Under the pieces are notes generated by a model. That model made no database searches, had not been told where the DNA came from, and saw nothing but the letters and a program-made list of their open reading frames with translations. Below are positions 1 to 64,000 of a DNA stretch of 64,000 nt, one piece after another; within the stretch, counting starts at the first letter, position 1; the number at the start of each line of letters is the position of its first letter. This stretch comes from Actinophytocola gossypii (GTDB taxonomy: Bacteria; Actinomycetota; Actinomycetes; Mycobacteriales; Pseudonocardiaceae). Location: assembly GCF_025165815.1 (NCBI RefSeq), contig NZ_JAFFZE010000017.1, forward strand, positions 62,001 to 126,000, given 5' to 3'. The position numbers and the translations under genes were made by a program.

Positions 1-1
1 C

Positions 2-451
2 AACGTGGTCCTGGCCAGCCTGCCCGAGTACAGCCGGGCCGGGTTCAGCGACATCCGCCGGGAGCTGCGGGACGCGCGGGCCACGCTGGAGCGGCTGGAC
101 CTGCGGCCGGCCGATCCGCGCCGGGAGGTGCGCACGCTGTCCGGCGGCAACCAGCAGAAGGCCGTGGTCGCCCGCTGGCTGGTCCGCGACTGCAAGGTGC
201 TGCTGCTGGACGAGCCGACCCGCGGCGTCGACGTCGGCGCGCGGGCCGAGCTGTACCGGCTGATCCACGAGCTGGCCGCGAGCGGGGTTGCCGTGCTGCT
301 GGTGTCCAGCGAGGTTCCGGAGGTGCTCGGTCTGTCCGACCGGGTGCTCGTGATGCGTGAGGGCCGCCTGCTCACCGAGGCGCCGGCGAGTGAACTCACC
401 GAGGCGGCCGTGCTCGACATGGTCATGGAAGGTAGCGAGGTGATGGCGTGA
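2..451 (+). CDS. Sugar ABC transporter ATP-binding protein, C-terminal part (5' end outside window)
   Basis: This is the last ~149 residues of a ribose/xylose-type importer ATPase that energises uptake at the inner face of the membrane. The second nucleotide-binding domain is visible: the signature LSGGNQQK is followed by the Walker B segment LLLDEPTRGVDVG and the switch region LLVSSEVPEVLGLSDRVLVM, an arrangement typical of the tandem-domain RbsA/XylG/MglA family. The first domain lies upstream of the window. The permease (489) and the substrate-binding lipoprotein (1591) follow on the same strand, so this is one importer operon. Nearby xylose isomerase and xylulokinase make xylose a possible substrate, but an inositol or other sugar specificity cannot be excluded. 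Confidence 0.93.
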   Translation, partial: NVVLASLPEYSRAGFSDIRRELRDARATLERLDLRPADPRREVRTLSGGNQQKAVVARWLVRDCKVLLLDEPTRGVDVGARAELYRLIHELAASGVAVLLVSSEVPEVLGLSDRVLVMREGRLLTEAPASELTEAAVLDMVMEGSEVMA

Positions 452-488
452 GTGACTGGGTGCGGAGCGAACGGGAGGGAGGCACACG

Positions 489-1544
489 GTGAGTGACGTG
501 GGCGAGAAGTCCTCTGTGGACAAGCCGGGCGCCGCGCCCGGCGGTCCGCTGGCGGGCGAGGAGCCGGTGCGCACCGGTCCGACCACCGGCGTGCGCACGC
601 CGAGCGGACTGCGGCTGGACCTGCGGCTGACGATCCTGACCGGCGTGCTGGTCGCGCTCTGCGTGACCGGCTACGTGCTGCAGCCGGACAGCTTCCTCTC
701 CGAGAGCAACGTCTCCACGATGCTCCGCCTCGCCGCGGCGATCGGCGTGGTCAGCGTCGGCATGACGTTCGTGATCATCTCCGGCGGCATCGACCTGTCC
801 GTCGGGTCGATGGTCGCGCTGTCCAGCGTGTGGATGACCACGCTGGCGACCCAGTCCTACGGGCCGTGGGTGATGGTCCTGTGCGCGCTCGTGGTCGGCC
901 TCGGTGCGGGGTTGATCAACGGTGTGCTGATCGCCTACGGGCGGCTGGTGCCGTTCATCGCGACGCTCGCCATGTACGCGTCGGCGCGCGGCCTGGCCGA
1001 GCGGCTGTCCGACGGCCGCACCCAGGTGGTCGAGCAGCAGGGCTACCTGGACTTCTTCCGTGGTGACCTGTTCGGCATCCCGACCCTGATCTGGATGCTC
1101 GCCGTGGTGTACGTCGTCGGCTGGGTCCTGCTCAACCGGACCACGTTCGGCCGCCGCACGTTCGCCATCGGCGGCAACGAGGAGGCGGCCCGGCTGGCGG
1201 GCATCAACGTCAAGCGGCACACCGCGATGGTGTACGGCATCGCGGGCCTGTGCTGCGGCATCGCCGCCCTCATGGTGGTCGCCCGCACGACATCGGGCTC
1301 GTCCACCAACGGCATGTACTACGAGCTGGACGCGATCGCCGCGGTCGTCATCGGCGGCACGCTGCTCTCCGGTGGCCGGGGCACGCTCATCGGCACCCTG
1401 ATCGGCGGGCTGATCTTCACCGTGGTGAACAGCATCTTCACCCAGAACAACCTGGAGTCCGACATCCAGAACATCGCCAAGGGCGTGATCATCGTCGTGG
1501 CGGTGCTCCTGCAGTACGGAACCGCGCGCAACCGCAAGACATAG
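489..1544 (+). CDS. Sugar ABC transporter permease (BPD_transp_2 family)
   Basis: This 351-residue integral membrane protein forms the translocation pore of the importer. After a ~50-residue hydrophilic N-terminus come multiple hydrophobic segments and the family motif GGIDLSVGSMVAL (about residues 99-111), as in RbsC/XylH permeases. The later segment GRRTFAIGGNEEAARLAGI is the conserved cytoplasmic loop that contacts the ATPase. The GTG start is chosen because a GGGAGGGAGG Shine-Dalgarno sequence lies about 6 nt upstream. It sits 37 nt after the ATPase and 46 nt before the binding protein. Confidence 0.93.
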   Translation: MSDVGEKSSVDKPGAAPGGPLAGEEPVRTGPTTGVRTPSGLRLDLRLTILTGVLVALCVTGYVLQPDSFLSESNVSTMLRLAAAIGVVSVGMTFVIISGGIDLSVGSMVALSSVWMTTLATQSYGPWVMVLCALVVGLGAGLINGVLIAYGRLVPFIATLAMYASARGLAERLSDGRTQVVEQQGYLDFFRGDLFGIPTLIWMLAVVYVVGWVLLNRTTFGRRTFAIGGNEEAARLAGINVKRHTAMVYGIAGLCCGIAALMVVARTTSGSSTNGMYYELDAIAAVVIGGTLLSGGRGTLIGTLIGGLIFTVVNSIFTQNNLESDIQNIAKGVIIVVAVLLQYGTARNRKT

Positions 1545-1590
1545 CACCGACTCTCAACCCACCCCGACCCATGTACAAGGGAGTACCCCA

Positions 1591-2649
1591 ATGACCGACC
1601 CGTCCCTGGCCCGCCGCCGGTTCCTCTTCGGTGCCTCCGCCATCGGCGCGAGCGCCCTCGTCGTCGGCTGCACGTCCAACGAGCCGGCAGGCGGCAGCGA
1701 GAACAACGCCCAGCAGGTCGCCGCCGGCGGCGACAACGCCGAGCCCGGCAAGGAGGTCACGATCGGCTTCTCCGCGCCGGCCGCCGACCACGGCTGGATG
1801 GCCGCGATGACCAGCAACGCCCAGGCGCAGGCGGATGCGTTCGAGGACGTCACGCTGAACGCCACCGAGGGCACCAACGACGTCAGCCAGCAGATCGCGC
1901 AGGTCGAGACGCTGATCAACAGCGGCCCCGACGTGCTGGTGATCCTGCCGTTCGACGGCAAGGCGCTGACCTCGGCCGGGCAGAAGGCGATGGACGCCGG
2001 CATCCCGGTGATCAACGTGGACCGCATCTTCAACAGCCCGCTCGCGTACCGCACCTGGATCGGCGGCGACAACTACCGGATGGGCGTCAACGCCGGCAAC
2101 TACATCGCCGAGCAGATGAAGGCGAAGAACATCGCCAACCCGATCATCGGTGAGGTCGCCGGGATCGACGCGCTCCCGCTGACCCAGGAGCGCAGCCAGG
2201 GCTTCAAGGACGCGCTGGCCCGCAACGGCTTCCAGGTCGGCCCGCGGGTCTCGGCCGAGTTCACCGTGGAGTCCGGCGAGGAGCAGACGGCGAACCTGCT
2301 GCAGGGCGCGGCCAAGCTGGACGCCCTGTGGAACCACGACGACGACCAGGGCATCGGCGTGATGGCCGCGATCGACGCGGCCGGCCGCGACGAGTTCATC
2401 ATGGTCGGCGGCGCCGGCTCGCGGGACATGATGGACCGGATCAAGGCCGACAACACGGTCATCAAGGCGACCGTGCTCTACAGCCCGTCGATGGCGTCCA
2501 GCGCGATCGCGCTGGCCCGCCTGCTCGGCCAGGCCAAGGGCCTCGGGGACCTCGCCGAGCACGAGATCCCGGCCTCCATCACCACCTACTCGGCCGTGGT
2601 GACCAAGGAGAACGTCGACTCCTACATGGACATCGGCTTCGCTTCCTGA
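1591..2649 (+). CDS. Sugar-binding lipoprotein of the ABC importer (Peripla_BP_4)
   Basis: A 352-residue substrate-binding protein that would capture the sugar outside the cell. The N-terminus carries a twin-arginine-like motif RRRFLF (residues 8-13) and a lipobox ending in VVGC with the acylated Cys at 27, so it is a probable Tat-exported lipoprotein. The rest shows the ribose-binding-protein fold: a start at VTIGFSAP, a PDVLVILPFDG segment and GIPVINVDR. An AAGGGAG ribosome-binding site precedes the ATG. Ligand specificity cannot be read from the sequence; the neighbours xylA and a Gfo/Idh/MocA enzyme suggest a pentose, cyclitol or derivative. Confidence 0.92.
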   Translation: MTDPSLARRRFLFGASAIGASALVVGCTSNEPAGGSENNAQQVAAGGDNAEPGKEVTIGFSAPAADHGWMAAMTSNAQAQADAFEDVTLNATEGTNDVSQQIAQVETLINSGPDVLVILPFDGKALTSAGQKAMDAGIPVINVDRIFNSPLAYRTWIGGDNYRMGVNAGNYIAEQMKAKNIANPIIGEVAGIDALPLTQERSQGFKDALARNGFQVGPRVSAEFTVESGEEQTANLLQGAAKLDALWNHDDDQGIGVMAAIDAAGRDEFIMVGGAGSRDMMDRIKADNTVIKATVLYSPSMASSAIALARLLGQAKGLGDLAEHEIPASITTYSAVVTKENVDSYMDIGFAS

Positions 2650-2705
2650 TCCACGGGCAGCGGGGTTTCGGCGAGGGTAGCGCGATTGACAACGGAGGGT
2701 GTGCG

Positions 2706-3863
2706 ATGACAGAGGGCAGCGGGGGAACCATCGGGGTCGGCATGGTCGGCCACTCGTTCATGGGTGCGGTGCACTCACACGCGTGGCGGTCGGCGCATCG
2801 ATTCTTCGACCTGCCGATGGTTCCCCACCTTGCCGTCCTCGGCGGCCGTGACCTCGGCCGAACGAAGGCAGCAGCAGCCAAGTTCGGCTGGGCGAGCGTG
2901 CAGACCGACTGGCGTGAGCTGGTCAACTCCCCGGACGTGCAGGTGGTCGACATCTGCACGCCGGGGGACTCGCACTGCGAGATCGCCCTCGCCGCGCTGG
3001 CAGCCGGCAAGCACGTGCTGTGCGAGAAGCCGCTGGCCAACAACGTGGCCGAGGCCGAGCAGATGGCCGCGGCCGCGAAGGAGGCCGCCGGGCGCGGCGT
3101 GCGCTCGATGGTGGCGTTCAACTACCGCCGGGTGCCCGCGATCGCCTACGCCCGCAAGCTGATCGAGGACGGGCGGATCGGCACCGTCCGGCACGTCCGC
3201 GCGGTCTACCTGCAGGACTGGCTGTCCGACGAGCAGGCGCCGATGACCTGGCGGCTGCGCAAGGACAAGGCCGGCTCCGGTGCGCTCGGCGACCTCGGCG
3301 CGCACATCGTGGACGCCACCCAGTTCCTGGTCGGCGACCTGCTGACCGGGGTCACCGCGGTCACCAACACCTTCGTCAACCAGCGACCGGCCGAGGACGG
3401 CGGCGTCGACGACGTGACCGTCGACGACGCCGCGCTGTTCCTCGGCCGGTTCGCCAACGGCGCCGTGGCCAGCTACGAGGCCACCCGGTTCGCGCTCGGC
3501 CGCAAGAACGGCATGCGGGTGGAGATCAACGGCTCCCGCGGCAGCCTGGCGTTCGACTTCGAGTCGATGAACGAGCTGTCGTTCTTCGACGGCGCCGACG
3601 GCGACGCGAGCGGGTTCCGCCGCATCCTGGTCACCGAGCCGACCCACCCGTACGTGGGCGCCTGGTGGCCGCCGGGGCACCTGCTCGGCTACGAGCACAC
3701 CTTCACCCACGAGGTGGTCGACTTCGTCCGCGCCATCGCCGACGGCGTCGACCCGGCACCGTCCTTCGCGGACGGTCTCCAGGTGCAGCGCGTGCTCGAG
3801 GCCGTGGAGCACAGCGCGACCGAGGGTTCCAAGTGGACGGATGTTCCGGGAGGCCAGGCATGA
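2706..3863 (+). CDS. Gfo/Idh/MocA family NAD(P)-dependent sugar/cyclitol oxidoreductase
   Basis: A 385-residue cytosolic dehydrogenase. The Rossmann segment [12 protein letters not shown] opens the protein, the diagnostic EKPLANN (EKP, with the catalytic Lys) lies near residue 105, and the C-terminal beta-sheet domain includes [14 protein letters not shown]. Members oxidise or reduce a sugar or inositol carbon with NAD(P). The ATG at 2706 is preferred over upstream in-frame codons because a GGAGGG site precedes it and homology begins there. Its stop overlaps the xylA start by 4 nt (ATGA), indicating translational coupling. Substrate is unknown; an inositol 2-dehydrogenase-like or 3-keto-sugar-forming role fits the neighbourhood. 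Confidence 0.9.
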
Positions 3864-5017
3864 CCGACTACACCCCGCGCAAGGAGCACAGGTTCAGCTT
3901 CGGGCTGTGGACCGTGGGCTGGCAGGGCGTCGACCCGTTCGGCGTGGCCACCCGCGAGCCGATGGACCCCGCGTACGCGGTGGAGAAGCTCGCCGAGCTG
4001 GGCGCGTACGGCGTCACGTTCCACGACGACGACCTGATCCCGTTCGGCGCCGACGACACCGAGCGGTCGAGCCGGATCGCGAGCTTCCGCAAGGCGCTGG
4101 ACAACACCGGGCTCGTGGTGCCGATGGCGACCACGAACCTGTTCGCCCACCCGGTGTTCAAGGAAGGCGCGCTGACCTCCAACGACCGGGACATCCGCCG
4201 GTTCGCGCTGCGCAAGGTGCTGCGCAACATCGACCTCGCCGCCGAGCTGGGCGCGAGGACCTACGTGCTGTGGGGCGGCCGCGAGGGCGCGGAGTCCGGG
4301 GTGGCCAAGGACGTCCGGGCCGCGCTGGACCGGTACAAGGAGGCGCTGGACCTCCTCTGCGGCTACGTCCGCGAGCAGGGCTACGACCTCCGTTTCGCGT
4401 TGGAGCCCAAGCCGAACGAGCCGCGCGGCGACATCCTGCTGCCGACGATCGGGCACGCGATCGCGTTCATCGGCGAGCTGGACGAGCCGGACCGGGTGGG
4501 CCTGAACCCCGAGGTCGGGCACGAGCAGATGGCCGGCATGTCCGTGGTGCACGGGTACGCGCAGGCGCTGTGGCACGGCAAGCTGTTCCACATCGACCTG
4601 AACGGGCAGAACGGTCCGCGCTACGACCAGGACCTGCGGTTCGGCAACGGTGACGTGAAGAGCGCGTTCCTGCTCGTGGACCTGCTCGAACACGGCGGCT
4701 ACGACGGCCCGAGGCACTTCGACTTCAAGCCGGCCCGCACCGAGGACGAGTCGGGCGTGTGGTCCTCGGCCCGGTCGTGCATGCGCAACTACCTGATCCT
4801 GGCCGAGAAGGCGCGGGCGTTCCGCGCCGACCCGGAGGTGGCCGAAGCGCTGGCGGCGGCCCGCGTCGACCAGATGTCGGTGCCGACGCTCGGGGACGGC
4901 GAGTCGCTCGCCGACCTGCGGGCCGAGGAGCTTGACCTGGCCGAGGCGACCGTGCGCGGCGCCAAGGTGGAGCACCTGGACCAGTTGGCGCTCGAACACC
5001 TCTACGGCACCCGCTGA
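3860..5017 (+). CDS. xylA: Xylose isomerase
   Basis: A 385-residue enzyme converting D-xylose to D-xylulose (and glucose to fructose), close in length and sequence to the actinobacterial class I enzyme of ~388 residues. Catalytic and metal-binding segments are all present: [10 protein letters not shown] with the base His, [10 protein letters not shown] with the catalytic Lys and a metal Glu, [20 protein letters not shown], and HFDFKP. The start overlaps the preceding oxidoreductase stop. A strong hairpin follows the gene. Xylulokinase is not adjacent but lies 14 kb downstream at 19177. Confidence 0.97.
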
Positions 5018-5022
5018 ACGTG

Positions 5023-5056
5023 CGGCGTCGCCCGACCGGCACGTCGGGCGACGCCG
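5023..5056 (+). terminator. Hairpin terminator after xylA
   Basis: A perfect 14-bp inverted repeat (CGGCGTCGCCCGAC at 5023-5036 and its complement at 5043-5056) with a 6-nt loop begins 5 nt after the xylA stop. No long T-tract follows, which is usual for high-GC actinobacterial terminators. It separates the transporter/xylA operon from the large secreted protein gene. Confidence 0.75.
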
Positions 5057-5125
5057 TAATCACGGAAAGGAGTTTTCTCCCTCTTCGCGGTCCCCATTTC
5101 GGTGAGAACAAGGAGAAAAGTACCA

Positions 5126-8100
5126 GTGCGAGGGAACAGTCCGAGTAAGAACGCGTTAAATCCACCAGGAATCAGGCGGGTGCTTTCCCGTATCGGTGTC
5201 GCCGGTGTGGCGCTGGCCACCGGCCTCAGCCTGGCCGCGACGCCGGCCGCCGCGCACGAGGACCCGACGGTCCTGGTGTTCTCGAAGACCGCCGGATTCC
5301 GGCACGACTCCATTCCCACTGGCATCGCCGCGATCCAGGATCTCGGCGCCGAACACGGTTTCGCCGTCGAGGCCACTGAGGACGCGGCCGCGTTCACCGA
5401 GGAGAACCTCTCCCACTACGCCGCCGTCGTGTGGCTGTCCACGACCGGGGACGTCCTCAACGACGCGCAGCAGGCCGCCTTCGAGGGCTACATCGAGAAC
5501 GGCGGCGGCTACGCGGGCGTGCACGCCGCGGCCGACACCGAGTACGACTGGCCGTGGTACGGCGAGCTCGTCGGCGCGTACTTCAAGTCCCACCCGCACA
5601 TCCAGGAAGCCGATGTGCACGTGGAGCACCACGACCACCCGTCGACCGCCGGCCTGCCGGACACCTGGACCCGCACCGACGAGTGGTACAACTACCGCAC
5701 CAACCCGCGCGAAGCGGTGAAGGTGCTCGCCACCCTCGACGAGACCAGCTACGACCCCGGCGGCGACGCCATGGGCGACCACCCGATCATGTGGTGCAAG
5801 TCCCAGGGCGATGGCCGGTCCTGGTACACCGGCGGCGGCCACACCATCGAGTCCTACAGCGAGCCGGAGTTCCTCGACCACCTCGCGGGTGGCATCCGGT
5901 ACGCCGCGGGCATCGAGGCGGCCGACTGCGCGCCGAACACGGACCCGAACCAGCCGCCGACCGACGAGGACTTCGACCAGATCACCCTGGCGAAGGGCGA
6001 GCCGCAGACCGGCGAGCCGATCGCGATGGCGGTGCTGCCCGACCGCAGCGTCATCCACACCTCGCGCGACGGCCGGGTGTTCCTCACCACCCCGGAGGCG
6101 ACCACCACCCTCGCCGGGCAGATCCCCGTCTACAACCACGACGAGGACGGCCTGCAGGGCGTCGCGGTCGACCCGAACTTCACCGAGAACCGCTGGGTCT
6201 ACCTGTACTACGCGCCGCCGCTGGACACCCCGGCCGGTGACGCGCCGGAGAACGGCACCGCGGCCGACTTCGAACCGTTCAAGGGCCACAACCAGCTCTC
6301 CCGGTTCAAGCTGGCCGAGGACGGCACCATCGACATGGCCAGCGAGCAGCAGATCCTGCAGGTCCCGGCCGACCGAGGCCTGTGCTGCCACGCCGGCGGC
6401 GAGATCGACTTCGACGCCGACGGCAACCTGCTGCTGTCCACCGGGGACGACACCAACCCGTTCGCCTCGGACGGCTACACGCCGATCGACGAGCGGGCCG
6501 ACCGCAACCCGGCGTTCGACGCCCAGCGGTCCTCCGCCAACACCAACGACCTGCGCGGCAAGCTGCTGCGGATCGACGTGCAGGACGACGGCGGCTACAC
6601 CATCCCCGAGGGCAACCTGTTCGCCGAGAGCACCGAGAAGACCCGCCCGGAGATCTACGCCATGGGCTTCCGGAACCCGTTCCGGTTCGCCGTGGACCCG
6701 GAGACCGGCTGGATCTACCTCGGTGACTACGGCCCGGACGCCGGTGCGCCCAACCCGGAGCGCGGCCCGGGCGGCACCGTCGAGTTCAACCTGATCAAGG
6801 AGCCGGGCAACTACGGCTGGCCGTACTGCGTCGGGGACAACGAGCCGTTCGTCGACTACGACTTCGCCAGCCAGACCTCCGGCGAGCCGTTCGACTGCGC
6901 GGCACCGAAGAACGAGAGCCCGCACAACACCGGCCTGGTCGACCTGCCGCCGGTGCAGCCGGCCTGGATCCCCTACAACGGGGACTCGGTGCCGGAGTTC
7001 GGCAACGGCCCGGAGTCGCCGATGGGCGGCCCGACCTACCACTTCGACCCGGAGCTGGACTCGCCGACGAAGTTCCCGGAGTTCTACGACGGCAAGAACT
7101 TCGCCTACGAGTGGGATCGGGGCTGGATCAAGACGATCGAGGTCGGCGCGAACGGTGAGCGCGGCGCGATCGAGCCGTTCTTCGACTCGATGACGCTGAC
7201 CAGGCCGATGAACATCGAGTTCGGTCCCGACGGTTCGATGTACGTGCTCGACTACGGCAGCGGCTACTTCGGCGGCGCCGAGGACTCGGCCGTCTACCGG
7301 ATCGACTACACCAAGGGGAACAACACCCCGCAGGTGCGACTGGCCGCGGACAGGACGTCCGGTCCGGCACCGCTGGACGTGGCGTTCGACCCGACCGGCA
7401 CCGCCGACGAGGACGGCGGCGACCTGACCTACGCGTGGGACTTCGACGGGGACGGCACCACCGACTCCACCGAGGAGGGCCCGGTCTCCCACACCTACTC
7501 GGAGGTCGGCCAGTACACCGCGCACCTGTCGGTGACCGACGAGTCCGGCCTGACCGGCGCGGCCAGCGTGGTGATCACGGTGGGCAACACCGCGCCGGAG
7601 GTGAAGCTCGACCTCCCGGCCAACGGCGGGTTCTTCGGCTTCGGTGACACGGTGCCGTTCAAGGTCACGGTGACCGACCCGGAGGAAGGCACGATCGACT
7701 GCTCCAAGGTGACCGTGGAGTACATCCTCGGGCACGACAGCCACGGCCACCCGCTGTCCCGGGCGACCGGGTGCGAGGGCACGATCGAGACGCCGGCGGA
7801 CGAGGGTCACGGCCTGGACGCCAACGTGTTCGGGGTGATCAACGCCAGCTTCACCGACTCCGGCGCGAACGGCGCCCCGGCGCTGACCGGCTCCGACGAG
7901 ATCATCCTGCAGCCCAAGCTCAAGCAGGCCGAGTTCTTCTCGGAGAACAACGGCACCGAGGTGGTCAACCAGGGTGACGCCAGCGGCGGCAAGCGGGTCG
8001 GCTACATCGACGACGGCGACTGGATCAAGTTCGACCCGGTGAACCTGACCGGGGTGGACGCGATCGGCTACCGGGTGTCCTCCGGCGGCGCCGGCGGCAC

Positions 8101-9724
8101 CATCACCGTCCGCAAGGACGCGGTCGACGGCCCGGTCGTGCAGACCGTGGACGTGGCCAACACCGGTGGCTGGGACAACTACGTCGACATCCCGGCCGCG
8201 CCGATCACCGACCCGGGCGGCAGTGGCCCGCTGTACCTGGTGTTCAACGGCACCGGCACCGGCGGCCTGTTCGACGTGGACGCCGTCAACGTCGAGGGCT
8301 CGGGTGTCGCCGACGGCGGCGGTCCGGCCGAGTGCCAGCCGTGGACGCCGGACGAGGGCTACCGCGCCCTGTTCGACGGCACCTCGGCGAGCCTGGACGG
8401 CTGGCGCCAGTCCGGTCCCGGGAGCTTCGAGCTGCAGCCGGACTGCACGATCAGGTCCGTCGGCGGCATGGGCCTGCTGTCGGTCGACGAGGAGTGGGGC
8501 GCCTACAGCCTCAAGCTGGACTGGAAGATGGCCGGGGACGACAACTCCGGCATCTTCGTGGGCTACCCCGACCCGGGCGACGACCCGTGGGTCGCGGTGA
8601 ACCAGGGCTACGAGATCCAGATCGACGCGACGGACGCGCCGGACCGCACGACCGGCTCGATCTACACCTTCCAGGCGGCCGACATCCCCGCGCGGGACGA
8701 GGCGCTCAACCCGCCGGGGGAGTGGAACGCCTACGAGATCGTCGTGGTGGGGCAGACCATCCGGGTCTACCTCAACGGGGTGCTGATCAACGACTTCACC
8801 AGCACCGACCCGGCGCGGGACCTGACCCAGGGCTTCGTCGGGATCCAGAACCACGGCGACAGCGACGACGTCTCGTTCCGCAACATCCAGATCTCCGAGA
8901 TCGTGGACGAGACGGCGCCGGTGACCGAGGCGACCTTCGAGCCGGCCGGCGCCGAGGGCTGGCACCCCGGCACGGTTCCGGTCGAGCTCACCGCCACCGA
9001 CGCGGGCGGCCAGGGCGTGACCAGCATCGAGTACAAGCTCGACGACGGTCCGTGGACGACCTACACCGGCACCGTCGAGGTGACCGGTGACGGCGCTCAC
9101 ACCCTGCTCTACCGGGCGACGGACCGGGCCGGGAACGTGGAGGCGGAGAAGGCCGCCACGATCAAGATCGACGGCACCAAGCCGACGCTGATGGTGGCCG
9201 GGGTGGCCGACGGCCGGGTCTACGGCGACGCCACCGACGTGGTGCTGTCGTGGCACGCCGAGGACGCCACGTCCGGGGTGCGCACGGTGACCGGTGAGCT
9301 GGACGGCTCGCCGGTGGTCTCCGGTCGCACGCTCGCGCTGTACCAGCTGCCGCTCGGGCTGCACTCGTTCTCGGTGTCCGCTGTGGACACCGCAGGCAAC
9401 ACGCAGACCCAGGCGGTGGACTTCGCGACGACGACGTCCCTGCGGGACATGAGCCAGCTGATCGACCGGTTCCGGGCGACCAACCGGCTCACGGTGTCCG
9501 AGCACCAGCAGCTGGAGTCGCTGATGAAGAAGATCCGCCGGGCCGAGGCGAACGGCAAGGACGCCAAGGCCGTGCGGTTCCTGAACACGTTCGTCCAGCT
9601 TGTGACGGACGAGACCTTCATCCGCGACGCGGACATCCGTACCGTTCTCGAACGTGATGCCCGCGCGATGATCGATTCCATCGAAGGGGTGGCCGTGCTG
9701 CCCCGAGCGGTGAACTCACGATGA
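5126..9724 (+). CDS. Secreted multidomain protein: ThuA / PQQ-type sugar dehydrogenase / PKD / CBM6 / DUF1080 / FIMAH
   Basis: A 1532-residue exported protein. Domains in order: Sec signal peptide (residues 1-43, ending TPAAA); ThuA-like domain (~47-262, GVHAAADTEYDWPWY); soluble glucose/aldose dehydrogenase-type beta-propeller (~283-728, LLLSTGDDTNPF, DLRGKLLRID); PKD domain (~732-820); linker; CBM6-like module (~932-1059); DUF1080, now called 3-keto-disaccharide hydrolase domain (~1070-1259, SGIFVGYP); two Ig-like domains (~1265-1437); and a C-terminal FIMAH domain (~1438-1519). GTG 5126 is preferred to GTG 5102 because AGGAG lies 10 nt before it. ThuA and DUF1080 families occur with 3-keto-sugar catabolism, so an extracellular role in carbohydrate oxidation or cleavage is inferred. 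The substrate is unknown. Confidence 0.9.
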   Translation: MRGNSPSKNALNPPGIRRVLSRIGVAGVALATGLSLAATPAAAHEDPTVLVFSKTAGFRHDSIPTGIAAIQDLGAEHGFAVEATEDAAAFTEENLSHYAAVVWLSTTGDVLNDAQQAAFEGYIENGGGYAGVHAAADTEYDWPWYGELVGAYFKSHPHIQEADVHVEHHDHPSTAGLPDTWTRTDEWYNYRTNPREAVKVLATLDETSYDPGGDAMGDHPIMWCKSQGDGRSWYTGGGHTIESYSEPEFLDHLAGGIRYAAGIEAADCAPNTDPNQPPTDEDFDQITLAKGEPQTGEPIAMAVLPDRSVIHTSRDGRVFLTTPEATTTLAGQIPVYNHDEDGLQGVAVDPNFTENRWVYLYYAPPLDTPAGDAPENGTAADFEPFKGHNQLSRFKLAEDGTIDMASEQQILQVPADRGLCCHAGGEIDFDADGNLLLSTGDDTNPFASDGYTPIDERADRNPAFDAQRSSANTNDLRGKLLRIDVQDDGGYTIPEGNLFAESTEKTRPEIYAMGFRNPFRFAVDPETGWIYLGDYGPDAGAPNPERGPGGTVEFNLIKEPGNYGWPYCVGDNEPFVDYDFASQTSGEPFDCAAPKNESPHNTGLVDLPPVQPAWIPYNGDSVPEFGNGPESPMGGPTYHFDPELDSPTKFPEFYDGKNFAYEWDRGWIKTIEVGANGERGAIEPFFDSMTLTRPMNIEFGPDGSMYVLDYGSGYFGGAEDSAVYRIDYTKGNNTPQVRLAADRTSGPAPLDVAFDPTGTADEDGGDLTYAWDFDGDGTTDSTEEGPVSHTYSEVGQYTAHLSVTDESGLTGAASVVITVGNTAPEVKLDLPANGGFFGFGDTVPFKVTVTDPEEGTIDCSKVTVEYILGHDSHGHPLSRATGCEGTIETPADEGHGLDANVFGVINASFTDSGANGAPALTGSDEIILQPKLKQAEFFSENNGTEVVNQGDASGGKRVGYIDDGDWIKFDPVNLTGVDAIGYRVSSGGAGGTITVRKDAVDGPVVQTVDVANTGGWDNYVDIPAAPITDPGGSGPLYLVFNGTGTGGLFDVDAVNVEGSGVADGGGPAECQPWTPDEGYRALFDGTSASLDGWRQSGPGSFELQPDCTIRSVGGMGLLSVDEEWGAYSLKLDWKMAGDDNSGIFVGYPDPGDDPWVAVNQGYEIQIDATDAPDRTTGSIYTFQAADIPARDEALNPPGEWNAYEIVVVGQTIRVYLNGVLINDFTSTDPARDLTQGFVGIQNHGDSDDVSFRNIQISEIVDETAPVTEATFEPAGAEGWHPGTVPVELTATDAGGQGVTSIEYKLDDGPWTTYTGTVEVTGDGAHTLLYRATDRAGNVEAEKAATIKIDGTKPTLMVAGVADGRVYGDATDVVLSWHAEDATSGVRTVTGELDGSPVVSGRTLALYQLPLGLHSFSVSAVDTAGNTQTQAVDFATTTSLRDMSQLIDRFRATNRLTVSEHQQLESLMKKIRRAEANGKDAKAVRFLNTFVQLVTDETFIRDADIRTVLERDARAMIDSIEGVAVLPRAVNSR

Positions 9725-9735
9725 TCGGTTGAACT

Positions 9736-9773
9736 CTCGGTGGGTCGGCGGCCCGTGCCGCCGGCCCACCGAG
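9736..9773 (+). terminator. Hairpin terminator between the ThuA gene and the ebo-like operon
   Basis: Arms 9736-9752 and 9757-9773 form a 17-bp stem with one G-U wobble and a 4-nt loop. It starts 11 nt after the stop of the secreted protein gene, so the following six-gene cassette is probably transcribed separately or by read-through. Confidence 0.75.
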
Positions 9774-9809
9774 GTCACCCGATTCGTGGATGGAAAGGGG
9801 TCTGCACAC

Positions 9810-10982
9810 ATGTCAGCGAACGAACCGACCGGGCTGTGGCTGGTCGGCGCCCGTGGGTCGGTGGCCACCACGGCCGTGACCGGCCTGTTGGCCCTGCGCG
9901 CGGGGTTGACCGCGCCGACCGGCTGTGTGACCGAGCGTGAGCCGTTCACCCGCCTAGGTCTGCCCAGCTGGGAGAACCTGGTGGTCGGCGGGCACGACGT
10001 GGTGTGCACGCCGCTGGACAAACGAGCCGAGCAACTGGCCGAGTCGGGTCTGATCCCGCCCCGCGTCCTGGCCGCGACCACGACCGGCCTGCAAGCCGCC
10101 GACACCGAGATCCGCGACGGCTACCACCCGGCCACCCACACGGGTTCCCAGGCCGAGGCCGCCGAGCACCTGACGTCCGACATCACGTCGTTCCGCGAGC
10201 GCCACGGTCTCGCGCGCGTCGTGGTGGTGAACGTGTCCTCCACCGAACCCCCCGTACCGCACGTCCCCGAGCACGACTCCCTGTCCGCGCTCGAGACCGC
10301 GCTGGCTGACCCGACCCGCACGGTCCTCCCCCCGAGCAGCCTGAACGCCTACGCCGCGCTCCGAGCCGGCTGCCCGTTCGTGGACTTCACCCCGTCCCCC
10401 GGGATGCGCCTCCCCGCCCTGCACGAGCTGGCGGTGGCCGAGGGTCTCCCGTACGCCGGCTCCGACGGCAAGACCGGCGAAACCCTGCTGCGGACCGTGC
10501 TCGCCCCCATGTTCACCGCCAGAGCCCTGCGCGTTCGCTCCTGGGCCGGCACGAACCTCCTCGGCGGCGGCGACGGCGCGAACCTGGCGGATCCCACGCA
10601 GGCCAAGGGCAAACTGGACTCCAAGGCCAGGGGCCTCGCGGCGCTGCTCGGCGAGGGCGTGACCGCTCCGCTGCACATCGACAACGTGCCCGACCTGGGC
10701 GAGCAGAAGACCGCGTGGGACCACGTGTCGTTCGAGGGCTTCCTCGGCGCGCGGATGAGCCTCCAGCTGACCTGGAACGGCCTGGACTCCGCCCTGGCCG
10801 CCCCCCTGGTCCTGGACCTGGCCAGGCTGACCGCCGCCGCCCACGCGGCCGGCGAGTCGGGCCCCCTGGGTGCGCTGGCGTTCTTCTTCAAGGACCCCAT
10901 CGGCTCCGACGAGCACCGCTTCGCCGAGCAGACCACCATGCTCACCGAGTGGGCCGAGTCCCTCGGGGAGCGGCGGGCGTGA
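9810..10982 (+). CDS. Inositol-3-phosphate-synthase-like NAD-dependent cyclase
   Basis: A 390-residue member of the myo-inositol-1-phosphate synthase superfamily, which cyclises glucose 6-phosphate by a bound-NAD redox cycle. Seen: a nucleotide-binding start GLWLVGARGSVATT, the family hallmark NVSSTEPP, and SDGKTGETLLRT with the expected catalytic Lys at about 221, followed by SWAGTNLLGGGDG. It is not of the short Ino1 type that I recall for mycothiol and phosphatidylinositol synthesis in actinobacteria, so it is probably a second, specialised cyclase. ATG 9810 has a purine-rich AAAGGGG upstream. It overlaps the next gene by 4 nt and stands where other ebo clusters carry the cyclase EboD. The true substrate and product are unknown. 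Confidence 0.85.
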   Translation: MSANEPTGLWLVGARGSVATTAVTGLLALRAGLTAPTGCVTEREPFTRLGLPSWENLVVGGHDVVCTPLDKRAEQLAESGLIPPRVLAATTTGLQAADTEIRDGYHPATHTGSQAEAAEHLTSDITSFRERHGLARVVVVNVSSTEPPVPHVPEHDSLSALETALADPTRTVLPPSSLNAYAALRAGCPFVDFTPSPGMRLPALHELAVAEGLPYAGSDGKTGETLLRTVLAPMFTARALRVRSWAGTNLLGGGDGANLADPTQAKGKLDSKARGLAALLGEGVTAPLHIDNVPDLGEQKTAWDHVSFEGFLGARMSLQLTWNGLDSALAAPLVLDLARLTAAAHAAGESGPLGALAFFFKDPIGSDEHRFAEQTTMLTEWAESLGERRA

Positions 10983-11833
10983 AGGCCTACCTCCAGCTCG
11001 TCCGCGCGCCGGCCGCGTTGACCGTCCTCGGCGACACCGTCGCCGGGGCCGCGGCGGCCGGCCGGCCACTGCGCGGGCGACGCCTGCTCCTCCCGCTGTC
11101 CTCCGCCGCCTTCTACTGGTCCGGCATGGCCCTCAACGACTGGGCCGACCGCGACCTCGACGCCACCGAACGCCCCGAACGCCCCATCCCCTCCGGCCGC
11201 GTCACCCCCGAGGGCGCGCTCGCCGTGGCCGGCGGCCTCACCGCCACCGGCCTCGGCCTCGCCGCGGTCGCCGGCGGCCGGGACGCGGTCAAGGTCGCCG
11301 TGCCGCTCGCCGCCGCGGTCTGGGCCTACGACACCGTCCTCAAGTCGACCCCCGCCGGCCCCGTCGGCATGGCCGTCTGCCGGACCCTCGACGTCCTCCT
11401 CGGCGCCGGGGCCAGCAACGCCCGCACCGCCCTCCCGGCCGCCGCCGCGGTCGGCGGGCACACGCTCGGCGTCACCGCCCTGTCCCGCGGCGAGGTGCAC
11501 GGCGCGTCACCCGCCACCGCCACCTCCGCGCTCGCCGGCACCGCCGTCGCCACCGCGGCGGCGGTCGGCGGGCGCGCCCGCTCGATCCGCCACCGGCTCG
11601 GCGCGGCCACCGCGGCCGCGCTGTACTCCACCACCGTCGGCAGAGCACAGCTCGACGCCAGGCAGGACCCCTCCGCCGCCACCGTCCGGCGGGCCACCAT
11701 GGCCGGCATCCACGGCATGGTCCCGCTCCAGGCCGCGCTCGCCGCCCGCCGCGGGTCCCTGCTCGGCGCGCTCGCCGTCGCCGCCGCGCTGCCGGTCGCC
11801 CGCGCCCTGTCCCGGAAGGTGAGTCCGACATGA
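10979..11833 (+). CDS. eboC: UbiA-family prenyltransferase (EboC-like)
   Basis: A 284-residue polytopic membrane protein. The first Asp-rich motif NDWADRDLDATERPERPIPS is the NDxxDxxxD site that binds Mg-prenyl diphosphate, and AYDTVLKSTP corresponds to the second conserved loop. Long Ala/Gly/Val-rich hydrophobic stretches make up the remaining helices. The start is the GTG within the GTGA overlap with the cyclase stop; longer in-frame extensions run into the cyclase reading frame and are unlikely. By family it transfers a polyprenyl group to a small acceptor in the membrane. Both the acceptor (perhaps a cyclitol from the preceding gene) and the prenyl donor are unknown. Confidence 0.85.
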   Translation: MKAYLQLVRAPAALTVLGDTVAGAAAAGRPLRGRRLLLPLSSAAFYWSGMALNDWADRDLDATERPERPIPSGRVTPEGALAVAGGLTATGLGLAAVAGGRDAVKVAVPLAAAVWAYDTVLKSTPAGPVGMAVCRTLDVLLGAGASNARTALPAAAAVGGHTLGVTALSRGEVHGASPATATSALAGTAVATAAAVGGRARSIRHRLGAATAAALYSTTVGRAQLDARQDPSAATVRRATMAGIHGMVPLQAALAARRGSLLGALAVAAALPVARALSRKVSPT

Positions 11834-13281
11834 CCTTCCACCTCGGGTACGGCACCAACGGGTTCGCCAACCACCGCCTCGACGACGCCCTGCGCGTGAT
11901 CGCCGACCTCGGCTACACCTCCGTCGCGCTCACCCTCGACCACCACCACCTCGACCCGTACGGCGACGACGTCGTCTCCGCGACCGACCACGTCGCCGTG
12001 CTGCTCGGCCGGCTCGGGCTGCGGTGCGTCGTCGAGACCGGCGCCCGCTACCTGCTCGACCCCACCCACAAGCACCACCCCACGCTGGTCTGCGACGAGC
12101 CGGAGCGCCGGATCGACTTCCTGCACCGCGCCGTGCGCATCGCCGCCGAGCTCGACGCGGACTGCGTGTCGTTCTGGTCCGGCATCCGTCCCTCCTCAGT
12201 GGACCCGGGAACCGCGTGGCGGCGGATGCGCGACGGCACCGCCGCGGTCCTCGACGAGGCCGGGGCACTGGGCGTCCGGCTGGGACTCGAACCGGAGCCG
12301 GGCATGTTCGTCGAGCGCCTGGCCGACGCGCTGCGCCTTCGCGAGGAGCTCGGCGCGCCGGACCTGCTCGGCATCACGCTGGACGTCGGCCACTGCGTCG
12401 CGGTCGAGCCGGAGGACGCGGCGGCCTGCATCCGCCGTGCCGCCGGCCTGCTCGTCAACGTGCAGCTGGACGACATGCGCACCGGGGTGCACGAGCATCT
12501 CGAGTTCGGCGAGGGCGAACTCGATCTGCCGGCGACCCTGGCCGCGCTGACCGAGGTCGGCTACTCCGGCGTCGCGGCGGTCGAGCTGCCTCGGCACAGC
12601 CACGCGGCGCCGGACGTGGCCACCCGAGCGATCGCCGCGCTGCGGGCGGCGCTCGAACCGGGACCGCACGACGTGGAATGGGTGAGCGACGTGGACCATC
12701 CCTGGCTGGTGGACGCCGAGCAGCGGGTCCGCAGTGACCCGGCGGCGATCCGGACACTGTTCCCGGCGGTCGGGCGCAAGGTCGGGCGGGCGGCACTGCG
12801 CCCGGAGTCCGACCCGCAGGGCCTGGTGCACGGCACCGTCGACGACCTGGCCCGCACCCGCCTGCTGGCCGTGCTCGCCGAGGTGCTCGACGCACCTGCG
12901 CTGGCCGGCGAGGTCGCCGAGCTGTACCGCTACGGCGACGACGCCGAGCGCCGAGGCGTGCTGCGCGGGCTCACCACGCTGCCGCCCGACGCCGTGCCGG
13001 CCGGACTGGAGATCGTCCGGGACGCGTTGCGCGCCAACGACATCCGGCTCGTCGCCGCCGCGATGGGCGAGTTCGGTGCGCGGAACCTGGACGACCACGC
13101 CTGGCGGCACGGGGTGCTCAAGTGCCTGTTCGTCGGCGTGCCGCTGGCCGCCGTGGTGGAGCTGTCCCGCCGCACCGACGGCGAGCTGCTGCGGATGGTC
13201 GCCGACTACGCCGACGAGCGCCGCGCCGCGGGCCGTGACGTGCCCGCCGACGCCGAACGACTGCTGGAGGTAGGCGCATGA
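11830..13281 (+). CDS. eboA: TIM-barrel (AP endonuclease 2-like) domain fused to EboA domain
   Basis: A 483-residue two-domain protein. Residues 1-~275 form a sugar phosphate isomerase/epimerase-like barrel with plausible metal ligands in LEPEPG (E154/E156), LDVGHC (D185, H188), VQLDDM and VELPRH (E252). Residues ~290-483 match the EboA family: YRYGDDAERRGVLRGL, VRDALRANDIRLVAAAMGEF, LKCLFVGVPL and YADERRAAGR. EboA is usually a stand-alone protein of unknown function, so the fusion suggests that EboA acts together with an isomerase/epimerase. The ATGA overlaps at both ends place it firmly in the operon. Confidence 0.83.
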   Translation: MTFHLGYGTNGFANHRLDDALRVIADLGYTSVALTLDHHHLDPYGDDVVSATDHVAVLLGRLGLRCVVETGARYLLDPTHKHHPTLVCDEPERRIDFLHRAVRIAAELDADCVSFWSGIRPSSVDPGTAWRRMRDGTAAVLDEAGALGVRLGLEPEPGMFVERLADALRLREELGAPDLLGITLDVGHCVAVEPEDAAACIRRAAGLLVNVQLDDMRTGVHEHLEFGEGELDLPATLAALTEVGYSGVAAVELPRHSHAAPDVATRAIAALRAALEPGPHDVEWVSDVDHPWLVDAEQRVRSDPAAIRTLFPAVGRKVGRAALRPESDPQGLVHGTVDDLARTRLLAVLAEVLDAPALAGEVAELYRYGDDAERRGVLRGLTTLPPDAVPAGLEIVRDALRANDIRLVAAAMGEFGARNLDDHAWRHGVLKCLFVGVPLAAVVELSRRTDGELLRMVADYADERRAAGRDVPADAERLLEVGA

Positions 13282-14141
13282 GGATCTTCGACCCGCACAT
13301 CCACATGACGTCGCGGACCACCGACGACTACGAGGCCATGTTCGACGCCGGGGTGCGCGCGCTGGTCGAGCCGTCGTTCTGGCTCGGGCAGCCGCGCACC
13401 AGCGTCGCGTCGTTCACCGACTACTTCGACAGCCTCATCGGCTGGGAGCGGTTCCGGGCCGCGCAGTTCGGCATCCGCCACCACTGCACGATCGCGCTGA
13501 ACCCCAAGGAGGCCAACGACCCGCGCTGTCGCGAGGTGCTCGACCTGCTGCCGCGCTACCTCGCCAAGGACGGCGTGGTCGCGGTCGGCGAGGTCGGCTA
13601 CGACTCGATGACGCCGGAGGAGGACGAGGTCTTCGCCGGGCAGCTCCAGCTCGCGGTGGAGCACGAACTGCCCGCCCTGGTGCACACCCCGCACCGGGAC
13701 AAGCTCGCCGGCACCCACCGCACCCTCGACGTGGTGCGCGAGTCCGGCCTGGAGCCGGGCCGGGTGCTGGTGGACCACCTCAACGAGCCGACGGTCGCGG
13801 TGGTCGCGGACTCCGGCTGCTGGATGGGCTTCTCCATCTACCCGGACACCAAGATGGACGAGCAGCGCATGGTCGCGATCCTGCGCGAGTACGGCACCGA
13901 CCGGATGATCGTCAACTCGGCCGCCGACTGGGGCCGCTCGGACCCGCTGAAGACGTACAAGACCGGCCTGGCCATGCTCGGCGCCGGGTTTACCGAGTCC
14001 GATGTGGACAAGGTGCTGTGGCGGAACCCGGTGGAGTTCTACGGGCAGAGCGACCGGCTGGTGCTCGACGAGCTGCCCGGCTTCGCGCCGTCGACCGAGA
14101 CGTTCGCCGGCAACTCGGTGCTGCGCGGGGGCGGTGCATGA
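13278..14141 (+). CDS. eboB: TatD-like metal-dependent hydrolase (EboB)
   Basis: A 287-residue amidohydrolase-superfamily barrel. Metal-binding residues can be followed through the fold: HIH at 7-9, GEVGYD (E105), VHTPH (H136/H139), VDHLNE (H167) and NSAADWG (D217). The long insert after residue 30 (FWLGQPRTSVASFTDYFDS) is typical of EboB proteins and differs from the nuclease TatD. ATGA overlaps link it to the EboA fusion before and EboE after. A hydrolytic step on the cluster's unknown metabolite is inferred; the actual reaction is not known for any ebo cluster. Confidence 0.85.
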   Translation: MRIFDPHIHMTSRTTDDYEAMFDAGVRALVEPSFWLGQPRTSVASFTDYFDSLIGWERFRAAQFGIRHHCTIALNPKEANDPRCREVLDLLPRYLAKDGVVAVGEVGYDSMTPEEDEVFAGQLQLAVEHELPALVHTPHRDKLAGTHRTLDVVRESGLEPGRVLVDHLNEPTVAVVADSGCWMGFSIYPDTKMDEQRMVAILREYGTDRMIVNSAADWGRSDPLKTYKTGLAMLGAGFTESDVDKVLWRNPVEFYGQSDRLVLDELPGFAPSTETFAGNSVLRGGGA

Positions 14142-15280
14142 CGGTCACCCCGCTGTCGTACTGTACCAACGTCCATCCCGCCGAGGACCTCGACGGCGTG
14201 CTGGCCCAGCTCGACCGCTACGCCGAGCCGGTGCGCCGGCTGGTCGGCACCGACGTGCTCGGGCTCGGCCTGTGGCTGCCGGCCGCGCTCGCCGCCGGCC
14301 TCGCCGACGACCCGGCACTGCGCGCGAAGCTGCGCACCGAGCTCGACGCACGCGGCCTCGAGGTGCACACGCTCAACGCCTTCCCCTACGGCGGCTTCCA
14401 CGACGAGGTCGTCAAGCACTCGGTGTATCGTCCACAGTGGACGGACCAGCGCCGGCTGGAGTACACCCTGGACTGCGCGACCGTGCTGGCCGACCTGCTG
14501 CCCGACGGCGCCCGCTACGGCAGCATCTCCACCCTGCCGCTGGCCTGGCGCACCCCGTGGGACGACGCCGACGACGCGGCCGCGATGCGCGCGCTGACCG
14601 AGCTCACCGCCGTCCTCGACGGCATGGCGAGCCGCGACGGCCGCCCGATCCGACTGGCCGTCGAGCCGGAGCCCGGCTGCGTGCTCGACTCTGTCGCCGA
14701 CGCGGTCCGCTGGCTCGCGCCCCGGGTCGACCCGCGCTACGTCGGGTTGTGCCTGGACACCTGCCACCTCGCGGTGTCCTTCGCAGACCCGGCCGAGACC
14801 GTCGCCGAGATCCACCGGGCCGGCCTGTCCGTGGTCAAGGTGCAGGCGTCGGCGGCGCTACAGGTCGAGGAGCCGGCCAGCGAGGCCGCCCAGCAGGCAC
14901 TCGCCGACTTCACCGAGCCGCGCTACCTGCACCAGGTGCGCGAGCGCACCGAGGACGGCGTCGTGCTCGGCGCCGACGACCTGCCCCAGGCGCGCACCGA
15001 GCTGCCCGCATTGCGCACCTGGCGGGTGCACTTCCACGTGCCGCTGCACGCCCGCCCGGCCGCCCCGCTGTCGGCCACCACCGACGTCCTGCGTGCCGCC
15101 GTGGCCGCGCTGGCGTCTACTGTGGACGAATTGCCGCACGTCGAGGTGGAGACCTACACCTGGAGCGTGCTGCCGGAGACCGCGGGCAACGGTGGCGACA
15201 CCGCACTGATCCGCGGCATCGCCGCCGAGCTGCGCTGGGCCGCCGCCCAGCTGCTCGGCCAGGACGGAGGGGTGAGATGA
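14138..15280 (+). CDS. eboE: EboE metabolite-traffic protein (TIM barrel)
   Basis: A 380-residue protein with the EboE-typical opening PLSYCTNVHPAEDLDGVLAQ, then TLNAFPYGGFH, LAVEPEPGCVLDS, LCLDTCHLAV and the C-terminal HVEVETYTWSVLP. It belongs to the xylose-isomerase-like barrels, with E, D and H residues in positions compatible with a divalent metal site. In cyanobacteria ebo genes are needed to deliver the scytonemin precursor to the periplasm, but the molecular activity of EboE is unknown. It overlaps both neighbours by 4 nt. Confidence 0.87.
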   Translation: MTVTPLSYCTNVHPAEDLDGVLAQLDRYAEPVRRLVGTDVLGLGLWLPAALAAGLADDPALRAKLRTELDARGLEVHTLNAFPYGGFHDEVVKHSVYRPQWTDQRRLEYTLDCATVLADLLPDGARYGSISTLPLAWRTPWDDADDAAAMRALTELTAVLDGMASRDGRPIRLAVEPEPGCVLDSVADAVRWLAPRVDPRYVGLCLDTCHLAVSFADPAETVAEIHRAGLSVVKVQASAALQVEEPASEAAQQALADFTEPRYLHQVRERTEDGVVLGADDLPQARTELPALRTWRVHFHVPLHARPAAPLSATTDVLRAAVAALASTVDELPHVEVETYTWSVLPETAGNGGDTALIRGIAAELRWAAAQLLGQDGGVR

Positions 15281-16686
15281 GCACACCGGTCGTGCTGATC
15301 GACGTCGTGGGGCTGACGCCGAAACTGCTGCGGTACATGCCGAACCTGACCGCGCTGGCGCACCGGGGCTGGCAGGCCGAGCTGGGCACCGTGCTGCCCG
15401 CGGTGACCTGCAGCGCCCAGTCGACGTTCCTGACCGGCAGGATGCCGGCCGAGCACGGGATCGTCGGCAACGGCTGGTACTTCCGCGACCTCGGCGAGGT
15501 CTACCTGTGGCGCCAGCACAACCGGCTCGTCCAGGGCGAGAAGGTCTGGGAGGCCGCGCGCGCGGCGAACCCCGACTTCACCGCGGCGAACGTCTGCTGG
15601 TGGTACGCGATGGGCGCCACCACCGACATCACGGTCACGCCGCGTCCGATCTACCACGCCGACGGCCGCAAGTCCCCCGACGCCTACGTGCGCCCGCCCG
15701 CCCTGCACGACGAGCTGGTCGGCGCGCTCGGCGAGTTCCCGCTGTTCCAGTACTGGGGCCCGACCGCGGCGCTGACGTCGAGCGAGTGGATCATCGGCGC
15801 GTCCCGCAAGGTGCTCCGCGAGCACCACCCGGACCTGCTCCTGGTGTACGTCCCGCACCTGGACTACGACCTGCAACGCCACGGCCCCGACGGCCCCGAG
15901 GCGATGCGTGCCGCCCGCGAGGTGGACGCCGCGCTCGCCCCGCTGCTGGCGGACGCGCAGAACGCTGGCGCCACGGTGGTCGCGCTGTCCGAGTACGGCA
16001 TCACGCCGGTGCGCCGCCCGGTCGACATCAACCGCCTGCTGCGTACCGAGGGGCTGCTCGAGGTTTACACCCAGGCCGGCATGGAGTACCTCGACCCGTG
16101 GACGTCACGCGCGTTCGCGGTCGCCGACCACCAGGTCGCGCACGTGTACGTCAACGACCCGGCCGACCTGCCCCGGGTCCGCGACCTGCTCGGTGAGCTG
16201 TCCGGCGTGGACGAGGTGCTGGACCGCGAGGCGCAGGCCCGCTACGGCATCGACCACGAACGCGCCGGGGAGCTGGTGGTCACCGCCGAGCCGGACGCCT
16301 GGTTCACCTACTACTACTGGCTCGACGACGACCGCGCCCCGGACTTCGCCCGCGGGGTGGAGATCCACCGCAAGCCCGGCTACGACCCGGCGGAGCTGTT
16401 CTTCGACCCCGCGGACAAGCTGGTCAAGGCGAAGGCCGGGCTGAACCTGGTGCGCAAGAAGGTCGGCCTGCGGTACGCGATGAGCACGGTGCCGCTGGAC
16501 CCGTCGTACGTGCGCGGCTCGCACGGCCGGCTGCCCGACCGCCCGGAGGACGGTCCGGTGCTGCTGTGCTCGGTGCCCGACGCCGAGCCGGGCGACCGCG
16601 TCGCGGCGACCGAGGTCCACGATCTTCTGCTGAGGCTGCAAGGGATAGGCGAGGGCAGTTCGAAACGAGCCGGCTCCGCCAGATGA
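15277..16686 (+). CDS. eboF: Alkaline phosphatase-superfamily phosphodiesterase/pyrophosphatase-like protein (EboF)
   Basis: A 469-residue protein of the nucleotide pyrophosphatase/phosphodiesterase clan. The N-terminal [11 protein letters not shown] supplies a metal Asp (D9), [21 protein letters not shown] contains the expected nucleophile Thr at about 44, [15 protein letters not shown] resembles the HxxD/H metal motif, and LSEYGI replaces the usual SDHG. Near residue 412 there is a Lys-rich stretch. It has no signal peptide. Being last in the cassette, it may remove a phosphate or split a diphosphate of the cluster's product. The 3' end takes part in a long RNA hairpin (16651-16728). Confidence 0.82.
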
Positions 16687-16728
16687 CCACAGCTTCGGCC
16701 GATGCCGGCAAGGTTTTGAACTGTCCTC
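16651..16728 (+). repeat. 16-bp inverted repeat spanning the eboF stop codon
   Basis: GAGGGCAGTTCGAAAC (16651-16666) can pair with GTTTTGAACTGTCCTC (16713-16728). In RNA all 16 positions pair, two of them as G-U. The 46-nt loop holds the eboF stop codon (16684-16686). It could be a processing or attenuation hairpin between eboF and the isomerase gene at 16754, or an operator in DNA form. Confidence 0.6.
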
Positions 16729-16753
16729 GATCCGTACCGGAAGGAGCTCGACG

Positions 16754-17758
16754 ATGAGTCGACCAGTCACGCTGTTCACCGGCCAGTGGGCCGACCTCCC
16801 GTTCGAGGAGGTGTGCAAGCTCGCCGCGCAGTGGGGCTACGACGGCCTGGAGATCGCCTGCTCCGGCGACCACTTCGAGGTGGACCGGGCCCTGGCCGAG
16901 GACGACTACGTGTCGAACAAGCTCGCCCAGTTGGAGCGGCACGGCCTGAAGGTGTGGACGATCTCCAACCACCTGGTAGGCCAGGCGGTGTGCGACGACC
17001 CCATCGACGACCGGCACAAGAACATCGTGCCGGCTCGCATCTGGGGCGACGGCGACCCCGAGGGCGTGCGCCAGCGCGCCGCCGAGGAGCTGAAGGACAC
17101 CGCGCGGGCCGCCGCGAAGCTCGGCGTGGACACGGTCGTCGGCTTCACCGGCTCGAAGATCTGGAAGTACGTCGCGATGTTCCCGCCGGTGTCGCAGGAC
17201 GTCATCGACGACGGCTACGCCGACTTCGCGCGCCGGTGGAACCCGATCCTCGACGTGTTCGACGAGGTCGGCGTGCGGTTCGCGCACGAGGTGCACCCGT
17301 CGGAGATCGCCTACGACTACTGGACGACCAAGAAGACCCTGGAAGCGGTCGGCAACCGGCCGGCGTTCGGGCTCAACTGGGACCCGTCGCACTTCGTGTG
17401 GCAGGACCTCGACCCGGTCGGGTTCATCCTCGACTTCGCCGACCGGATCTACCACGTGGACTGCAAGGACACCAAGAAGCGGTTCGACGGCCGCAACGGA
17501 CGGATGGGCAGCCACCTTGCCTGGGCGGACCCGCGCCGGGGCTGGGACTTCGTGTCCACCGGTCACGGCGACGTGCCGTGGGAGGAGTGCTTCCGCGCCC
17601 TGAACTCGATCGGCTACACCGGCCCGATCTCGGTGGAGTGGGAGGACGCCGGCATGGACCGCCTGCGCGGTGCCGAGGAGGCCGTGACGTTCATCCGCAA
17701 CCTGATCTTCGACAAGCCGACCGCGGCGTTCGACGCGGCGTTCTCCACGAAGGACTGA
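16754..17758 (+). CDS. Sugar phosphate isomerase/epimerase (TIM barrel)
   Basis: A 334-residue cytosolic AP endonuclease 2-type barrel. Candidate metal ligands occur in [29 protein letters not shown] and VEWEDAGMD, the order seen in IolE/IolI-like and related isomerases. AAGGAG lies about 8 nt before the ATG. It follows eboF by 67 nt, beyond a long inverted repeat, and precedes a secreted paralogue by 35 nt. Enzymes of this kind epimerise or isomerise keto-sugars or inosose derivatives; the substrate here is unknown. It may serve the Gfo/Idh/MocA and ThuA pathway rather than the ebo cassette. Confidence 0.87.
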
Positions 17759-17793
17759 CTGGTTCCGATTCGCTTGCACGGAAGGGATTCGTC

Positions 17794-18645
17794 ATGACGG
17801 TTTCGAGAAGGACGATGCTGCGCGGCGCCGCCGCCGGAGCGATCGTCGCCGGCGCCGCCGTCGCGGTGCCCGGCACCGCGAGCGCCACCGGCGGCGGGCG
17901 CTGGTGGCGGCGGCGGGTGCCGAAGGACAAGATCAGCATCCAGCTGTACACGCTGCGCTCGATCATGGAGAACGACGTCGAAGGCACGCTGTCCGCGCTG
18001 GCCGACATCGGCTACCGCAAGGTCGAGATGGCCGGCACGTACGGCCGCAGCGCGCGGGAGTTCCGCGGCATCCTCGACCGCCACCACCTCCGTGCGACGT
18101 CGACGCACATGGGTATCGACGGCGACATCAACCAGGCGATCGAGGACGCGAAGATCCTCGGCAACCGCAAGAGCGACGTGGCCTGGGCGAGCTTCCCGAC
18201 GATCGCCGAGTGGCAGGACTTCGCCGAGCGCCTCGACGCGGCGGGCCGGGCCTACCGCCGAGCCGGGATCGAGTTCGGGTACCACAACCACGGCCACGAG
18301 TTCCAGCGGATCGACGGCGTGCGCCCGTACGACGTGATCACCCGGTGCACGAAGCGGCGGAACGTGAACCTGGAGATGGACCTGTTCTGGGTCATCGACG
18401 GCGGCGCCGACCCGGTGCGCGAGTTCTACCGGATCGCGGGTCGGGTCAACCAGTACCACGTCAAGGACCGCACCCCCGACGGCAACTTCGCCGACCTGGG
18501 CGAGGGCACGATCGATTTCGCCCACATCTTCCGCGCGACCTGGCCGCTGGAGGTGGACGAGTACATCGTGGAGAACGACGAGCCCGTCGACCCCCTGAAG
18601 TGCGCCGAGACCGGCTACAACTACCTGAGAAACCTCCGATTCTGA
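17794..18645 (+). CDS. Exported (Tat) sugar phosphate isomerase/epimerase-like protein
   Basis: A 283-residue TIM-barrel protein with a clear twin-arginine signal: SRRTMLRGAAAG (from residue 4), then a hydrophobic Ala/Val core and a cleavage region around TASATG. The mature part contains metal-site segments EFGYHNHGHEF, NLEMDLFWV, YHVKDRTPDGNF and YIVENDEP. GGAAGGG precedes the ATG. An extracytoplasmic isomerase suggests the pathway acts on a sugar outside the membrane, in keeping with the secreted ThuA/DUF1080 protein at 5126. This type is often found with 3-keto-glycoside-processing enzymes; that role is inferred. Confidence 0.85.
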   Translation: MTVSRRTMLRGAAAGAIVAGAAVAVPGTASATGGGRWWRRRVPKDKISIQLYTLRSIMENDVEGTLSALADIGYRKVEMAGTYGRSAREFRGILDRHHLRATSTHMGIDGDINQAIEDAKILGNRKSDVAWASFPTIAEWQDFAERLDAAGRAYRRAGIEFGYHNHGHEFQRIDGVRPYDVITRCTKRRNVNLEMDLFWVIDGGADPVREFYRIAGRVNQYHVKDRTPDGNFADLGEGTIDFAHIFRATWPLEVDEYIVENDEPVDPLKCAETGYNYLRNLRF

Positions 18646-18729
18646 CCCTCCGGCAACGGGTGGTCCGGGCAGCGATCGAAGGCCCCGGCGCCAGTCCGAC
18701 CCGGTAGTCCCGCACCGTCGGGCCTCGCA

Positions 18730-18771
18730 TCGGTTCGGTCCAGCGTCGGTTCGGTCCAGCGTCGGTTCGGT
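18730..18771 (+). repeat. Tandem 16-bp repeat (2.6 copies)
   Basis: TCGGTTCGGTCCAGCG occurs twice head-to-tail (18730-18745 and 18746-18761) and its first ten bases recur at 18762-18771. Confidence 0.85.
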
Positions 18772-18815
18772 CGACTCGGCACGCCAGCCATCCGGATCAG
18801 GCCCGCTTTGCCGGT

Positions 18816-18886
18816 CCGGTCAGGCCGATCCGCTCGGTCGAACCGAGTTGATCCCTCGGTTCGCGGAGCCGGATCGGCCTGACCGG
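18816..18886 (+). repeat. Perfect 17-bp inverted repeat upstream of xylB
   Basis: CCGGTCAGGCCGATCCG (18816-18832) and its exact complement (18870-18886) flank a 37-nt loop, which itself contains the small hairpin CTCGGT-CGA-ACCGAG (18833-18847). It may be a terminator for the isomerase operon or a regulatory structure for xylB. Confidence 0.75.
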
Positions 18887-19176
18887 TCGGCGGTTGGGCT
18901 CGGGCCGGTTGCCCGGACAGACCGGTCAGCGCCCGCTGGGTCAGCCGGATTCCGGCTCGAGCGAGCCCTTCGGTTTGTTCGGTCTGGTCGCGCGGACCGG
19001 TCGCCGTTCGGAGTCGCTTCGACTGGTTCGGGTCGAGTTGGTCGAGCCGGTCATTCGGTGCTTGGGTGCCGCGCTCTGTTCGGGTGGTGCCGGAGCCGTC
19101 GCTTCCGGTGGGCGATGTCGTTGGTTCTGGTACTGGTGTTTTCGTTCCTCGCCGTTCGTTATCGGAGGTGGTGACC

Positions 19177-20577
19177 ATGCCGCTGGTGGCCGGGGTCGAC
19201 TCGTCGACCCAGTCCTGCAAGGTCGTGGTGCGGGACGCGGAGTCCGGGGCGCTCGTGCGCAGCGGCACCGCCTCGCACCCCGACGGGACCGAGGTGGACC
19301 CGGCGGCGTGGTGGACCGCGCTGCGGCAGGCGATCGAGCGGGCGGGCGGCGTCGACGACGTCGCCGCTGTCTCGGTCGCCGGGCAGCAGCACGGCATGGT
19401 GTGCCTGGCCGAGGACGGATCCGTCGTCCGGCCCGCCCTGCTGTGGAACGACACCCGCTCCGCGCCGGCCGCCGAGGCGCTGGTCGCCGAGCTGGGCGGC
19501 CCGGCGGCCTGGGCCGACGCGATCGGCGTCGTTCCGGTGGCGTCGGTGACCGTGACCAAGCTGCGCTGGCTCGCGGAGCACGAGCCGGACGCCGCGGCCC
19601 GCACGGCCGCGGTGTGCCTGCCGCACGACTACCTGACCTGGCGGCTGCGCGGGGATCCGGATCTCGCCACGCTCGTCACCGACCGCGGCGACGCGTCCGG
19701 GACCGGGTACTACGCGCCGGCCACCGGGACCTACCGGCCCGACCTGCTGGAGCTGGCCATGGGCCGGGTGCCGGAGCTGCCGACCGTGCTAGGTCCGTCC
19801 GACACCGCCGGACGGCTGCCCTCGGGCGCGATCCTCGGTGCCGGTACCGGTGACAACATGGCCGCCGCGCTGGGGGTCGGGGCCGAGCCCGGTGACGTGG
19901 TCGTGTCGATCGGCACCTCCGGCACCGTGTTCGCGGTCGCCGACAAGCCGAGCGCCGACCCGGCAGGCCTGGTCGCCGGGTTCGCCGACGCCACCGGCCG
20001 GTTCCTCCCGCTCGTGTGCACGCTCAACGCCGCCCGCGTCCTGGACGCCACCGCCCGCATGATGAGCGTCGACCACGACACGTTCGCCGACCTGGCCCTC
20101 GCCGCGCCCCCGGGCGCCGACGGCCTGGTGCTGGTCCCGTACCTGGAGGGCGAGCGCACCCCGAACCTGCCGACCGCGACCGGTGCCCTGCACGGCCTCC
20201 GCCTGGCCAACGCGACGCCCGCGCACCAGGCCCGGGCCGCCGTCGAGGGCATGCTGTGCGGCCTGGCCGACGCGCTGGACGCCCTGGTCGCCCAGGGTGT
20301 GCGGGTGGAGCGGGTCCTGCTCGTCGGCGGCGCGGCCCGCTCGGTCGCCGTCCAGCAGGTCGCGCCGACGGTGCTCGGGCGCCCGGTACTGGTTCCCGAA
20401 CCCGGCGAGTACGTGGCCGACGGCGCGGCGCGTCAGGCGGCGTGGGCGCTGATCGGCACCGATCACCCGCCGGCCTGGCGCCTCGGTGGCCTGGAGCGGG
20501 TGGACGGCGAGCCGACGCCCGGTCTGCGCGAGCGCTACGCCGAGGCCCGCGGCCGGGTCCTCGACCGTCCGGCCTGA
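19177..20577 (+). CDS. xylB: Xylulokinase (FGGY family)
   Basis: A 466-residue kinase that phosphorylates D-xylulose to xylulose 5-phosphate, completing the xylose route started by xylA. FGGY features: [10 protein letters not shown] (ATP/phosphate loop 1, residues 6-15), [10 protein letters not shown] (the xylulokinase-type QHG motif), [17 protein letters not shown] (phosphate 2) and [10 protein letters not shown] with adenosine-binding residues. ATG 19177 is chosen because GGAGG lies 8 nt upstream. It stands alone downstream of a 531-bp repeat-rich region, so it has its own promoter or is read from the isomerase genes. Confidence 0.95.
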
Positions 20578-20676
20578 GCCGCTGGCCGGTCCCCGCGATC
20601 ACCTCCCTTCGGACCTGCTAGAAACGGGTTCGTTCCCACGGGCTGACCCGGCCTGGCCGACCCAAGGAGACCTTTC

Positions 20677-21024
20677 GTGGAGTTCGTACGGCTGTTGCTG
20701 GTGTTCCTCCATCTGCTCGGTATGGCTGTGCTGGTGGGCTCGTTCCTGGTGCAGCGCCGGGCGACCGCGGGCGGGCCACCCAACGCGGGGTGGCTGCACG
20801 GCGCCGGGCTCCAGCTGGTCACCGGCGTGACCCTGCAACTGCTTGGGCCGGCGACCGACCAGGACTACGACCACATGAAGCTCGGGATCAAGCTCCTGGT
20901 GCTGGTGGCCATCGGCGGGCTCGCGCTCGCGTACACCCTGAAGAAGACGACGCCGACCTGGCTCAACCCGACGCTGGGTGGACTGGTCGTGCTGAACGTG
21001 GGCCTGGCTGTCTTCTGGACCTGA
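20677..21024 (+). CDS. Small integral membrane protein of unknown function
   Basis: A 115-residue protein with about four predicted membrane helices (residues ~4-23, 42-56, 68-88, 97-115) and little loop sequence. GTG start with AAGGAGA 6 nt upstream. I do not recognise a characterised family; similar small actinobacterial membrane proteins are annotated only as integral membrane proteins. Upstream (20578-20676) is a 99-bp gap after xylB. Confidence 0.75.
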   Translation: MEFVRLLLVFLHLLGMAVLVGSFLVQRRATAGGPPNAGWLHGAGLQLVTGVTLQLLGPATDQDYDHMKLGIKLLVLVAIGGLALAYTLKKTTPTWLNPTLGGLVVLNVGLAVFWT

Positions 21025-21059
21025 GGCGCGGGACCGGGCGCACCGGGCGACCCGGCCCC

Positions 21060-21617
21060 TCACTTCTCGGCGGGCCGCCGCTGCCCACCACCGCGCACGA
21101 CGGCGAGCACCTCCGCCAGCTGCACCCCGATCGCGTCGACCTTGCTGTCGAGCCCGTCGATGCGCTTCTCGACGCCGCCGAGCCGGGCATCGATGACGTC
21201 GAACCGTTTGTCGTGCTCGCGGAGCGTCGCGTCGATGCTGTCCAGTCGGGTGTCGATGCCGTCCAGTCGGGTGTCGATGCTGTCCAGACGCGTATCGATG
21301 CCCTCGAGGCGGGTGTCGTGGGTACGGAGGGTGGCTTCGATGGTGTCGAGGCGGGTGGTGTGGGTGTGGAGGGTGGCTTCGATGGTGTCGAGCCGGGTGT
21401 CCTGGTGGTATTGGTGGGCTTCGACGCGGGTGGTGCTTTCCTGTAGTAGGTCCAGTAGCCCCAGGCGGTGGTCGTGGCGTTGTTGGATGACCGCGATCGT
21501 GGTCACGCGGTGGTCGATGGTCGCGACCGTCTTGTTGGTCTCGGTGAGGAGCGTGTAGACGCTCTCGATGTCGTTCTTGCTCTGGCTGACCTGGCGCTGG
21601 AGTTCGGACGGGGCCAT
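21060..21617 (-). CDS. Coiled-coil repeat protein of unknown function
   Basis: A 185-residue hydrophilic protein made almost wholly of heptad repeats. From about residue 75 the pattern TRLDxID / TRLDTIEATL is repeated at least eight times (DNA repeats are visible as gggtgtcgatg motifs), giving a long parallel coiled coil. The N-terminus SELQRQVSQSKNDIESVYTLL is also helical. The start at 21617 is chosen because the longer upstream frame has low-complexity sequence that overlaps the divergent gene at 21712. No signal or membrane segment. Function unknown; a scaffold or oligomerisation role is plausible. A larger coiled-coil protein lies at 30726. Confidence 0.75.
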   Translation of the reverse strand: MAPSELQRQVSQSKNDIESVYTLLTETNKTVATIDHRVTTIAVIQQRHDHRLGLLDLLQESTTRVEAHQYHQDTRLDTIEATLHTHTTRLDTIEATLRTHDTRLEGIDTRLDSIDTRLDGIDTRLDSIDATLREHDKRFDVIDARLGGVEKRIDGLDSKVDAIGVQLAEVLAVVRGGGQRRPAEK

Positions 21618-21711
21618 GGCGGGGATCCTAACTTCGGGTTCGGCGGGGCGCGCCCGCTCGGAAATGGGTGGGTAGGGTCGTGCTACTGGCGAGTAGTGAA
21701 GGGGTTCTGGC

Positions 21712-22899
21712 ATGTCGGTGGGCCGGGAGTTCGACATCATCCTGTTCGGGGGTACCGGGTTCACCGGGAGCCTGGCCGCGGAGTACCTGGCGGCCGAAGC
21801 GCCGACCGGTTGCCGGTGGGCGGTGGCCGGTCGGAACCCGGACAAGCTCGCCGCGCTGCGGGACCGGCTCGCTGACATCAACCCGGACTGCGCGGCGCTC
21901 GAGCTCCTTCCGGCCGACGTCACCGACGTCGACTCGTTGCGGGCGGTCGCCGCGCGGAGTCGGGTCGTGGTCAGTGCGGTCGGGCCCTACCTGACCCACG
22001 GCGAGCCGCTGGTCGCGGCCTGCGCGGAGGCGGGCACCGACTACCTCGACCTCGCCGGTGAGCCCGAGTTCGTCGACCGGATGTACCTCGGCTACCACGA
22101 CACCGCGGTCGCCTCCGGCGCCCGGCTCGTGCACTGCTGCGGGTTCGACTCGATCCCGGCTGACCTCGGCACCTACTTCACCGTCCAGCAGCTGCCGGAG
22201 GACGTGCCGATCCGCGTCCGGGCCTACGTGTCCGCCTCGGCCGGCTGGTCGGCCGGTACCAAGAACTCGGCGGTCAACGCCGTCGCCCGGCTGCGGACCA
22301 CGGCCTCGGTCGCCGCGCGCCGGCGGCGGGTCGAGGGGCGGCCCGCCGACCGGCGGGTGCGCGGGGACAAGGGCGTGCCCCACTACGAGAAGATCGTCGG
22401 CGCCTGGGCGCTGCCCGCGCCGATCATCGACCCCCAGATCGTGCTCCGGTCGGCCAGGGCGTTGCCGCGCTACGGCCCCGACTTCACCTACGGCCACCAC
22501 CTCGCGGTCCGCACGTTCCCCATGGCGGCGGCGATCGTCGGCGGGGTCGGCGCCGCGGTGCTGGCGGCCCAGGTACCGCCGGCCAGGAAGTTCCTGCTCT
22601 CCCGGTCCCGACCCGGCGACGGGCCGAGCGCGGAGCGGCGTGCGAAGGCGTGGTTCCGGTTCCGGTTCGTCGCCGAGGGCGGGGGCCGGCGGGTGCTCAC
22701 CGAGGTGTCCGGCGGCGACCCGGGATACGGGGAGACCGCCAGGATGCTCGGCCAGTCGGCGCTGTGCCTGGCCTTCGACGACCTCTCGGCCACCGCCGGG
22801 CAGGTGACGACCGCGGTCGCCATGGGGGACGCGCTGGTCGACCGGCTGCGGCGGGCGGGTCTGGTGTTCCGGGTGGTGGACGAGCGGGCGTCCGCGTGA
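21712..22899 (+). CDS. Saccharopine dehydrogenase-like / trans-acting enoyl reductase family protein
   Basis: A 395-residue Rossmann protein beginning DIILFGGTGFTGSLAAEYL, with VVSAVGPYLTHGEPLVAACAEAGTDYLDL and HCCGFDSIPADLG, the signature of the actinobacterial family that includes Mycobacterium Rv2449c and the trans-acting enoyl reductase Rv2953. These reduce lipid or polyketide double bonds or remain uncharacterised. A hydrophobic stretch around residue 275-290 (AAAIVGGVGAAVLAAQV) may dip into the membrane. AAGGGG precedes the ATG. It is divergent from the coiled-coil gene; no lipid gene is adjacent, so its substrate is unknown. Confidence 0.85.
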   Translation: MSVGREFDIILFGGTGFTGSLAAEYLAAEAPTGCRWAVAGRNPDKLAALRDRLADINPDCAALELLPADVTDVDSLRAVAARSRVVVSAVGPYLTHGEPLVAACAEAGTDYLDLAGEPEFVDRMYLGYHDTAVASGARLVHCCGFDSIPADLGTYFTVQQLPEDVPIRVRAYVSASAGWSAGTKNSAVNAVARLRTTASVAARRRRVEGRPADRRVRGDKGVPHYEKIVGAWALPAPIIDPQIVLRSARALPRYGPDFTYGHHLAVRTFPMAAAIVGGVGAAVLAAQVPPARKFLLSRSRPGDGPSAERRAKAWFRFRFVAEGGGRRVLTEVSGGDPGYGETARMLGQSALCLAFDDLSATAGQVTTAVAMGDALVDRLRRAGLVFRVVDERASA

Positions 22900-23246
22900 C
22901 GGGGTGACGTGGGACGGGCGAAGAAGCGTTGCGTGTTCATGCCTTGATCGTGCCGGGGGAACGGGGACGGCGGGCCGAGCGACCGCGAAGCTGTGGACAA
23001 CTGGTCAGCCTGTGGACAACTCGGTCCGACCGACGTGTGGACGTGGTGTTTTGTCGGTGGCGCGTGGTACAAGGCGCGGAGAGAGGCCGGTCGATCACCC
23101 TCGGTACACCGTGAACGCACCGCGAAAAACGATTGGGTCACGCGCGTCTACGCGGCGGTAGCACGGGACGACCCGCGGAGTACGGTCTCGCGAATAAGTT
23201 TGCGTTCGGTGTGCGCCGAGCGTGGAAGCCCGGGAGGGAGAAAGCC
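22900..23246 (+). other. 347-bp intergenic region upstream of the nucleoside transporter operon
   Basis: No gene is supported here. It contains a pair of DnaA-box-like sites (22992-23019) plus a weaker third copy (23036-23044), and must hold the promoter of the BMP lipoprotein gene, although no clear -35/-10 pair could be assigned. Confidence 0.55.
22992..23019 (-). promoter_or_regulatory. Two DnaA-box-like sites spaced by 10 bp
   Basis: TGTGGACAA at 22992-23000 and 23011-23019 is the complement of TTGTCCACA, the preferred actinobacterial DnaA box. A 7/9 match follows at 23036-23044. A second pair with the same 10-bp gap and opposite orientation lies at 41861-41888. Confidence 0.5.
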
Positions 23247-24404
23247 TTGCGCTTCAAGCGGGGAGTCGCGGTCACCGCGATCGCTCTGACCAGCGTGCTG
23301 TCCGTGGTTGGGTGTGCGAAGGATTCCGCATCCTCGAACAACTCGTCAGGTGGCCAGAACGGCGCCGCGGGTTGTCAGACCGTGGACAAGCCGCCCGCCG
23401 CGTCGGGACAGGCCAGCACGTCGGAGGTGGCCACCGACGTCGACGCGAGCTCGCTCAAGGTCGGTCTGGCCTTCGACATCGGCGGCCGTGGTGACGCGTC
23501 CTTCAACGACTCGGCCGCGGCCGGGCTCGACGAGGCGATCGCCCAACTCGGGGTCAAGAAGGAGAACACCAAGGAGCTCACCGCCACCGACCAGGAGAGC
23601 GAGGACTCCAAGCAGACCCGGCTGCGCCAGCTGGCGCGGGAGGGCCACAACCCGGTGATCAGCGTCGGGTTCGCCTACTCCGAGGCCACCAAGGTCATCG
23701 CCGGTGAGTTCCCGAACACCCAGTTCGCGGTGGTCGACGGCTTCGTCGAGGGCGCCCCGGAGAACGTCACGTTCCTGGGCTTCGCCGAGCACGAGGGCTC
23801 GTTCCTGGTCGGCGTCATCGCCGCCCTGGAGAGCGAGAGCTGCACGATCGGCTTCGTCGGCGGCGTCAACGTGCCGCTGATCCAGAAGTTCCAGGCGGGC
23901 TTCGAGCAGGGCGTCAAGGCCGTCGCCCCGGACGCCACGGTCAACTCCCGGTACATCACCGAGGCGGGCGACCTGACCGGCTTCACCGACGCCCCCAAGG
24001 GCCAGGTGACCGCCAAGGGCCTGATCGACCAGGGTGCCGACGTCGTCTACCACGCCGCCGGCGCGTCCGGCAAGGGCGTGTTCGCCGCGGCCCACGAGGC
24101 CGGCATCAAGGCCATCGGCGTCGACTCCGACCAGTACAACCAGCCCACGGTCGCCGAGTACAAGGACGTGATCATCTCGTCCATGCTCAAGCGCGTCGAC
24201 GTCGCGGTGTTCGACTACATCGCCGCGGTCGCCGCGGGCGACCTGGCCAACCTGCCCCAGGTTTTCGACCTCAAGGTGAACGGCATCGGCTACTCCACGT
24301 CCGGCGACATGCTCTCCGACGAGACGGTCGACTGGGTCGAGGCGTACAAGCAGCAGATCATCAACGGTGAGATCACGGTCTCGGACACCCCGACGACCAG
24401 CTGA
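23247..24404 (+). CDS. BMP-family nucleoside-binding lipoprotein
   Basis: A 385-residue lipoprotein of the Med/BMP (PnrA-like) family, which binds purine or other nucleosides outside the cell. The signal runs to the lipobox SVVGC (Cys 23). Family features: LKVGLAFDIGGRGDASFND, NPVISVGFAYSEA, FLGFAEHEGSFLVGV, FVGGVNVPLIQKFQAGF and the C-terminal AIGVDSDQYNQ. The TTG start is selected because GGGAGGGAG is placed 6 nt upstream and a proper signal peptide begins there. It is followed by a hairpin and then by ATPase and two permeases, with cdd and deoA behind, fixing the cargo as nucleosides. Confidence 0.92.
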   Translation: MRFKRGVAVTAIALTSVLSVVGCAKDSASSNNSSGGQNGAAGCQTVDKPPAASGQASTSEVATDVDASSLKVGLAFDIGGRGDASFNDSAAAGLDEAIAQLGVKKENTKELTATDQESEDSKQTRLRQLAREGHNPVISVGFAYSEATKVIAGEFPNTQFAVVDGFVEGAPENVTFLGFAEHEGSFLVGVIAALESESCTIGFVGGVNVPLIQKFQAGFEQGVKAVAPDATVNSRYITEAGDLTGFTDAPKGQVTAKGLIDQGADVVYHAAGASGKGVFAAAHEAGIKAIGVDSDQYNQPTVAEYKDVIISSMLKRVDVAVFDYIAAVAAGDLANLPQVFDLKVNGIGYSTSGDMLSDETVDWVEAYKQQIINGEITVSDTPTTS

Positions 24405-24417
24405 CGACCAGCGTCAC

Positions 24418-24458
24418 GCCCGTGGGTGTGCGGCTCACCAGGCCGCGCGCCCACGGGC
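24418..24458 (+). terminator. Attenuator/terminator hairpin between binding protein and ATPase genes
   Basis: Arms 24418-24434 and 24442-24458 form a 17-bp stem with two G-U pairs and a 7-nt loop, followed by ATTTGACG. Its position inside the operon, 13 nt after the lipoprotein stop, fits partial termination that yields more binding protein than membrane complex. Confidence 0.7.
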
Positions 24459-24482
24459 ATTTGACGTGAGAAAGGGTGTCCC

Positions 24483-26045
24483 GTGACCGACACCGAGTCC
24501 GAGCCGGCTCAGCCGCCCGCCGTCGCGCTGACCGGCATCACCAAGCGCTTCCCCGGCGTGGTCGCCAACTCCGACGTGCACCTGACCGTGCGCGCGGGCG
24601 AGGTGCACGCGCTGTGCGGGGAGAACGGCGCGGGCAAGTCCACCCTGATGAAGATCCTCTACGGGATGCAGGCCCCCGACGAGGGCACCATCGAGGTGGG
24701 TGGCGAGCCGGTCCGCTTCCGGTCCCCGGCCGAGGCCATCAAGGCCGGCATCGGCATGGTGCACCAGCACTTCATGCTCGCCGACAACCTGACCGTGCTG
24801 GAGAACGTGGTCCTCGGCGCCGAGGGCCTGCACGGCATCGGCAGGCGCGCGAAGGCCAGGATCCGCGAGCTCGCCGGCGCGACCGGGCTGGACGTCGACC
24901 CGGACACGCTGGTCGAACGTCTCGGCGTGGCCGACCGGCAGCGGGTGGAGATCCTCAAGGTGCTCTACCGCGGCGCGCGCATCGTCATCCTCGACGAGCC
25001 GACCGCCGTGCTCGTCCCGCAGGAGGTCGACGAGCTGTTCGAGACGCTGCGCTCGATGCGCGCGGACGGCTACACCTTCCTGTTCATCTCCCACAAGCTC
25101 GACGAGGTGCGCACGATCGCGGACACCGTCACCGTGATCCGCCGCGGCACCACCGTCGGCACCGTCGACCCGCGCACGGTCAGCTCCCGCCAGCTCGCCG
25201 AGATGATGGTCGGCAGCGAGCTGCCCAGCCCCGAACACCGGCACACCCCGATCGGCGACGACGAGGTGCTGCGGGTCGAGGGCCTCACCCTGCGCACCCA
25301 GGACGACCGCACCCTGCTGGACTCGCTCGACCTGGTGATCCGCTCCGGCGAGGTGCTCGGCATCGCCGGGGTCGAGGGCAACGGGCAGACCGAGCTGGTC
25401 GAGACGATCATGGGCATGCGCCGCGCCGCCGAGGGCCGGGTGCTGCTCGCCGGCAAGGACCTGACCAAAGCCGGCACGCTGGCCCGCCGCGAGGCCGGCA
25501 TCGGCTACATCCCCGAGGACCGCACCCGCCACGGTCTGCTGCTCACCCAGCCGCTGTGGGCGAACCGGATCCTCGGCCACCAGACCAGACGTCCCACGGC
25601 GCGCGGCGCGATGCTCGACATCGCCGGCGCCCGCCGGGACACCGAGCGCATCGTCGAGGAGTTCGACGTGCGCACGCCCGGCATCGAGGTGGCCGCGGCC
25701 TCGCTGTCCGGCGGCAACCAGCAGAAGCTCGTGGTCGGCCGGGAGCTCTCCGGCGACCCGGTGCTGCTGATCGCCTCGCACCCGACCCGCGGCGTCGACG
25801 TCGGCGCGCAGGCCGCCATCTGGGACCAGATCCGCTCCGCCCGCGCCCGCGGGCTCGCCGTGCTGCTGGTCTCCGCCGACCTGGACGAGCTGATCGGTCT
25901 GTCCGACTCGATCCTGGTCATGCTGCGCGGCCGGTTCGTCGCCGACGCCGACCCGACGACCGTGACCCCCGAGGACCTCGGCTCGGCGATGACCGGCGCC
26001 GGCTCCGACCGGGTGGACCACATTGAAGAAGGGGAGACGAGGTGA
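24483..26045 (+). CDS. Nucleoside ABC transporter ATP-binding protein (tandem domains)
   Basis: A 520-residue ATPase with two nucleotide-binding domains. The first has a full Walker A (GENGAGKST), Q-loop GMVHQHFML and Walker B VILDEPTAVL. The second has a reduced Walker A region GVEGNGQTEL but a complete signature LSGGNQQKLVVGREL and LLIASHPTRGVDVG, the pattern normal for BMP-dependent (NupA/YufO-like) importers. GTG start. It overlaps the first permease by 4 nt (GTGA). It drives nucleoside import with the lipoprotein at 23247 and permeases at 26042 and 27136. Confidence 0.94.
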   Translation: MTDTESEPAQPPAVALTGITKRFPGVVANSDVHLTVRAGEVHALCGENGAGKSTLMKILYGMQAPDEGTIEVGGEPVRFRSPAEAIKAGIGMVHQHFMLADNLTVLENVVLGAEGLHGIGRRAKARIRELAGATGLDVDPDTLVERLGVADRQRVEILKVLYRGARIVILDEPTAVLVPQEVDELFETLRSMRADGYTFLFISHKLDEVRTIADTVTVIRRGTTVGTVDPRTVSSRQLAEMMVGSELPSPEHRHTPIGDDEVLRVEGLTLRTQDDRTLLDSLDLVIRSGEVLGIAGVEGNGQTELVETIMGMRRAAEGRVLLAGKDLTKAGTLARREAGIGYIPEDRTRHGLLLTQPLWANRILGHQTRRPTARGAMLDIAGARRDTERIVEEFDVRTPGIEVAAASLSGGNQQKLVVGRELSGDPVLLIASHPTRGVDVGAQAAIWDQIRSARARGLAVLLVSADLDELIGLSDSILVMLRGRFVADADPTTVTPEDLGSAMTGAGSDRVDHIEEGETR

Positions 26046-27139
26046 CCGCCAAGCTGCGTTCGACGCTGCTGGCGCCGACGCTCGCGATCGCGTTCTCCGC
26101 GCTGCTCTGCGCGCTCGCCCTGCTGGCGTCCGGGGCCAACCCGGCAGACGCGCTCGGCGTGATGATCGGCCACGTGGGCAAGGGCCAGGTCGCGGTCGAC
26201 ATCGTCAACAGCACGGCCATCTACATGCTGGCCGCCCTGGCCGCCGCCATCGGGTTCCAGATGAACCTGCTGAACATCGGCATCGAGGGCCAGTACCGGA
26301 TCGGCGCGCTGGTCGCGGCCATCGTCGGCAGCGCGCTGGTGCTGCCGCCGGTGCTGCACTGGCTGGTGATCCTGGTGGTCGCCTCGCTCGCCGGCGCGCT
26401 GTGGGCGCTGCTGCCGGCGATCCTCAAGGTGACCCGCGGGGTGCACGAGGTGCTCTCCACGATCATGATGAACGCGATCGCGTTCGGACTGGCCGCCTAC
26501 CTGATCCGCCGCGACATGTTCGGCATCCTGGTCGGCAACAACGTCTCCACCGAGCCGATCCCGGACTCCGGCCGGGTGCCGGGCATCGACCTGGGCGACC
26601 GGGGCACCGTCTTCGGCCTGGTGTTCCTGGCCGTGGTCGTCGCCGCCGTGTACGGCATCGTGATGAAGCGGACCCGGTTCGGCTTCGAGCTCAAGGCGTC
26701 CGGCGAGTCGCCGACCGCGGCCGCGGCGGGTGGCGTCAACGCGAAGAAGATGGTCGTGGTCTCGCTGCTGGTCTCCGGCGCGGTCGCCGGCCTGGTCGGC
26801 ATGCCGGAGATCCTCGGCCGCGACCACGCCTACACGCTGAACTTCGCCGCCGGCTACGGGTTCGCCGGCATCGGCATCGCGCTGCTCGGCCGCAACCACC
26901 CGGTCGGCATCGCGTTCGGCTCGCTGCTGTGGGCGTTCCTGGAGAAGTCGAAGGTGGCGCTGGACAACGTCGGGGTGCCACGGGAGATCGCCACGATCAT
27001 GCAGGGCTCGATCGTGCTGTCGGTGGTCGTCGCCTACGAGATCGTCAAGCGGATGGACCTCGCGGCCGAACAACGCCGGGTCGGCCGCGCGCTGGGCACC
27101 GCGAAACCAGCCGAACAGGTCGGGGGTGACGGGAAATGA
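26042..27139 (+). CDS. Nucleoside ABC transporter permease 1
   Basis: A 365-residue membrane protein of the BPD_transp_2 family. Recognisable segments are FQMNLLNIGIEGQYRIGAL, GVHEVLSTIMMNAIAFGL, the cytoplasmic loop FELKASGESPTAAAAGGVN and GYGFAGIGIALLGRNHPVG. It pairs with the second permease to make a heterodimeric pore. The GTG start overlaps the ATPase stop; its own end overlaps the next start (ATGA). Confidence 0.93.
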   Translation: MTAKLRSTLLAPTLAIAFSALLCALALLASGANPADALGVMIGHVGKGQVAVDIVNSTAIYMLAALAAAIGFQMNLLNIGIEGQYRIGALVAAIVGSALVLPPVLHWLVILVVASLAGALWALLPAILKVTRGVHEVLSTIMMNAIAFGLAAYLIRRDMFGILVGNNVSTEPIPDSGRVPGIDLGDRGTVFGLVFLAVVVAAVYGIVMKRTRFGFELKASGESPTAAAAGGVNAKKMVVVSLLVSGAVAGLVGMPEILGRDHAYTLNFAAGYGFAGIGIALLGRNHPVGIAFGSLLWAFLEKSKVALDNVGVPREIATIMQGSIVLSVVVAYEIVKRMDLAAEQRRVGRALGTAKPAEQVGGDGK

Positions 27140-28410
27140 GCACGGCCGACACCGGGCCCGGATCGTCCGTGATGACGATGCCGGCCGCGCCCCGGCGCAG
27201 GACGCTGCCCGCCTGGGCGATCTTCCTGATCGGAGTGGTCGCGGTGGTCGGCGTGCTCGCCACCACCTCCTACCTCACCGGCAAGCCGGCGCTGACCTCG
27301 TCGCTGACCATGCAGAACACGGTGACCCTCGGGGTGCCGATCCTGCTCGCCGGACTCGGCGGCATCTGGGCCGAACGCTCCGGCATGATCAACATCGGGC
27401 TCGAGGGCATGATGGTCCTCGGTACCTGGGGGGCGGCCTGGGGCGGTCTGCACGGCGGCCCGTGGGTCGCGGTGCTGTCCGGCGCGCTGTTCGGCGCGCT
27501 CGGCGGCCTGCTGCACGCGATCGCCACGGTCACCTTCGGGGTCAACCACATCGTGTCCGGGGTGGCGATCAACCTGCTCGGCATGGGCGTCACCAAGTAC
27601 CTGGCGGTGCTGATCTTCGAGCCGCTGTCGCAGAACCCGCGCGACTCGCCGCCGATCGAGCAGTTCGAGACGTTCTCCGCCCAGCCCCTCGGCGACTGGC
27701 TCACCGACCTGGAGAACGAGCAGCGCGTGGTGATCTCCGACGTCGCCGGCCTGCTCGGCGGCCTGGTGACCAGGGTGTCGCCGATGCTGATCATCACGAT
27801 CCTGCTGGTCGTCGGTACCTACCTGGTGCTGTGGCGGTCCCGGTTCGGGCTGCGGCTGCGCTCCTGCGGGGAGAACCCGGTCGCGGCCGAGTCGCTCGGC
27901 GTGAACGTGTACTTCCACAAGTACGTCGCCGTGGTGATGTCCGGCGCGCTCGCCGGCATCGGTGGGGCGGCGCTGGTGCTCGGCTCCAGCCCGTCGATCT
28001 ACTCCGAGGGGCAGACCGCCAACCGCGGGTTCATCGGCCTGGCCGCGATGATCTTCGGCAACTGGACGCCGGGCGGCACGCTCGCCGGCGCGACCCTGTT
28101 CGGCTACGCCGACGGGCTGCGGCTGTCGGCCGGCCCGGAGACCGTGCACGCGTTGCTGTACGCGGCGGTGATCTCGGCCGGGCTGCTGGTGATCTGGCAG
28201 CTGTGGCGGCGGAAGTGGCGGACGGCGATGCTGGCGGCGGTCGGTGCGGTCGTGGTGTACGCGCTGTACTACGCGAGCGACGAGCTGCCGACCCAGTTCC
28301 TGCCGTACACCCCGCACATCATCACGCTGGTCGTGCTGGCCCTCGCGGCGCAGCGCCTACGACCACCCGCGGCCAACGGCGTCCCGTACCGGCGAGGTGA
28401 AGGTGACTGA
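27136..28410 (+). CDS. Nucleoside ABC transporter permease 2
   Basis: A 424-residue polytopic protein, longer than its partner through a hydrophilic N-terminus and an insert around residues 170-200 (LTDLENEQRVVISDVAG). Family motifs include AERSGMINIGLEGMMVLGTWG, GVNHIVSGVAINLLGMG, LRSCGENPVAAESLGVN and GFIGLAAMIFGNWTPGGT. It ends with extra membrane helices beyond residue 340. The 3' end overlaps the cytidine deaminase start, so transporter and catabolic genes form one operon. Confidence 0.93.
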   Translation: MSTADTGPGSSVMTMPAAPRRRTLPAWAIFLIGVVAVVGVLATTSYLTGKPALTSSLTMQNTVTLGVPILLAGLGGIWAERSGMINIGLEGMMVLGTWGAAWGGLHGGPWVAVLSGALFGALGGLLHAIATVTFGVNHIVSGVAINLLGMGVTKYLAVLIFEPLSQNPRDSPPIEQFETFSAQPLGDWLTDLENEQRVVISDVAGLLGGLVTRVSPMLIITILLVVGTYLVLWRSRFGLRLRSCGENPVAAESLGVNVYFHKYVAVVMSGALAGIGGAALVLGSSPSIYSEGQTANRGFIGLAAMIFGNWTPGGTLAGATLFGYADGLRLSAGPETVHALLYAAVISAGLLVIWQLWRRKWRTAMLAAVGAVVVYALYYASDELPTQFLPYTPHIITLVVLALAAQRLRPPAANGVPYRRGEGD

Positions 28411-28792
28411 CGTGGACTGGACGACGCTGCGGGAGGCCGCGACCACCGCGGCGGCCTCGGCCTACTGCCCGTACTCGGGACTCCAGGTCGGCGTGGCCGC
28501 GCTGGTCGACGACGGCCGAATGGTCACCGGGTGCAACGTGGAGAACGCCTCCTACGGGCTCGGGCTGTGCGCCGAATGCACGATGGTGGGGCAGCTGCGG
28601 CTGTCCGGCGGCGGGCGGCTGGTCGCGGTCGCCTGCCGCGGCGGGAACGGCGAGCTGCTGATGCCGTGCGGGCGGTGTCGCCAGGTGCTCTACGAGTTCG
28701 GCGGCCCGGAGTGCCTGCTGGACACCCCGGCCGGCGCCATGCCGATGAGCGAGGTGCTGCCGCACGCCTTCGGTCCGGACGACCTGCCATGA
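28403..28792 (+). CDS. cdd: Cytidine deaminase
   Basis: A 129-residue zinc enzyme that deaminates cytidine and deoxycytidine to uridine and deoxyuridine. The zinc and catalytic residues are in LCAECTM (Cys plus proton-shuttle Glu) and PCGRCRQ; the substrate segment VTGCNVENASYGLGLCAE is typical of the small tetrameric type. Several GTG codons are possible (28397, 28403, 28412); 28403 is used as it follows a GAGG at suitable distance. It overlaps the permease by 8 nt and deoA by 4 nt. Confidence 0.94.
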   Translation: MTDVDWTTLREAATTAAASAYCPYSGLQVGVAALVDDGRMVTGCNVENASYGLGLCAECTMVGQLRLSGGGRLVAVACRGGNGELLMPCGRCRQVLYEFGGPECLLDTPAGAMPMSEVLPHAFGPDDLP

Positions 28793-30066
28793 GTGGTCTC
28801 TCGGCCGTCGACGTCATCCGGGCCAAGCGGGACGGCGGGCGGCTGACCGACGAGCAGATCGACTGGGTCGTCGACGCCTACACCCGGGACGTGGTCGCCG
28901 ACGAGCAGATGTCCGCGCTGGCCATGGCGATCTTCCTCAACGGGATGACCGCCGCCGAGACCGCGCGCTGGACCCGCGCGATGGTCGAGTCCGGCGAGCG
29001 GCTGAGCTGGCCGACCGGGCGCCCGACCGTCGACAAGCACTCCACCGGCGGCGTCGGCGACAAGATCACGCTGCCGCTGGCGCCGCTGGTTGCCGCGTGC
29101 GGTGCGGCGGTGCCGCAGCTGTCCGGGCGCGGGCTGGGGCACACCGGGGGCACCCTGGACAAGCTGGAGTCCATCCCCGGTTGGCGCGCGCGGCTGTCGA
29201 CCGAGGAGATCGGCGCGCAGCTGACGTCGGTGGGGGCGGTGGTGTGCGCGCCGACCGAGGGGCTGGCGCCGGCCGACCGCAAGCTGTACGCGCTGCGGGA
29301 CGTGACGGCGACCGTCGAGTGCGTGCCGCTGATCGCGTCGTCGATCATGTCGAAGAAGATCGCCGAGGGCGCGGGCGGGCTGGTGCTGGACGTGAAGGTC
29401 GGCTCCGGCGCGTTCATGCCGGACCTGGCCGCGGCCCGCGAGCTTGCCTCGGCGCTGGTGGAGATCGGTGTCGACCACGGGCTGCGGATCTCGGCGCTGC
29501 TGACGGACATGTCGACGCCGCTGGGGCGCGCGGTCGGCAACGCGGTCGAGGTCGCCGAGGCGGTCGAGGTGCTGCGCGGCGGCGGGCCGGCCGACGTGGT
29601 GGAGCTGACGCTGGCGCTGGCCAGGGAGATGCTCGCGCTGGCGGGGATCGACGCCGACCCGGCGGAGGTGCTCGCCTCCGGGCGGGCCTACGACACGTGG
29701 CGGGCGATGATCACCGCGCAGGGCGGCGACCCGGACGCCGAGCTGCCGTCGCCGGCGCACGTGGAGACGGTCACCGCGGACCGGGACGGCGTGGTGGCCG
29801 CGCTGGACGCCCGGGCGGTCGGCGTGGCCGCGTGGCGGCTCGGGGCCGGGCGGGCACGCAAGGAGGACCCCGTACAGGCCGCTGCCGGCGTCGTGTGCCG
29901 CGCGAAGCCGGGCGAGCGGGTGCGGGCCGGGGAGCCGGTGCTGGAGCTGCGTACGGACACCCCGGACGCCGTTCCGGCCGCGCTGGACGTGTTGGCCGAC
30001 GCGATCGTGGTCGCCGACGAGGCTCCGCCGACGACCCCGCTGGTCATCGAGACGATCCGTCCCTGA
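28789..30066 (+). CDS. deoA: Thymidine (pyrimidine nucleoside) phosphorylase
   Basis: A 425-residue enzyme that splits thymidine or deoxyuridine with phosphate, releasing base and deoxyribose 1-phosphate. The N-terminal segment VDVIRAKRDGGRLTDEQIDWV and the family signature SGRGLGHTGGTLDKLESIPG are present, with phosphate-binding KHSTGGVGDK near residue 85 and SSIMSKKIAEGAGGLVLDVK. The C-terminal domain ends in GEPVLELRTD. It is last in the transporter-cdd-deoA operon. Its 3' end overlaps the convergent DinB-like gene by 23 nt. Confidence 0.96.
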   Translation: MSGLSAVDVIRAKRDGGRLTDEQIDWVVDAYTRDVVADEQMSALAMAIFLNGMTAAETARWTRAMVESGERLSWPTGRPTVDKHSTGGVGDKITLPLAPLVAACGAAVPQLSGRGLGHTGGTLDKLESIPGWRARLSTEEIGAQLTSVGAVVCAPTEGLAPADRKLYALRDVTATVECVPLIASSIMSKKIAEGAGGLVLDVKVGSGAFMPDLAAARELASALVEIGVDHGLRISALLTDMSTPLGRAVGNAVEVAEAVEVLRGGGPADVVELTLALAREMLALAGIDADPAEVLASGRAYDTWRAMITAQGGDPDAELPSPAHVETVTADRDGVVAALDARAVGVAAWRLGAGRARKEDPVQAAAGVVCRAKPGERVRAGEPVLELRTDTPDAVPAALDVLADAIVVADEAPPTTPLVIETIRP

Positions 30067-30628
30067 CCCCGGCGGCCACCCGCTCCAGCCCGGCGCGGTA
30101 GTCCGTCCACCAGGCCGCGTCGCCGGGCGGCAGGTTGTCGTTGCGGGCCACCAGCCCGGCGGCCCCGTCGACCAGTTCGCGGACGATGTCGGCGTGGCCG
30201 GCGTGCCGATGGGTCTCGGCGGTCATGTGCACCAGGGCGTGGTGCAGGGGGATCTCGGCCCGCTCCGCCGGCCAGTGCGGCACCCGCCCGACCGAGTCCA
30301 GCGCGAGCGCCTCGATCGTGGCGTCCGAGTGCGCGCAGGCCCGCCGGTACAGCCCGACGATGTCCTCGCGGGACTCCTCGGCGGTGGCCCACATGTCGAC
30401 GTTCGGGGTCGTCTCGTCGTGGTACCAGGGCGGGAGGTCGGCGAACGGGCGGCCGAAGGTGAACCCGAAGTAGTCGATCTCGCAGCCGGCCAGGTGCTTG
30501 ACGAGCCCGAGCAGGTTCGTGCCGGTCGGCGTCAGCGGGCGCCGGATGTCGTACTCCCCGAGCCCGTCGAGCTTCCACAGCATCACGTCGCGCCCGTCGC
30601 GCAGGTACCTGTGCAGCGTCTCCTTCAT
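30044..30628 (-). CDS. DinB / DUF664 family protein
   Basis: A 194-residue four-helix-bundle protein. The start MKETLHRYLRDGRDVMLWKLDGL and the His residues in GLVKHLAGCEIDYFGF, HHALVHMTAETHRHAGHAD match the metal-coordinating pattern of DinB/YfiT enzymes, several of which are thiol-S-transferases using mycothiol or bacillithiol. ATG 30628 is preferred to GTG 30634, though no strong ribosome-binding site is visible for either. It is convergent with deoA with overlapping ends. Substrate unknown. Confidence 0.85.
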   Translation of the reverse strand: MKETLHRYLRDGRDVMLWKLDGLGEYDIRRPLTPTGTNLLGLVKHLAGCEIDYFGFTFGRPFADLPPWYHDETTPNVDMWATAEESREDIVGLYRRACAHSDATIEALALDSVGRVPHWPAERAEIPLHHALVHMTAETHRHAGHADIVRELVDGAAGLVARNDNLPPGDAAWWTDYRAGLERVAAGVRDGSSR

Positions 30629-30661
30629 GCCCACATGATCGCACCGGGCACCGACGGAAAC

Positions 30662-30715
30662 GCCCTGAAGGTGACCTTCTCCGACGCTGGCCGTCTCGAA
30701 GGTCGCCTTCAGGGC
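30662..30715 (-). repeat. 18-bp inverted repeat between the coiled-coil gene and DinB gene
   Basis: Arms 30662-30679 and 30698-30715 (core CTGAAGGTGACCTTC) pair over 18 bp with one wobble and an 18-nt loop. It begins 11 nt past the stop of the minus-strand coiled-coil gene, so it can terminate that transcript. The arm is itself partly palindromic (GAAGGTGACCTTC), as in dispersed intergenic repeats of this actinomycete group. Confidence 0.65.
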
Positions 30716-30725
30716 ATCGCGGCTA

Positions 30726-31979
30726 CTAGCTCGAGACCTCGGTGTCGTCGGTCTCCTCGGTGCGGTTGTTCTTCTGCGCCTTGCCGTTGCGGCGGCGGGC
30801 GGTCTGCCTCGGCAGGGTCGCCGGCGGGCGCGGGGGCTGCGCGCCGCCGCCCATCATCAGCTCCGCGAACGTCGCCATCGCCTCGTCCAGGTGGCCGCCG
30901 ATGCGCCGCTCGGACTCCTCGTTGCTCTTCTTCACCATCGACGCGACCGACTCGGAGTCGGGCTGCTTGGTCAGCGTGCCCTCGACCTTGCTGAGACCCT
31001 CGGTGATCGTCGACCCCATGTCGGTGATCTTCTGGGTGAACCCGTCCTCGACCAGGTCGAGTCGGGTCGTCAGGTCGTCCAGGCGGCCGGTCACCTGCTC
31101 CAGCCGGGCCGCGAGGGACTCCAGCCGCTCGGTGCCGTCCACCGTCGACTTGGTGTCCTCGATGGCGTCCTGCACCGACTTGCGCGCCTCGGCGACCGCG
31201 CCGCGCACGCCGGTGGCCTTCTCGTCGATGTTGTTGTGCAGCGCGTCGGCCGTGTCGCCGAGCCTGCCCTGCACCTGGTCGACCCCGTCGGCCACCGACT
31301 GGCGCAGCGCCTCGCGGGCCGCCTCGACCTGGCCCCGCACCGCGCCGTCGACCTCGTCGAGCCGGCCGCGCAGGTTCTGCTCGGCCAGGTCGACGCGCTC
31401 GCGGACCGGGCCGTGCACCGCGGCCGGCAGGGCGTCGAGCTTGGTGTCCTGCTTGTCGAGGTGCTTGTCCAGGTGCGCGTCGAGTTCGTCGATGCGCCGG
31501 TGGATGTTCGCCAGCTTGTCCTCGAGCCCGTCCATCCGCCCCGCGACGCCCTCGAAGCGGCCGGCCACTCCGTCCAGCCGCCCGTCCAGCTGGGCGAAGG
31601 GCGTGGCGAGCTTGTCCACGATGCCCTCGACGGCCCGCCCGATCGCCGCGATGACACCGTCCTGGGCCTCCAGCCTGGCCAGCGCGTCATCGACCTTGGC
31701 CGACAGCGCGCCCAGCTCGGTACGGTCCGGCATCTCGGAGAGGCGCTTGCGCACCGAGCCGATGGACTCGAGCGGGGACAGCCTGGCGTGGATCTCGTCG
31801 AGCGTGTCGAAGATCTGCTGCTGTTCGCTCTCACGGATCTCGGCCGCGCGCACCAACATGTTGCGCATCCGGTCGAACGACACCGTCGAGTTGTTGTTCT
31901 CGTTCACGGAGGTGGCCTTCGTCGTGGGGAGGGGCAGGGCCGACGTGGGGGAGCCTAGCCACTCCCAGAACGCGTCCAT
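30726..31979 (-). CDS. Long coiled-coil protein of unknown function
   Basis: A 417-residue soluble, charged protein. From about residue 38 to 355 it is nearly continuous helix with heptads (RLDGVAGRFEGVAGRMDGLE, DKHLDKQDTKLDALP, RLEQVTGRLDDLTTRLDL) resembling apolipoprotein or tropomyosin-like stalks. The tail after ~370 is disordered and basic (RQTARRRNGKAQKNNR). No signal peptide or membrane helix is evident. I cannot name a family. It may be a structural or nucleoid/cell-envelope-associated scaffold. Transcribed divergently from add; a 150-bp gap separates the two starts. Confidence 0.8.
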   Translation of the reverse strand: MDAFWEWLGSPTSALPLPTTKATSVNENNNSTVSFDRMRNMLVRAAEIRESEQQQIFDTLDEIHARLSPLESIGSVRKRLSEMPDRTELGALSAKVDDALARLEAQDGVIAAIGRAVEGIVDKLATPFAQLDGRLDGVAGRFEGVAGRMDGLEDKLANIHRRIDELDAHLDKHLDKQDTKLDALPAAVHGPVRERVDLAEQNLRGRLDEVDGAVRGQVEAAREALRQSVADGVDQVQGRLGDTADALHNNIDEKATGVRGAVAEARKSVQDAIEDTKSTVDGTERLESLAARLEQVTGRLDDLTTRLDLVEDGFTQKITDMGSTITEGLSKVEGTLTKQPDSESVASMVKKSNEESERRIGGHLDEAMATFAELMMGGGAQPPRPPATLPRQTARRRNGKAQKNNRTEETDDTEVSS

Positions 31980-32117
31980 ACACCACCCGTTAGTTCGTTG
32001 CAGGCCCGATGACGATCTTTTGGGCCGATAGGAGGAATGTCGTAGCGCGAACGTCGCGCCGGAGGATGACCTTACGTGGCGCCCTGCTTACCCGATCGGA
32101 TGACACCCCTCGTTGAG

Positions 32118-32130
32118 TACCGTTGCACCA
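32118..32130 (+). promoter_or_regulatory. -10 element for a leaderless add transcript
   Basis: TACCGT (32118-32123) lies 6 nt before the add ATG (32130), the distance expected when transcription starts at the start codon. No ribosome-binding site precedes this ATG. Similar arrangements occur at vapB, merR, lpdA and others in this window. Confidence 0.5.
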
Positions 32131-33230
32131 TGTCCATGCCGAACCCCGTTCCGGTGACCCCGGAGGCTGTCCGCGCCGCTCCCAAAGTTCTACTCCATGA
32201 TCACCTGGACGGCGGTCTCCGCCCCGCCACCGTGATCGAGCTGGCGGACGCCGCCGGCTACCCCGACCTACCCACCGACGACACCGCGGCGCTCGGCGCG
32301 TGGTTCCGGGACGCCGCCGACTCGGGTTCGCTCGTCCGCTACCTGGAGACGTTCGCGCACACCTGCGGCGTCATGCAGACCAGGGACGCGCTCGTGCGGG
32401 TGGCCGCCGAGTGCGCGGAGGACCTGGCCGACGACGGCGTGGTCTACGCGGAGGTCCGCTACGCGCCCGAGCTGTTCAGCGAGCGCGGGCTGCACCTCGA
32501 CGAGATCGTCGAGGCCGTGCAGGAGGGCTTCCGCCAGGGCGAGCGGCGCGCGCTCGAACGCGGCCGCCGCATCAGGATCGGCACGCTGCTGTGCGCGATG
32601 CGCCAGAACGCCCGGTCGCTGGAGATCGCCGAGCTCGCGGTGCGGCACCGGGACACCGGGGTGGTCGGCTTCGACATCGCCGGCCCGGAGGCGGGTTTCC
32701 CGCCCACCCGGAACCTGGACGCGTTCGAGTACCTGCGCCAGCAGAACCACCACTTCACCATCCACGCCGGCGAGGCGTTCGGGCTGCCGTCGATCTGGGA
32801 GGCCATCCAGCACTGCGGCGCCGAGCGGCTCGGCCACGGCGTGCGGATCGTCGACGACATCAAGGTCGACGAGGACGGCACCATCCACCTGGGGCGCCTG
32901 GCGAGCTACGTCCGCGACCGCCGCATCCCGCTGGAGATGTGCCCGTCGTCGAACGTGCAGACCGGCGCCGCGCCGTCGATCGCCGAGCACCCGATCGGGC
33001 TGCTGACCAAGCTGCGCTTCCGCGTCACGGTCAACACCGACAACCGCCTGATGTCGAACTGCCTGCCGTCGACCGAGATGTCGGCGCTGGTGGACGCGTT
33101 CGGCTACGGCTGGGCGGACCTGCGGTGGTTCACCATCAACGCGATGAAGTCGGCGTTCATCGGCTTCGACGAACGCCTGGCGATCATCAACGAGATCATC
33201 AAGCCGGGCTACGCGGCGCTGACCGGCTGA
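32130..33230 (+). CDS. add: Adenosine deaminase
   Basis: A 366-residue zinc hydrolase converting (deoxy)adenosine to (deoxy)inosine. Metal and catalytic residues: [10 protein letters not shown] (H23, H25), [10 protein letters not shown] (~H212 and E215), ERLGHGVRI and VNTDNRLMS (Asp). The sequence is very close to the mycobacterial Add as I recall it. ATG 32130 is used because homology begins there and a -10 element sits 6 nt upstream. It feeds inosine to purine nucleoside phosphorylase (48162) and is followed by a convergent terminator. Confidence 0.96.
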
Positions 33231-33236
33231 GCGAGC

Positions 33237-33262
33237 GGCGGGCAGGTCGGCGCCTGCCCGCC
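33237..33262 (+). terminator. Bidirectional hairpin terminator after add
   Basis: GGCGGGCAGG (33237-33246) pairs perfectly with CCTGCCCGCC (33253-33262) across a 6-nt loop. It lies between convergent add and the minus-strand gene ending at 33275, and can serve both. Confidence 0.75.
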
Positions 33263-33274
33263 CTCACGGCTTGC

Positions 33275-34561
33275 TCACGACGGCAGCGACAGCCGGTTCT
33301 CGAACGACTCGACCAGGCGCTGCCAGGCGGTCTGCTCCTTGTCGAACGGCGCGCTGGGTCGCATCCGCGTCGGGTCGGGCCGCAGCACGAACGACACCAG
33401 CCAGCCCAGGCTCTCCGACTGCGCCAGCGCCTCGGTGACGCGCTTGTCGTCGGCCCAGTCCGCGGCGTCGGTGAGCAGTTCCACCGCCAGGTCCAGCTGG
33501 ACCGGGTCGACGGCGTCCGGGCCCTCGCCGAGGTCGTCGGCCAACCCGTTGAGCACGTAGGTGTTGTCGGTCTCCACCTCGATGTCGAGGCTGCCGTCGG
33601 TGGCCTTGGTGGCGACCTCGTCCCACGTCGACACCTCGGCGAGGTCGTTGTCCCCGGCGGGCACCGTGGCGAGGTACTTCGCCAGCGCCCTGGCCGACTT
33701 GGTCACCGTGATCTTCCCGTCACTGCCCAGGAAGATCGGCTCGTCGTCGAGGTAGCAGCGCAGTGTGTAGTACTCCGCCTCGGCGGTGATGATCTTGATC
33801 GGGTCGATCCCCACCTCGGCCCAGAACCCGACCGGCTCCTCCTCTTCCTCCGCCGCGGTGTCCTCTTCGGACTCCTCGGTGTCGGAGGTCTCGGCGGTGT
33901 CGGAGTCGATGTCCTCCGCGTCCTCGGTGGCCAGGGCGTCCTCGGCCTCCTCGGACTCCGCCTGGTAGGCCGCGAGCTCGTCGGTGGTCTCGTCGAGGGT
34001 CGCCTTGTCGACCTCGGGCACGTACACCACCTCGTCGATGGCGTCGAGCACCTCGTCCCAGCGCTGGGAGATGGTCTCCGCGAGGTCGGTCCACAGCTTC
34101 TCGCCCTCGCGCCCGCTGAACGGGAACGTGCCCTGTTCGAGCACGGCGAACCCGGCCGCGGAGTTCAGCACCTCGTGCACCTCGTCGAGCTCGCACACGT
34201 CCGCGAGCGACCGCACGATCGAGATGATGTCGGCCAGCTCGCCGATCGTCCACGTGTCCGGCTCCTCGGCGGCCAGCTCCGGCACGCCGACGAGGTCGTA
34301 GCTGTGCTCGTCGTCGGGCAGCAGCTCGGGCACCGACAGCTCGGGCACCACGTCCCACGCCGGGTGGTCGGCGAGGTCGTGCTCGGCGGTCGTCCGGACG
34401 AACGCGGCGAGGTGCGCGGCGTCGGGGAAGGCGTAGAGGTCGTCCTCGTGGCCGAGGAAGGCCTCCCATTCCTCACCGTCTTCTCGCCAGCGCGGCGCCC
34501 ACAGCGTGACGAGGTCGCCCTGGGGCAGGCCGAGCTCGATGGAGACGATGTCCTGAGACAT
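33275..34561 (-). CDS. Conserved acidic actinobacterial protein of unknown function
   Basis: A 428-residue, highly acidic cytosolic protein. Its start SQDIVSIELGLPQGDLVTLW, the WREDGEEWEAFLGHEDDLYAFPD block and the C-terminal LGWLVSFVLRPDP are conserved parts; between residues ~195 and 245 there is a Glu/Asp/Thr-rich low-complexity insert (ESEEDTAAEEEEEPVGF). Related proteins next to add occur in other actinomycetes (by position and length, mycobacterial Rv3311 is a likely counterpart) and some are labelled 'primosomal protein' in databases, for which I see no evidence. Function unknown. Confidence 0.8.
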   Translation of the reverse strand: MSQDIVSIELGLPQGDLVTLWAPRWREDGEEWEAFLGHEDDLYAFPDAAHLAAFVRTTAEHDLADHPAWDVVPELSVPELLPDDEHSYDLVGVPELAAEEPDTWTIGELADIISIVRSLADVCELDEVHEVLNSAAGFAVLEQGTFPFSGREGEKLWTDLAETISQRWDEVLDAIDEVVYVPEVDKATLDETTDELAAYQAESEEAEDALATEDAEDIDSDTAETSDTEESEEDTAAEEEEEPVGFWAEVGIDPIKIITAEAEYYTLRCYLDDEPIFLGSDGKITVTKSARALAKYLATVPAGDNDLAEVSTWDEVATKATDGSLDIEVETDNTYVLNGLADDLGEGPDAVDPVQLDLAVELLTDAADWADDKRVTEALAQSESLGWLVSFVLRPDPTRMRPSAPFDKEQTAWQRLVESFENRLSLPS

Positions 34562-34640
34562 TGCTGGACCTCCTGGTCACGCAATTCCAACGGCACACAG
34601 AACGCGTCGGCACTCTACGTGGTGCGGACATCGTGGTGGA

Positions 34641-35168
34641 TCACCGGTCGGAGCGTAGCGACGATGGGTCGAAGGACGCGAGTTCGTTATCCGGGTCGTG
34701 ACCCGTGTCCGAGGTGTCTTCACCGGCTGTTTCCCGCGCACCGCGGCGCAGCCGCTCGTCGCGGCGGGCCTGGAACTCCTCGGCGGTGATCCCGCCGTCA
34801 CCGCCGGCGCGACGGGCGGGGGCGGCCCGGCCGGAGAGCTGTTCGAGGGCCTCGGTGAGGTTGTCGCCGAGCAGCAGCGCGACCTTGTTGTAGCCGGACT
34901 GGGTGGCGTCGTCCATCGCGACCCGGGCGACGTTGACGATCAGCCGGCCCAGCCCGTCGGCGCCGTAGCGGGCGGCCTCCGGGGCGAGCCGCAGGCTCAG
35001 CAGCTTGCCCCGGCCGTCGACGGTGACCTCGACGGTGCCGTTCCGGTCGTGCGCGGTGCCGGTCACCGAACCGAGGATCGTGTCCACTTGGGACAACGCC
35101 TCCTGGCGGGCGCGGCCGTCGGCGATCATCTGCTTCGTGCTGCGGTCGAGCGGCTGACGGTCGATCAC
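34641..35168 (-). CDS. YbaB/EbfC-family protein (ESX-associated type), second of a pair
   Basis: A 175-residue protein. Residues ~30-105 resemble the YbaB/EbfC fold (GTVEVTVDGRGKLLSLRLAPEAARYGADGLGRLIVNVARVAMDDA), preceded by a helix and followed by a disordered charged tail with EEFQARRDERLRR. Such proteins commonly accompany type VII secretion substrates in actinobacteria and may act as chaperones or DNA-binding proteins; the role is unknown. The start overlaps the preceding YbaB-like gene by 4 nt. Confidence 0.75.
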   Translation of the reverse strand: MIDRQPLDRSTKQMIADGRARQEALSQVDTILGSVTGTAHDRNGTVEVTVDGRGKLLSLRLAPEAARYGADGLGRLIVNVARVAMDDATQSGYNKVALLLGDNLTEALEQLSGRAAPARRAGGDGGITAEEFQARRDERLRRGARETAGEDTSDTGHDPDNELASFDPSSLRSDR

Positions 35169-35596
35169 GGCCGGCGTCCTCTGCCATGGCCGCGCTCGGC
35201 GGTGTGCTTGAGCGGGTCTTCGAACGCGGCGTCCGGGTCGGCGTCGGCCTCCTCGTCGTCGACCGGGACGTAGCCGAGCGACTCGAGGTGCTGCTCACCG
35301 ACGACGGGCGCGAGCGCCTTGTGCATGTTGCCGCCGGCGAGCCGGGTGGCCCGCTCGGCGACCGAGGTGATCCGCCGGGCCAGGGTCTCCATGTCGACCT
35401 GGAGCGCCGCGTCGCTCAACCGCAGGTCGGTGATCAGCCCGCCGGGCGCGACCTCGACGCTGATCGCCCCGTCCGGCGACGTTGCCCGCCCGCTGATCGG
35501 TCCGGTGCGCGCGACCTCGGCCGCCGCGTGCGCCCCGGCCTCCCGCACCCGCCGGTCCACCACCGCGAGTTCGTGGTCGATGTCGATGTCCGCCAC
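35165..35596 (-). CDS. YbaB/EbfC-family protein, first of a pair
   Basis: A 143-residue protein with the YbaB-like pattern GAISVEVAPGGLITDLRLSD, then METLARRITSVAERATRLAGG as the following helix. It is shorter than its downstream partner and has an acidic C-terminal tail (DDEEADADPDAAFEDP). It is 76 nt downstream of the NlpC/P60 gene on the same strand and overlaps the next gene, so these four genes form an ESX-linked module. Confidence 0.75.
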   Translation of the reverse strand: MADIDIDHELAVVDRRVREAGAHAAAEVARTGPISGRATSPDGAISVEVAPGGLITDLRLSDAALQVDMETLARRITSVAERATRLAGGNMHKALAPVVGEQHLESLGYVPVDDEEADADPDAAFEDPLKHTAERGHGRGRRP

Positions 35597-35672
35597 GTTC
35601 CCCTCCCCGGTTCGTCACGCTCAGTGTGCCCGATTCGGGCGGCCTTCGCGCCCGAAACGTGGCCGGGGAGCG

Positions 35673-36782
35673 TCATCCGGTCGGGCGGTAGAAGCCGACG
35701 AACGGCATGCCGGCGTTGGTCGTTCGCAGGGGGCCGACCTGGACCGGGTCGCCGGCCTCGACGATCTGGCCGTTGCCGATGTACATGGCGACGTGGCCCT
35801 CCCAGCAGACCAGGTCGCCGGGCAGCAGCTGGTCGGCGGACGGGACCTCGGCGCCGATGTCCTGCTCGCGGGAGGTGCGCGGGATCTCCAGGCCGCCCTC
35901 GCCGTACGCGTACTGGGTGAGGCCGCTGCAGTCCAGGCCGACGCCAGGGGACGTGCCGCCCCACACGTACGGCACGCCGAGCTGGCCGAGCGCGGCGCGC
36001 ACGGCCTTCGCGGCGGTCTCGTTCGGGGCCATCACGGTGCTGCCGTCGGGAAGGTTGACCGCGACGCCGGTGCCGGGCTGCGGCGGGATCGCGACCGGGA
36101 GGCGCTTCTTGGTGACCACGCCGCCACCGCCGCCGCTGTAGTCGCCGCCCCCACCGCCGCCCCCGCCACCGCCTCCGCCGCCGGTGTTGTAGGCGGCCGG
36201 CGGGTTGCCGCCGCCGGGTGCGCCGGACGGTGACGTGCTGCCGCCGTCGGCGTTGTCGAGGCGGGTGACGACCCCGGTGAGCTGGTTCATCACGGCTTCG
36301 AGGTTCGTGCTCGACTCGCCGGATACCTGGGCGCCGAGCCGGATCAGCTGGGAGATCTTGGCCTGGGCGCCGGCGTGGTCGCCGGCCTGGCGGAGCGCGG
36401 CCGCCGCGGACAGCAGCTGGGCGGCGCGGTCCATGAAGTCGTCGATGAGCTGCTGGTTGGCGGTCTGGCCGACCTTGAGGATGCCGGCCGCCTCGCGCAC
36501 CGCGGTCTGCACCTCGGCGCTGTAGGTGCTGATGTCGCGCGCTGCGGCCGCCATCGATGCGGCGTCGCCGGCCTGCCGGTTGGCCGAGCCGCCGGTCCAG
36601 CCCTCCTGCAGCGCGCGGTTCCTGGCGCCGGCGTCGGTGTCGTAGGTGTGCAGGGCGGTCTGGACGTTGCCGTGCGCGGCGTCCACGCCGTCGATCGCCC
36701 CGTCGTCGGTGGCGAGCTGCCGCTGCGCGTCGGCCGCGGGGGACACCAGCGTCCGCACCACCGGCTCGGTCTGGAGGGTCAT
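35673..36782 (-). CDS. NlpC/P60 cell-wall endopeptidase with N-terminal WXG-like helical domain
   Basis: A 369-residue protein. Residues 1-~190 are helical and contain GWTGGSANRQAGDAASM, a WXG100-like hairpin turn. A Pro/Gly linker with a run of about 13 glycines (near residue 205) leads to the NlpC/P60 domain (~260-369), with catalytic Cys285 in LDCSGLTQYAYG and His330 in EGHVAMYIGNG. Enzymes of this type cut peptide stems of peptidoglycan. There is no Sec signal, so export through an ESX/type VII system is the best inference. The start overlaps the upstream small gene by 4 nt (ATGA). Confidence 0.87.
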   Translation of the reverse strand: MTLQTEPVVRTLVSPAADAQRQLATDDGAIDGVDAAHGNVQTALHTYDTDAGARNRALQEGWTGGSANRQAGDAASMAAAARDISTYSAEVQTAVREAAGILKVGQTANQQLIDDFMDRAAQLLSAAAALRQAGDHAGAQAKISQLIRLGAQVSGESSTNLEAVMNQLTGVVTRLDNADGGSTSPSGAPGGGNPPAAYNTGGGGGGGGGGGGGDYSGGGGGVVTKKRLPVAIPPQPGTGVAVNLPDGSTVMAPNETAAKAVRAALGQLGVPYVWGGTSPGVGLDCSGLTQYAYGEGGLEIPRTSREQDIGAEVPSADQLLPGDLVCWEGHVAMYIGNGQIVEAGDPVQVGPLRTTNAGMPFVGFYRPTG

Positions 36783-37126
36783 GCCTGCTCGCCCTCCGCT
36801 CTGCGGATGGCGCGGATGTGGTCGTCCTCGGTGGAGGCGTAGTTGGTCCAGGTGTTGGCCACGGCGTCGGCCATCGAGTCGGTGTTCGTGGCCAGGCCGT
36901 TCATGCGGTCGACCTGCCGCTGGGTGATGCCGCGGAGGGCGGCGGTGAGCCCGACCTCGTTGCCCACCCGGGAGAAGGCGTCGCCGTCCATGGTGGTGTG
37001 GCCGGCCAGGCCGTCGGTGCGCAGCTCGTCGGCCAGCGGCCGGTAGCCGGTGGTGAACGCCTGGAACGCGCTCTCGTCGGCGTCGTAACCGGGCGGCGGT
37101 GGCGGCACCGGGTCCTCGTGAGTCAT
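36779..37126 (-). CDS. Small ESX/EspC-like protein
   Basis: A 115-residue protein with a Pro-rich start (PVPPPPPGY) and a helical body (EVGLTAALRGITQRQVDRMNGL ... NTWTNYASTEDDHIRAI) that resembles WXG100/EspC-type secretion partners. It is translationally coupled to the NlpC/P60 gene, whose N-terminal half is also WXG-like, suggesting the two fold together as a heterodimer for type VII export. No T7SS core gene (eccC, eccD) lies in the window. Confidence 0.7.
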   Translation of the reverse strand: MTHEDPVPPPPPGYDADESAFQAFTTGYRPLADELRTDGLAGHTTMDGDAFSRVGNEVGLTAALRGITQRQVDRMNGLATNTDSMADAVANTWTNYASTEDDHIRAIRRAEGEQA

Positions 37127-37248
37127 CTGTTCCCCCCTTCACCGGCTCTGACGCGCGCCGGTGACCAGTGGCTCCCGTTGTTTTCCTCCAGGCTAGTACG
37201 GCACCGGCGGTACCGGGGAGCACGAACGGCGACCGCCCCGGTGCCGGG

Positions 37249-38553
37249 TCACCCGGACTCGAGCTCGTCGATCAGGGGACTGTGCTCGACCTCCGTGCGG
37301 ATGCGGTGACCGAGCCGGCCGGCGGCGTCGGCGTAGGCGGGGGTGTCGAGGACCTTCCGCACCGCGCGGGCGATCGTCCCCGGCGACGCGGTGCGGCGCA
37401 CGACCACGCCGGCACCCCGGGCGGCCACCCGCACGGCGTTGCCGGGCTGGTCGCGGCCGTGCGGGAGCACCACCATCGGGCGGCCGGCGACGAGTGCCTT
37501 CATCACCGTGCCGTGCCCGCCGTGGGTGATGACGAGGTCGGCGCGGTCGATCACCTCGCCGTGCGGCGCCGAGCGCACGATCTCGACGTGACCACCGCCC
37601 CGCAGCTCGTGTGGGTCGAGACCCGGCCCGGTGGTGACGAGTCCGCGCACCCGCAGGCGCGCCAGCGCGTCGACGACGTTCTGCACACAGCGCTGTTGCC
37701 CCTGGTAGGTCGACGAGAGGGCCACGAGGACCAGCGGCCCGTCGCCGTCGGGCACCCGCCACTCCGCGGCGCGCGCCCACACCGGGTCGTCGAGCACCGG
37801 GCCCACGTAGCGCACGGCGGACGGCGGGTGCGCCGGGAAGTCGAAGCTCGCGCTCGTGAGCAGGAGCTGCCGGCGGGCCCGGTGCACCTGGTCCCAGAGC
37901 ACCCGGAGCGGAGGAGTTCCGAGTTCCGTCCGCACCTCGTTCAGGCGGGGAAGGGCGTAACGGCCGAGCATGCGGGTGCTCGCGTCACCGGCGACGCGGG
38001 CCCGCGCCCGCCCGAGTCCGGTGCGGGCCGGTTTCCAGCCCGTGCCCATCGGCGGCAGACCGGTGACCGGGATCGGGTAGATGTTGGGAACCAGCACGTG
38101 GAAGGGCAGGTCCGCCGCCTCCGCCGCCGCCATCGCGCCGAACGCGACGAAGGACGTGACGACGACGTCGGGGCGCTCCGGCCCGATCACGGCGAGGAGC
38201 CGCCGGGCGTGCCCCCGCGCCGGCCCCGCGATCATGTGGTCGGCCATTCCACGCGCCAGCTTCCACGGACTGCGCGTCTCCCAGTCACGGTAGGCCGCGT
38301 GGCCGGGCACGTCGCCGTGGGGCGCCGGCTCCGGCCGCCAGGGGACGAACTCCGCACCGACGGCTCGGACCGCCTTCTCCATCGACGTCTCGGCGAGCAC
38401 GCGGACACGGTGCCCCCGGTCGGCGAGCCGCCGCACCACGCCGACCTCCGGCGGGACGGTGCCGCCGCCGTCCGTGAGCGCGAACAGGTAGTGGCGCGGT
38501 TCGGGCGGACGCCCCGGGCGAGCCGCCTCGCGACGGTCGGATCCGGCTGGCAT
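37249..38553 (-). CDS. Glycosyltransferase, GT1 / macrolide glycosyltransferase-like
   Basis: A 434-residue GT-B fold enzyme. The N-terminal domain starts HYLFALTDGGGTVPPEVGVVRRLADRGHRV, and the donor-binding site near the C-terminus is DLVITHGGHGTVMKALVAGRPMVVLPHGRDQPGNA, which is diagnostic for UDP/NDP-sugar GT1 enzymes (MGT, CalG-like). The ATG overlaps the stop of the truncated aldehyde dehydrogenase by 1 nt, so it is cotranscribed with deoC and the dehydrogenases. No natural-product genes surround it, so a detoxifying or lipid-glycosylating role is as likely as antibiotic tailoring. Confidence 0.87.
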   Translation of the reverse strand: MPAGSDRREAARPGRPPEPRHYLFALTDGGGTVPPEVGVVRRLADRGHRVRVLAETSMEKAVRAVGAEFVPWRPEPAPHGDVPGHAAYRDWETRSPWKLARGMADHMIAGPARGHARRLLAVIGPERPDVVVTSFVAFGAMAAAEAADLPFHVLVPNIYPIPVTGLPPMGTGWKPARTGLGRARARVAGDASTRMLGRYALPRLNEVRTELGTPPLRVLWDQVHRARRQLLLTSASFDFPAHPPSAVRYVGPVLDDPVWARAAEWRVPDGDGPLVLVALSSTYQGQQRCVQNVVDALARLRVRGLVTTGPGLDPHELRGGGHVEIVRSAPHGEVIDRADLVITHGGHGTVMKALVAGRPMVVLPHGRDQPGNAVRVAARGAGVVVRRTASPGTIARAVRKVLDTPAYADAAGRLGHRIRTEVEHSPLIDELESG

Positions 38554-39419
38554 CAGGTGCCCTTCGGGTGCCACACCGTCTTGGTCTCCAGGAACGCGCG
38601 GAGCCGGGAGATGTCCGGGGGCGCGGTCCAGTCCGGTTCGGTGGGGCGGGCGCGCAGTACGCGCTTGACCGTGCCGGCCGCGGAGCGTTCCAACTCGGCG
38701 CTCATCGACTCCGGGGCGCCGGTGAGGTCGAGGGCGTTCACGTCGGCGTGCGAGGCGAGCCACGGGGCCAGTTCGGCGGTGCGGCCGGTGAGGATGTTGA
38801 CCACGCCGCCCGGTACGTCCGAGGTCGCCAGCACCTCGGACAGGGTGATCGCCGGCAGCGGGCGGTCCTGGCTCGCCACCACGACCACGGTGTTGCCGGT
38901 CGCGATCGCCGGCGCCAGCACGCTCACCAGGCCGAGCAGGGACGACGCCTGGGGCGCCAGCACGCCGACCACGCCCGTCGGCTCGGGTACGGAGAACGAG
39001 AAGTACGGGCCGGCGACCGGGTTCGCGGCACCGAGCACGGTGGCGATCTTGTCGGTCCAGCCCGCGTACCAGACCCAGCGGTCGATCGCGGCGTCCACGC
39101 CGGCCTGCGCGCGCTTGCCGTTCGCGCCCTCGCCGGCGGAGGTCTCGGCCACGAACTGCTCCCGGCGGCCCTCCAACAGCTCCGCGACCCGGTACAGCAC
39201 CTGGCCCCGGTTGTAGGCGGTGGCGCCGGACCAGCCGCCGAACGCCTTGCGCGCGGCCACCACCGCTTCGCGCACGTCCTTGCGGGACGCCTGCGCGGCG
39301 TTGGCGAGGAAGCCGCCCTTCGCGTCGCGTACGGGGTAGGAGCGGCCGGACTCGGACCGGGGGAACTTGCCGCCGACGTACAGCTTGTAGGTCTTGGCGA
39401 CGGTCAGACGCTCAGACAT
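38553..39419 (-). CDS. Half-length aldehyde dehydrogenase family protein without catalytic Cys
   Basis: A 288-residue protein matching the N-terminal cofactor-binding part of aldehyde dehydrogenases: KLYVGGKFPRSESGRSYPV, AFGGWSGATAYNRGQVLYR, PTGVVGVLAPQASSLLGLVS and GNTVVVVASQDRPLPAITLSEVL. It ends shortly after the NAD-binding region and lacks the catalytic Cys domain. The reading frame is intact and coupled to the full-length enzyme (8-nt overlap), which argues against decay; it may be a regulatory or structural partner. A deoC-ALDH-short ALDH arrangement recurs in actinobacteria as far as I recall. Confidence 0.83.
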   Translation of the reverse strand: MSERLTVAKTYKLYVGGKFPRSESGRSYPVRDAKGGFLANAAQASRKDVREAVVAARKAFGGWSGATAYNRGQVLYRVAELLEGRREQFVAETSAGEGANGKRAQAGVDAAIDRWVWYAGWTDKIATVLGAANPVAGPYFSFSVPEPTGVVGVLAPQASSLLGLVSVLAPAIATGNTVVVVASQDRPLPAITLSEVLATSDVPGGVVNILTGRTAELAPWLASHADVNALDLTGAPESMSAELERSAAGTVKRVLRARPTEPDWTAPPDISRLRAFLETKTVWHPKGT

Positions 39420-40839
39420 CGAGGTAGGCCTCCAGTCCAGCGCGGCCACCCTCCCGGCCGAAGCCGGACTCCTGGTAGCCGCCGAAGGGTGCGGTCGGGT
39501 CGAACCGGTTGAACGTGTTGGCCCACACCACGCCGGCGCGCAGCCGGTCGGCCATCCACAGGATCCGGGAGCCCTTGTCGGTCCAGATCCCGGCGGACAG
39601 GCCGTACGGGGTGTTGTTGGCCTTCGCGACGGCCTCGTCGGGGGTGCGGAACGTGAGCACCGACAGCACCGGGCCGAAGATCTCCTCGCGGGCGATCCGC
39701 ATGGCCTGGCTGACCCCGGCGAACACCGTCGGTGCGAAGAAGAAGCCCTTCTCCGGCAAGGGGCACGGGCTCGTCCACCGCTGGGCGCCCTCGGCCTCGC
39801 CGGACTCGACCAACGACGTGATCTTGTCGAGCTGCTCGCGGGAGTTGATGGCGCCGACGTCGGTGTTCTTGTCCAGCGGATCGCCGACGCGCAGGGTGGA
39901 CACCCGCGCGTGCAGCTTCGCCAGCAGCTCGTCGGCCACCGACTCCTGCACCAGCAGCCGCGAACCGGCGCAGCACACGTGGCCCTGGTTGAAGAAGATG
40001 CCGTTGACGATGCCCTCGACGGCCTGGTCGAGCGGGGCGTCGTCGAACACCACGTTGGCCGCCTTGCCGCCCAGTTCCAGGGTCAGCTTCTTGCCGGTGC
40101 CGGCGACCGTGCGCTGGATGATCTTGCCGACGTCGGTGGAGCCGGTGAACGCGACCTTGTCGACACCGGCGTGGCCGACCAGCTCGGCGCCGACGTCGCC
40201 CGCGCCGGGCAGGATGTTGACCACGCCGGGCGGCAGGTCGGCCTGCTGCACGATCTCGGCCAGCACCAGCGCGGTCAGCGGGGTGGTCTCGGCCGGCTTG
40301 AGCACCACGGTGTTGCCGCAGGCCAGCGCGGGCGCGATCTTCCACGCGGCCATCAGCAGCGGGAAGTTCCACGGGATGACCTGGCCGGCGACGCCGAGCG
40401 GCCGCGGGTCGGGGCCGAGGCCCGCGTAGCCGAGCTTGTCGGCCCAGCCGGCGTGGTAGAAGAAGTGCGCCGACGCGGTCGGGACGTCGACGTCGCGCGA
40501 CTCCCTGATCGGCTTGCCGTTGTCCAGGCTCTCCAGCACGGCCAGCTCGCGGGCCCGCTCGGCGATCATCCGTGCGATCCGGAAGATGTACTTGGCCCGT
40601 TCGGCACCCGGCATCCTGCCCCAGACCCGCTCGTGGGCGCGGCGGGCCGCCTTCACCGCTTTGTCCACATCGGACGAATTGGCGGTGGAGACCTCGGCCA
40701 GCACCTCCTCGGTGGCCGGGTTGACCGTCTTGAGCGGCTCGCCGCCGCCCTCGACGAACTCGCCGTCGAGGAACATGCGGTAGCTGGGCCGCAGGTTGGC
40801 GATGTCCCGCGACTCGGGGGCGGGCGCGTATTCCCACAT
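39412..40839 (-). CDS. Aldehyde dehydrogenase (NAD-dependent)
   Basis: A 475-residue full-length enzyme. Features: VIPWNFPLLMAAWKIAPALACGNTVVLKPAE (NAD-binding loop), FTGSTDVGK, catalytic Glu in LELGGK and the nucleophile in GHVCCAGSR (Cys289/Cys290), followed by EEIFGPVLSV. It lies 2 nt downstream of deoC, the enzyme that releases acetaldehyde from deoxyribose 5-phosphate, so acetaldehyde oxidation to acetate is the likely task. An adjacent half-length homologue follows. Confidence 0.93.
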   Translation of the reverse strand: MWEYAPAPESRDIANLRPSYRMFLDGEFVEGGGEPLKTVNPATEEVLAEVSTANSSDVDKAVKAARRAHERVWGRMPGAERAKYIFRIARMIAERARELAVLESLDNGKPIRESRDVDVPTASAHFFYHAGWADKLGYAGLGPDPRPLGVAGQVIPWNFPLLMAAWKIAPALACGNTVVLKPAETTPLTALVLAEIVQQADLPPGVVNILPGAGDVGAELVGHAGVDKVAFTGSTDVGKIIQRTVAGTGKKLTLELGGKAANVVFDDAPLDQAVEGIVNGIFFNQGHVCCAGSRLLVQESVADELLAKLHARVSTLRVGDPLDKNTDVGAINSREQLDKITSLVESGEAEGAQRWTSPCPLPEKGFFFAPTVFAGVSQAMRIAREEIFGPVLSVLTFRTPDEAVAKANNTPYGLSAGIWTDKGSRILWMADRLRAGVVWANTFNRFDPTAPFGGYQESGFGREGGRAGLEAYLDV

Positions 40840-40841
40840 GG

Positions 40842-41810
40842 TCAGTCCACCGTTACGTAGTCGGGGCCGCTGTAGTGACCGTCGAGCTGGGCGCGGCGCT
40901 GCATCAGCAGGTCGTTGAGCAGGCTGGACGCGCCGAAGCGGAACTTCTCGGGGGTCAGCCACTCCTCGCCGGCGACCTCGTGCACGGCGACCAGGTACCG
41001 GATGGCGTCCTTGGTGGTGCGGATGCCGCCGGCCGGCTTGACGCCGACGCGGTCGCCGGTCGCGGTGTGCCAGTCGCGGACGGCCTGCAGCATCACGTGC
41101 GTGACCGGCAGGGTGGCGGCCGGGGAGATCTTGCCGGTCGAGGTCTTGATGAAGTCGGCGCCGGCCAGCATGGCGAGCCAGGACGCGCGGCGCACGTTGT
41201 CGTAGGTGGCCAGCTCGCCGGTCTCCAGGATCACCTTGAGGTGCGCGTCGCCGCAGGCGTGCTTGACGGTGACGATCTCGTCGAACACCCGGCCGTACCG
41301 CCCGGACAGGAACGCGCCGCGGTCGATCACCATGTCGACCTCGGTGGCGCCGGCGGCGACGGCCAGCTCGGTGTCGGCGATCTTGACCGGCACGCTGGAG
41401 CGCCCGCTGGGGAACGCGGTGGCGACGCTGGCGACGCCGATGCCGGTGCCGCGCAGGGCCTCGACCGCGGTGGCGACCATGTCCGGGTACACGCAGACGG
41501 CCGCCACGGGCGGGACCTCGGCCCGGTCGGGGTCGGGCCGGCGGGCCTTCGCGCACAGCGAGCGGACCTTGCCGTCGGTGTCGGCGCCCTCGAGCGTGGT
41601 GAGGTCGACCATGCCGATGGCGGTGTCGATGGCCCACAGCTTGGCGGCCTTCTTGATGCTGCGCGTGGCGAGCCCCGCGGCGCGCTGCTCGACGCCCACC
41701 TGGTCGACGCCGGGCAGGCCGTGCAGGAAGCGACGCAGGGAGGTCTCGTCGCGGGTCGCGTCGGAGAGTGCGGGGGGTAACCCGGTGCTCGCCGGTGGAG
41801 GTGATGCCAT
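40842..41810 (-). CDS. deoC: Deoxyribose-phosphate aldolase
   Basis: A 322-residue class I aldolase cleaving deoxyribose 5-phosphate to acetaldehyde and glyceraldehyde 3-phosphate. The Schiff-base Lys is K222 in FIKTSTGK; the proton-relay Lys is in VGVKPAGGIRT, and TEVDMVIDRGAFLSG holds the conserved Asp. The N-terminus is extended compared with E. coli DeoC, as in the eukaryote-like/actinobacterial long form. ATG 41810 is used; longer frames run through the DnaA-box region. It links nucleoside phosphorylases to central metabolism. Confidence 0.94.
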   Translation of the reverse strand: MASPPPASTGLPPALSDATRDETSLRRFLHGLPGVDQVGVEQRAAGLATRSIKKAAKLWAIDTAIGMVDLTTLEGADTDGKVRSLCAKARRPDPDRAEVPPVAAVCVYPDMVATAVEALRGTGIGVASVATAFPSGRSSVPVKIADTELAVAAGATEVDMVIDRGAFLSGRYGRVFDEIVTVKHACGDAHLKVILETGELATYDNVRRASWLAMLAGADFIKTSTGKISPAATLPVTHVMLQAVRDWHTATGDRVGVKPAGGIRTTKDAIRYLVAVHEVAGEEWLTPEKFRFGASSLLNDLLMQRRAQLDGHYSGPDYVTVD

Positions 41811-41860
41811 GCGCCCGAGTCTAGGACGCGGGGGTGCTCGTACCGGGCGCTGAACCGGAG

Positions 41861-41888
41861 TTATCCACAACAGACCGGGTTGTCCACA
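41861..41888 (+). promoter_or_regulatory. Two DnaA-box sites upstream of deoC, spaced by 10 bp
   Basis: TTATCCACA (41861-41869) and TTGTCCACA (41880-41888) are perfect copies of the general and the actinobacterial DnaA box. They lie between divergent deoC (starts 41810) and a truncated regulator fragment, with the same 10-bp gap as the pair at 22992-23019. Confidence 0.55.
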
Positions 41889-41904
41889 GCGCGAGTGGAA
41901 CCTC

Positions 41905-42219
41905 TTGGGCGTCCGCTCAACCACGTTCGCCGAGGCGTCCTCGGCCGCGCTCCGGCTGTGGATCGATCCGATCGAACGTGCGCTGACCAGGCTGCTGGCC
42001 GACTCGCCGGTGGCCGAGGTGATCGACACGGCCGGTCTCGCCCGCGCGGTGAGTGCAGGGTTCGTCGGGCTCGAGTTGTACGAAGGTGTCGACCCGGAGG
42101 GCGCGGACGCGGCCCAGGACGCGCTGGACCGGCTGGCCGTGCTGGTCGAGGTGGTGGACGATCTCGGGCCGGTCGCGCGGCGGGCCCTGCGCGGGAAGCT
42201 GCGTCGGACCGCGCGCTGA
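41905..42219 (+). pseudogene. Remnant of a TetR-family regulator (C-terminal ligand domain only)
   Basis: A 104-codon frame from a TTG. ALRLWIDPIERALTRLL and LARAVSAGFVGLELYEGVDPEGADAAQDALDRL resemble the C-terminal domain of actinobacterial TetR regulators (GFVGLELYEGVDPEG is characteristic), but no helix-turn-helix part exists in any upstream frame; the in-frame stop is at 41851 and the DnaA boxes lie there instead. It is therefore probably a 5'-truncated gene. A small functional protein cannot be excluded. Confidence 0.6.
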
Positions 42220-42220
42220 C

Positions 42221-42868
42221 CTACTCCTCGATCTCCTTGGCCCGGTCCTTCTTCCTCTTCTTGCGGCGCTTGATCTCGACCGCGCCCCAGAAGGCGAAGC
42301 CGGTGATCCGGACCAGCGGCGCGCCGGGGTGCGGCTGGCCCTGGTCCTGCACGCGGTTGTCGAACGCGCCCATGAAGCCGGTGCCGTTCACCTGGACGGT
42401 GATGTCGTCCGGGACGTAGATCTCGACCGCGCCCATGACCGCGAACGCCTGGATCGTGGTCTCGGCGTCCTCGAACCGGGCGTCGGTCAGGTCGATCTCG
42501 ACCCCGCCCATCATCGCCACCGAGGTGAAGGTGGGCGGGATCGTCCACATCCCTTTGCGTTCGGTGCCGGACATGATCGCGATCGCGTTCGACGACGTGC
42601 CCCGGCCGCCTACCCGGTTCACCGGCGCGGGCGCGGCCTGGGGCATCTGCAACGCGGGCGCCTGACGGTTGACCGGCAGGTCGCGGGTCACCGGTTCGAG
42701 GTCGCCGAACGTCTTCGCGGCGTAGACCTTGTCGAGACGTTCCTCCAGCTCGGAGACGGTGAGGCGGCCCTCGGCCATCGCGTTGTGCAGGATCTGGGCC
42801 ACGCGTTCGCGATCATTGTTGGACACCCGCATGTCCCGCGGGTCCGGCACGGCAGGCAGGTCACTCAC
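42221..42868 (-). CDS. DUF1707 / LiaF-like (cell-wall-stress) domain protein
   Basis: A 215-residue protein. Residues ~12-65 are a DUF1707 domain (MRVSNNDRERVAQILHNAMAEGRLTVSELEERLDKVYAAKT). After a Pro-rich linker, residues ~95-200 show the beta-helical LiaF/DUF2154-like repeat (VAMMGGVEIDLTDARFED, AVMGAVEIYVPDDITVQ, GFAFWGAVEIKRRKK) with a Lys/Arg tail. It lacks a clear membrane helix. Proteins of this type modulate envelope-stress signalling or are uncharacterised. GTG start. Divergent from the VapBC pair with a 91-bp shared promoter region; its end abuts the TetR remnant. Confidence 0.85.
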   Translation of the reverse strand: MSDLPAVPDPRDMRVSNNDRERVAQILHNAMAEGRLTVSELEERLDKVYAAKTFGDLEPVTRDLPVNRQAPALQMPQAAPAPVNRVGGRGTSSNAIAIMSGTERKGMWTIPPTFTSVAMMGGVEIDLTDARFEDAETTIQAFAVMGAVEIYVPDDITVQVNGTGFMGAFDNRVQDQGQPHPGAPLVRITGFAFWGAVEIKRRKKRKKDRAKEIEE

Positions 42869-42931
42869 GCTGTGAGATTAGCGTGACGGAAAAGGCCCAG
42901 GTGTCGGCCTCTCGGTTGACGCCGGCGGGAA

Positions 42932-42960
42932 TTGTTAGAAGGTTTGTTAGACTCGGGGTG
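42932..42960 (+). promoter_or_regulatory. vapB promoter with repeated TTGTTAGA
   Basis: TTGTTAGA occurs at 42932-42939 and 42944-42951. TAGACT (42948-42953) lies 6 nt before the GTG start of the antitoxin, fitting a -10 of a leaderless transcript. The direct repeat, one helical turn apart (12 bp), is a candidate binding site for the VapBC complex. Confidence 0.5.
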
Positions 42961-43223
42961 TGGATGCCGAGCTTCCCGGTGAGGGCCCGACGACGACGGT
43001 GTCCGTTTCCCTGCACAGCGGCACGATCGGCGCGGTGCGCGGACGGGCCGGCCGGCGCGGCGTCTCCGCATATGTCGAGGCGGCCGTGCGGCGGCAGATC
43101 GAGCGGGACAACCTCGACGAGCTGATCGCCGCGGCGGAGGCCGAGCACGGTCCGCTCACCGAGGCGGAGATCGAGGAGAAGCGGCGGCTCCTGGCGGCAC
43201 GACGGCGAATGGACGTCGCGTGA
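42960..43223 (+). CDS. VapB-type antitoxin (ribbon-helix-helix-like)
   Basis: An 87-residue protein: a beta-strand VSVSLHSGTIGAVRGRAGRRGVSAYVEAAVRRQIERDN compatible with a CopG-type DNA-binding fold, followed by an acidic helical tail (AAEAEHGPLTEAEIEEKRRLLAARR) that would wrap the toxin. GTG start without a ribosome-binding site, with a -10 element 6 nt upstream. It overlaps the toxin gene by 4 nt, the standard antitoxin-toxin order. Confidence 0.8.
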   Translation: MDAELPGEGPTTTVSVSLHSGTIGAVRGRAGRRGVSAYVEAAVRRQIERDNLDELIAAAEAEHGPLTEAEIEEKRRLLAARRRMDVA

Positions 43224-43606
43224 CCCTCGTGCTCGACTGCGAGGGCTTGGCGAAGGCCGTACTGCGCGACCGCGAGCTGACCGGCTGGCTGGCCGTCGCC
43301 CGCGCCGAGGACGAACGGGTGATCACCAGTGCGGCGACGCTTGTCGAGGTGGTCCATCCCAGGATCGACCGCCCGGGGTTCGACTGGGTGATGTCCCGGG
43401 TGACCGTGGAGGCCGTCACCCGGGACATCGCGAGGCACGCGGGAACGCTGCTGGAGCGGGCCGGCCTGCACGGTCACAGGCACGCGATCGACGCCATGCT
43501 CGCGGCCACGGCGATGTCGCTCCCAGGTCCGACCACGATCCTGACCGCCGACCCGGACGACCTGGCCGCGCTCTGCGGCGGCGCCGTGGCCGTCGTCAAG
43601 GTCTGA
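43220..43606 (+). CDS. VapC-type toxin (PIN-domain ribonuclease)
   Basis: A 128-residue PIN protein. The acidic site is spread as LVLDCEGLAK (Asp), TSAATLVEVVHP (Glu), HAIDAMLAATA (Asp) and LTADPDDLAAL (Asp). It starts inside the antitoxin stop (GTGA). PIN toxins cut tRNA or rRNA when the antitoxin is lost. The sequence has no truncation or missing acidic residue. Confidence 0.85.
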   Translation: MTLVLDCEGLAKAVLRDRELTGWLAVARAEDERVITSAATLVEVVHPRIDRPGFDWVMSRVTVEAVTRDIARHAGTLLERAGLHGHRHAIDAMLAATAMSLPGPTTILTADPDDLAALCGGAVAVVKV

Positions 43607-43639
43607 CGGCTCGCACCTACTTGCCGCCATGCTCGATGA

Positions 43640-43790
43640 ACCAAGCAGCTGCTCGCCCGCATCCAGGACGAGGCGATCGCCGCCGCGCGCCAGGATCTCG
43701 CGGAGCGGCGAGCCGAGGCGGCCGGTGAGTTGTCGAGGTGCTCGGTCCTGACGTGCCCGTGCGGCTGATCCGGTAGCGGCTCCGGCTACC
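43640..43790 (+). pseudogene. Possible decayed coding fragment
   Basis: Between vapC and upp one frame reads KQLLARIQDEAIAAARQDLA, a coding-like helical stretch, and a different frame a little further reads VLGPDVPVRLIR before a stop (TAG at 43773-43775). Joining them needs a frameshift and there is no start codon. It looks like the 3' end of a lost gene. No family can be named. Confidence 0.25.
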
Positions 43791-43800
43791 GTGTCCGGTC

Positions 43801-44424
43801 ATGGACGTGCGTACCGTCGATCATCCGCTGGCCAAGGCTCGGCTGACCGTCATGCGGGACGCCCGCACGGACAACGCCACCTTCCGGGCGGCGCTGCACG
43901 AGCTGACCGTCATGCTCGTGTACGAGGCCATGCGGGACGCCGAGGTCCGCACCGAGCGGATCCACACGCCGGTCGCCCGCACCGACGGGTACTGGCTGGC
44001 CAATCCGCCACTACTGGTCCCGGTCCTGCGGGCCGGGCTCGGCATGGCCGACCAGGCGCACCGGCTCATTCCGGACGCGCAGATGGGCTTCGTCGGGCTC
44101 GCGCGCAACGAGGAGACCCTCGAGCCGACCCCGTACATGGAGTCGCTGCCCGCCTCGCTCGCCGGGCGGCCGGTGTTCGTGCTCGATCCGATGCTCGCCA
44201 CCGGCGGCTCGATGGAGTACACGATCCGGCTGCTCACCGACCGGGGCGCGACCGACGTGACCGCCGTGTGCGCGCTGGCGGCGCCGGAGGGGATCAAGCA
44301 CCTGGCCGAAGCCGGACTCCCCGTCCGGCTCGTCACGGCGAGTGTCGACGAGCGGCTCAACGACTCCGGCTTCATCGTGCCCGGCTTGGGTGACGCTGGG
44401 GACCGGCAGTACGGCGCCGTCTGA
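43801..44424 (+). CDS. upp: Uracil phosphoribosyltransferase
   Basis: A 207-residue enzyme making UMP from uracil and PRPP. Family segments: [32 protein letters not shown], the PRPP-binding loop [13 protein letters not shown], and the uracil-site C-terminus [16 protein letters not shown]. It takes uracil released by the phosphorylases. No ribosome-binding site; TACCGT at 43787-43792 is 8 nt before the ATG, so a leaderless transcript is likely. Confidence 0.96.
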
Positions 44425-44438
44425 GGCTCGTCCGGGTT

Positions 44439-44465
44439 GGTATCACGATGGTACCGTGGAGTGCA
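44439..44465 (+). promoter_or_regulatory. Palindromic operator overlapping the -10 of a toxin-antitoxin pair
   Basis: GGTATCA-CGA-TGGTACC (44439-44455; 6 of 7 arm bases match) overlaps TACCGT (44452-44457), which is 7 nt before the antitoxin ATG at 44465. This fits autorepression by the ribbon-helix-helix antitoxin. Confidence 0.55.
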
Positions 44466-44671
44466 TGGCGATGACTCTGCGGCTCTCGGACGAGGAGAAT
44501 CTCCACCTCGACGAACTGGCCGCCGCGGAAGGCCGGTCCAAGCAGGAGATCATGCGGCTGGCACTGGCCGACCGCTGGGCCCGGTTGCAGAAGGAACAAC
44601 AGTTGGCCGAGGTGCTCAGCCGCGTACTGCCGCGGTACCAGGGCTTACTCGAACGCATCGGAACCGCGTAA
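44465..44671 (+). CDS. Ribbon-helix-helix antitoxin (CopG-like)
   Basis: A 68-residue protein. MTLRLSDEENLHLDELAAAEGRSKQEIMRLALADRW is a standard RHH DNA-binding unit (strand TLRL, helices A and B). The short tail EVLSRVLPRYQGLLERIG could bind the toxin. ATG 44465 is preferred to a GTG three codons upstream because a -10 hexamer lies 7 nt before it. The partner toxin gene begins 31 nt downstream. Confidence 0.82.
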   Translation: MAMTLRLSDEENLHLDELAAAEGRSKQEIMRLALADRWARLQKEQQLAEVLSRVLPRYQGLLERIGTA

Positions 44672-44702
44672 ATCTGTCGGTGCGTAGTGGCATGATCGCC
44701 AA

Positions 44703-45092
44703 GTGATCATGTACCTGGACGCCAGCGACCTGCTCGTGCTGGCCGCTGCCGTCACCGGTGGCGACCTCGTGGTGCGCGACCTCGGCCTGCTCGACGCGGC
44801 CGCGCATCGCCCGCGGGCCACCGTGCTCGGCGTGCAGGCCTACGACACGCTGTGGCTCAAGGCCGCCGCGCTGCTCGACTCGATCGTCTGCACCCGCCCG
44901 CTCGCCGAGGGCAACTGGCGGCTCGGCTGGGTCGCGGCGGTCGCACTGTGCGACATGAACGGCTGGTGGGTCGACGCCGACGAGGACGAGGCGCTCGACC
45001 TGGTCCGCGAGGTCGGCCGGGGCACCGTCGGCGTGCCGGAGATGGCCGCGCGCCTGGAGGCGTGGGCCAAGCCGAAGGAGAGCGATCTCTGA
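44703..45092 (+). CDS. Doc/Fic-family toxin with altered catalytic motif
   Basis: A 129-residue death-on-curing-type protein: LVVRDLGLLDAAAHRPRATVLG and the active-site helix CTRPLAEGNWRLGWVAAVALCDMNG. Compared with Doc (HPFxDGNKR), the catalytic His is Arg and the Lys of GNKR is Trp, so it may have an altered or lost transferase activity, or follow an actinobacterial variant. GTG 44703 or ATG 44709 are possible starts. It follows the RHH antitoxin, as expected for a type II pair. Confidence 0.8.
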   Translation: MIMYLDASDLLVLAAAVTGGDLVVRDLGLLDAAAHRPRATVLGVQAYDTLWLKAAALLDSIVCTRPLAEGNWRLGWVAAVALCDMNGWWVDADEDEALDLVREVGRGTVGVPEMAARLEAWAKPKESDL

Positions 45093-45098
45093 GTCGAC

Positions 45099-45136
45099 TT
45101 GACCTGGAGTGCGCTCCAGCTTCTACCGTCGAAACG
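45099..45136 (+). promoter_or_regulatory. MerR-type promoter/operator with 19-bp spacer
   Basis: -35 TTGACC (45099-45104) and -10 TACCGT (45124-45129) are separated by 19 bp. The spacer holds the near-perfect dyad CTGGAGTGCGCTCCAG (45104-45119). This long-spacer geometry is the hallmark of promoters activated by MerR regulators. The -10 is 6 nt before the merR-like GTG. Confidence 0.8.
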
Positions 45137-45540
45137 TGACCTACGCGATCGCCGAGGCGGCCCACCGCAGCGGGCTGTCGATCGACACCCTCCGCTACTA
45201 CGAACGCATCAAGCTGATCGACCCACCCGCCCGCGACTCCGGCGGCCGGCGCGCCTACTCCGACGAGGACCTCGCCTGGCTGGGGTTCCTGACCAAACTC
45301 CGCACCACCGGCATGCCGATCCGGATGATGCGCGAGTACGCCAAGCTGCGCCACCAGGGCATGGCCAGTGCCGGGCGCCGCAAGCAGATCCTCGTCGAGC
45401 AGCGTGCCGAGGTGCTCGACCGGATCGCCGAGCTGAACGCCTGCCTGGACGTGCTGAACCACAAGATCGCCAACTACGAGCAGTGCGAGCGCGACCTCAG
45501 CGCCAAGGTTCCCGACCTGCTGGCGGAGCGGACGGCGTGA
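45136..45540 (+). CDS. MerR-family transcriptional regulator
   Basis: A 134-residue regulator. The winged-helix part (TYAIAEAAHRSGLSIDTLRYYERIKLIDPPARDSGGRRAYSDEDL) is followed by FLTKLRTTGMPIRMMREYAKL and a dimerisation helix LVEQRAEVLDRIAELNACLDVLNHKI, closest to the AdhR/NmlR-like group responding to aldehydes or electrophiles. Only one tail Cys cluster residue is visible (YEQCERDL). GTG 45136 is chosen since it lies 6 nt after the -10 of its own MerR-type promoter. Autoregulation is expected; another target may be the flavodoxin-like gene at 45989. Confidence 0.9.
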   Translation: MTYAIAEAAHRSGLSIDTLRYYERIKLIDPPARDSGGRRAYSDEDLAWLGFLTKLRTTGMPIRMMREYAKLRHQGMASAGRRKQILVEQRAEVLDRIAELNACLDVLNHKIANYEQCERDLSAKVPDLLAERTA

Positions 45541-45578
45541 CGATGCCATGACGGCGGCCACCCGCATGCGCATCGGCC

Positions 45579-45990
45579 ATGAGGAACCGGTGTGTGGTGG
45601 CCGCGGTGGTCGCGGCCGTGGTGCTGTCGTCCGCGTGCGGAACCGAGGTGACGGGCCGGGCGTCGTCTTCCCGGCCGGGTCGACGGCCAACGACACGCGG
45701 TCGGCGCTGGCGATGCACTACCAGCGCGTGCTCAGCCAGTTCGACGGCCGGAACCCACGGATCGACCTCGGCGACCAGACCGGCACGCCGGACACGATCA
45801 TGCGCCAGGGCGCGCGGACCACCGCGGAGCCGGCGGGCCCGTGCCCCCCGGAGGTCACCGCCGTCTACCTCGTCGCGATCAAGTACCCCGGCGACAACGG
45901 GTGCTACATCCTCGAGGTCCGGGCGTCCCAGAACGTACCGAACGCCGTCCCGGAGGAGCACCTGGCGAAGATCATCGGTAGCTTCGGGTC
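45579..45990 (+). pseudogene. Lipoprotein gene interrupted by a frameshift
   Basis: The frame from ATG 45579 encodes a good lipoprotein signal (NRCVVAAVVAAVVLSSACGTE) and then degenerates into Arg-rich sequence after about residue 30. From about 45655 the neighbouring frame encodes a plausible secreted domain (FPAGSTANDTRSALAMHYQR, LEVRASQNVPNAVPEEHLAKI). One frameshift near 45655-45672 would restore a ~135-residue lipoprotein. Either a true lesion or a sequencing error. The end runs into the convergent gene at 45989. Confidence 0.5.
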
Positions 45991-46441
45991 AGCTGACCAG
46001 GCCGGCGGCGACCGTCGCGCCCAGCTCCCAGCAGGCCTGGAGGTCCTGTGTGGACGGCTCGCCGGTGGCGGTCACGTGCTCGGTCGCCTTCCGCCAGCCA
46101 AGGCCGGTGGTGATCGACTCGATGCCGCGGATCGCGCCGGTGGTGTCGTTGTTGCCGTGCACGTACAGGCCGAACGGCCGGCCGCGGGTGGCGTCCAGGC
46201 ACGGGTAGTACGCCAGGTCGAAGAACACCTTGAGCGCGCCGGACATCATGCCGAGGTTCGCCGGCGTGCCGAGGACGTAGGCGTCGGCGGCGAGCGCGTC
46301 GGACACCGACGCCGACAGCGCGGGCCGCCGCACCACGTCGACGCCATCGATCTCGTCGGTCGTCGCCCCGGCCACCACGGCCTCGAACATCGCCTGCGTG
46401 TTCGGTGACGGGGTGTGGTGCACGATCAGCAGCGTCGGCAT
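45989..46441 (-). CDS. Flavodoxin-family NAD(P)H-dependent oxidoreductase
   Basis: A 150-residue FMN-binding protein: TLLIVHHTPSPNTQAMFEAV (phosphate loop), DAYVLGTPANLGMMSGALKVFFDLAYYPC (flavin site) and GLYVHGNNDTTGAIRGIESI. It is of the WrbA/flavodoxin-like group that reduces quinones or other small molecules. The start overlaps the phosphosugar mutase stop by 4 nt, so it is last in the deoD-pmmB operon. Confidence 0.87.
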   Translation of the reverse strand: MPTLLIVHHTPSPNTQAMFEAVVAGATTDEIDGVDVVRRPALSASVSDALAADAYVLGTPANLGMMSGALKVFFDLAYYPCLDATRGRPFGLYVHGNNDTTGAIRGIESITTGLGWRKATEHVTATGEPSTQDLQACWELGATVAAGLVS

Positions 46442-48078
46442 CACGCCTCCAGCAGCGCGGTGATCTCGGTGCGCAGGGCGGTCATGCGCTCGGTGGCCCT
46501 GGCGCGGGCCGTCGCGAGGTCGTCGGTCGGGGGCTCGACGATCTCCAGGTACGCCTTGACCTTCGGCTCGGTGCCGGAGGGGCGGACGATCACCCGCAGG
46601 CCGTCGCCGCGCAGGCGGAGGATGTCGGGGGCCGGGTCGTCCCGGTCCACCGCCGCGCCGCCCAGGGTGGCCGGCGGCGAGGCGCGGAGGGCGGCGACGA
46701 CCGGGGCGGCCAGCGACGCGTCGGCGAAGCGCAGCGAGACCTGGTCGGTCAGGTGCACGCCGTGGGTGCGGGCGAGGTCGTCGAGGGCGTCCGGGAGTGT
46801 GCGGCCGGCGGCCTTCAGCGTCGCCGCCAGGTCGCAGGCGAGCACGGCGGCGGAGATGCCGTCCTTGTCCCGCACGAAGTCCGGGTCGACGCAGAGGCCG
46901 AGTGCCTCCTCGTAGGCGAACACCAGCCCGTCGCCGGCGCGGGCCAGCCACTTGAAGCCGGTCAGCGTCTCGGCGTGCCGGGCGCCGTGCGCTGCCGCGA
47001 CCAGGCCGAGCATCGACGACGACACGATCGTGGTGGCCACCAACGGATCTGGATGCTCCACAGTATCCAGAGTGGACAGCACGTGCGCGCCGAGGAGCAC
47101 ACCGGTCTCGTCGCCACGCAGCATCCGCCAGCCGTCGGGGAAGCGGACGCCCAGCGCGCAGCGGTCGGCGTCCGGGTCGAGCGCGATCGCGAGGTCGGCG
47201 CCTGCCGACTCGGCGGCGGCCAGCAGCAGGTCGGACGCACCGGGTTCCTCGGGGTTCGGGAACGTGACGGTCGGGAAGTCCGGGTCCGGCTCGGCCTGTT
47301 CCGGCACCAGCGAGACGTCGGTGAACCCGGCCGCGCCCAGGGCGTCCAGCGCGGTCGCGCCACCGACGCCGTGCATCGGGGTGAGCACCACCCGGAGGTC
47401 ACGCGCCGTGCCTCGGGGGAGAGTGGCCACCCGGTCGAGGTATCCCGACAGGTCGGTCACCGGCACGGCACCTGGCGCGGTGGGCACCATCCTGGCCGGC
47501 GGCGCGTCCCGGATGCCGGCCTCGATGAGCCGGTCGTCCGGAGGCGCGATCTGCGCGCCGTCGCCGGTGTAGACCTTGTACCCGTTGTCCGCCGGTGGAT
47601 TGTGCGACGCGGTGACCTGGATCCCGGCGACCGCGCCGAGCGCGCGCACCAGGAACGCGGTCACCGGCGTCGGCAGCGGGTCCGGCAGCGTCCGTACGGT
47701 GAACCCGGCCGCGACCAGCACCTCGGCCGCGGCGGCGGCGAACCCGGCCGACCCGTGCCGCGCGTCCCGGCCGACGACGACCGTGCCGCCGGCGTGGCCC
47801 AGGTGCCGCAGCCACGCCGCCACTCCGGCGGTGGCCCGGACGACGACGGCCCGGTTCATCCCGTTCGACCCGGCCCGCACCGGTCCGCGGAGCCCGGCGG
47901 TACCGAACGTGAGCGTCCCGTTCATCCGATCGGTGACTTCGTCCACCGCACCGGGGACGCCGCCCATCGCCTGGGCCACCACCCGCTGCAGCTCGGCCTT
48001 CGTGTCCGGATCCGGGTCGTCCGCCATCCACCGGAACGCCCGGTCCCGCAGTTCGGCGGCGAGGCTCGCTGTGTTCAC
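46441..48078 (-). CDS. pmmB: Phospho-sugar mutase (phosphomannomutase/phosphopentomutase type)
   Basis: A 545-residue alpha-D-phosphohexomutase-superfamily enzyme. Active-site Ser loop TASHNPPADNGYKVY, metal loop DPDADRCALGV, sugar-specificity loop FAYEEALGLCVD and phosphate-binding RPSGTEPKVKAY are all present. It is a counterpart of mycobacterial PmmB. Its place after purine nucleoside phosphorylase suggests it interconverts (deoxy)ribose 1- and 5-phosphate. GTG 48078 is used (GGAGGAG upstream); an ATG at 48165, overlapping the deoD stop, would add 29 low-complexity residues and is the alternative. Confidence 0.92.
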   Translation of the reverse strand: MNTASLAAELRDRAFRWMADDPDPDTKAELQRVVAQAMGGVPGAVDEVTDRMNGTLTFGTAGLRGPVRAGSNGMNRAVVVRATAGVAAWLRHLGHAGGTVVVGRDARHGSAGFAAAAAEVLVAAGFTVRTLPDPLPTPVTAFLVRALGAVAGIQVTASHNPPADNGYKVYTGDGAQIAPPDDRLIEAGIRDAPPARMVPTAPGAVPVTDLSGYLDRVATLPRGTARDLRVVLTPMHGVGGATALDALGAAGFTDVSLVPEQAEPDPDFPTVTFPNPEEPGASDLLLAAAESAGADLAIALDPDADRCALGVRFPDGWRMLRGDETGVLLGAHVLSTLDTVEHPDPLVATTIVSSSMLGLVAAAHGARHAETLTGFKWLARAGDGLVFAYEEALGLCVDPDFVRDKDGISAAVLACDLAATLKAAGRTLPDALDDLARTHGVHLTDQVSLRFADASLAAPVVAALRASPPATLGGAAVDRDDPAPDILRLRGDGLRVIVRPSGTEPKVKAYLEIVEPPTDDLATARARATERMTALRTEITALLEA

Positions 48079-48161
48079 GGTTCGCTGCGCTCCTCCGCTA
48101 CCCGCCGGTTTCCCTCCTGCGCTGCTCGTCAGTCCAGCCGGCGGACGCTCCGTCGCTCCGC

Positions 48162-48977
48162 TCATGCGCGCTCCACCAGCGCGTGCAGCAGCCGGCCCAT
48201 GCGGTTGGCGGCGGCGCGGCCCGCCTCCAGGACCTCCTCGTGGTTCAGCGGTTCGCCGGTGACGCCGGCGGCGAGGTTGGTCACCAGCGACAGGCCGAAG
48301 ACCTCCGCGCCCGCCGCGCGCGCCGCGATCGCCTCCAGCACCGTCGACATGCCGACCAGGTCCGCGCCCATCGTGCGCAGCATGCGGATCTCCGCCGGGG
48401 TCTCGAAGTGCGGGCCGGGCAGGCCCGCGTACACGCCCTCGACCAGCGACGGGTCGATCTCCCTGGCCAGGGCGCGCAGGCGGGGCGAGTACAGGTCGGT
48501 CAGGTCGACGAAACGGGCGCCGACCAGCGGTGACGTCGCCGTCAGGTTCAGGTGGTCGCTGATCAGCACCGGCGAGCCGACCGGGATGCCGTCGCGCAGA
48601 CACCCGGCGGCGTTCGTCAGGACGACCGTCCGGCAGCCGGCCGCGGCCACCGTGCGCACGCCGTGCACCACCGACGCGACGCCTCGGCCCTCGTACCCGT
48701 GCGTGCGGCCGAGCAGGACCAGCACCCGCCGGCCCCCGATCCGCAGTGACCGGACCGTTCCGCCGTGGCCGGCGGCGGTCGGCGCGGCGAAGCCGGGCAG
48801 CTCGGCCATCGGCACCTCGACGTCCGCCGCGCCCAGTTCGTCGGCCGCCGGGCGCCACCCGGAGCCGAGGACGACGGCCACGTCGTGGGCCTCCTCGCCG
48901 GTGCGGGTCAGCAGCGTCCTCGCGGCCTCCTCCGCCAGTGCCTGCGGGTCCAGCTGATCGTTCACGGTCTCAGTCAC
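48162..48977 (-). CDS. deoD: Purine-nucleoside phosphorylase
   Basis: A 271-residue trimeric-type phosphorylase that splits inosine or guanosine to base and ribose 1-phosphate. Conserved parts: [14 protein letters not shown], the phosphate site [21 protein letters not shown], and [20 protein letters not shown] followed by [11 protein letters not shown] and SLVTNLAAG with the purine-binding Asn. It receives inosine from adenosine deaminase. GTG start without strong ribosome-binding site; a second in-frame GTG lies at 48966-48968. Gene order with the mutase matches mycobacteria (deoD-pmmB). Confidence 0.94.
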
Positions 48978-49017
48978 GCCGCGAGCGTAGCCGCGCCGGG
49001 AACGTGGGACTCGCGGG

Positions 49018-50823
49018 TCAGCCGGTGACCTGGAAGGTGGGGATCAGGCGCTCGAACAGTTCGCGGCGTCCGGTGTCCTCCTGGTCGACGGGGACGGTCA
49101 CGCTGACCACCCAGAGATCGTCGCGGAGCGGGTAGAGGTTCGCGAACGTGACGCGGTTGAGGTTGCCGGCGGACGGGACGTCCGGGGCGAGGTCCTCGGC
49201 GTCCACGCGGGTGCGGTACGTGAGCTGCTGCGCCTGCTCGGGGCCCTCGCCGATGTTCCGCGTCTCGATGCGGTTGACCGGCTCGTACGCGACGTTCTCC
49301 CGGTCGGCGAGGTCGTCCACGTACTCCTCGATGTCCTGGTCGGGGTAGAACCCGGCGAACCGCTCGATCGTCAGGGTCCTGGTGCCGTTCGGGGAGACCA
49401 GGTACACCCGCGTGCTGGTCAGCCCGTCGACGTCGCGTTCCTCGACGAACCGGGACCAGTCCGCCGGCGCGCGCACCACGTAGCTGCCGCCCTGCGCGCC
49501 GTTGACCGTGGCCGCGTCGCCCGTCCAGTCGACCAGCTCCGCCTCGGCCGATGGCTCCGGGGCCGGCACGGATGTCGACGCGCGGGTGCGGTCCGGCGGC
49601 AGCACCGGCTCACCGCCCACCACCCGCGCGAGTGCGAACCCGCCGCTCGCCGCGCCGGCGAACAGGAGCACCGCCACCAGCGCGAGCGCCGCCGACGCCA
49701 GCGCGCCCCGCCGCCCGGCCGTCCGGCGCGGACGCGGCGGAGTGAACGGCAGCGGGCCCGGCGCGGCCGCCAGCTCCGGGGCCGACGACTCCGAAGGTGC
49801 CGAAGGTGCCGGTTCCGGCACGGCCGTGCGCTCGGGAGCGAACGGTGGCGAGGACGCCGGGTCCGGCTCGGCCGCGAGTGGTGCCGACGGCTGCGACGCG
49901 TCGACCGGCTCGTTGACCCCGGTTGGGCTGTCGTCGCCGTCGGAGCCGTCCAGGCGGCGCAGGATCTCGGCCGACAGCAGCGGTGTCGACGGGGGCGGCA
50001 GCAGGGGGTGCAAACGATTGCGTACCTCGGTGAGCGTCAGCCGGTCCGCCGGCTCCTTGACCATCAGGCCCGTGATGACCTCGGCCAACGGCCCGTCCGA
50101 CGGACGCGGTACCTCGCCGTGCACGACCTGGTTGATCGTCGCCAGCACCGCCCCGCTCGCGTCGTACGGCGGGTTGCCCTCGACCACCGCGAACAGCGTC
50201 GCGCCGAGGCCCCACAGGTCCGCCGCGGGTGTCACCTCCCGCCCGGCCGCCACCTCCGGCGCGATGTAGCACGGCGAGCCGAGCATGATCCCGGTCCGCG
50301 TGATCGTCTTCTCCGACACGTTCCGCGCGATGCCGAAGTCGGTCAGCTTCACCCGCCCGTCGCCGCCGACCAGCACGTTCCCCGGCTTCACGTCCCGGTG
50401 CGTGATGCCCTCCTGGTGCGCGGCGGCGAGCCCGGCGGCCACCGCGTCGCCGATCGCGGCCGCCATCGGCACCGGCAGCGGGCCGAGCGCGCGGGTCAGC
50501 TCCGCCACGCTGTACGCCGGCATGTACTCGGTGACCACGAACGGCTCGCCGCCCTCGCGCGCCACGTCGTGCAGGGTGATCACGTTCGAATGCGACAGGG
50601 CGGCGATCGCCCTGGCCTCGCGCAGGGTCCGCTCGCGCAGCTCGTCGGCCTCCGCGTCGGGAATGCCGGGCGGCAGCAGGACCTCCTTCACCGCCACCGG
50701 ACGGCGCAGGAACTCGTCGTAGGCCTCCCAGACGATCCCCATCGAGCCCTGTCCGAGCCGCCGCCGCAACCGGTACCGGCCGGCGACCAGACGATCGGGA
50801 GTGGCTTGGGACACGGCGACCAT
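49018..50823 (-). CDS. Membrane Ser/Thr protein kinase (STPK)
   Basis: A 601-residue Hanks-type kinase. Kinase domain ~18-270: [13 protein letters not shown] (P-loop), AVKEV (Lys), HRDVKPGN (catalytic loop, about 141-148, an RD kinase), DFGIARN and [10 protein letters not shown] Pro/Ala/Ser-rich juxtamembrane region leads to one membrane helix (~370-395, [18 protein letters not shown]), then an extracellular domain of ~195 residues with no PASTA repeats that I recognise. ATG 50823 is the first codon giving the usual kinase start. It is divergent from mutA with 59 bp between starts. Signal and substrates are unknown. Confidence 0.93.
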
Positions 50824-50868
50824 TGTGCGGCATTCACCACAACCACAGGTGCGAACCCGGCGGGTACG

Positions 50869-50883
50869 TAGCATCCTCGGGTA
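50869..50883 (+). promoter_or_regulatory. -10 element for a leaderless mutA transcript
   Basis: TAGCAT (50869-50874) is 8 nt before the mutA ATG, and no ribosome-binding site is seen. It lies in the 59-bp divergent region shared with the kinase gene. Confidence 0.4.
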
Positions 50884-52321
50884 TGCGACTGGCCTCGGAG
50901 TTCCCGGAAGCGACCAGGGACCAGTGGCGCGCGCTGGTCGGCGGCGTGCTGCGCAAGTCCGGAGTGGACGCCGACAGCCTCGGACAGCCCGTGGAGGCCG
51001 CGCTCGCCGGCCCGACCTACGACGGCTTCGACCTCGCCCCGCTCTACACCGCCGACGACCCGGCGCCGCCCGCCGGCTACCCCGGGCTCCCGCCGCACGT
51101 GCGCGGCGGCACCCCCGACGGCCGGGTCCTCGACGGCTGGGACGTCCGCCAGCGCCACGCCCACCCGGATCCGGACGTCAGCCGCCGCGCGATCCTCGCC
51201 GACCTGGAGCACGGCGCCACCTCGCTCTGGCTGGCCGTCGGCGCCGCCGGGCTCCCGGTCGACGCCCTCGGCGACGTGCTCGCCGACGTCCACCTCGACC
51301 TCGCCCCGGTCACCCTCGACGCCGGCGCGGACCTCGCCCGGGCCGCGGCCGCGCTGCTCGACGTGCACACCGACCGCGGCGTGCTGGCCGGCGAGGTCCG
51401 CGGCAACCTCGGCGCCGACCCGATCGGCCTGCGCGCCCGCACCGGCACGGCCCCCGACCTCGACACGACCACCGCGCTCGCCGGGCGCGTGGCGGGCCGG
51501 TACCCGAAGCTCCGCGCGGTCGTCGTCGACGCCCTGCCGTACCACGAGGCCGGCTCGTCGGACGGCCAGGAGCTGGGCTGCGCGCTCGCCACCACCGTCG
51601 CCTACCTGCGCGCGCTGACCGACGCCGGCCTGGACGTCGACACCGCCGTCGCCCAGGTCGAACTCCGCCTGGCCGCCACCGCCGACCAGTTCGCCACGAT
51701 CGCGAAGTTCCGCGCCGCGCGCCGGCTGGTGGCGCGGGTGACCGAGGTGTGCGGGGCGCGGGTGCGGGCCGTTCCGCAGCACGCGGTGACCTCATCGACG
51801 ATGATGACCAGGCGCGACCCGTGGGTGAACATGCTGCGTACCACGGTCGCCTGTTTCGCCGCGGGCGCGGGCGGCGCGGACGCGGTGACCGTGCAGCCGT
51901 TCGACGCCGCCATCGGCCTGCCGGACGCCTTCGCCAGGCGGATCGCGCGCAACACCCAGTCGATCCTGATCGAGGAGTCCAAAGTGGCCGGCGTGATCGA
52001 CCCGGCGGGCGGCTCCTGGTACGTCGAGCGGCACACCGACGAGCTGGCTCGCGCCGGCTGGGCCGTGTTCACCGAGATCGAGCGGGCAGGCGGCATCCTC
52101 GCCGCCCTGGACAACGGCCTGGTCGACGAACGGCTCGCGGCGACCCGCACGGCCCGTACCGCCCGGTTCGCCGCCGGCGAGGAGTCGATCACCGGCGTCA
52201 CCGTGTTCCCGAACCCGGACGAGCAGCCCCTGGTCCGCCAGGAGGCCCCACCCGTGCCGAGCGGCGGCCTGCCGAGGGTCCGGTACGCCGAGCCGTTCGA
52301 GGCGAAGCTGGAGGCCGAGGC

Positions 52322-52325
<4 letters not shown>
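50883..52325 (+). CDS. mutA: Methylmalonyl-CoA mutase small subunit, short form
   Basis: A 480-residue protein similar to the TIM-barrel part of Mut[94 protein letters not shown]. Typical MutA proteins have ~615-640 residues with a C-terminal B12-like domain; this one ends at [14 protein letters not shown], where that domain would start. The small subunit does not bind cobalamin, so loss of the domain may be tolerated. It overlaps mutB by 4 nt. Confidence 0.92.
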
Positions 52326-54496
<2,171 letters not shown>

Positions 54497-54513
54497 GCGG
54501 ATGGACTGAGCGA

Positions 54514-55500
54514 ATGGACGTCGAGCAGTACGTCTCGGGCGTGCTCGCCGGCGACCGGGCGATCCTGGCCAGGGCGATCACGCTCGTAGAGTCCCGCCGG
54601 GCCGACCACCGCGAGCTCGCCCAGCGGCTGCTCGTGCAGCTGCTGCCGCACGCGGGGAACGCGCACCGGGTCGGCGTCACCGGCGTGCCGGGGGTCGGCA
54701 AGTCGACGTTCATCGACGCGCTCGGCTCGACGCTGACCGAGGCCGGGCACCGGGTCGCGGTGCTCGCCGTGGACCCGTCGTCGACCCGTACCGGCGGCTC
54801 GATCCTGGGCGACAAGACGCGGATGGCGCGGCTCGCGGTCGACCCGGCGGCGTTCGTCCGGCCGTCACCGACCTCCGGCACGCTGGGCGGGGTCGCCCGC
54901 GCGACCCGCGAGACGATCGTGCTGATGGAGGCGGCCGGCCACGACGTGGTGCTGGTGGAGACCGTCGGCGTCGGCCAGTCGGAGATCGCGGTGGCCGGCA
55001 TGGTCGACTGCTTCCTGCTGCTGACCCTCGCGCGCACCGGTGACCAGCTGCAGGGCATCAAGAAGGGCGTGCTGGAGCTGGCGGACGTGATCGCGGTGAA
55101 CAAGGCCGACGGCGACCACGAGGTCCCGGCCCGCCGCGCCGCCCGCGAGCTGTCCGGCGCGCTGCGGCTGCTGCGCGGCGCGGAGACGAGCTGGAAGACC
55201 CCGGTGCTGACCTGTAGCGGGCAGACCGGCGCCGGCCTGGATACGCTGTGGGAGCAGGTCGAGCTGCACCACCGCACGATGACCGAGTCGGGCGAGCTGG
55301 CTGCCAGGCGCCGGCGTCAGCAGGTCGACTGGACCTGGGCGATGGTGCGGGACACGCTGCTCACCCGCCTGCACGAGCATCCCGAGGTCCGCGCGCTGAC
55401 CCCCGAGCTGGAGCGCGCGGTCGCCGACGGCGAGCTGACCCCGACCCTCGCCGCGCGGCGGATACTCGAGGTGTTCACCAACTCACCGACCGCTGACTAA
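54514..55500 (+). CDS. meaB: Methylmalonyl-CoA mutase-associated GTPase MeaB
   Basis: A 328-residue G3E-family GTPase that protects and reloads the mutase with intact cofactor. Walker A GVTGVPGVGKSTF (about residue 55), switch region AVDPSSTRTGGSILGDKTRM, Walker B VLVETVGVGQSE and the guanine-specificity NKADG are present. Residues after 270 form the dimerisation arm. It is in one operon with mutA and mutB, the usual arrangement. Confidence 0.96.
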   Translation: MDVEQYVSGVLAGDRAILARAITLVESRRADHRELAQRLLVQLLPHAGNAHRVGVTGVPGVGKSTFIDALGSTLTEAGHRVAVLAVDPSSTRTGGSILGDKTRMARLAVDPAAFVRPSPTSGTLGGVARATRETIVLMEAAGHDVVLVETVGVGQSEIAVAGMVDCFLLLTLARTGDQLQGIKKGVLELADVIAVNKADGDHEVPARRAARELSGALRLLRGAETSWKTPVLTCSGQTGAGLDTLWEQVELHHRTMTESGELAARRRRQQVDWTWAMVRDTLLTRLHEHPEVRALTPELERAVADGELTPTLAARRILEVFTNSPTAD

Positions 55501-55501
55501 C

Positions 55502-55801
55502 ATGAGTGCCATGCGGAGTGCCTCCCGGCTCGTGATCGTCGCCCTGTCGGTGTTCGTCCTGGCACTTCCCGCGCTGCCGGCGGCGGCCAGCACGGTCGTG
55601 TTCGAGCAACAGCCGCCGTCGACCGCACCGGCGAACCCGGACGACACCGCGCCGGCCGGCCCATCGCTGGAGCCGGCCGACACCGAGGCGGAGCAGTCCG
55701 AACAGCAGCGCAAGATCGTGCTGGGCGTGGCGTCGGTGGTGCTGGTCGGGATCGTGGTCTGGGGCCGCAGCGTCCGGCGGAAGCGGGCGAAGGCCAAGTG
55801 A
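55502..55801 (+). CDS. Small secreted/membrane protein of unknown function
   Basis: A 99-residue protein with a signal-like helix (~9-28, LVIVALSVFVLALPALPAAA), a short Pro/Glu-rich external segment and a second membrane helix (~74-90, VLGVASVVLVGIVVWG) followed by a basic tail RRKRAKAK. It starts 1 nt after the meaB stop and may be cotranscribed, without obvious relation to the mutase. No family recognised. Confidence 0.65.
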   Translation: MSAMRSASRLVIVALSVFVLALPALPAAASTVVFEQQPPSTAPANPDDTAPAGPSLEPADTEAEQSEQQRKIVLGVASVVLVGIVVWGRSVRRKRAKAK

Positions 55802-55930
55802 CAACTGGCCGATTGTGATCTTTGGTCAGGCCGAAGACCGTTCGCCGTTCGGCGCATGGTGTATACCGAAAATCGGCCGCCCAGGCCTTCTCGTTCGATC
55901 CTCAACCCCCCATGGGGCAGGATTGGCCGG

Positions 55931-57220
55931 GTGACAGTGCTCGATTCACGGTCCGGCATGTCAGGGGACCGGGACGGTGTGATGGCTGACGGGGCCGGTG
56001 TGCTGATTACCGACGAGGGTGTCAGTATGCCGACGGTGGAGGACATGGGAGCAGGTCGAGGGCCGAACTGGCTCGACGAGTGGCTCGCGCGCAACGCCGT
56101 CGACGTACTCGCCTGGTACCGGCACATCCACGCGCACCCCGAGCTGTCGCGCAACGAGTACGCCACCACCGAACTCGTGGCCGGCCTGCTGTCCAGGGCC
56201 GGTCTGCGCCCGAAGATCTTCGACACCGGCACCGGCCTGACCTGCGAGGTCGGCTCCGGTGACCGCTGTGTCGCGCTCCGCGCCGACCTGGACGCGCTGC
56301 CGCTCACCGAGCTCACCGGTCTGCCCTACGCGTCCACCGTGCCCGGCGCGGCGCACGCCTGCGGCCACGACGCGCACACCGCGATGCTCGTCGCCGCCGG
56401 GCTCGCACTGGCGTCGGCACCCGAGCTGCCCGGCCGGGTCCGCCTGGTGTTCCAGCCGGCCGAGGAGGTCATGCCGGGCGGTGCCCTGGACGTGATCGGC
56501 GCCGGCGGCCTGGACGGCGTCGAGTCGATCTTCGGCCTGCACTGCGACCCGCGGCTCAAGGTCGGCAGCGTGGGCTCCCGGGTCGGCGCCATCACCTCGG
56601 CGACCGACCTGTTGGAGCTGCGCCTGACCTCGCCGGGCGGGCACACCTCGCGCCCGCACCTGACCGCCGACCTGGTGCACGCGCTCGGCACGGTGATCAC
56701 CGGCCTGCCGGCGCTGCTGTCCCGCCGCATCGACCCCCGCTCGGGCACGGTGCTGGTGTGGGGTGCGGTGCACGCCGGCGAGGCACCGAACGCGGTCCCG
56801 CAGGACGGCGTGCTGCGCGGCACCCTGCGCACCGGTGACCACGAGGTGTGGGCCGACCTGGAACCGCTGGTGGCCGGGCTGATCGAGTCGCTGCTGGCCC
56901 CGACCGGCGTCGGCTTCGAGCTGGAACACCGCCGCGGCGTGCCGCCCGTGGTGAACGGCCGGGACACGACCGCCGTGCTGTGCGCCGGTGTGGAGGCGGC
57001 CCTGGGTGAGCAGGCGCTGACCACGACCAAGCAGTCCTCCGGCGGCGAGGACTTCGGCTGGTACCTCGAGCACGTCCCCGGCTCGTTCGCCCGCCTCGGC
57101 GTCTGGTCCGGCGAGGGGCAGATGCCCGACCTGCACCAGCCGACCTTCCACCTGGACGAGCGGGCGCTCCTGGTCGGCGTGCGCGTGCTGACCCACACCG
57201 CGCTCGCGGCCCTCGCCTAG
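55931..57220 (+). CDS. M20-family amidohydrolase (N-acyl amino acid / hippurate hydrolase type)
   Basis: A 429-residue metallopeptidase-like hydrolase. Zinc and base residues: WYRHIHAHPELSRNEY, RADLDALPLTE, HACGHDAHTAMLVAA, FQPAEEVMPGGA and GGEDFGWYLEHVPG. The dimerisation domain lies in between (~220-330). It resembles the AmiA/AmiB-type proteins adjacent to deoD in mycobacteria. GTG 55931 is suggested by CAGGAT 7 nt upstream (leaderless); ATG codons at 55958 and 55982 are alternatives, so the first ~20 residues are uncertain. Its stop codon overlaps the convergent regulator's stop. Confidence 0.88.
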   Translation: MTVLDSRSGMSGDRDGVMADGAGVLITDEGVSMPTVEDMGAGRGPNWLDEWLARNAVDVLAWYRHIHAHPELSRNEYATTELVAGLLSRAGLRPKIFDTGTGLTCEVGSGDRCVALRADLDALPLTELTGLPYASTVPGAAHACGHDAHTAMLVAAGLALASAPELPGRVRLVFQPAEEVMPGGALDVIGAGGLDGVESIFGLHCDPRLKVGSVGSRVGAITSATDLLELRLTSPGGHTSRPHLTADLVHALGTVITGLPALLSRRIDPRSGTVLVWGAVHAGEAPNAVPQDGVLRGTLRTGDHEVWADLEPLVAGLIESLLAPTGVGFELEHRRGVPPVVNGRDTTAVLCAGVEAALGEQALTTTKQSSGGEDFGWYLEHVPGSFARLGVWSGEGQMPDLHQPTFHLDERALLVGVRVLTHTALAALA

Positions 57221-57936
57221 CGCGGCCCGGAGTCCGCGTAGAGGATCTCGCGGGCCTGCTCGGCGGCGCGGGTGATGCTCTCGCCGACGAAGTCGACGAA
57301 GCGGGCGATGTTCTCCAGCCGGACGGCCGCCGGGGTGCCGGGGCCCAGTACCCCGGCGCCCTGTCGCGCGGTCTCGGCGAGCCGGGCGTGGGACCGGGCG
57401 CTGGCGATGATCGACTCGTACCACACGTCGTTGTCGGCGAGGTAGCGCTCGCGGCGGCGGTCGTCGCGTTCCCGGCGGACGAGGCCCTGACTCTCGAGGA
57501 ACGCGATCGCCTTGGACACCGATGCCGGACTGACCTGAAGCCGCTGGACGAGCTCGGCCGCGGTGAGGCTGCCGGCGTCGGTGGTGAACAGGCAGGTCAG
57601 CACCCGGGCCGCCATCGTGGGCAGGCCCTGTCCCATGAGGAGCGTCGTGAACGTCTCCTCGTACGCGCGCACGGCCTCGTCGTCGCGCCCGTCGGCCCTC
57701 GGCGGCGCCTGCCGCCCGCGCGGCGCGGTACGCCGCCGCCGCTGGGCGCGGTGTTCGCTGGCACGATGGGCCAGGTCGGCGCGGTACGCGGTGGGGCCAC
57801 CGTTCCGCGTCACCTCCCGGGTGACCGTCGAGGTTGGGCGGTCGAGACCCCGGGCGATCTCCGCGTAGGCGAGGCCCTCGGCCAGGCCCAGCGCGATCTG
57901 CTGGCGTTCCCGCTGGGTGAGCCTGCCTCCCGGCAT
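57217..57936 (-). CDS. Two-HTH regulator: IS30-type HTH_38 domain fused to GbsR/MarR-like domain
   Basis: A 239-residue protein. Residues ~5-60 (RLTQRERQQIALGLAEGLAYAEIARGLDRPTSTVTREVTRNGG) match the HTH_38 domain at the start of IS30 transposases. Residues ~100-190 form a MarR/GbsR-like winged helix (LTAAELVQRLQVSPASVSKAIAFLESQGLVRRERDDRRRERYL). ATG 57936 has GGAGGAGG about 6 nt upstream. There is no transposase catalytic part, so this is a regulator. It is divergent from the DUF4097 and S9 peptidase genes across a region with GTTGCAACG palindromes, its probable operators. Confidence 0.85.
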   Translation of the reverse strand: MPGGRLTQRERQQIALGLAEGLAYAEIARGLDRPTSTVTREVTRNGGPTAYRADLAHRASEHRAQRRRRTAPRGRQAPPRADGRDDEAVRAYEETFTTLLMGQGLPTMAARVLTCLFTTDAGSLTAAELVQRLQVSPASVSKAIAFLESQGLVRRERDDRRRERYLADNDVWYESIIASARSHARLAETARQGAGVLGPGTPAAVRLENIARFVDFVGESITRAAEQAREILYADSGPR

Positions 57937-57990
57937 CGCGACCTCCTCCGTGCTCCACCGACGCCGTGAGCATAGCGTTCGTTCGCATTC

Positions 57991-58044
57991 TGTTGCAACG
58001 AAGGACGGCAACTTCGTTGCATTAAAAGCAGACCCGTTGCAACG
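57991..58044 (+). promoter_or_regulatory. Candidate operators: GTTGCAACG palindromes
   Basis: TGTTGCAACG (57991-58000), TTCGTTGCA (58013-58021) and the perfect palindrome CGTTGCAACG (58035-58044) lie in the AT-richer 225-bp divergent gap. A further hairpin GTTTCT-CATGTT-AGAAAC sits at 58121-58138, near the DUF4097 gene start. Confidence 0.6.
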
Positions 58045-58161
58045 ATTTGTCGCTATCTACCTGAGGTTTTGCCGACAAGACGCAACAAGAGTGTTGCCGT
58101 GTTCATGAACGCAACGTAGCGTTTCTCATGTTAGAAACAACGAGGGCGGGAGCTGAGCACG

Positions 58162-58824
58162 ATGCAGACCTTCGACACCCCCACCCCGATCTCCGCCGTC
58201 CTCGACATCCCCGCGGGGCACGTCCGGCTCATCGCCGCCGACCGGGCCGACACCGCGGTCGAGGTCCGGCCGGCCGACGCCGCGAAGAACCGCGACGTGA
58301 AGGTCGCCGCGCGCACCACCGTCGAGTACGGCGACGGCGTCCTGCGGGTCGAGAACACGGCGAAGAACCAGATCCTCGGCGCCTCCGGATCCATCGAGGT
58401 CACCGTCCAGCTGCCCGCCGGCTCCCGCGTCGAGGCCAAGGCGGCCAGCGCCGAGCTGCGGGGCGTCGGCCGGCTCGGCGACGTCGCCTTCGACGGCGTA
58501 CACGGCTCGATCAAGCTCGACGAGGCCGCGAGCGTCCGCCTCACCACCCAGGCCGGTGACGTCACCGTCGGCCGGCTGACCGGTCCGGCGGAGATCAGCA
58601 CCGGCAAGGGCGACATCCGGATCGCCGAGGCCGCGCGCGGCGCGGTCGTGCTGCGCACGCAGGCCGGCGACGTGTCGGTCGGCGCCGCCGCCGGCGTGTC
58701 CGCCGCCCTCGACGCCGGCACCACCCTCGGCCGGATCACCAACACGCTCAGGAACACCGGTGACACCGACCTGACCATCCACGCGACCACCGCCATCGGC
58801 GACATCGCCGCCCACGGCAACTGA
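58162..58824 (+). CDS. DUF4097-family beta-helix protein
   Basis: A 220-residue protein of repeated beta-strands (VRLTTQAGDVTVGRLTGPAE, ISTGKGDIRIAEAARGAV, VLRTQAGDVSVGAAAGVSA), the pattern of DUF4097 putative adhesin-like proteins. There is no signal or membrane anchor, so it is probably cytosolic in this organism, where such genes often follow a small regulator. GGGAG upstream of the ATG. It is cotranscribed with the S9 peptidase (18-nt gap) and divergent from the two-HTH regulator. Confidence 0.83.
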   Translation: MQTFDTPTPISAVLDIPAGHVRLIAADRADTAVEVRPADAAKNRDVKVAARTTVEYGDGVLRVENTAKNQILGASGSIEVTVQLPAGSRVEAKAASAELRGVGRLGDVAFDGVHGSIKLDEAASVRLTTQAGDVTVGRLTGPAEISTGKGDIRIAEAARGAVVLRTQAGDVSVGAAAGVSAALDAGTTLGRITNTLRNTGDTDLTIHATTAIGDIAAHGN

Positions 58825-58842
58825 GCGGGAAAGGACGACGAC

Positions 58843-61104
58843 ATGACCACCACGCACGCCTACCAGGCCGCCGAACGACTCCTCCGCCGCTCCGCCAGCC
58901 CCGGCGACCTGGTCGTCGGCGACAAGGTCCGGCCGAGGTGGATCGGCGACGGCAGGTTCTGGTACACGGTCGGCACCGGCAGACGGTTCGTGCTGGTCGA
59001 TCCGGCCGCGGGCACCCGCGAACCGGCCTTCGACCACGCCCGGCTCGCCGACGCCCTGGCCCGCGCGTCCGGGCACCCGGTCGACCCGGAAGCCCTGCCG
59101 TTCCCAACCATCCAACCCGCCGGCAACGTCGTCGAGTTCGACGCGTTCGGCGAGCACTGGCGCTGCCACCTGGACGGCCACACCTGCGAGCGGGCCGAGC
59201 CCGCGCCGCCCGGCAACCCGCTGGCAGTGCCGTCACCCGACGGAAACGTCGTGGTGTTCCGCCGCGGCCACGACCTGTGGGCTGGTTCGCCGGCCGACGG
59301 CCGCGAGTGGGCGCTGACCACCGACGGCGGACCCGACCACGCGTACGGACCCGGCCCGGCCAGCACGGGCAACGCCACCCTGCTGCGCAAGATCGGCCTG
59401 CCGCACCTGCCGCCAGCGGTGGCCTGGTCGCCCGACTCGACCAGGGTGCTGGCCCACCGGACCGACGAGCGCGACGTCCGGCTGACCCACCTGGTGGAGG
59501 CGAGGCGGGCCGACGGCGGTCCGCCCACCACGCACACCCAGCGCTACGCCTACCCCGGCGACGAGCACCTGCCGCTGGCCGAGCTGGTCGTGCTGGACGT
59601 CGCCGAGGGCACCGTGGTCCGGGCGAAGGCGGAGCCGCTGCGCATGCCGCACGTGTCGCCGATCGTGGCCGGCTGGGCGTGGTGGGCGCCGGACGGCTCG
59701 GCCGTGTACTACCTCGACCAGCCCCGCGATCCGCGCACCCTCACCCTGCACCGGCTGGACCCGGCCACCGGCGAGGTCACCACCGTGCTCAGCGAGACCG
59801 GGCCCACCCGTGTCGAGCCGAACCAGTGGCTGTACGAGCCGCCGATCGTGCGGGTGCTGGCCGGCGAGGTGCTGTGGTACTCGCAGCGGGACGGCTGGGG
59901 CCACCTGTACCGGTACGACCTGCGCACCGGCGAGCTGCTCGGGCGGGTCACCTCCGGGGAGTGGGCGGTGCGGCAGATCCTGCACGTCGACGAGGCCGAG
60001 CGGGTGGTGTACTTCACCGCGTCCGGGCTGGTCGGCGCGGACCCGTACCGGCGCACGGTGTGCCGGGTCGGGCTGGACGGCTCCGGCTTCGCCAGGGTCA
60101 CCGACGACGACCTGGACCACGTCGTCACCACGCCTCCCGGCACGGCGTACTTCCTGGACTCCGCGTCGACCGTCGACACCCCGCCGGTGACCACGGTTCG
60201 CGACTGGTCCGGGCGCGTGCTGGTCGAGCTGGAACGGGCCGACATCGGCGGGCTCACCGCGACCGGGTGGTCGCCGCCGGAGCGGTTCCGGGTCACGGCC
60301 GCCGACGGGGTGACCGACCTCTACGGGGTGCTGTACCGGCCGCACGGGTTCGACCCCACCCGGCGTTACCCCGTGGTGGACACCCTCTACCCCGGCCCGC
60401 AGGTCAACCGGGTCGCCCCGACCTTCGACCCCGGCGGGATGGGCCTGGACGCGGAACCCCTGGCGGCGCTGGGCTTCGCGGTGATCGCGCTCGACGGGCG
60501 GGGCACGCCGGGCCGGAGCAAGGCCTTCCACGACGCCGGCCGCCTCGCCGACGCGGGCTGCCTGGCCGACCACGTCGCGGCGCTGCGGCAGCTGGCCGAG
60601 ACCCGGCCGTGGCTCGACCTGGACCGGGTGGCCGCGTTCGGCCACTCCGGCGGCGGGTTCGCGGCGGCGCGGGCGGTGCTGGACCACCCCGACGCCTACC
60701 ACGCCGCGGTCGCCCTCTCCGGCTCGCACGACGCCCGGTACTTCAACCCGGGCTTCGTGGAGACCTACGACGGCGCGGACGACCCCGAGGCGTGGGCGCG
60801 TGCGGCCACCGTGGACCTGGCGGACCGGCTCGTGGGCAAGCTGCTGCTCGTCCACGGCGAGTTGGACGACCAGGTGCACCCGCAGCACACGCTGCGACTG
60901 GCCGACCGGCTCGTCGCCGCGGGCAAGGACTTCGAGCTGCTGATCGTGCCCGGTGCCGAGCACACGTTCATCGACCACCTGGCCTACGTCCGCACGCGCT
61001 GCTGGGACTTCCTGGTGCGGGAACTGGGCGGCACCGCGCCACCCGCCTACCGGCCCGCGCCGATCCCCATCGGGCCGGAGCTGCTGGCCGAGATGTTCGC
61101 CTGA
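58843..61104 (+). CDS. Prolyl oligopeptidase family (S9B, DPP IV-like) serine peptidase
   Basis: A 753-residue two-domain peptidase. The N-terminal beta-propeller (~30-520) contains SPDG/WSPDSTRV-type repeats and resembles the DPP IV_N domain. The alpha/beta-hydrolase domain carries the triad Ser602 (GHSGGGF), Asp675 (GELDDQVHP) and His707 (GAEHTF). There is no signal peptide, implying cytosolic peptide degradation. It shares the operon and probable control of the DUF4097 gene. Confidence 0.93.
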   Translation: MTTTHAYQAAERLLRRSASPGDLVVGDKVRPRWIGDGRFWYTVGTGRRFVLVDPAAGTREPAFDHARLADALARASGHPVDPEALPFPTIQPAGNVVEFDAFGEHWRCHLDGHTCERAEPAPPGNPLAVPSPDGNVVVFRRGHDLWAGSPADGREWALTTDGGPDHAYGPGPASTGNATLLRKIGLPHLPPAVAWSPDSTRVLAHRTDERDVRLTHLVEARRADGGPPTTHTQRYAYPGDEHLPLAELVVLDVAEGTVVRAKAEPLRMPHVSPIVAGWAWWAPDGSAVYYLDQPRDPRTLTLHRLDPATGEVTTVLSETGPTRVEPNQWLYEPPIVRVLAGEVLWYSQRDGWGHLYRYDLRTGELLGRVTSGEWAVRQILHVDEAERVVYFTASGLVGADPYRRTVCRVGLDGSGFARVTDDDLDHVVTTPPGTAYFLDSASTVDTPPVTTVRDWSGRVLVELERADIGGLTATGWSPPERFRVTAADGVTDLYGVLYRPHGFDPTRRYPVVDTLYPGPQVNRVAPTFDPGGMGLDAEPLAALGFAVIALDGRGTPGRSKAFHDAGRLADAGCLADHVAALRQLAETRPWLDLDRVAAFGHSGGGFAAARAVLDHPDAYHAAVALSGSHDARYFNPGFVETYDGADDPEAWARAATVDLADRLVGKLLLVHGELDDQVHPQHTLRLADRLVAAGKDFELLIVPGAEHTFIDHLAYVRTRCWDFLVRELGGTAPPAYRPAPIPIGPELLAEMFA

Positions 61105-61105
61105 G

Positions 61106-61396
61106 CTAGTAGTGGTCACCCTGGTCGCGGCGACCGGCGACCGTGATCAGGGTGACCGTGAACAGCGTGTAGCAGCCGAGCGCGATGCCGGCGTCCACCA
61201 GCCGCTCCAGCCCGCCCGACTCGTCGAGGAACAGGCTGAGCGCGGCGAACCCGCCGATCACCACGACCAGCGCGAGGCACACCTTCACGAACCGCCCGTA
61301 GGAACACCAGCGGGTGCACGAGCCCGGGCTGAGGTGCTTGCACAGCGCGTCACCGTGTCCCGTGCGCGGGAGCTGTTTCACACCGTGCCGGCTCAC
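61106..61396 (-). CDS. Small two-helix membrane protein
   Basis: A 96-residue protein. The N-terminus has a Cys/His-rich stretch (DALCKHLSPGSCTRWCSYGR: three Cys and one His), then two membrane helices (VCLALVVVIGGFAALSLFL and GIALGCYTLFTVTLITVA). A metal-binding or redox role of the Cys cluster is possible but unproven. GTG 61396 or 61381 may be the start. The gene ends 2 nt from the convergent S9 peptidase stop and follows the cyclotransferase gene by 2 nt. Confidence 0.6.
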   Translation of the reverse strand: MSRHGVKQLPRTGHGDALCKHLSPGSCTRWCSYGRFVKVCLALVVVIGGFAALSLFLDESGGLERLVDAGIALGCYTLFTVTLITVAGRRDQGDHY

Positions 61397-61398
61397 GG

Positions 61399-61851
61399 CT
61401 ACGGCCCGATGCCCTGACAGGGGCGGATCCGCAGGTCGGCGACGTAGTCCGCCGGTGCCCCGGCCGCCTCGGCGGCGTCGGAGACCACCCCGAGGTACCG
61501 GGCGGACGGCAGCCCGCCCTCGTAGGCGTCCAGCACGTACAGCCAGGACAGCAGCGAGCCCTCGAGCGTCTGCACCCGGAGCCGGATCTTCGAGTGCAGG
61601 CCCAGCTCCGAGCCCTCCCACCGGTCGAGCCGGGCCTCGTCCTCCGGCGTCACGTCGTAGAGCACGACGAAGACCTGCGAGCCGGGCTCCTCGACGATGG
61701 TGGCGAGCGCGCCCTCCCAGCCGATGTCCTCCCCGCCGAAGGTCAGCCGCCATCCCACGAGCCAGCCGGTCCCCGCCATCGGCGAGTGCGGCGCTCGCTC
61801 CATCATCTGGGCTGGATCCATGTTGGACCCGTACGCGGCGTAGAGCGGCAC
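61399..61851 (-). CDS. Gamma-glutamylcyclotransferase-like protein (Rv3304 type)
   Basis: A 150-residue protein with the family opening LYAAYGSNMDPAQMMERAP, where YGSNM forms the substrate loop, and VLYDVTPEDEARLDRWEG, containing the region of the catalytic Glu. It is nearly identical in order of motifs to mycobacterial Rv3304, which also neighbours lpdA. GTG start; TACGCT on the minus strand (61858-61863) lies 6 nt upstream, so it is probably leaderless. Divergent from lpdA with an 86-bp shared region. Confidence 0.88.
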   Translation of the reverse strand: MPLYAAYGSNMDPAQMMERAPHSPMAGTGWLVGWRLTFGGEDIGWEGALATIVEEPGSQVFVVLYDVTPEDEARLDRWEGSELGLHSKIRLRVQTLEGSLLSWLYVLDAYEGGLPSARYLGVVSDAAEAAGAPADYVADLRIRPCQGIGP

Positions 61852-61925
61852 GCCGACAGCGTAGCGATACCTCGGACCAGGCGCGCCGTCACGGGCGTCA
61901 GCGTGTTCCGTTCATCCCGCCCGCG

Positions 61926-61938
61926 TACGGTTGGGGCA
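61926..61938 (+). promoter_or_regulatory. -10 element for a leaderless lpdA transcript
   Basis: TACGGT (61926-61931) lies exactly 6 nt before the lpdA ATG, and no separate ribosome-binding site is visible. The divergent cyclotransferase gene has TACGCT at the same distance from its own start. Confidence 0.5.
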
Positions 61939-63341
61939 TGACTCGCATCGTGATCATGGGCGGCGGTCCGGCGGGGTACGAGGCCGCGCTGGTCGCCGCG
62001 CAGCACGGCGCCGACGTCACGGTCGTCGAGCGGGACGGGCTGGGCGGCGCGTGTGTGCTCTACGACTGCGTTCCGTCCAAGACGTTCATCGCCTCCGCCG
62101 GGGCGAGGTCGAGCTTCCACAGTGCCGACGAGCTCGGCATCCGCACCGGCAGCCACGTGCCGCCGGTCGACCTGCCGGTCGTACACGGACGGGTGAAGGG
62201 GCTCGCGCTCGCCCAGTCCGCGGACGTGCGCAACCGGGTGCAGCGCGAGGGCGTCCGGGTGATCAACGGCACCGCGAAGTTCTGCGACGAGCGCACCGGC
62301 CTCGCCGCCCACCAGGTCGCCGCGATCGGACACGACGGCGAGGTGGAGAAGCTCGACGCGGACGTGGTGCTGATCGCCACCGGCGCGACCCCCCGGGTAC
62401 TGCCCGGGGCGGAGCCGGACGGCGAGCGGATCCTCGACTGGCGGCAGCTCTACGACCTGCCGGAGCTGCCGGAGCACCTGGTCGTGGTGGGCTCCGGGGT
62501 CACCGGCGCGGAGTTCGTGTCCGCGTACACCGAGATGGGCGTGCGGGTCACGCTGATCTCCAGCCGCGACCGGGTGCTGCCGCACGAGGACGCCGACGCC
62601 GCGGCGGTGCTGGAGGACGTCTACGCCGCGCGCGGCACCGAGGTGGTCAAGCACGCGCGGGCCGAGCGGGTGGAGCGCACCGGCAAGGGCGTGGTCGTGC
62701 ACCTGCGCGGCGGTCAGACCGTCGAGGCCAGCCACGCCCTGATGACCGTCGGCTCGGTGCCCAACACCGAGGGCATCGGCCTGGACAAGCTCGGCCTGCG
62801 GACCGCCCAGGGCGGCTTCGTCCAGGTCGACCGCGTGTCCCGCACCAGCGTGCCCGGCGTCTACGCGGCCGGCGACTGCACCGGCCTGCTGATGCTCGCC
62901 TCCGTCGCCGCCATGCAGGGCCGGATCGCGATGTGGCACGCCCTGGGCGAAGGCGTCGCGCCCATCAAGCTCAAAACCGTGGCCGCCAACGTCTTCACCC
63001 ACCCGGAGATCGCCACCGTCGGCATCAGCCAGCAGGCCATCGACTCCGGCGAGGTCCCCGCCCGCACCATCGTCCTCCCCCTGGCCACCAACGCCCGCGC
63101 CAAGATGGAGGGCCTGCACCGCGGCTTCGTCAAGCTGTTCTGCCGCCCCGCCACAGGTGTCGTCATCGGCGGCGTGGTCGTGGCCCCGACGGCGAGCGAG
63201 CTGATCCTCCCCATCGCCCTCGCCGTCCAGAACCAGCTCACCGTCGAGCACCTGGCCACCACGTTCTCGGTCTACCCGTCCCTGTCCGGCTCCATCACCG
63301 AAGCCGGCCGCCGCCTCATGCGCCACGACGACCTGGACTAA
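61938..63341 (+). CDS. lpdA: NAD(P)H-quinone dehydrogenase, LpdA/Rv3303c family
   Basis: A 467-residue two-dinucleotide-binding-domain flavoprotein. FAD site GGGPAGYEAALVAAQ, NAD(P) site VVGSGVTGAEFVSAY, and the FAD-phosphate motif VYAAGDCTGLLML. It is close to mycobacterial LpdA (Rv3303c), which reduces quinones rather than lipoamide; the His-Glu pair of true lipoamide dehydrogenases is absent (VYPSLSGSITEA). Unlike Rv3303c as I recall it, the region near residue 40 reads GGACVLYDCVPSK, giving a CxxxxC spacing like the redox disulfide of lipoamide dehydrogenases. Confidence 0.92.
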   Translation: MTRIVIMGGGPAGYEAALVAAQHGADVTVVERDGLGGACVLYDCVPSKTFIASAGARSSFHSADELGIRTGSHVPPVDLPVVHGRVKGLALAQSADVRNRVQREGVRVINGTAKFCDERTGLAAHQVAAIGHDGEVEKLDADVVLIATGATPRVLPGAEPDGERILDWRQLYDLPELPEHLVVVGSGVTGAEFVSAYTEMGVRVTLISSRDRVLPHEDADAAAVLEDVYAARGTEVVKHARAERVERTGKGVVVHLRGGQTVEASHALMTVGSVPNTEGIGLDKLGLRTAQGGFVQVDRVSRTSVPGVYAAGDCTGLLMLASVAAMQGRIAMWHALGEGVAPIKLKTVAANVFTHPEIATVGISQQAIDSGEVPARTIVLPLATNARAKMEGLHRGFVKLFCRPATGVVIGGVVVAPTASELILPIALAVQNQLTVEHLATTFSVYPSLSGSITEAGRRLMRHDDLD

Positions 63342-63444
63342 CCGCGAGTCGTACCTTCCCGTCGCGCGAGTCGTACCTTCCCGTCGCGCGAGTCGTACGT
63401 TCCCGGAACGTACGACTCGCTGGACGGGACGGTACGACTCGCGG
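63342..63444 (+). repeat. Tandem and inverted repeat block between convergent lpdA and glpK
   Basis: A 22-bp unit is repeated exactly at 63344-63365 and 63366-63387. A third, modified copy forms a perfect palindrome with 16-bp arms (GCGAGTCGTACGTTCC at 63388-63403 and its complement at 63405-63420). The complement of the first unit recurs at 63423-63444 (21 of 22 match to 63342-63363). The block can fold into nested hairpins and probably works as a bidirectional terminator. Confidence 0.85.
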
Positions 63445-63446
63445 GG

Positions 63447-64000
63447 TCACTCGGCCCAGTCGAAGGTGCGGGTGACGGCCTTCTTCCACTGGGCGAACGT
63501 CCTGTCGCGGTCCGCGTCGTCCATCGACGGGGTCCACTCCTTGTCCTTGGCCCAGTTGTTGCGGATGTCGTCCTCGCCGGCCCAGAAGCCGACCGCCAGA
63601 CCGGCCGCGTAGGCGGCGCCGAGGGCCGTCGTCTCCGCGACCACCGGGCGGATCACCGGGACGCCCAGGATGTCGGCCTGGAACTGCATCAGCAGCTCGT
63701 TGCCGACCATCCCGCCGTCGACCTTCAGCGACTTCAGCGGCACACCCGAGTCCGCGTTCATCGCGTCGATCACCTCGCGGGACTGGAACGCGGTCGCCTC
63801 CAGCACCGCCCGCGCCAGGTGTCCCTTGTTCACGAACCGGGTCAGCCCGACGATCGCGCCGCGCGCGTCCGACCGCCAGTACGGCGCGAACAGCCCGGAG
63901 AACGCCGGCACGAAGTAGCAGCCACCGTTGTCCTCGACCTTGCGCGCGTGCTCCTCGATCTCCGGCGCCGACGCGATCATGCCCAGGTTGTCCCGGATCC
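63447..64000 (-). CDS. glpK: Glycerol kinase, C-terminal part (start outside window)
   Basis: The last ~184 residues of an FGGY kinase. [35 protein letters not shown] and [27 protein letters not shown] are characteristic of glycerol kinase, and [18 protein letters not shown] is the adenosine-binding end. It phosphorylates glycerol to glycerol 3-phosphate. The gene enters from the right edge on the minus strand and is convergent with lpdA across the repeat block. Confidence 0.95.

What the first reader, a model, noticed from the sequence alone, without database searches (positions are those of the whole stretch)
9810..16686. Actinobacterial ebo-type operon with an inositol-phosphate-synthase in the place of EboD
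Six genes joined by five successive 4-nt stop/start overlaps encode a cyclase, EboC-like prenyltransferase, TIM-EboA fusion, EboB, EboE and EboF. Elsewhere (cyanobacteria, Pseudomonas, eustigmatophyte endosymbionts) the ebo set uses EboD, a dehydroquinate-synthase-like sugar-phosphate cyclase. Here a myo-inositol-phosphate-synthase-like protein replaces it. Both enzyme types make cyclitols by an NAD redox cycle, so the replacement suggests that the unknown ebo metabolite is built on a cyclitol that is then prenylated and moved or processed. The system's chemistry is undescribed as far as I know.
Basis: partly seen in the sequence, partly recalled or inferred. Interest (0 to 1): 0.85.

Follow-up and report, generated by a model that had tools for sequence, protein, structure and literature searches.

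The report
Ebo operon using an inositol synthase
A known but chemically unsolved bacterial operon ("ebo") occurs here in a form that starts from an inositol-phosphate synthase instead of its usual ring-forming enzyme, which gives chemists a defined first step from which to find the operon's unknown product.

Summary
Six genes (9810-16686, +) joined by five 4-nt overlaps encode an inositol-phosphate synthase (IPS), an EboC-type prenyltransferase, a TIM-EboA fusion, EboB, EboE and EboF. The genome has one EboE, one AroB and a separate mycothiol-type IPS; no EboD.

The replacement is general. Of 88 loci with at least 3 of EboB/C/E/F, 18 have IPS only, 64 EboD only, 0 both, 6 neither. One MAG holds both types on separate contigs. 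IPS comes with a TIM-barrel gene; the TIM-EboA fusion is lineage-specific. IPS-type sets also occur in Gemmatimonadota and, without EboA/G and EboE, in haloarchaea. Ebo IPSs form one clade, yet the EboB tree needs three switches.

New: IPS-type operons often lie beside exported ThuA/sugar-dehydrogenase/3-keto-disaccharide-hydrolase proteins and exported TIM barrels (at least one in 11 of 16); ThuA, 3-keto hydrolase and exported TIM were found near 0 of 64 EboD-type loci.

Best reading: a cyclitol phosphate is modified, prenylated and used outside the membrane. The prenyl-cyclitol idea is in print (PMC5133447); product and activities are untested. New variant of a known kind.

The parts
5102..9724 (+). 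Exported (signal read by eye) multidomain protein: ThuA, glucose/sorbosone dehydrogenase (GSDH), PKD, CBM6, 3-keto-disaccharide hydrolase, FIMAH; conserved neighbour of IPS-type operons
   Evidence: Pfam; beside IPS in 20 own-family loci: GSDH 20, ThuA 18, 3-keto hydrolase 17; GSDH within 10 kb of EboE in 11 of 19 genomes
9736..9773 (+). 17-bp perfect hairpin in the 85-nt gap before the IPS start, no U tract (terminator- or attenuator-like)
   Evidence: z -5.45; hairpins of other sequence at the same place in several family loci
9810..10982 (+). IPS: myo-inositol-1-phosphate-synthase-like cyclase in the place of EboD
10979..11833 (+). EboC-type (SCO3242 family) UbiA prenyltransferase
11830..13281 (+). 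TIM barrel (PF01261) fused to EboA (all-helical, HEAT-like domain)
13278..14141 (+). EboB, TatD-like metal-dependent hydrolase
14138..15280 (+). EboE, TIM barrel with the fold of ketose 3-epimerases and xylose isomerases
15277..16686 (+). EboF, type I phosphodiesterase/nucleotide pyrophosphatase family
16754..17758 (+). TIM-barrel sugar isomerase/epimerase, linked neighbour in the own family (60% identical to a gene beside the Gemmatirosa set)
   Evidence: beside IPS in 15 of 20 family loci; 0 of 16 other actinobacterial IPS loci
17794..18645 (+). TIM-barrel protein with twin-arginine signal (read by eye), linked neighbour
   Evidence: 15 of 20 family loci, 9 of 16 other actinobacterial IPS loci, 0 of 64 EboD-type loci

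Best explanation
This is an IPS-type variant of the ebo operon. Shown: homology, gene order, exclusivity per locus, kept IPS active-site residues, linkage to sugar enzymes that bear export signals. Inferred: (1) IPS, by its NAD redox cycle, turns glucose-6-phosphate or a similar sugar phosphate into an inositol-phosphate-type cyclitol; (2) the companion TIM barrel isomerises, epimerises or dehydrates that cyclitol, the pair doing the job of EboD; (3) EboC in the membrane attaches an isoprenoid chain; (4) EboF removes the phosphate that IPS, unlike EboD-type cyclases, leaves on the ring, or hydrolyses another phosphate ester; (5) EboB and the epimerase-like EboE modify the head group, with EboA as a helical scaffold; (6) the product is a prenyl-cyclitol lipid used on the outer face of the membrane, here together with exported sugar-oxidising and 3-keto-glycoside-cleaving proteins.
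Against: No product is known, and no activity in print that I saw except farnesylation of quinolines by flavobacterial EboC homologues (PMC9235831, passages), which points to aromatic acceptors. IPS occurs without ebo genes but with ThuA/GSDH/3-keto genes in L174 and L178, and with glycosyltransferases in Halomarina, so its product may serve another use. G128 has a second cluster with TIM but no IPS (L023). One MAG has both types. IPS relatives can make other rings (five-membered-cyclitol-phosphate synthase 6k96 is a relative). 5 of 16 actinobacterial IPS loci outside the own family show none of the exported partners. The order of steps is not tested.
Confidence: 0.55

Rival explanations
1. 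IPS belongs to the neighbouring exported sugar pathway rather than to the ebo pathway: it makes inositol phosphate for a solute or glycoside handled by the ThuA/GSDH/3-keto-hydrolase proteins, and the ebo genes are only co-regulated.
For: GSDH lies beside IPS in 20 of 20 own-family loci, ThuA in 18, 3-keto hydrolase in 17, including L174 and L178, which show no ebo genes; a Halomarina IPS of the same clade stands without ebo.
Against: IPS is the first gene of a tightly overlapping operon here; all 17 ebo-type IPS of the 396-genome sample lie in EboE-positive genomes; EboD-scale matches are missing where IPS is present; 5 of 16 other actinobacterial IPS loci show none of the sugar neighbours.
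Confidence: 0.2
2. EboD and IPS+TIM feed one and the same product by two routes, the downstream enzymes being indifferent to the source.
For: Gemmatimonadota EboC, EboE and EboF are 61-75% identical on either side of the switch; the switch is needed three times in the EboB tree.
Against: The window and Streptomyces EboC fit the SCO3242 model (381 and 347 bits, cut-off 260) far better than the EboC model (156 and 101, cut-off 250), Aureibacter the reverse, though haloarchaeal EboC scores alike on both and below both cut-offs; exported partners differ between the types; IPS keeps the phosphate (established enzymology) while sugar phosphate cyclases of the EboD superfamily lose it (PMC5133447).
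Confidence: 0.2
3. The acceptor of EboC is an aromatic compound, the ring being aromatised or coming from elsewhere (quinone-like or quinoline product).
For: Ubi-297 farnesylates 8-hydroxyquinoline-2-carboxylic acid (PMC9235831, passages); UbiA relatives make quinones; a cyclitol-derived prenylated compound, BE-40644, is cited in PMC5133447.
Against: No obvious dehydratase or oxidase for aromatisation among the six genes; Ubi-297 was assayed in membrane fractions with chosen aromatic acceptors, not with its native substrate.
Confidence: 0.12
4. Ebo proteins form a translocation complex for small molecules and make no metabolite.
For: Scytonemin monomer stays in the cytoplasm of ebo mutants (PMC6282210, passages); EboA models as an all-helical, HEAT-like domain.
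Against: The other members belong to enzyme families, and a ring-forming cyclase is present in 82 of 88 loci with 3 or more core genes; IPS keeps its active-site residues.
Confidence: 0.06

Closest known systems
ebo operon eboABCDEF (Bacteroidota, cyanobacteria, eustigmatophyte plastids; PMC5133447, PMC6282210)
   Same: EboA, EboB, EboC-type, EboE and EboF clustered together
   Different: No EboD; IPS and an additional TIM barrel instead; EboC of the SCO3242 type; different gene order; exported 3-keto-sugar neighbours
SCO3242/SCO3243 of Streptomyces coelicolor, listed as genes of the CDA antibiotic cluster SCO3210-SCO3249 (PMC3610822, passages)
   Same: NCBIfam names the prenyltransferase family after SCO3242 (window 381 bits); SCO3243, next by number, is listed as myo-inositol phosphate synthase
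   Different: There listed as CDA cluster genes; ebo is not mentioned in the passages seen. I did not fetch the S. coelicolor sequences
eboG-type operon (Deinococcus, Herpetosiphon; PMC5133447)
   Same: The Gemmatirosa set has EboG, and its EboB is closest to Herpetosiphon (74%) and Deinococcus (71%)
   Different: Deinococcus and Herpetosiphon loci carry EboD, Gemmatirosa IPS+TIM
Archaeoglobus fulgidus myo-inositol-1-phosphate synthase (1u1i)
   Same: Closest solved relative by sequence, E 1e-62; mutated active-site residues kept
   Different: Relation by sequence only; it was not in the tree, where ebo IPSs form their own clade

Membership tests
ebo operon (EboD type) | EboE (NF035939 over cut-off) | tested here: met
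   439 bits, cut-off 250
ebo operon (EboD type) | EboA or EboG | tested here: met
   EboA domain NF035938 155 bits, cut-off 50; the full EboA family model NF035937 is not reached (55, cut-off 320)
ebo operon (EboD type) | EboB of the ebo kind | tested here: met
   39-61% identity to 58 EboB of EboD-type loci, inside the EboB tree; no EboB model among the matches in NCBIfam or Pfam
ebo operon (EboD type) | EboC (NF035940 over cut-off) | tested here: not met
   156 bits, cut-off 250; instead NF045897 381 bits, cut-off 260
ebo operon (EboD type) | EboD in the cluster or genome | tested here: not met
   one DHQ_synthase-family gene in the genome, an AroB (TIGR01357 347 bits, cut-off 305; 171 on NF004852, which an Aureibacter EboD reaches with 531, cut-off 333); 160 bits on the EboD profile against 680 for G381
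ebo operon (EboD type) | EboF (PF01663) | tested here: met
   223 bits, cut-off 23
myo-inositol-1-phosphate synthase | both Pfam domains | tested here: met
   175 bits (cut-off 25) and 103 bits (cut-off 27)
myo-inositol-1-phosphate synthase | active-site lysines and asparagine | tested here: met
   23 of 23 rows; three positions known from mutant structures, the others named from recall
myo-inositol-1-phosphate synthase | makes inositol phosphate from glucose-6-phosphate | not testable with these tools
   needs an assay
mycothiol-pathway INO1 (TIGR03450) | score over cut-off | tested here: not met
   23 bits, cut-off 638; the genome's other IPS on C1 reaches 682
haloarchaeal sets as ebo | EboE (NF035939 over cut-off) | tested here: not met
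   20-27 bits in four haloarchaeal TIM proteins, cut-off 250
haloarchaeal sets as ebo | EboB, EboC-type, EboF, IPS and TIM relatives together | tested here: met
   3 of 4 plasmids; Haladaptatus lacks IPS on its plasmid. EboC below both curated cut-offs

The most novel reading that the evidence does not exclude
The ebo product is a lipid-soluble redox cofactor or electron carrier for exported beta-propeller sugar dehydrogenases. IPS-type operons serve extracytoplasmic oxidation and cleavage of 3-keto sugars in bacteria and haloarchaea; EboD-type operons serve other periplasmic oxidations, scytonemin maturation being one. This would explain the GSDH neighbours of both types, the cytochrome c genes beside some EboD-type sets and the need for the product outside the cytoplasm.
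Probability: 0.1. Interest if true: 0.9.

Novelty: new variant of a known kind. Interest (0 to 1): 0.62.

Why it matters
The operon was named in 2016 (PMC5133447) and I found no paper that identifies its product. EboD belongs to a superfamily with several possible substrates, so its product could not be predicted. IPS chemistry is known, its likely substrate is glucose-6-phosphate, and the variant occurs in tractable Streptomyces and in haloarchaea. That makes the cyclitol hypothesis directly testable. The contrast in neighbours between the two types also points to where the product acts.
Full report
Observation. Family scores: IPS PF07994/PF01658, EboC-type NF045897 (381 bits, cut-off 260), PF01261 TIM barrel fused to EboA NF035938, TatD-like EboB, EboE NF035939 (439 bits, cut-off 250), EboF PF01663. 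The window is G000:C52:62001-126000 of a 7.38-Mb genome in 53 contigs, 99% complete.

Own genome. One EboE, one SCO3242-type EboC, one DHQ_synthase-family gene, an AroB by curated model that scores 160 bits against the EboD profile, and two IPS genes: a mycothiol-type INO1 on C1 (682 bits, cut-off 638) and this one. So no EboD is hidden elsewhere in the held assembly.

Survey. Of 396 genomes of the phylum 19 have EboE, 18 over the cut-off. I fetched 19 stretches from the 18 besides G000. With the window that is 20 loci: IPS in 17, EboD in 1 (L026), neither in 2: L023, whose genome has a second, IPS-bearing cluster, and L040, whose EboE lacks its middle and whose genome has an IPS-TIM pair on another contig, L146. 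All 16 fetched IPS loci also show EboC, TIM, EboA, EboB, EboE and EboF. In the same 396 genomes 79 have some IPS of this broad kind at E 1e-30; the 17 of ebo type (14 over 430 bits, 3 split matches) are all in EboE-positive genomes. That scan was headed by a Gemmatirosa EboE, so it favours such relatives and cannot give the frequency of IPS-type operons. Over the set of 106 loci, 18 with fewer than three core genes were dropped; of the remaining 88, IPS only 18, EboD only 64, both 0, neither 6. The window and the haloarchaeal sets are not in that count. At genome level, among the 19 EboE-positive genomes an EboD-scale match (680 bits) is found only in G381, the EboD-type one; the other 18 show 179 bits or less, G318 (82% complete) nothing.

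Against clean exclusivity. The MAG G396 has an EboD-type contig (L052/L158) and a contig with IPS, TIM and part of an EboC (L156). The two EboC pieces overlap and differ, so they are two loci or two organisms in one bin.

Other groups. Gemmatirosa kalamazoonensis plasmid 2 has EboE divergent from EboG-EboB-EboF-EboC-IPS-TIM, and no EboD on that plasmid (its chromosome was not searched). Haloarchaeal plasmids: Halobaculum and Halocatena have TIM, EboC-type, TIM and EboB divergent from IPS and EboF; Natronococcus has the same genes on one strand; Haladaptatus has them without IPS on its plasmid. No EboA or EboG match over 40 bits was seen there, and four of their TIM proteins reach only 20-27 bits on the EboE model. 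Halomarina has a same-clade IPS without ebo genes. Only plasmid records were searched for haloarchaea.

Trees. IPS from ebo loci of all three groups form one clade of 23 rows (100/96), with the Halomarina row inside; IPS of YcaO-type clusters form another. The EboB tree needs three changes between IPS and EboD, with Gemmatirosa inside a supported clade with three EboD-bearing rows (98); EboF needs 3 and EboC 2. Rows with neither cyclase were not counted. The EboB, EboF and EboC trees used the quick method, with long-branch warnings for EboB and EboF and odd letter make-up for many EboC rows. TIM proteins that go with IPS form one family that includes TIMs from YcaO clusters, with haloarchaeal TIMs beside it (quick method, long branches). 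YcaO was confirmed by Pfam in L141 and by annotation in Roseomonas and Hymenobacter; in L142-L145 and L147 I infer the same type from IPS-TIM spacing and the IPS tree only. Since IPS and TIM travel together in two unrelated cluster types, TIM probably acts on the IPS product (inference).

Neighbours. The gene before IPS (5102-9724) is a ThuA-GSDH-PKD-CBM6-3-keto-disaccharide-hydrolase protein with a likely signal sequence, and the second gene after the operon (17794-18645) a TIM barrel with a twin-arginine signal, both signals read by eye. Ebo-type IPS is found in 4 of 5 further genomes of the genus and 15 of 30 others of the family. In 20 IPS loci of the family (19 genomes, 20 of the 24 match rows) GSDH is present in 20, ThuA 18, 3-keto hydrolase 17, the two TIM neighbours 15 each; the seven-part ebo set is complete in 16, two are cut by contig ends, and two (L174, L178) have IPS and the sugar genes without ebo. 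In the 16 fetched actinobacterial IPS loci: ThuA 8, GSDH 8, 3-keto 7, exported TIM 9, the gene like 16754 none; 11 of 16 show at least one, L022, L024, L033, L036 and L038 none. In 64 EboD-type loci: ThuA 0, 3-keto 0, exported TIM 0, GSDH 11, the gene like 16754 one. Fisher p-values: ThuA 4e-7, exported TIM 5e-8, 3-keto 4e-6, GSDH 0.02; loci are related, so these overstate. GSDH lies within 10 kb of EboE in 11 of 19 genomes against about 0.37 expected from its copy number, again without correction for relatedness. Gemmatimonadota L156 has a 3-keto/ThuA protein, Gemmatirosa relatives of both TIM neighbours, Halocatena a TIM with an export signal and an annotated ThuA protein, Haladaptatus a DUF1080 protein; Halobaculum and Natronococcus show none of these in the stretch fetched. 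Near EboD-type or other non-IPS sets I found GSDH in 12, cytochrome c in 8 and a NUDIX protein resembling isopentenyl-diphosphate isomerase in 6 of 68 loci, one representative of each checked by Pfam (the isomerase reading is mine).

Known work. PMC5133447 (passages and section 3.2 part 1 read) named the operon, proposed a prenylated cyclitol product and noted actinobacterial EboA hybrids with a xylose-isomerase-like domain; it has no occurrence of 'inositol'. PMC6282210 (passages) showed by deletion that ebo genes are needed for the periplasmic step of scytonemin synthesis and proposed a lipid carrier; eboD was not deleted there. PMC9235831 (passages) described EboC homologues farnesylating quinolines, and ebo genes in Saccharomonospora. 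PMC3610822 (passages) lists SCO3242 and SCO3243 as CDA cluster genes and PMC3897704 (one passage) SCO3243 under secondary metabolism. Streptomyces NBC_00376 likewise has an IPS-type ebo set beside an NRPS gene, MFS and ABC transporters and a phosphopantetheinyl transferase.

Verdict. Real and coherent: a variant of the ebo operon in which IPS plus a TIM barrel fills the EboD slot, present in Actinomycetota, Gemmatimonadota and, in reduced form, haloarchaea. It supports the published cyclitol idea with independent evidence and adds a specific link to exported 3-keto-sugar enzymes. Product, substrate and order of steps remain inference.

Noticed in passing
L132, L133, L141 (and by spacing L142-L145, L147): A different cluster pairs an IPS and a TIM barrel of the same families with YcaO and other genes (Gfo/Idh in L132 and L133) and no ebo genes.
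   Followed up: partly
window 9736-9773; L159-L164, L166, L171: Strong hairpins of differing sequence stand just upstream of IPS in own-family loci (by eye on folds).
   Followed up: partly
L174, L178: Ebo-type IPS beside ThuA/GSDH/3-keto genes without any ebo gene in the stretch.
   Followed up: partly
L023 (G128): Second ebo cluster without IPS, preceded by what looks by eye like an FAD-dependent desaturase-type gene, in a genome with an IPS-type cluster.
   Followed up: no
L156 and L158 (MAG G396): Both cyclase types in one metagenome bin, on separate contigs.
   Followed up: yes
L074, L082, L089, L093, L097, L098, L117, L124, L126: EboE-like genes with no other ebo gene found in the fetched DNA.
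   Followed up: no
L047, L048: A ferritin-like gene and a large hypothetical gene precede EboD-type sets in Aureibacter and Mycetohabitans.
   Followed up: no
window 3860-5017 and 19177-20577: A xylose-isomerase-like and a xylulokinase-like gene (by eye) flank the extended locus; the first is kept in 5 of 20 family loci.
   Followed up: partly
window 13278-14141: The closest solved relative of EboB by sequence is the uncharacterised A. fulgidus AF_1765 (3guw, E 5e-25); the closest solved IPS is from the same organism.
   Followed up: no
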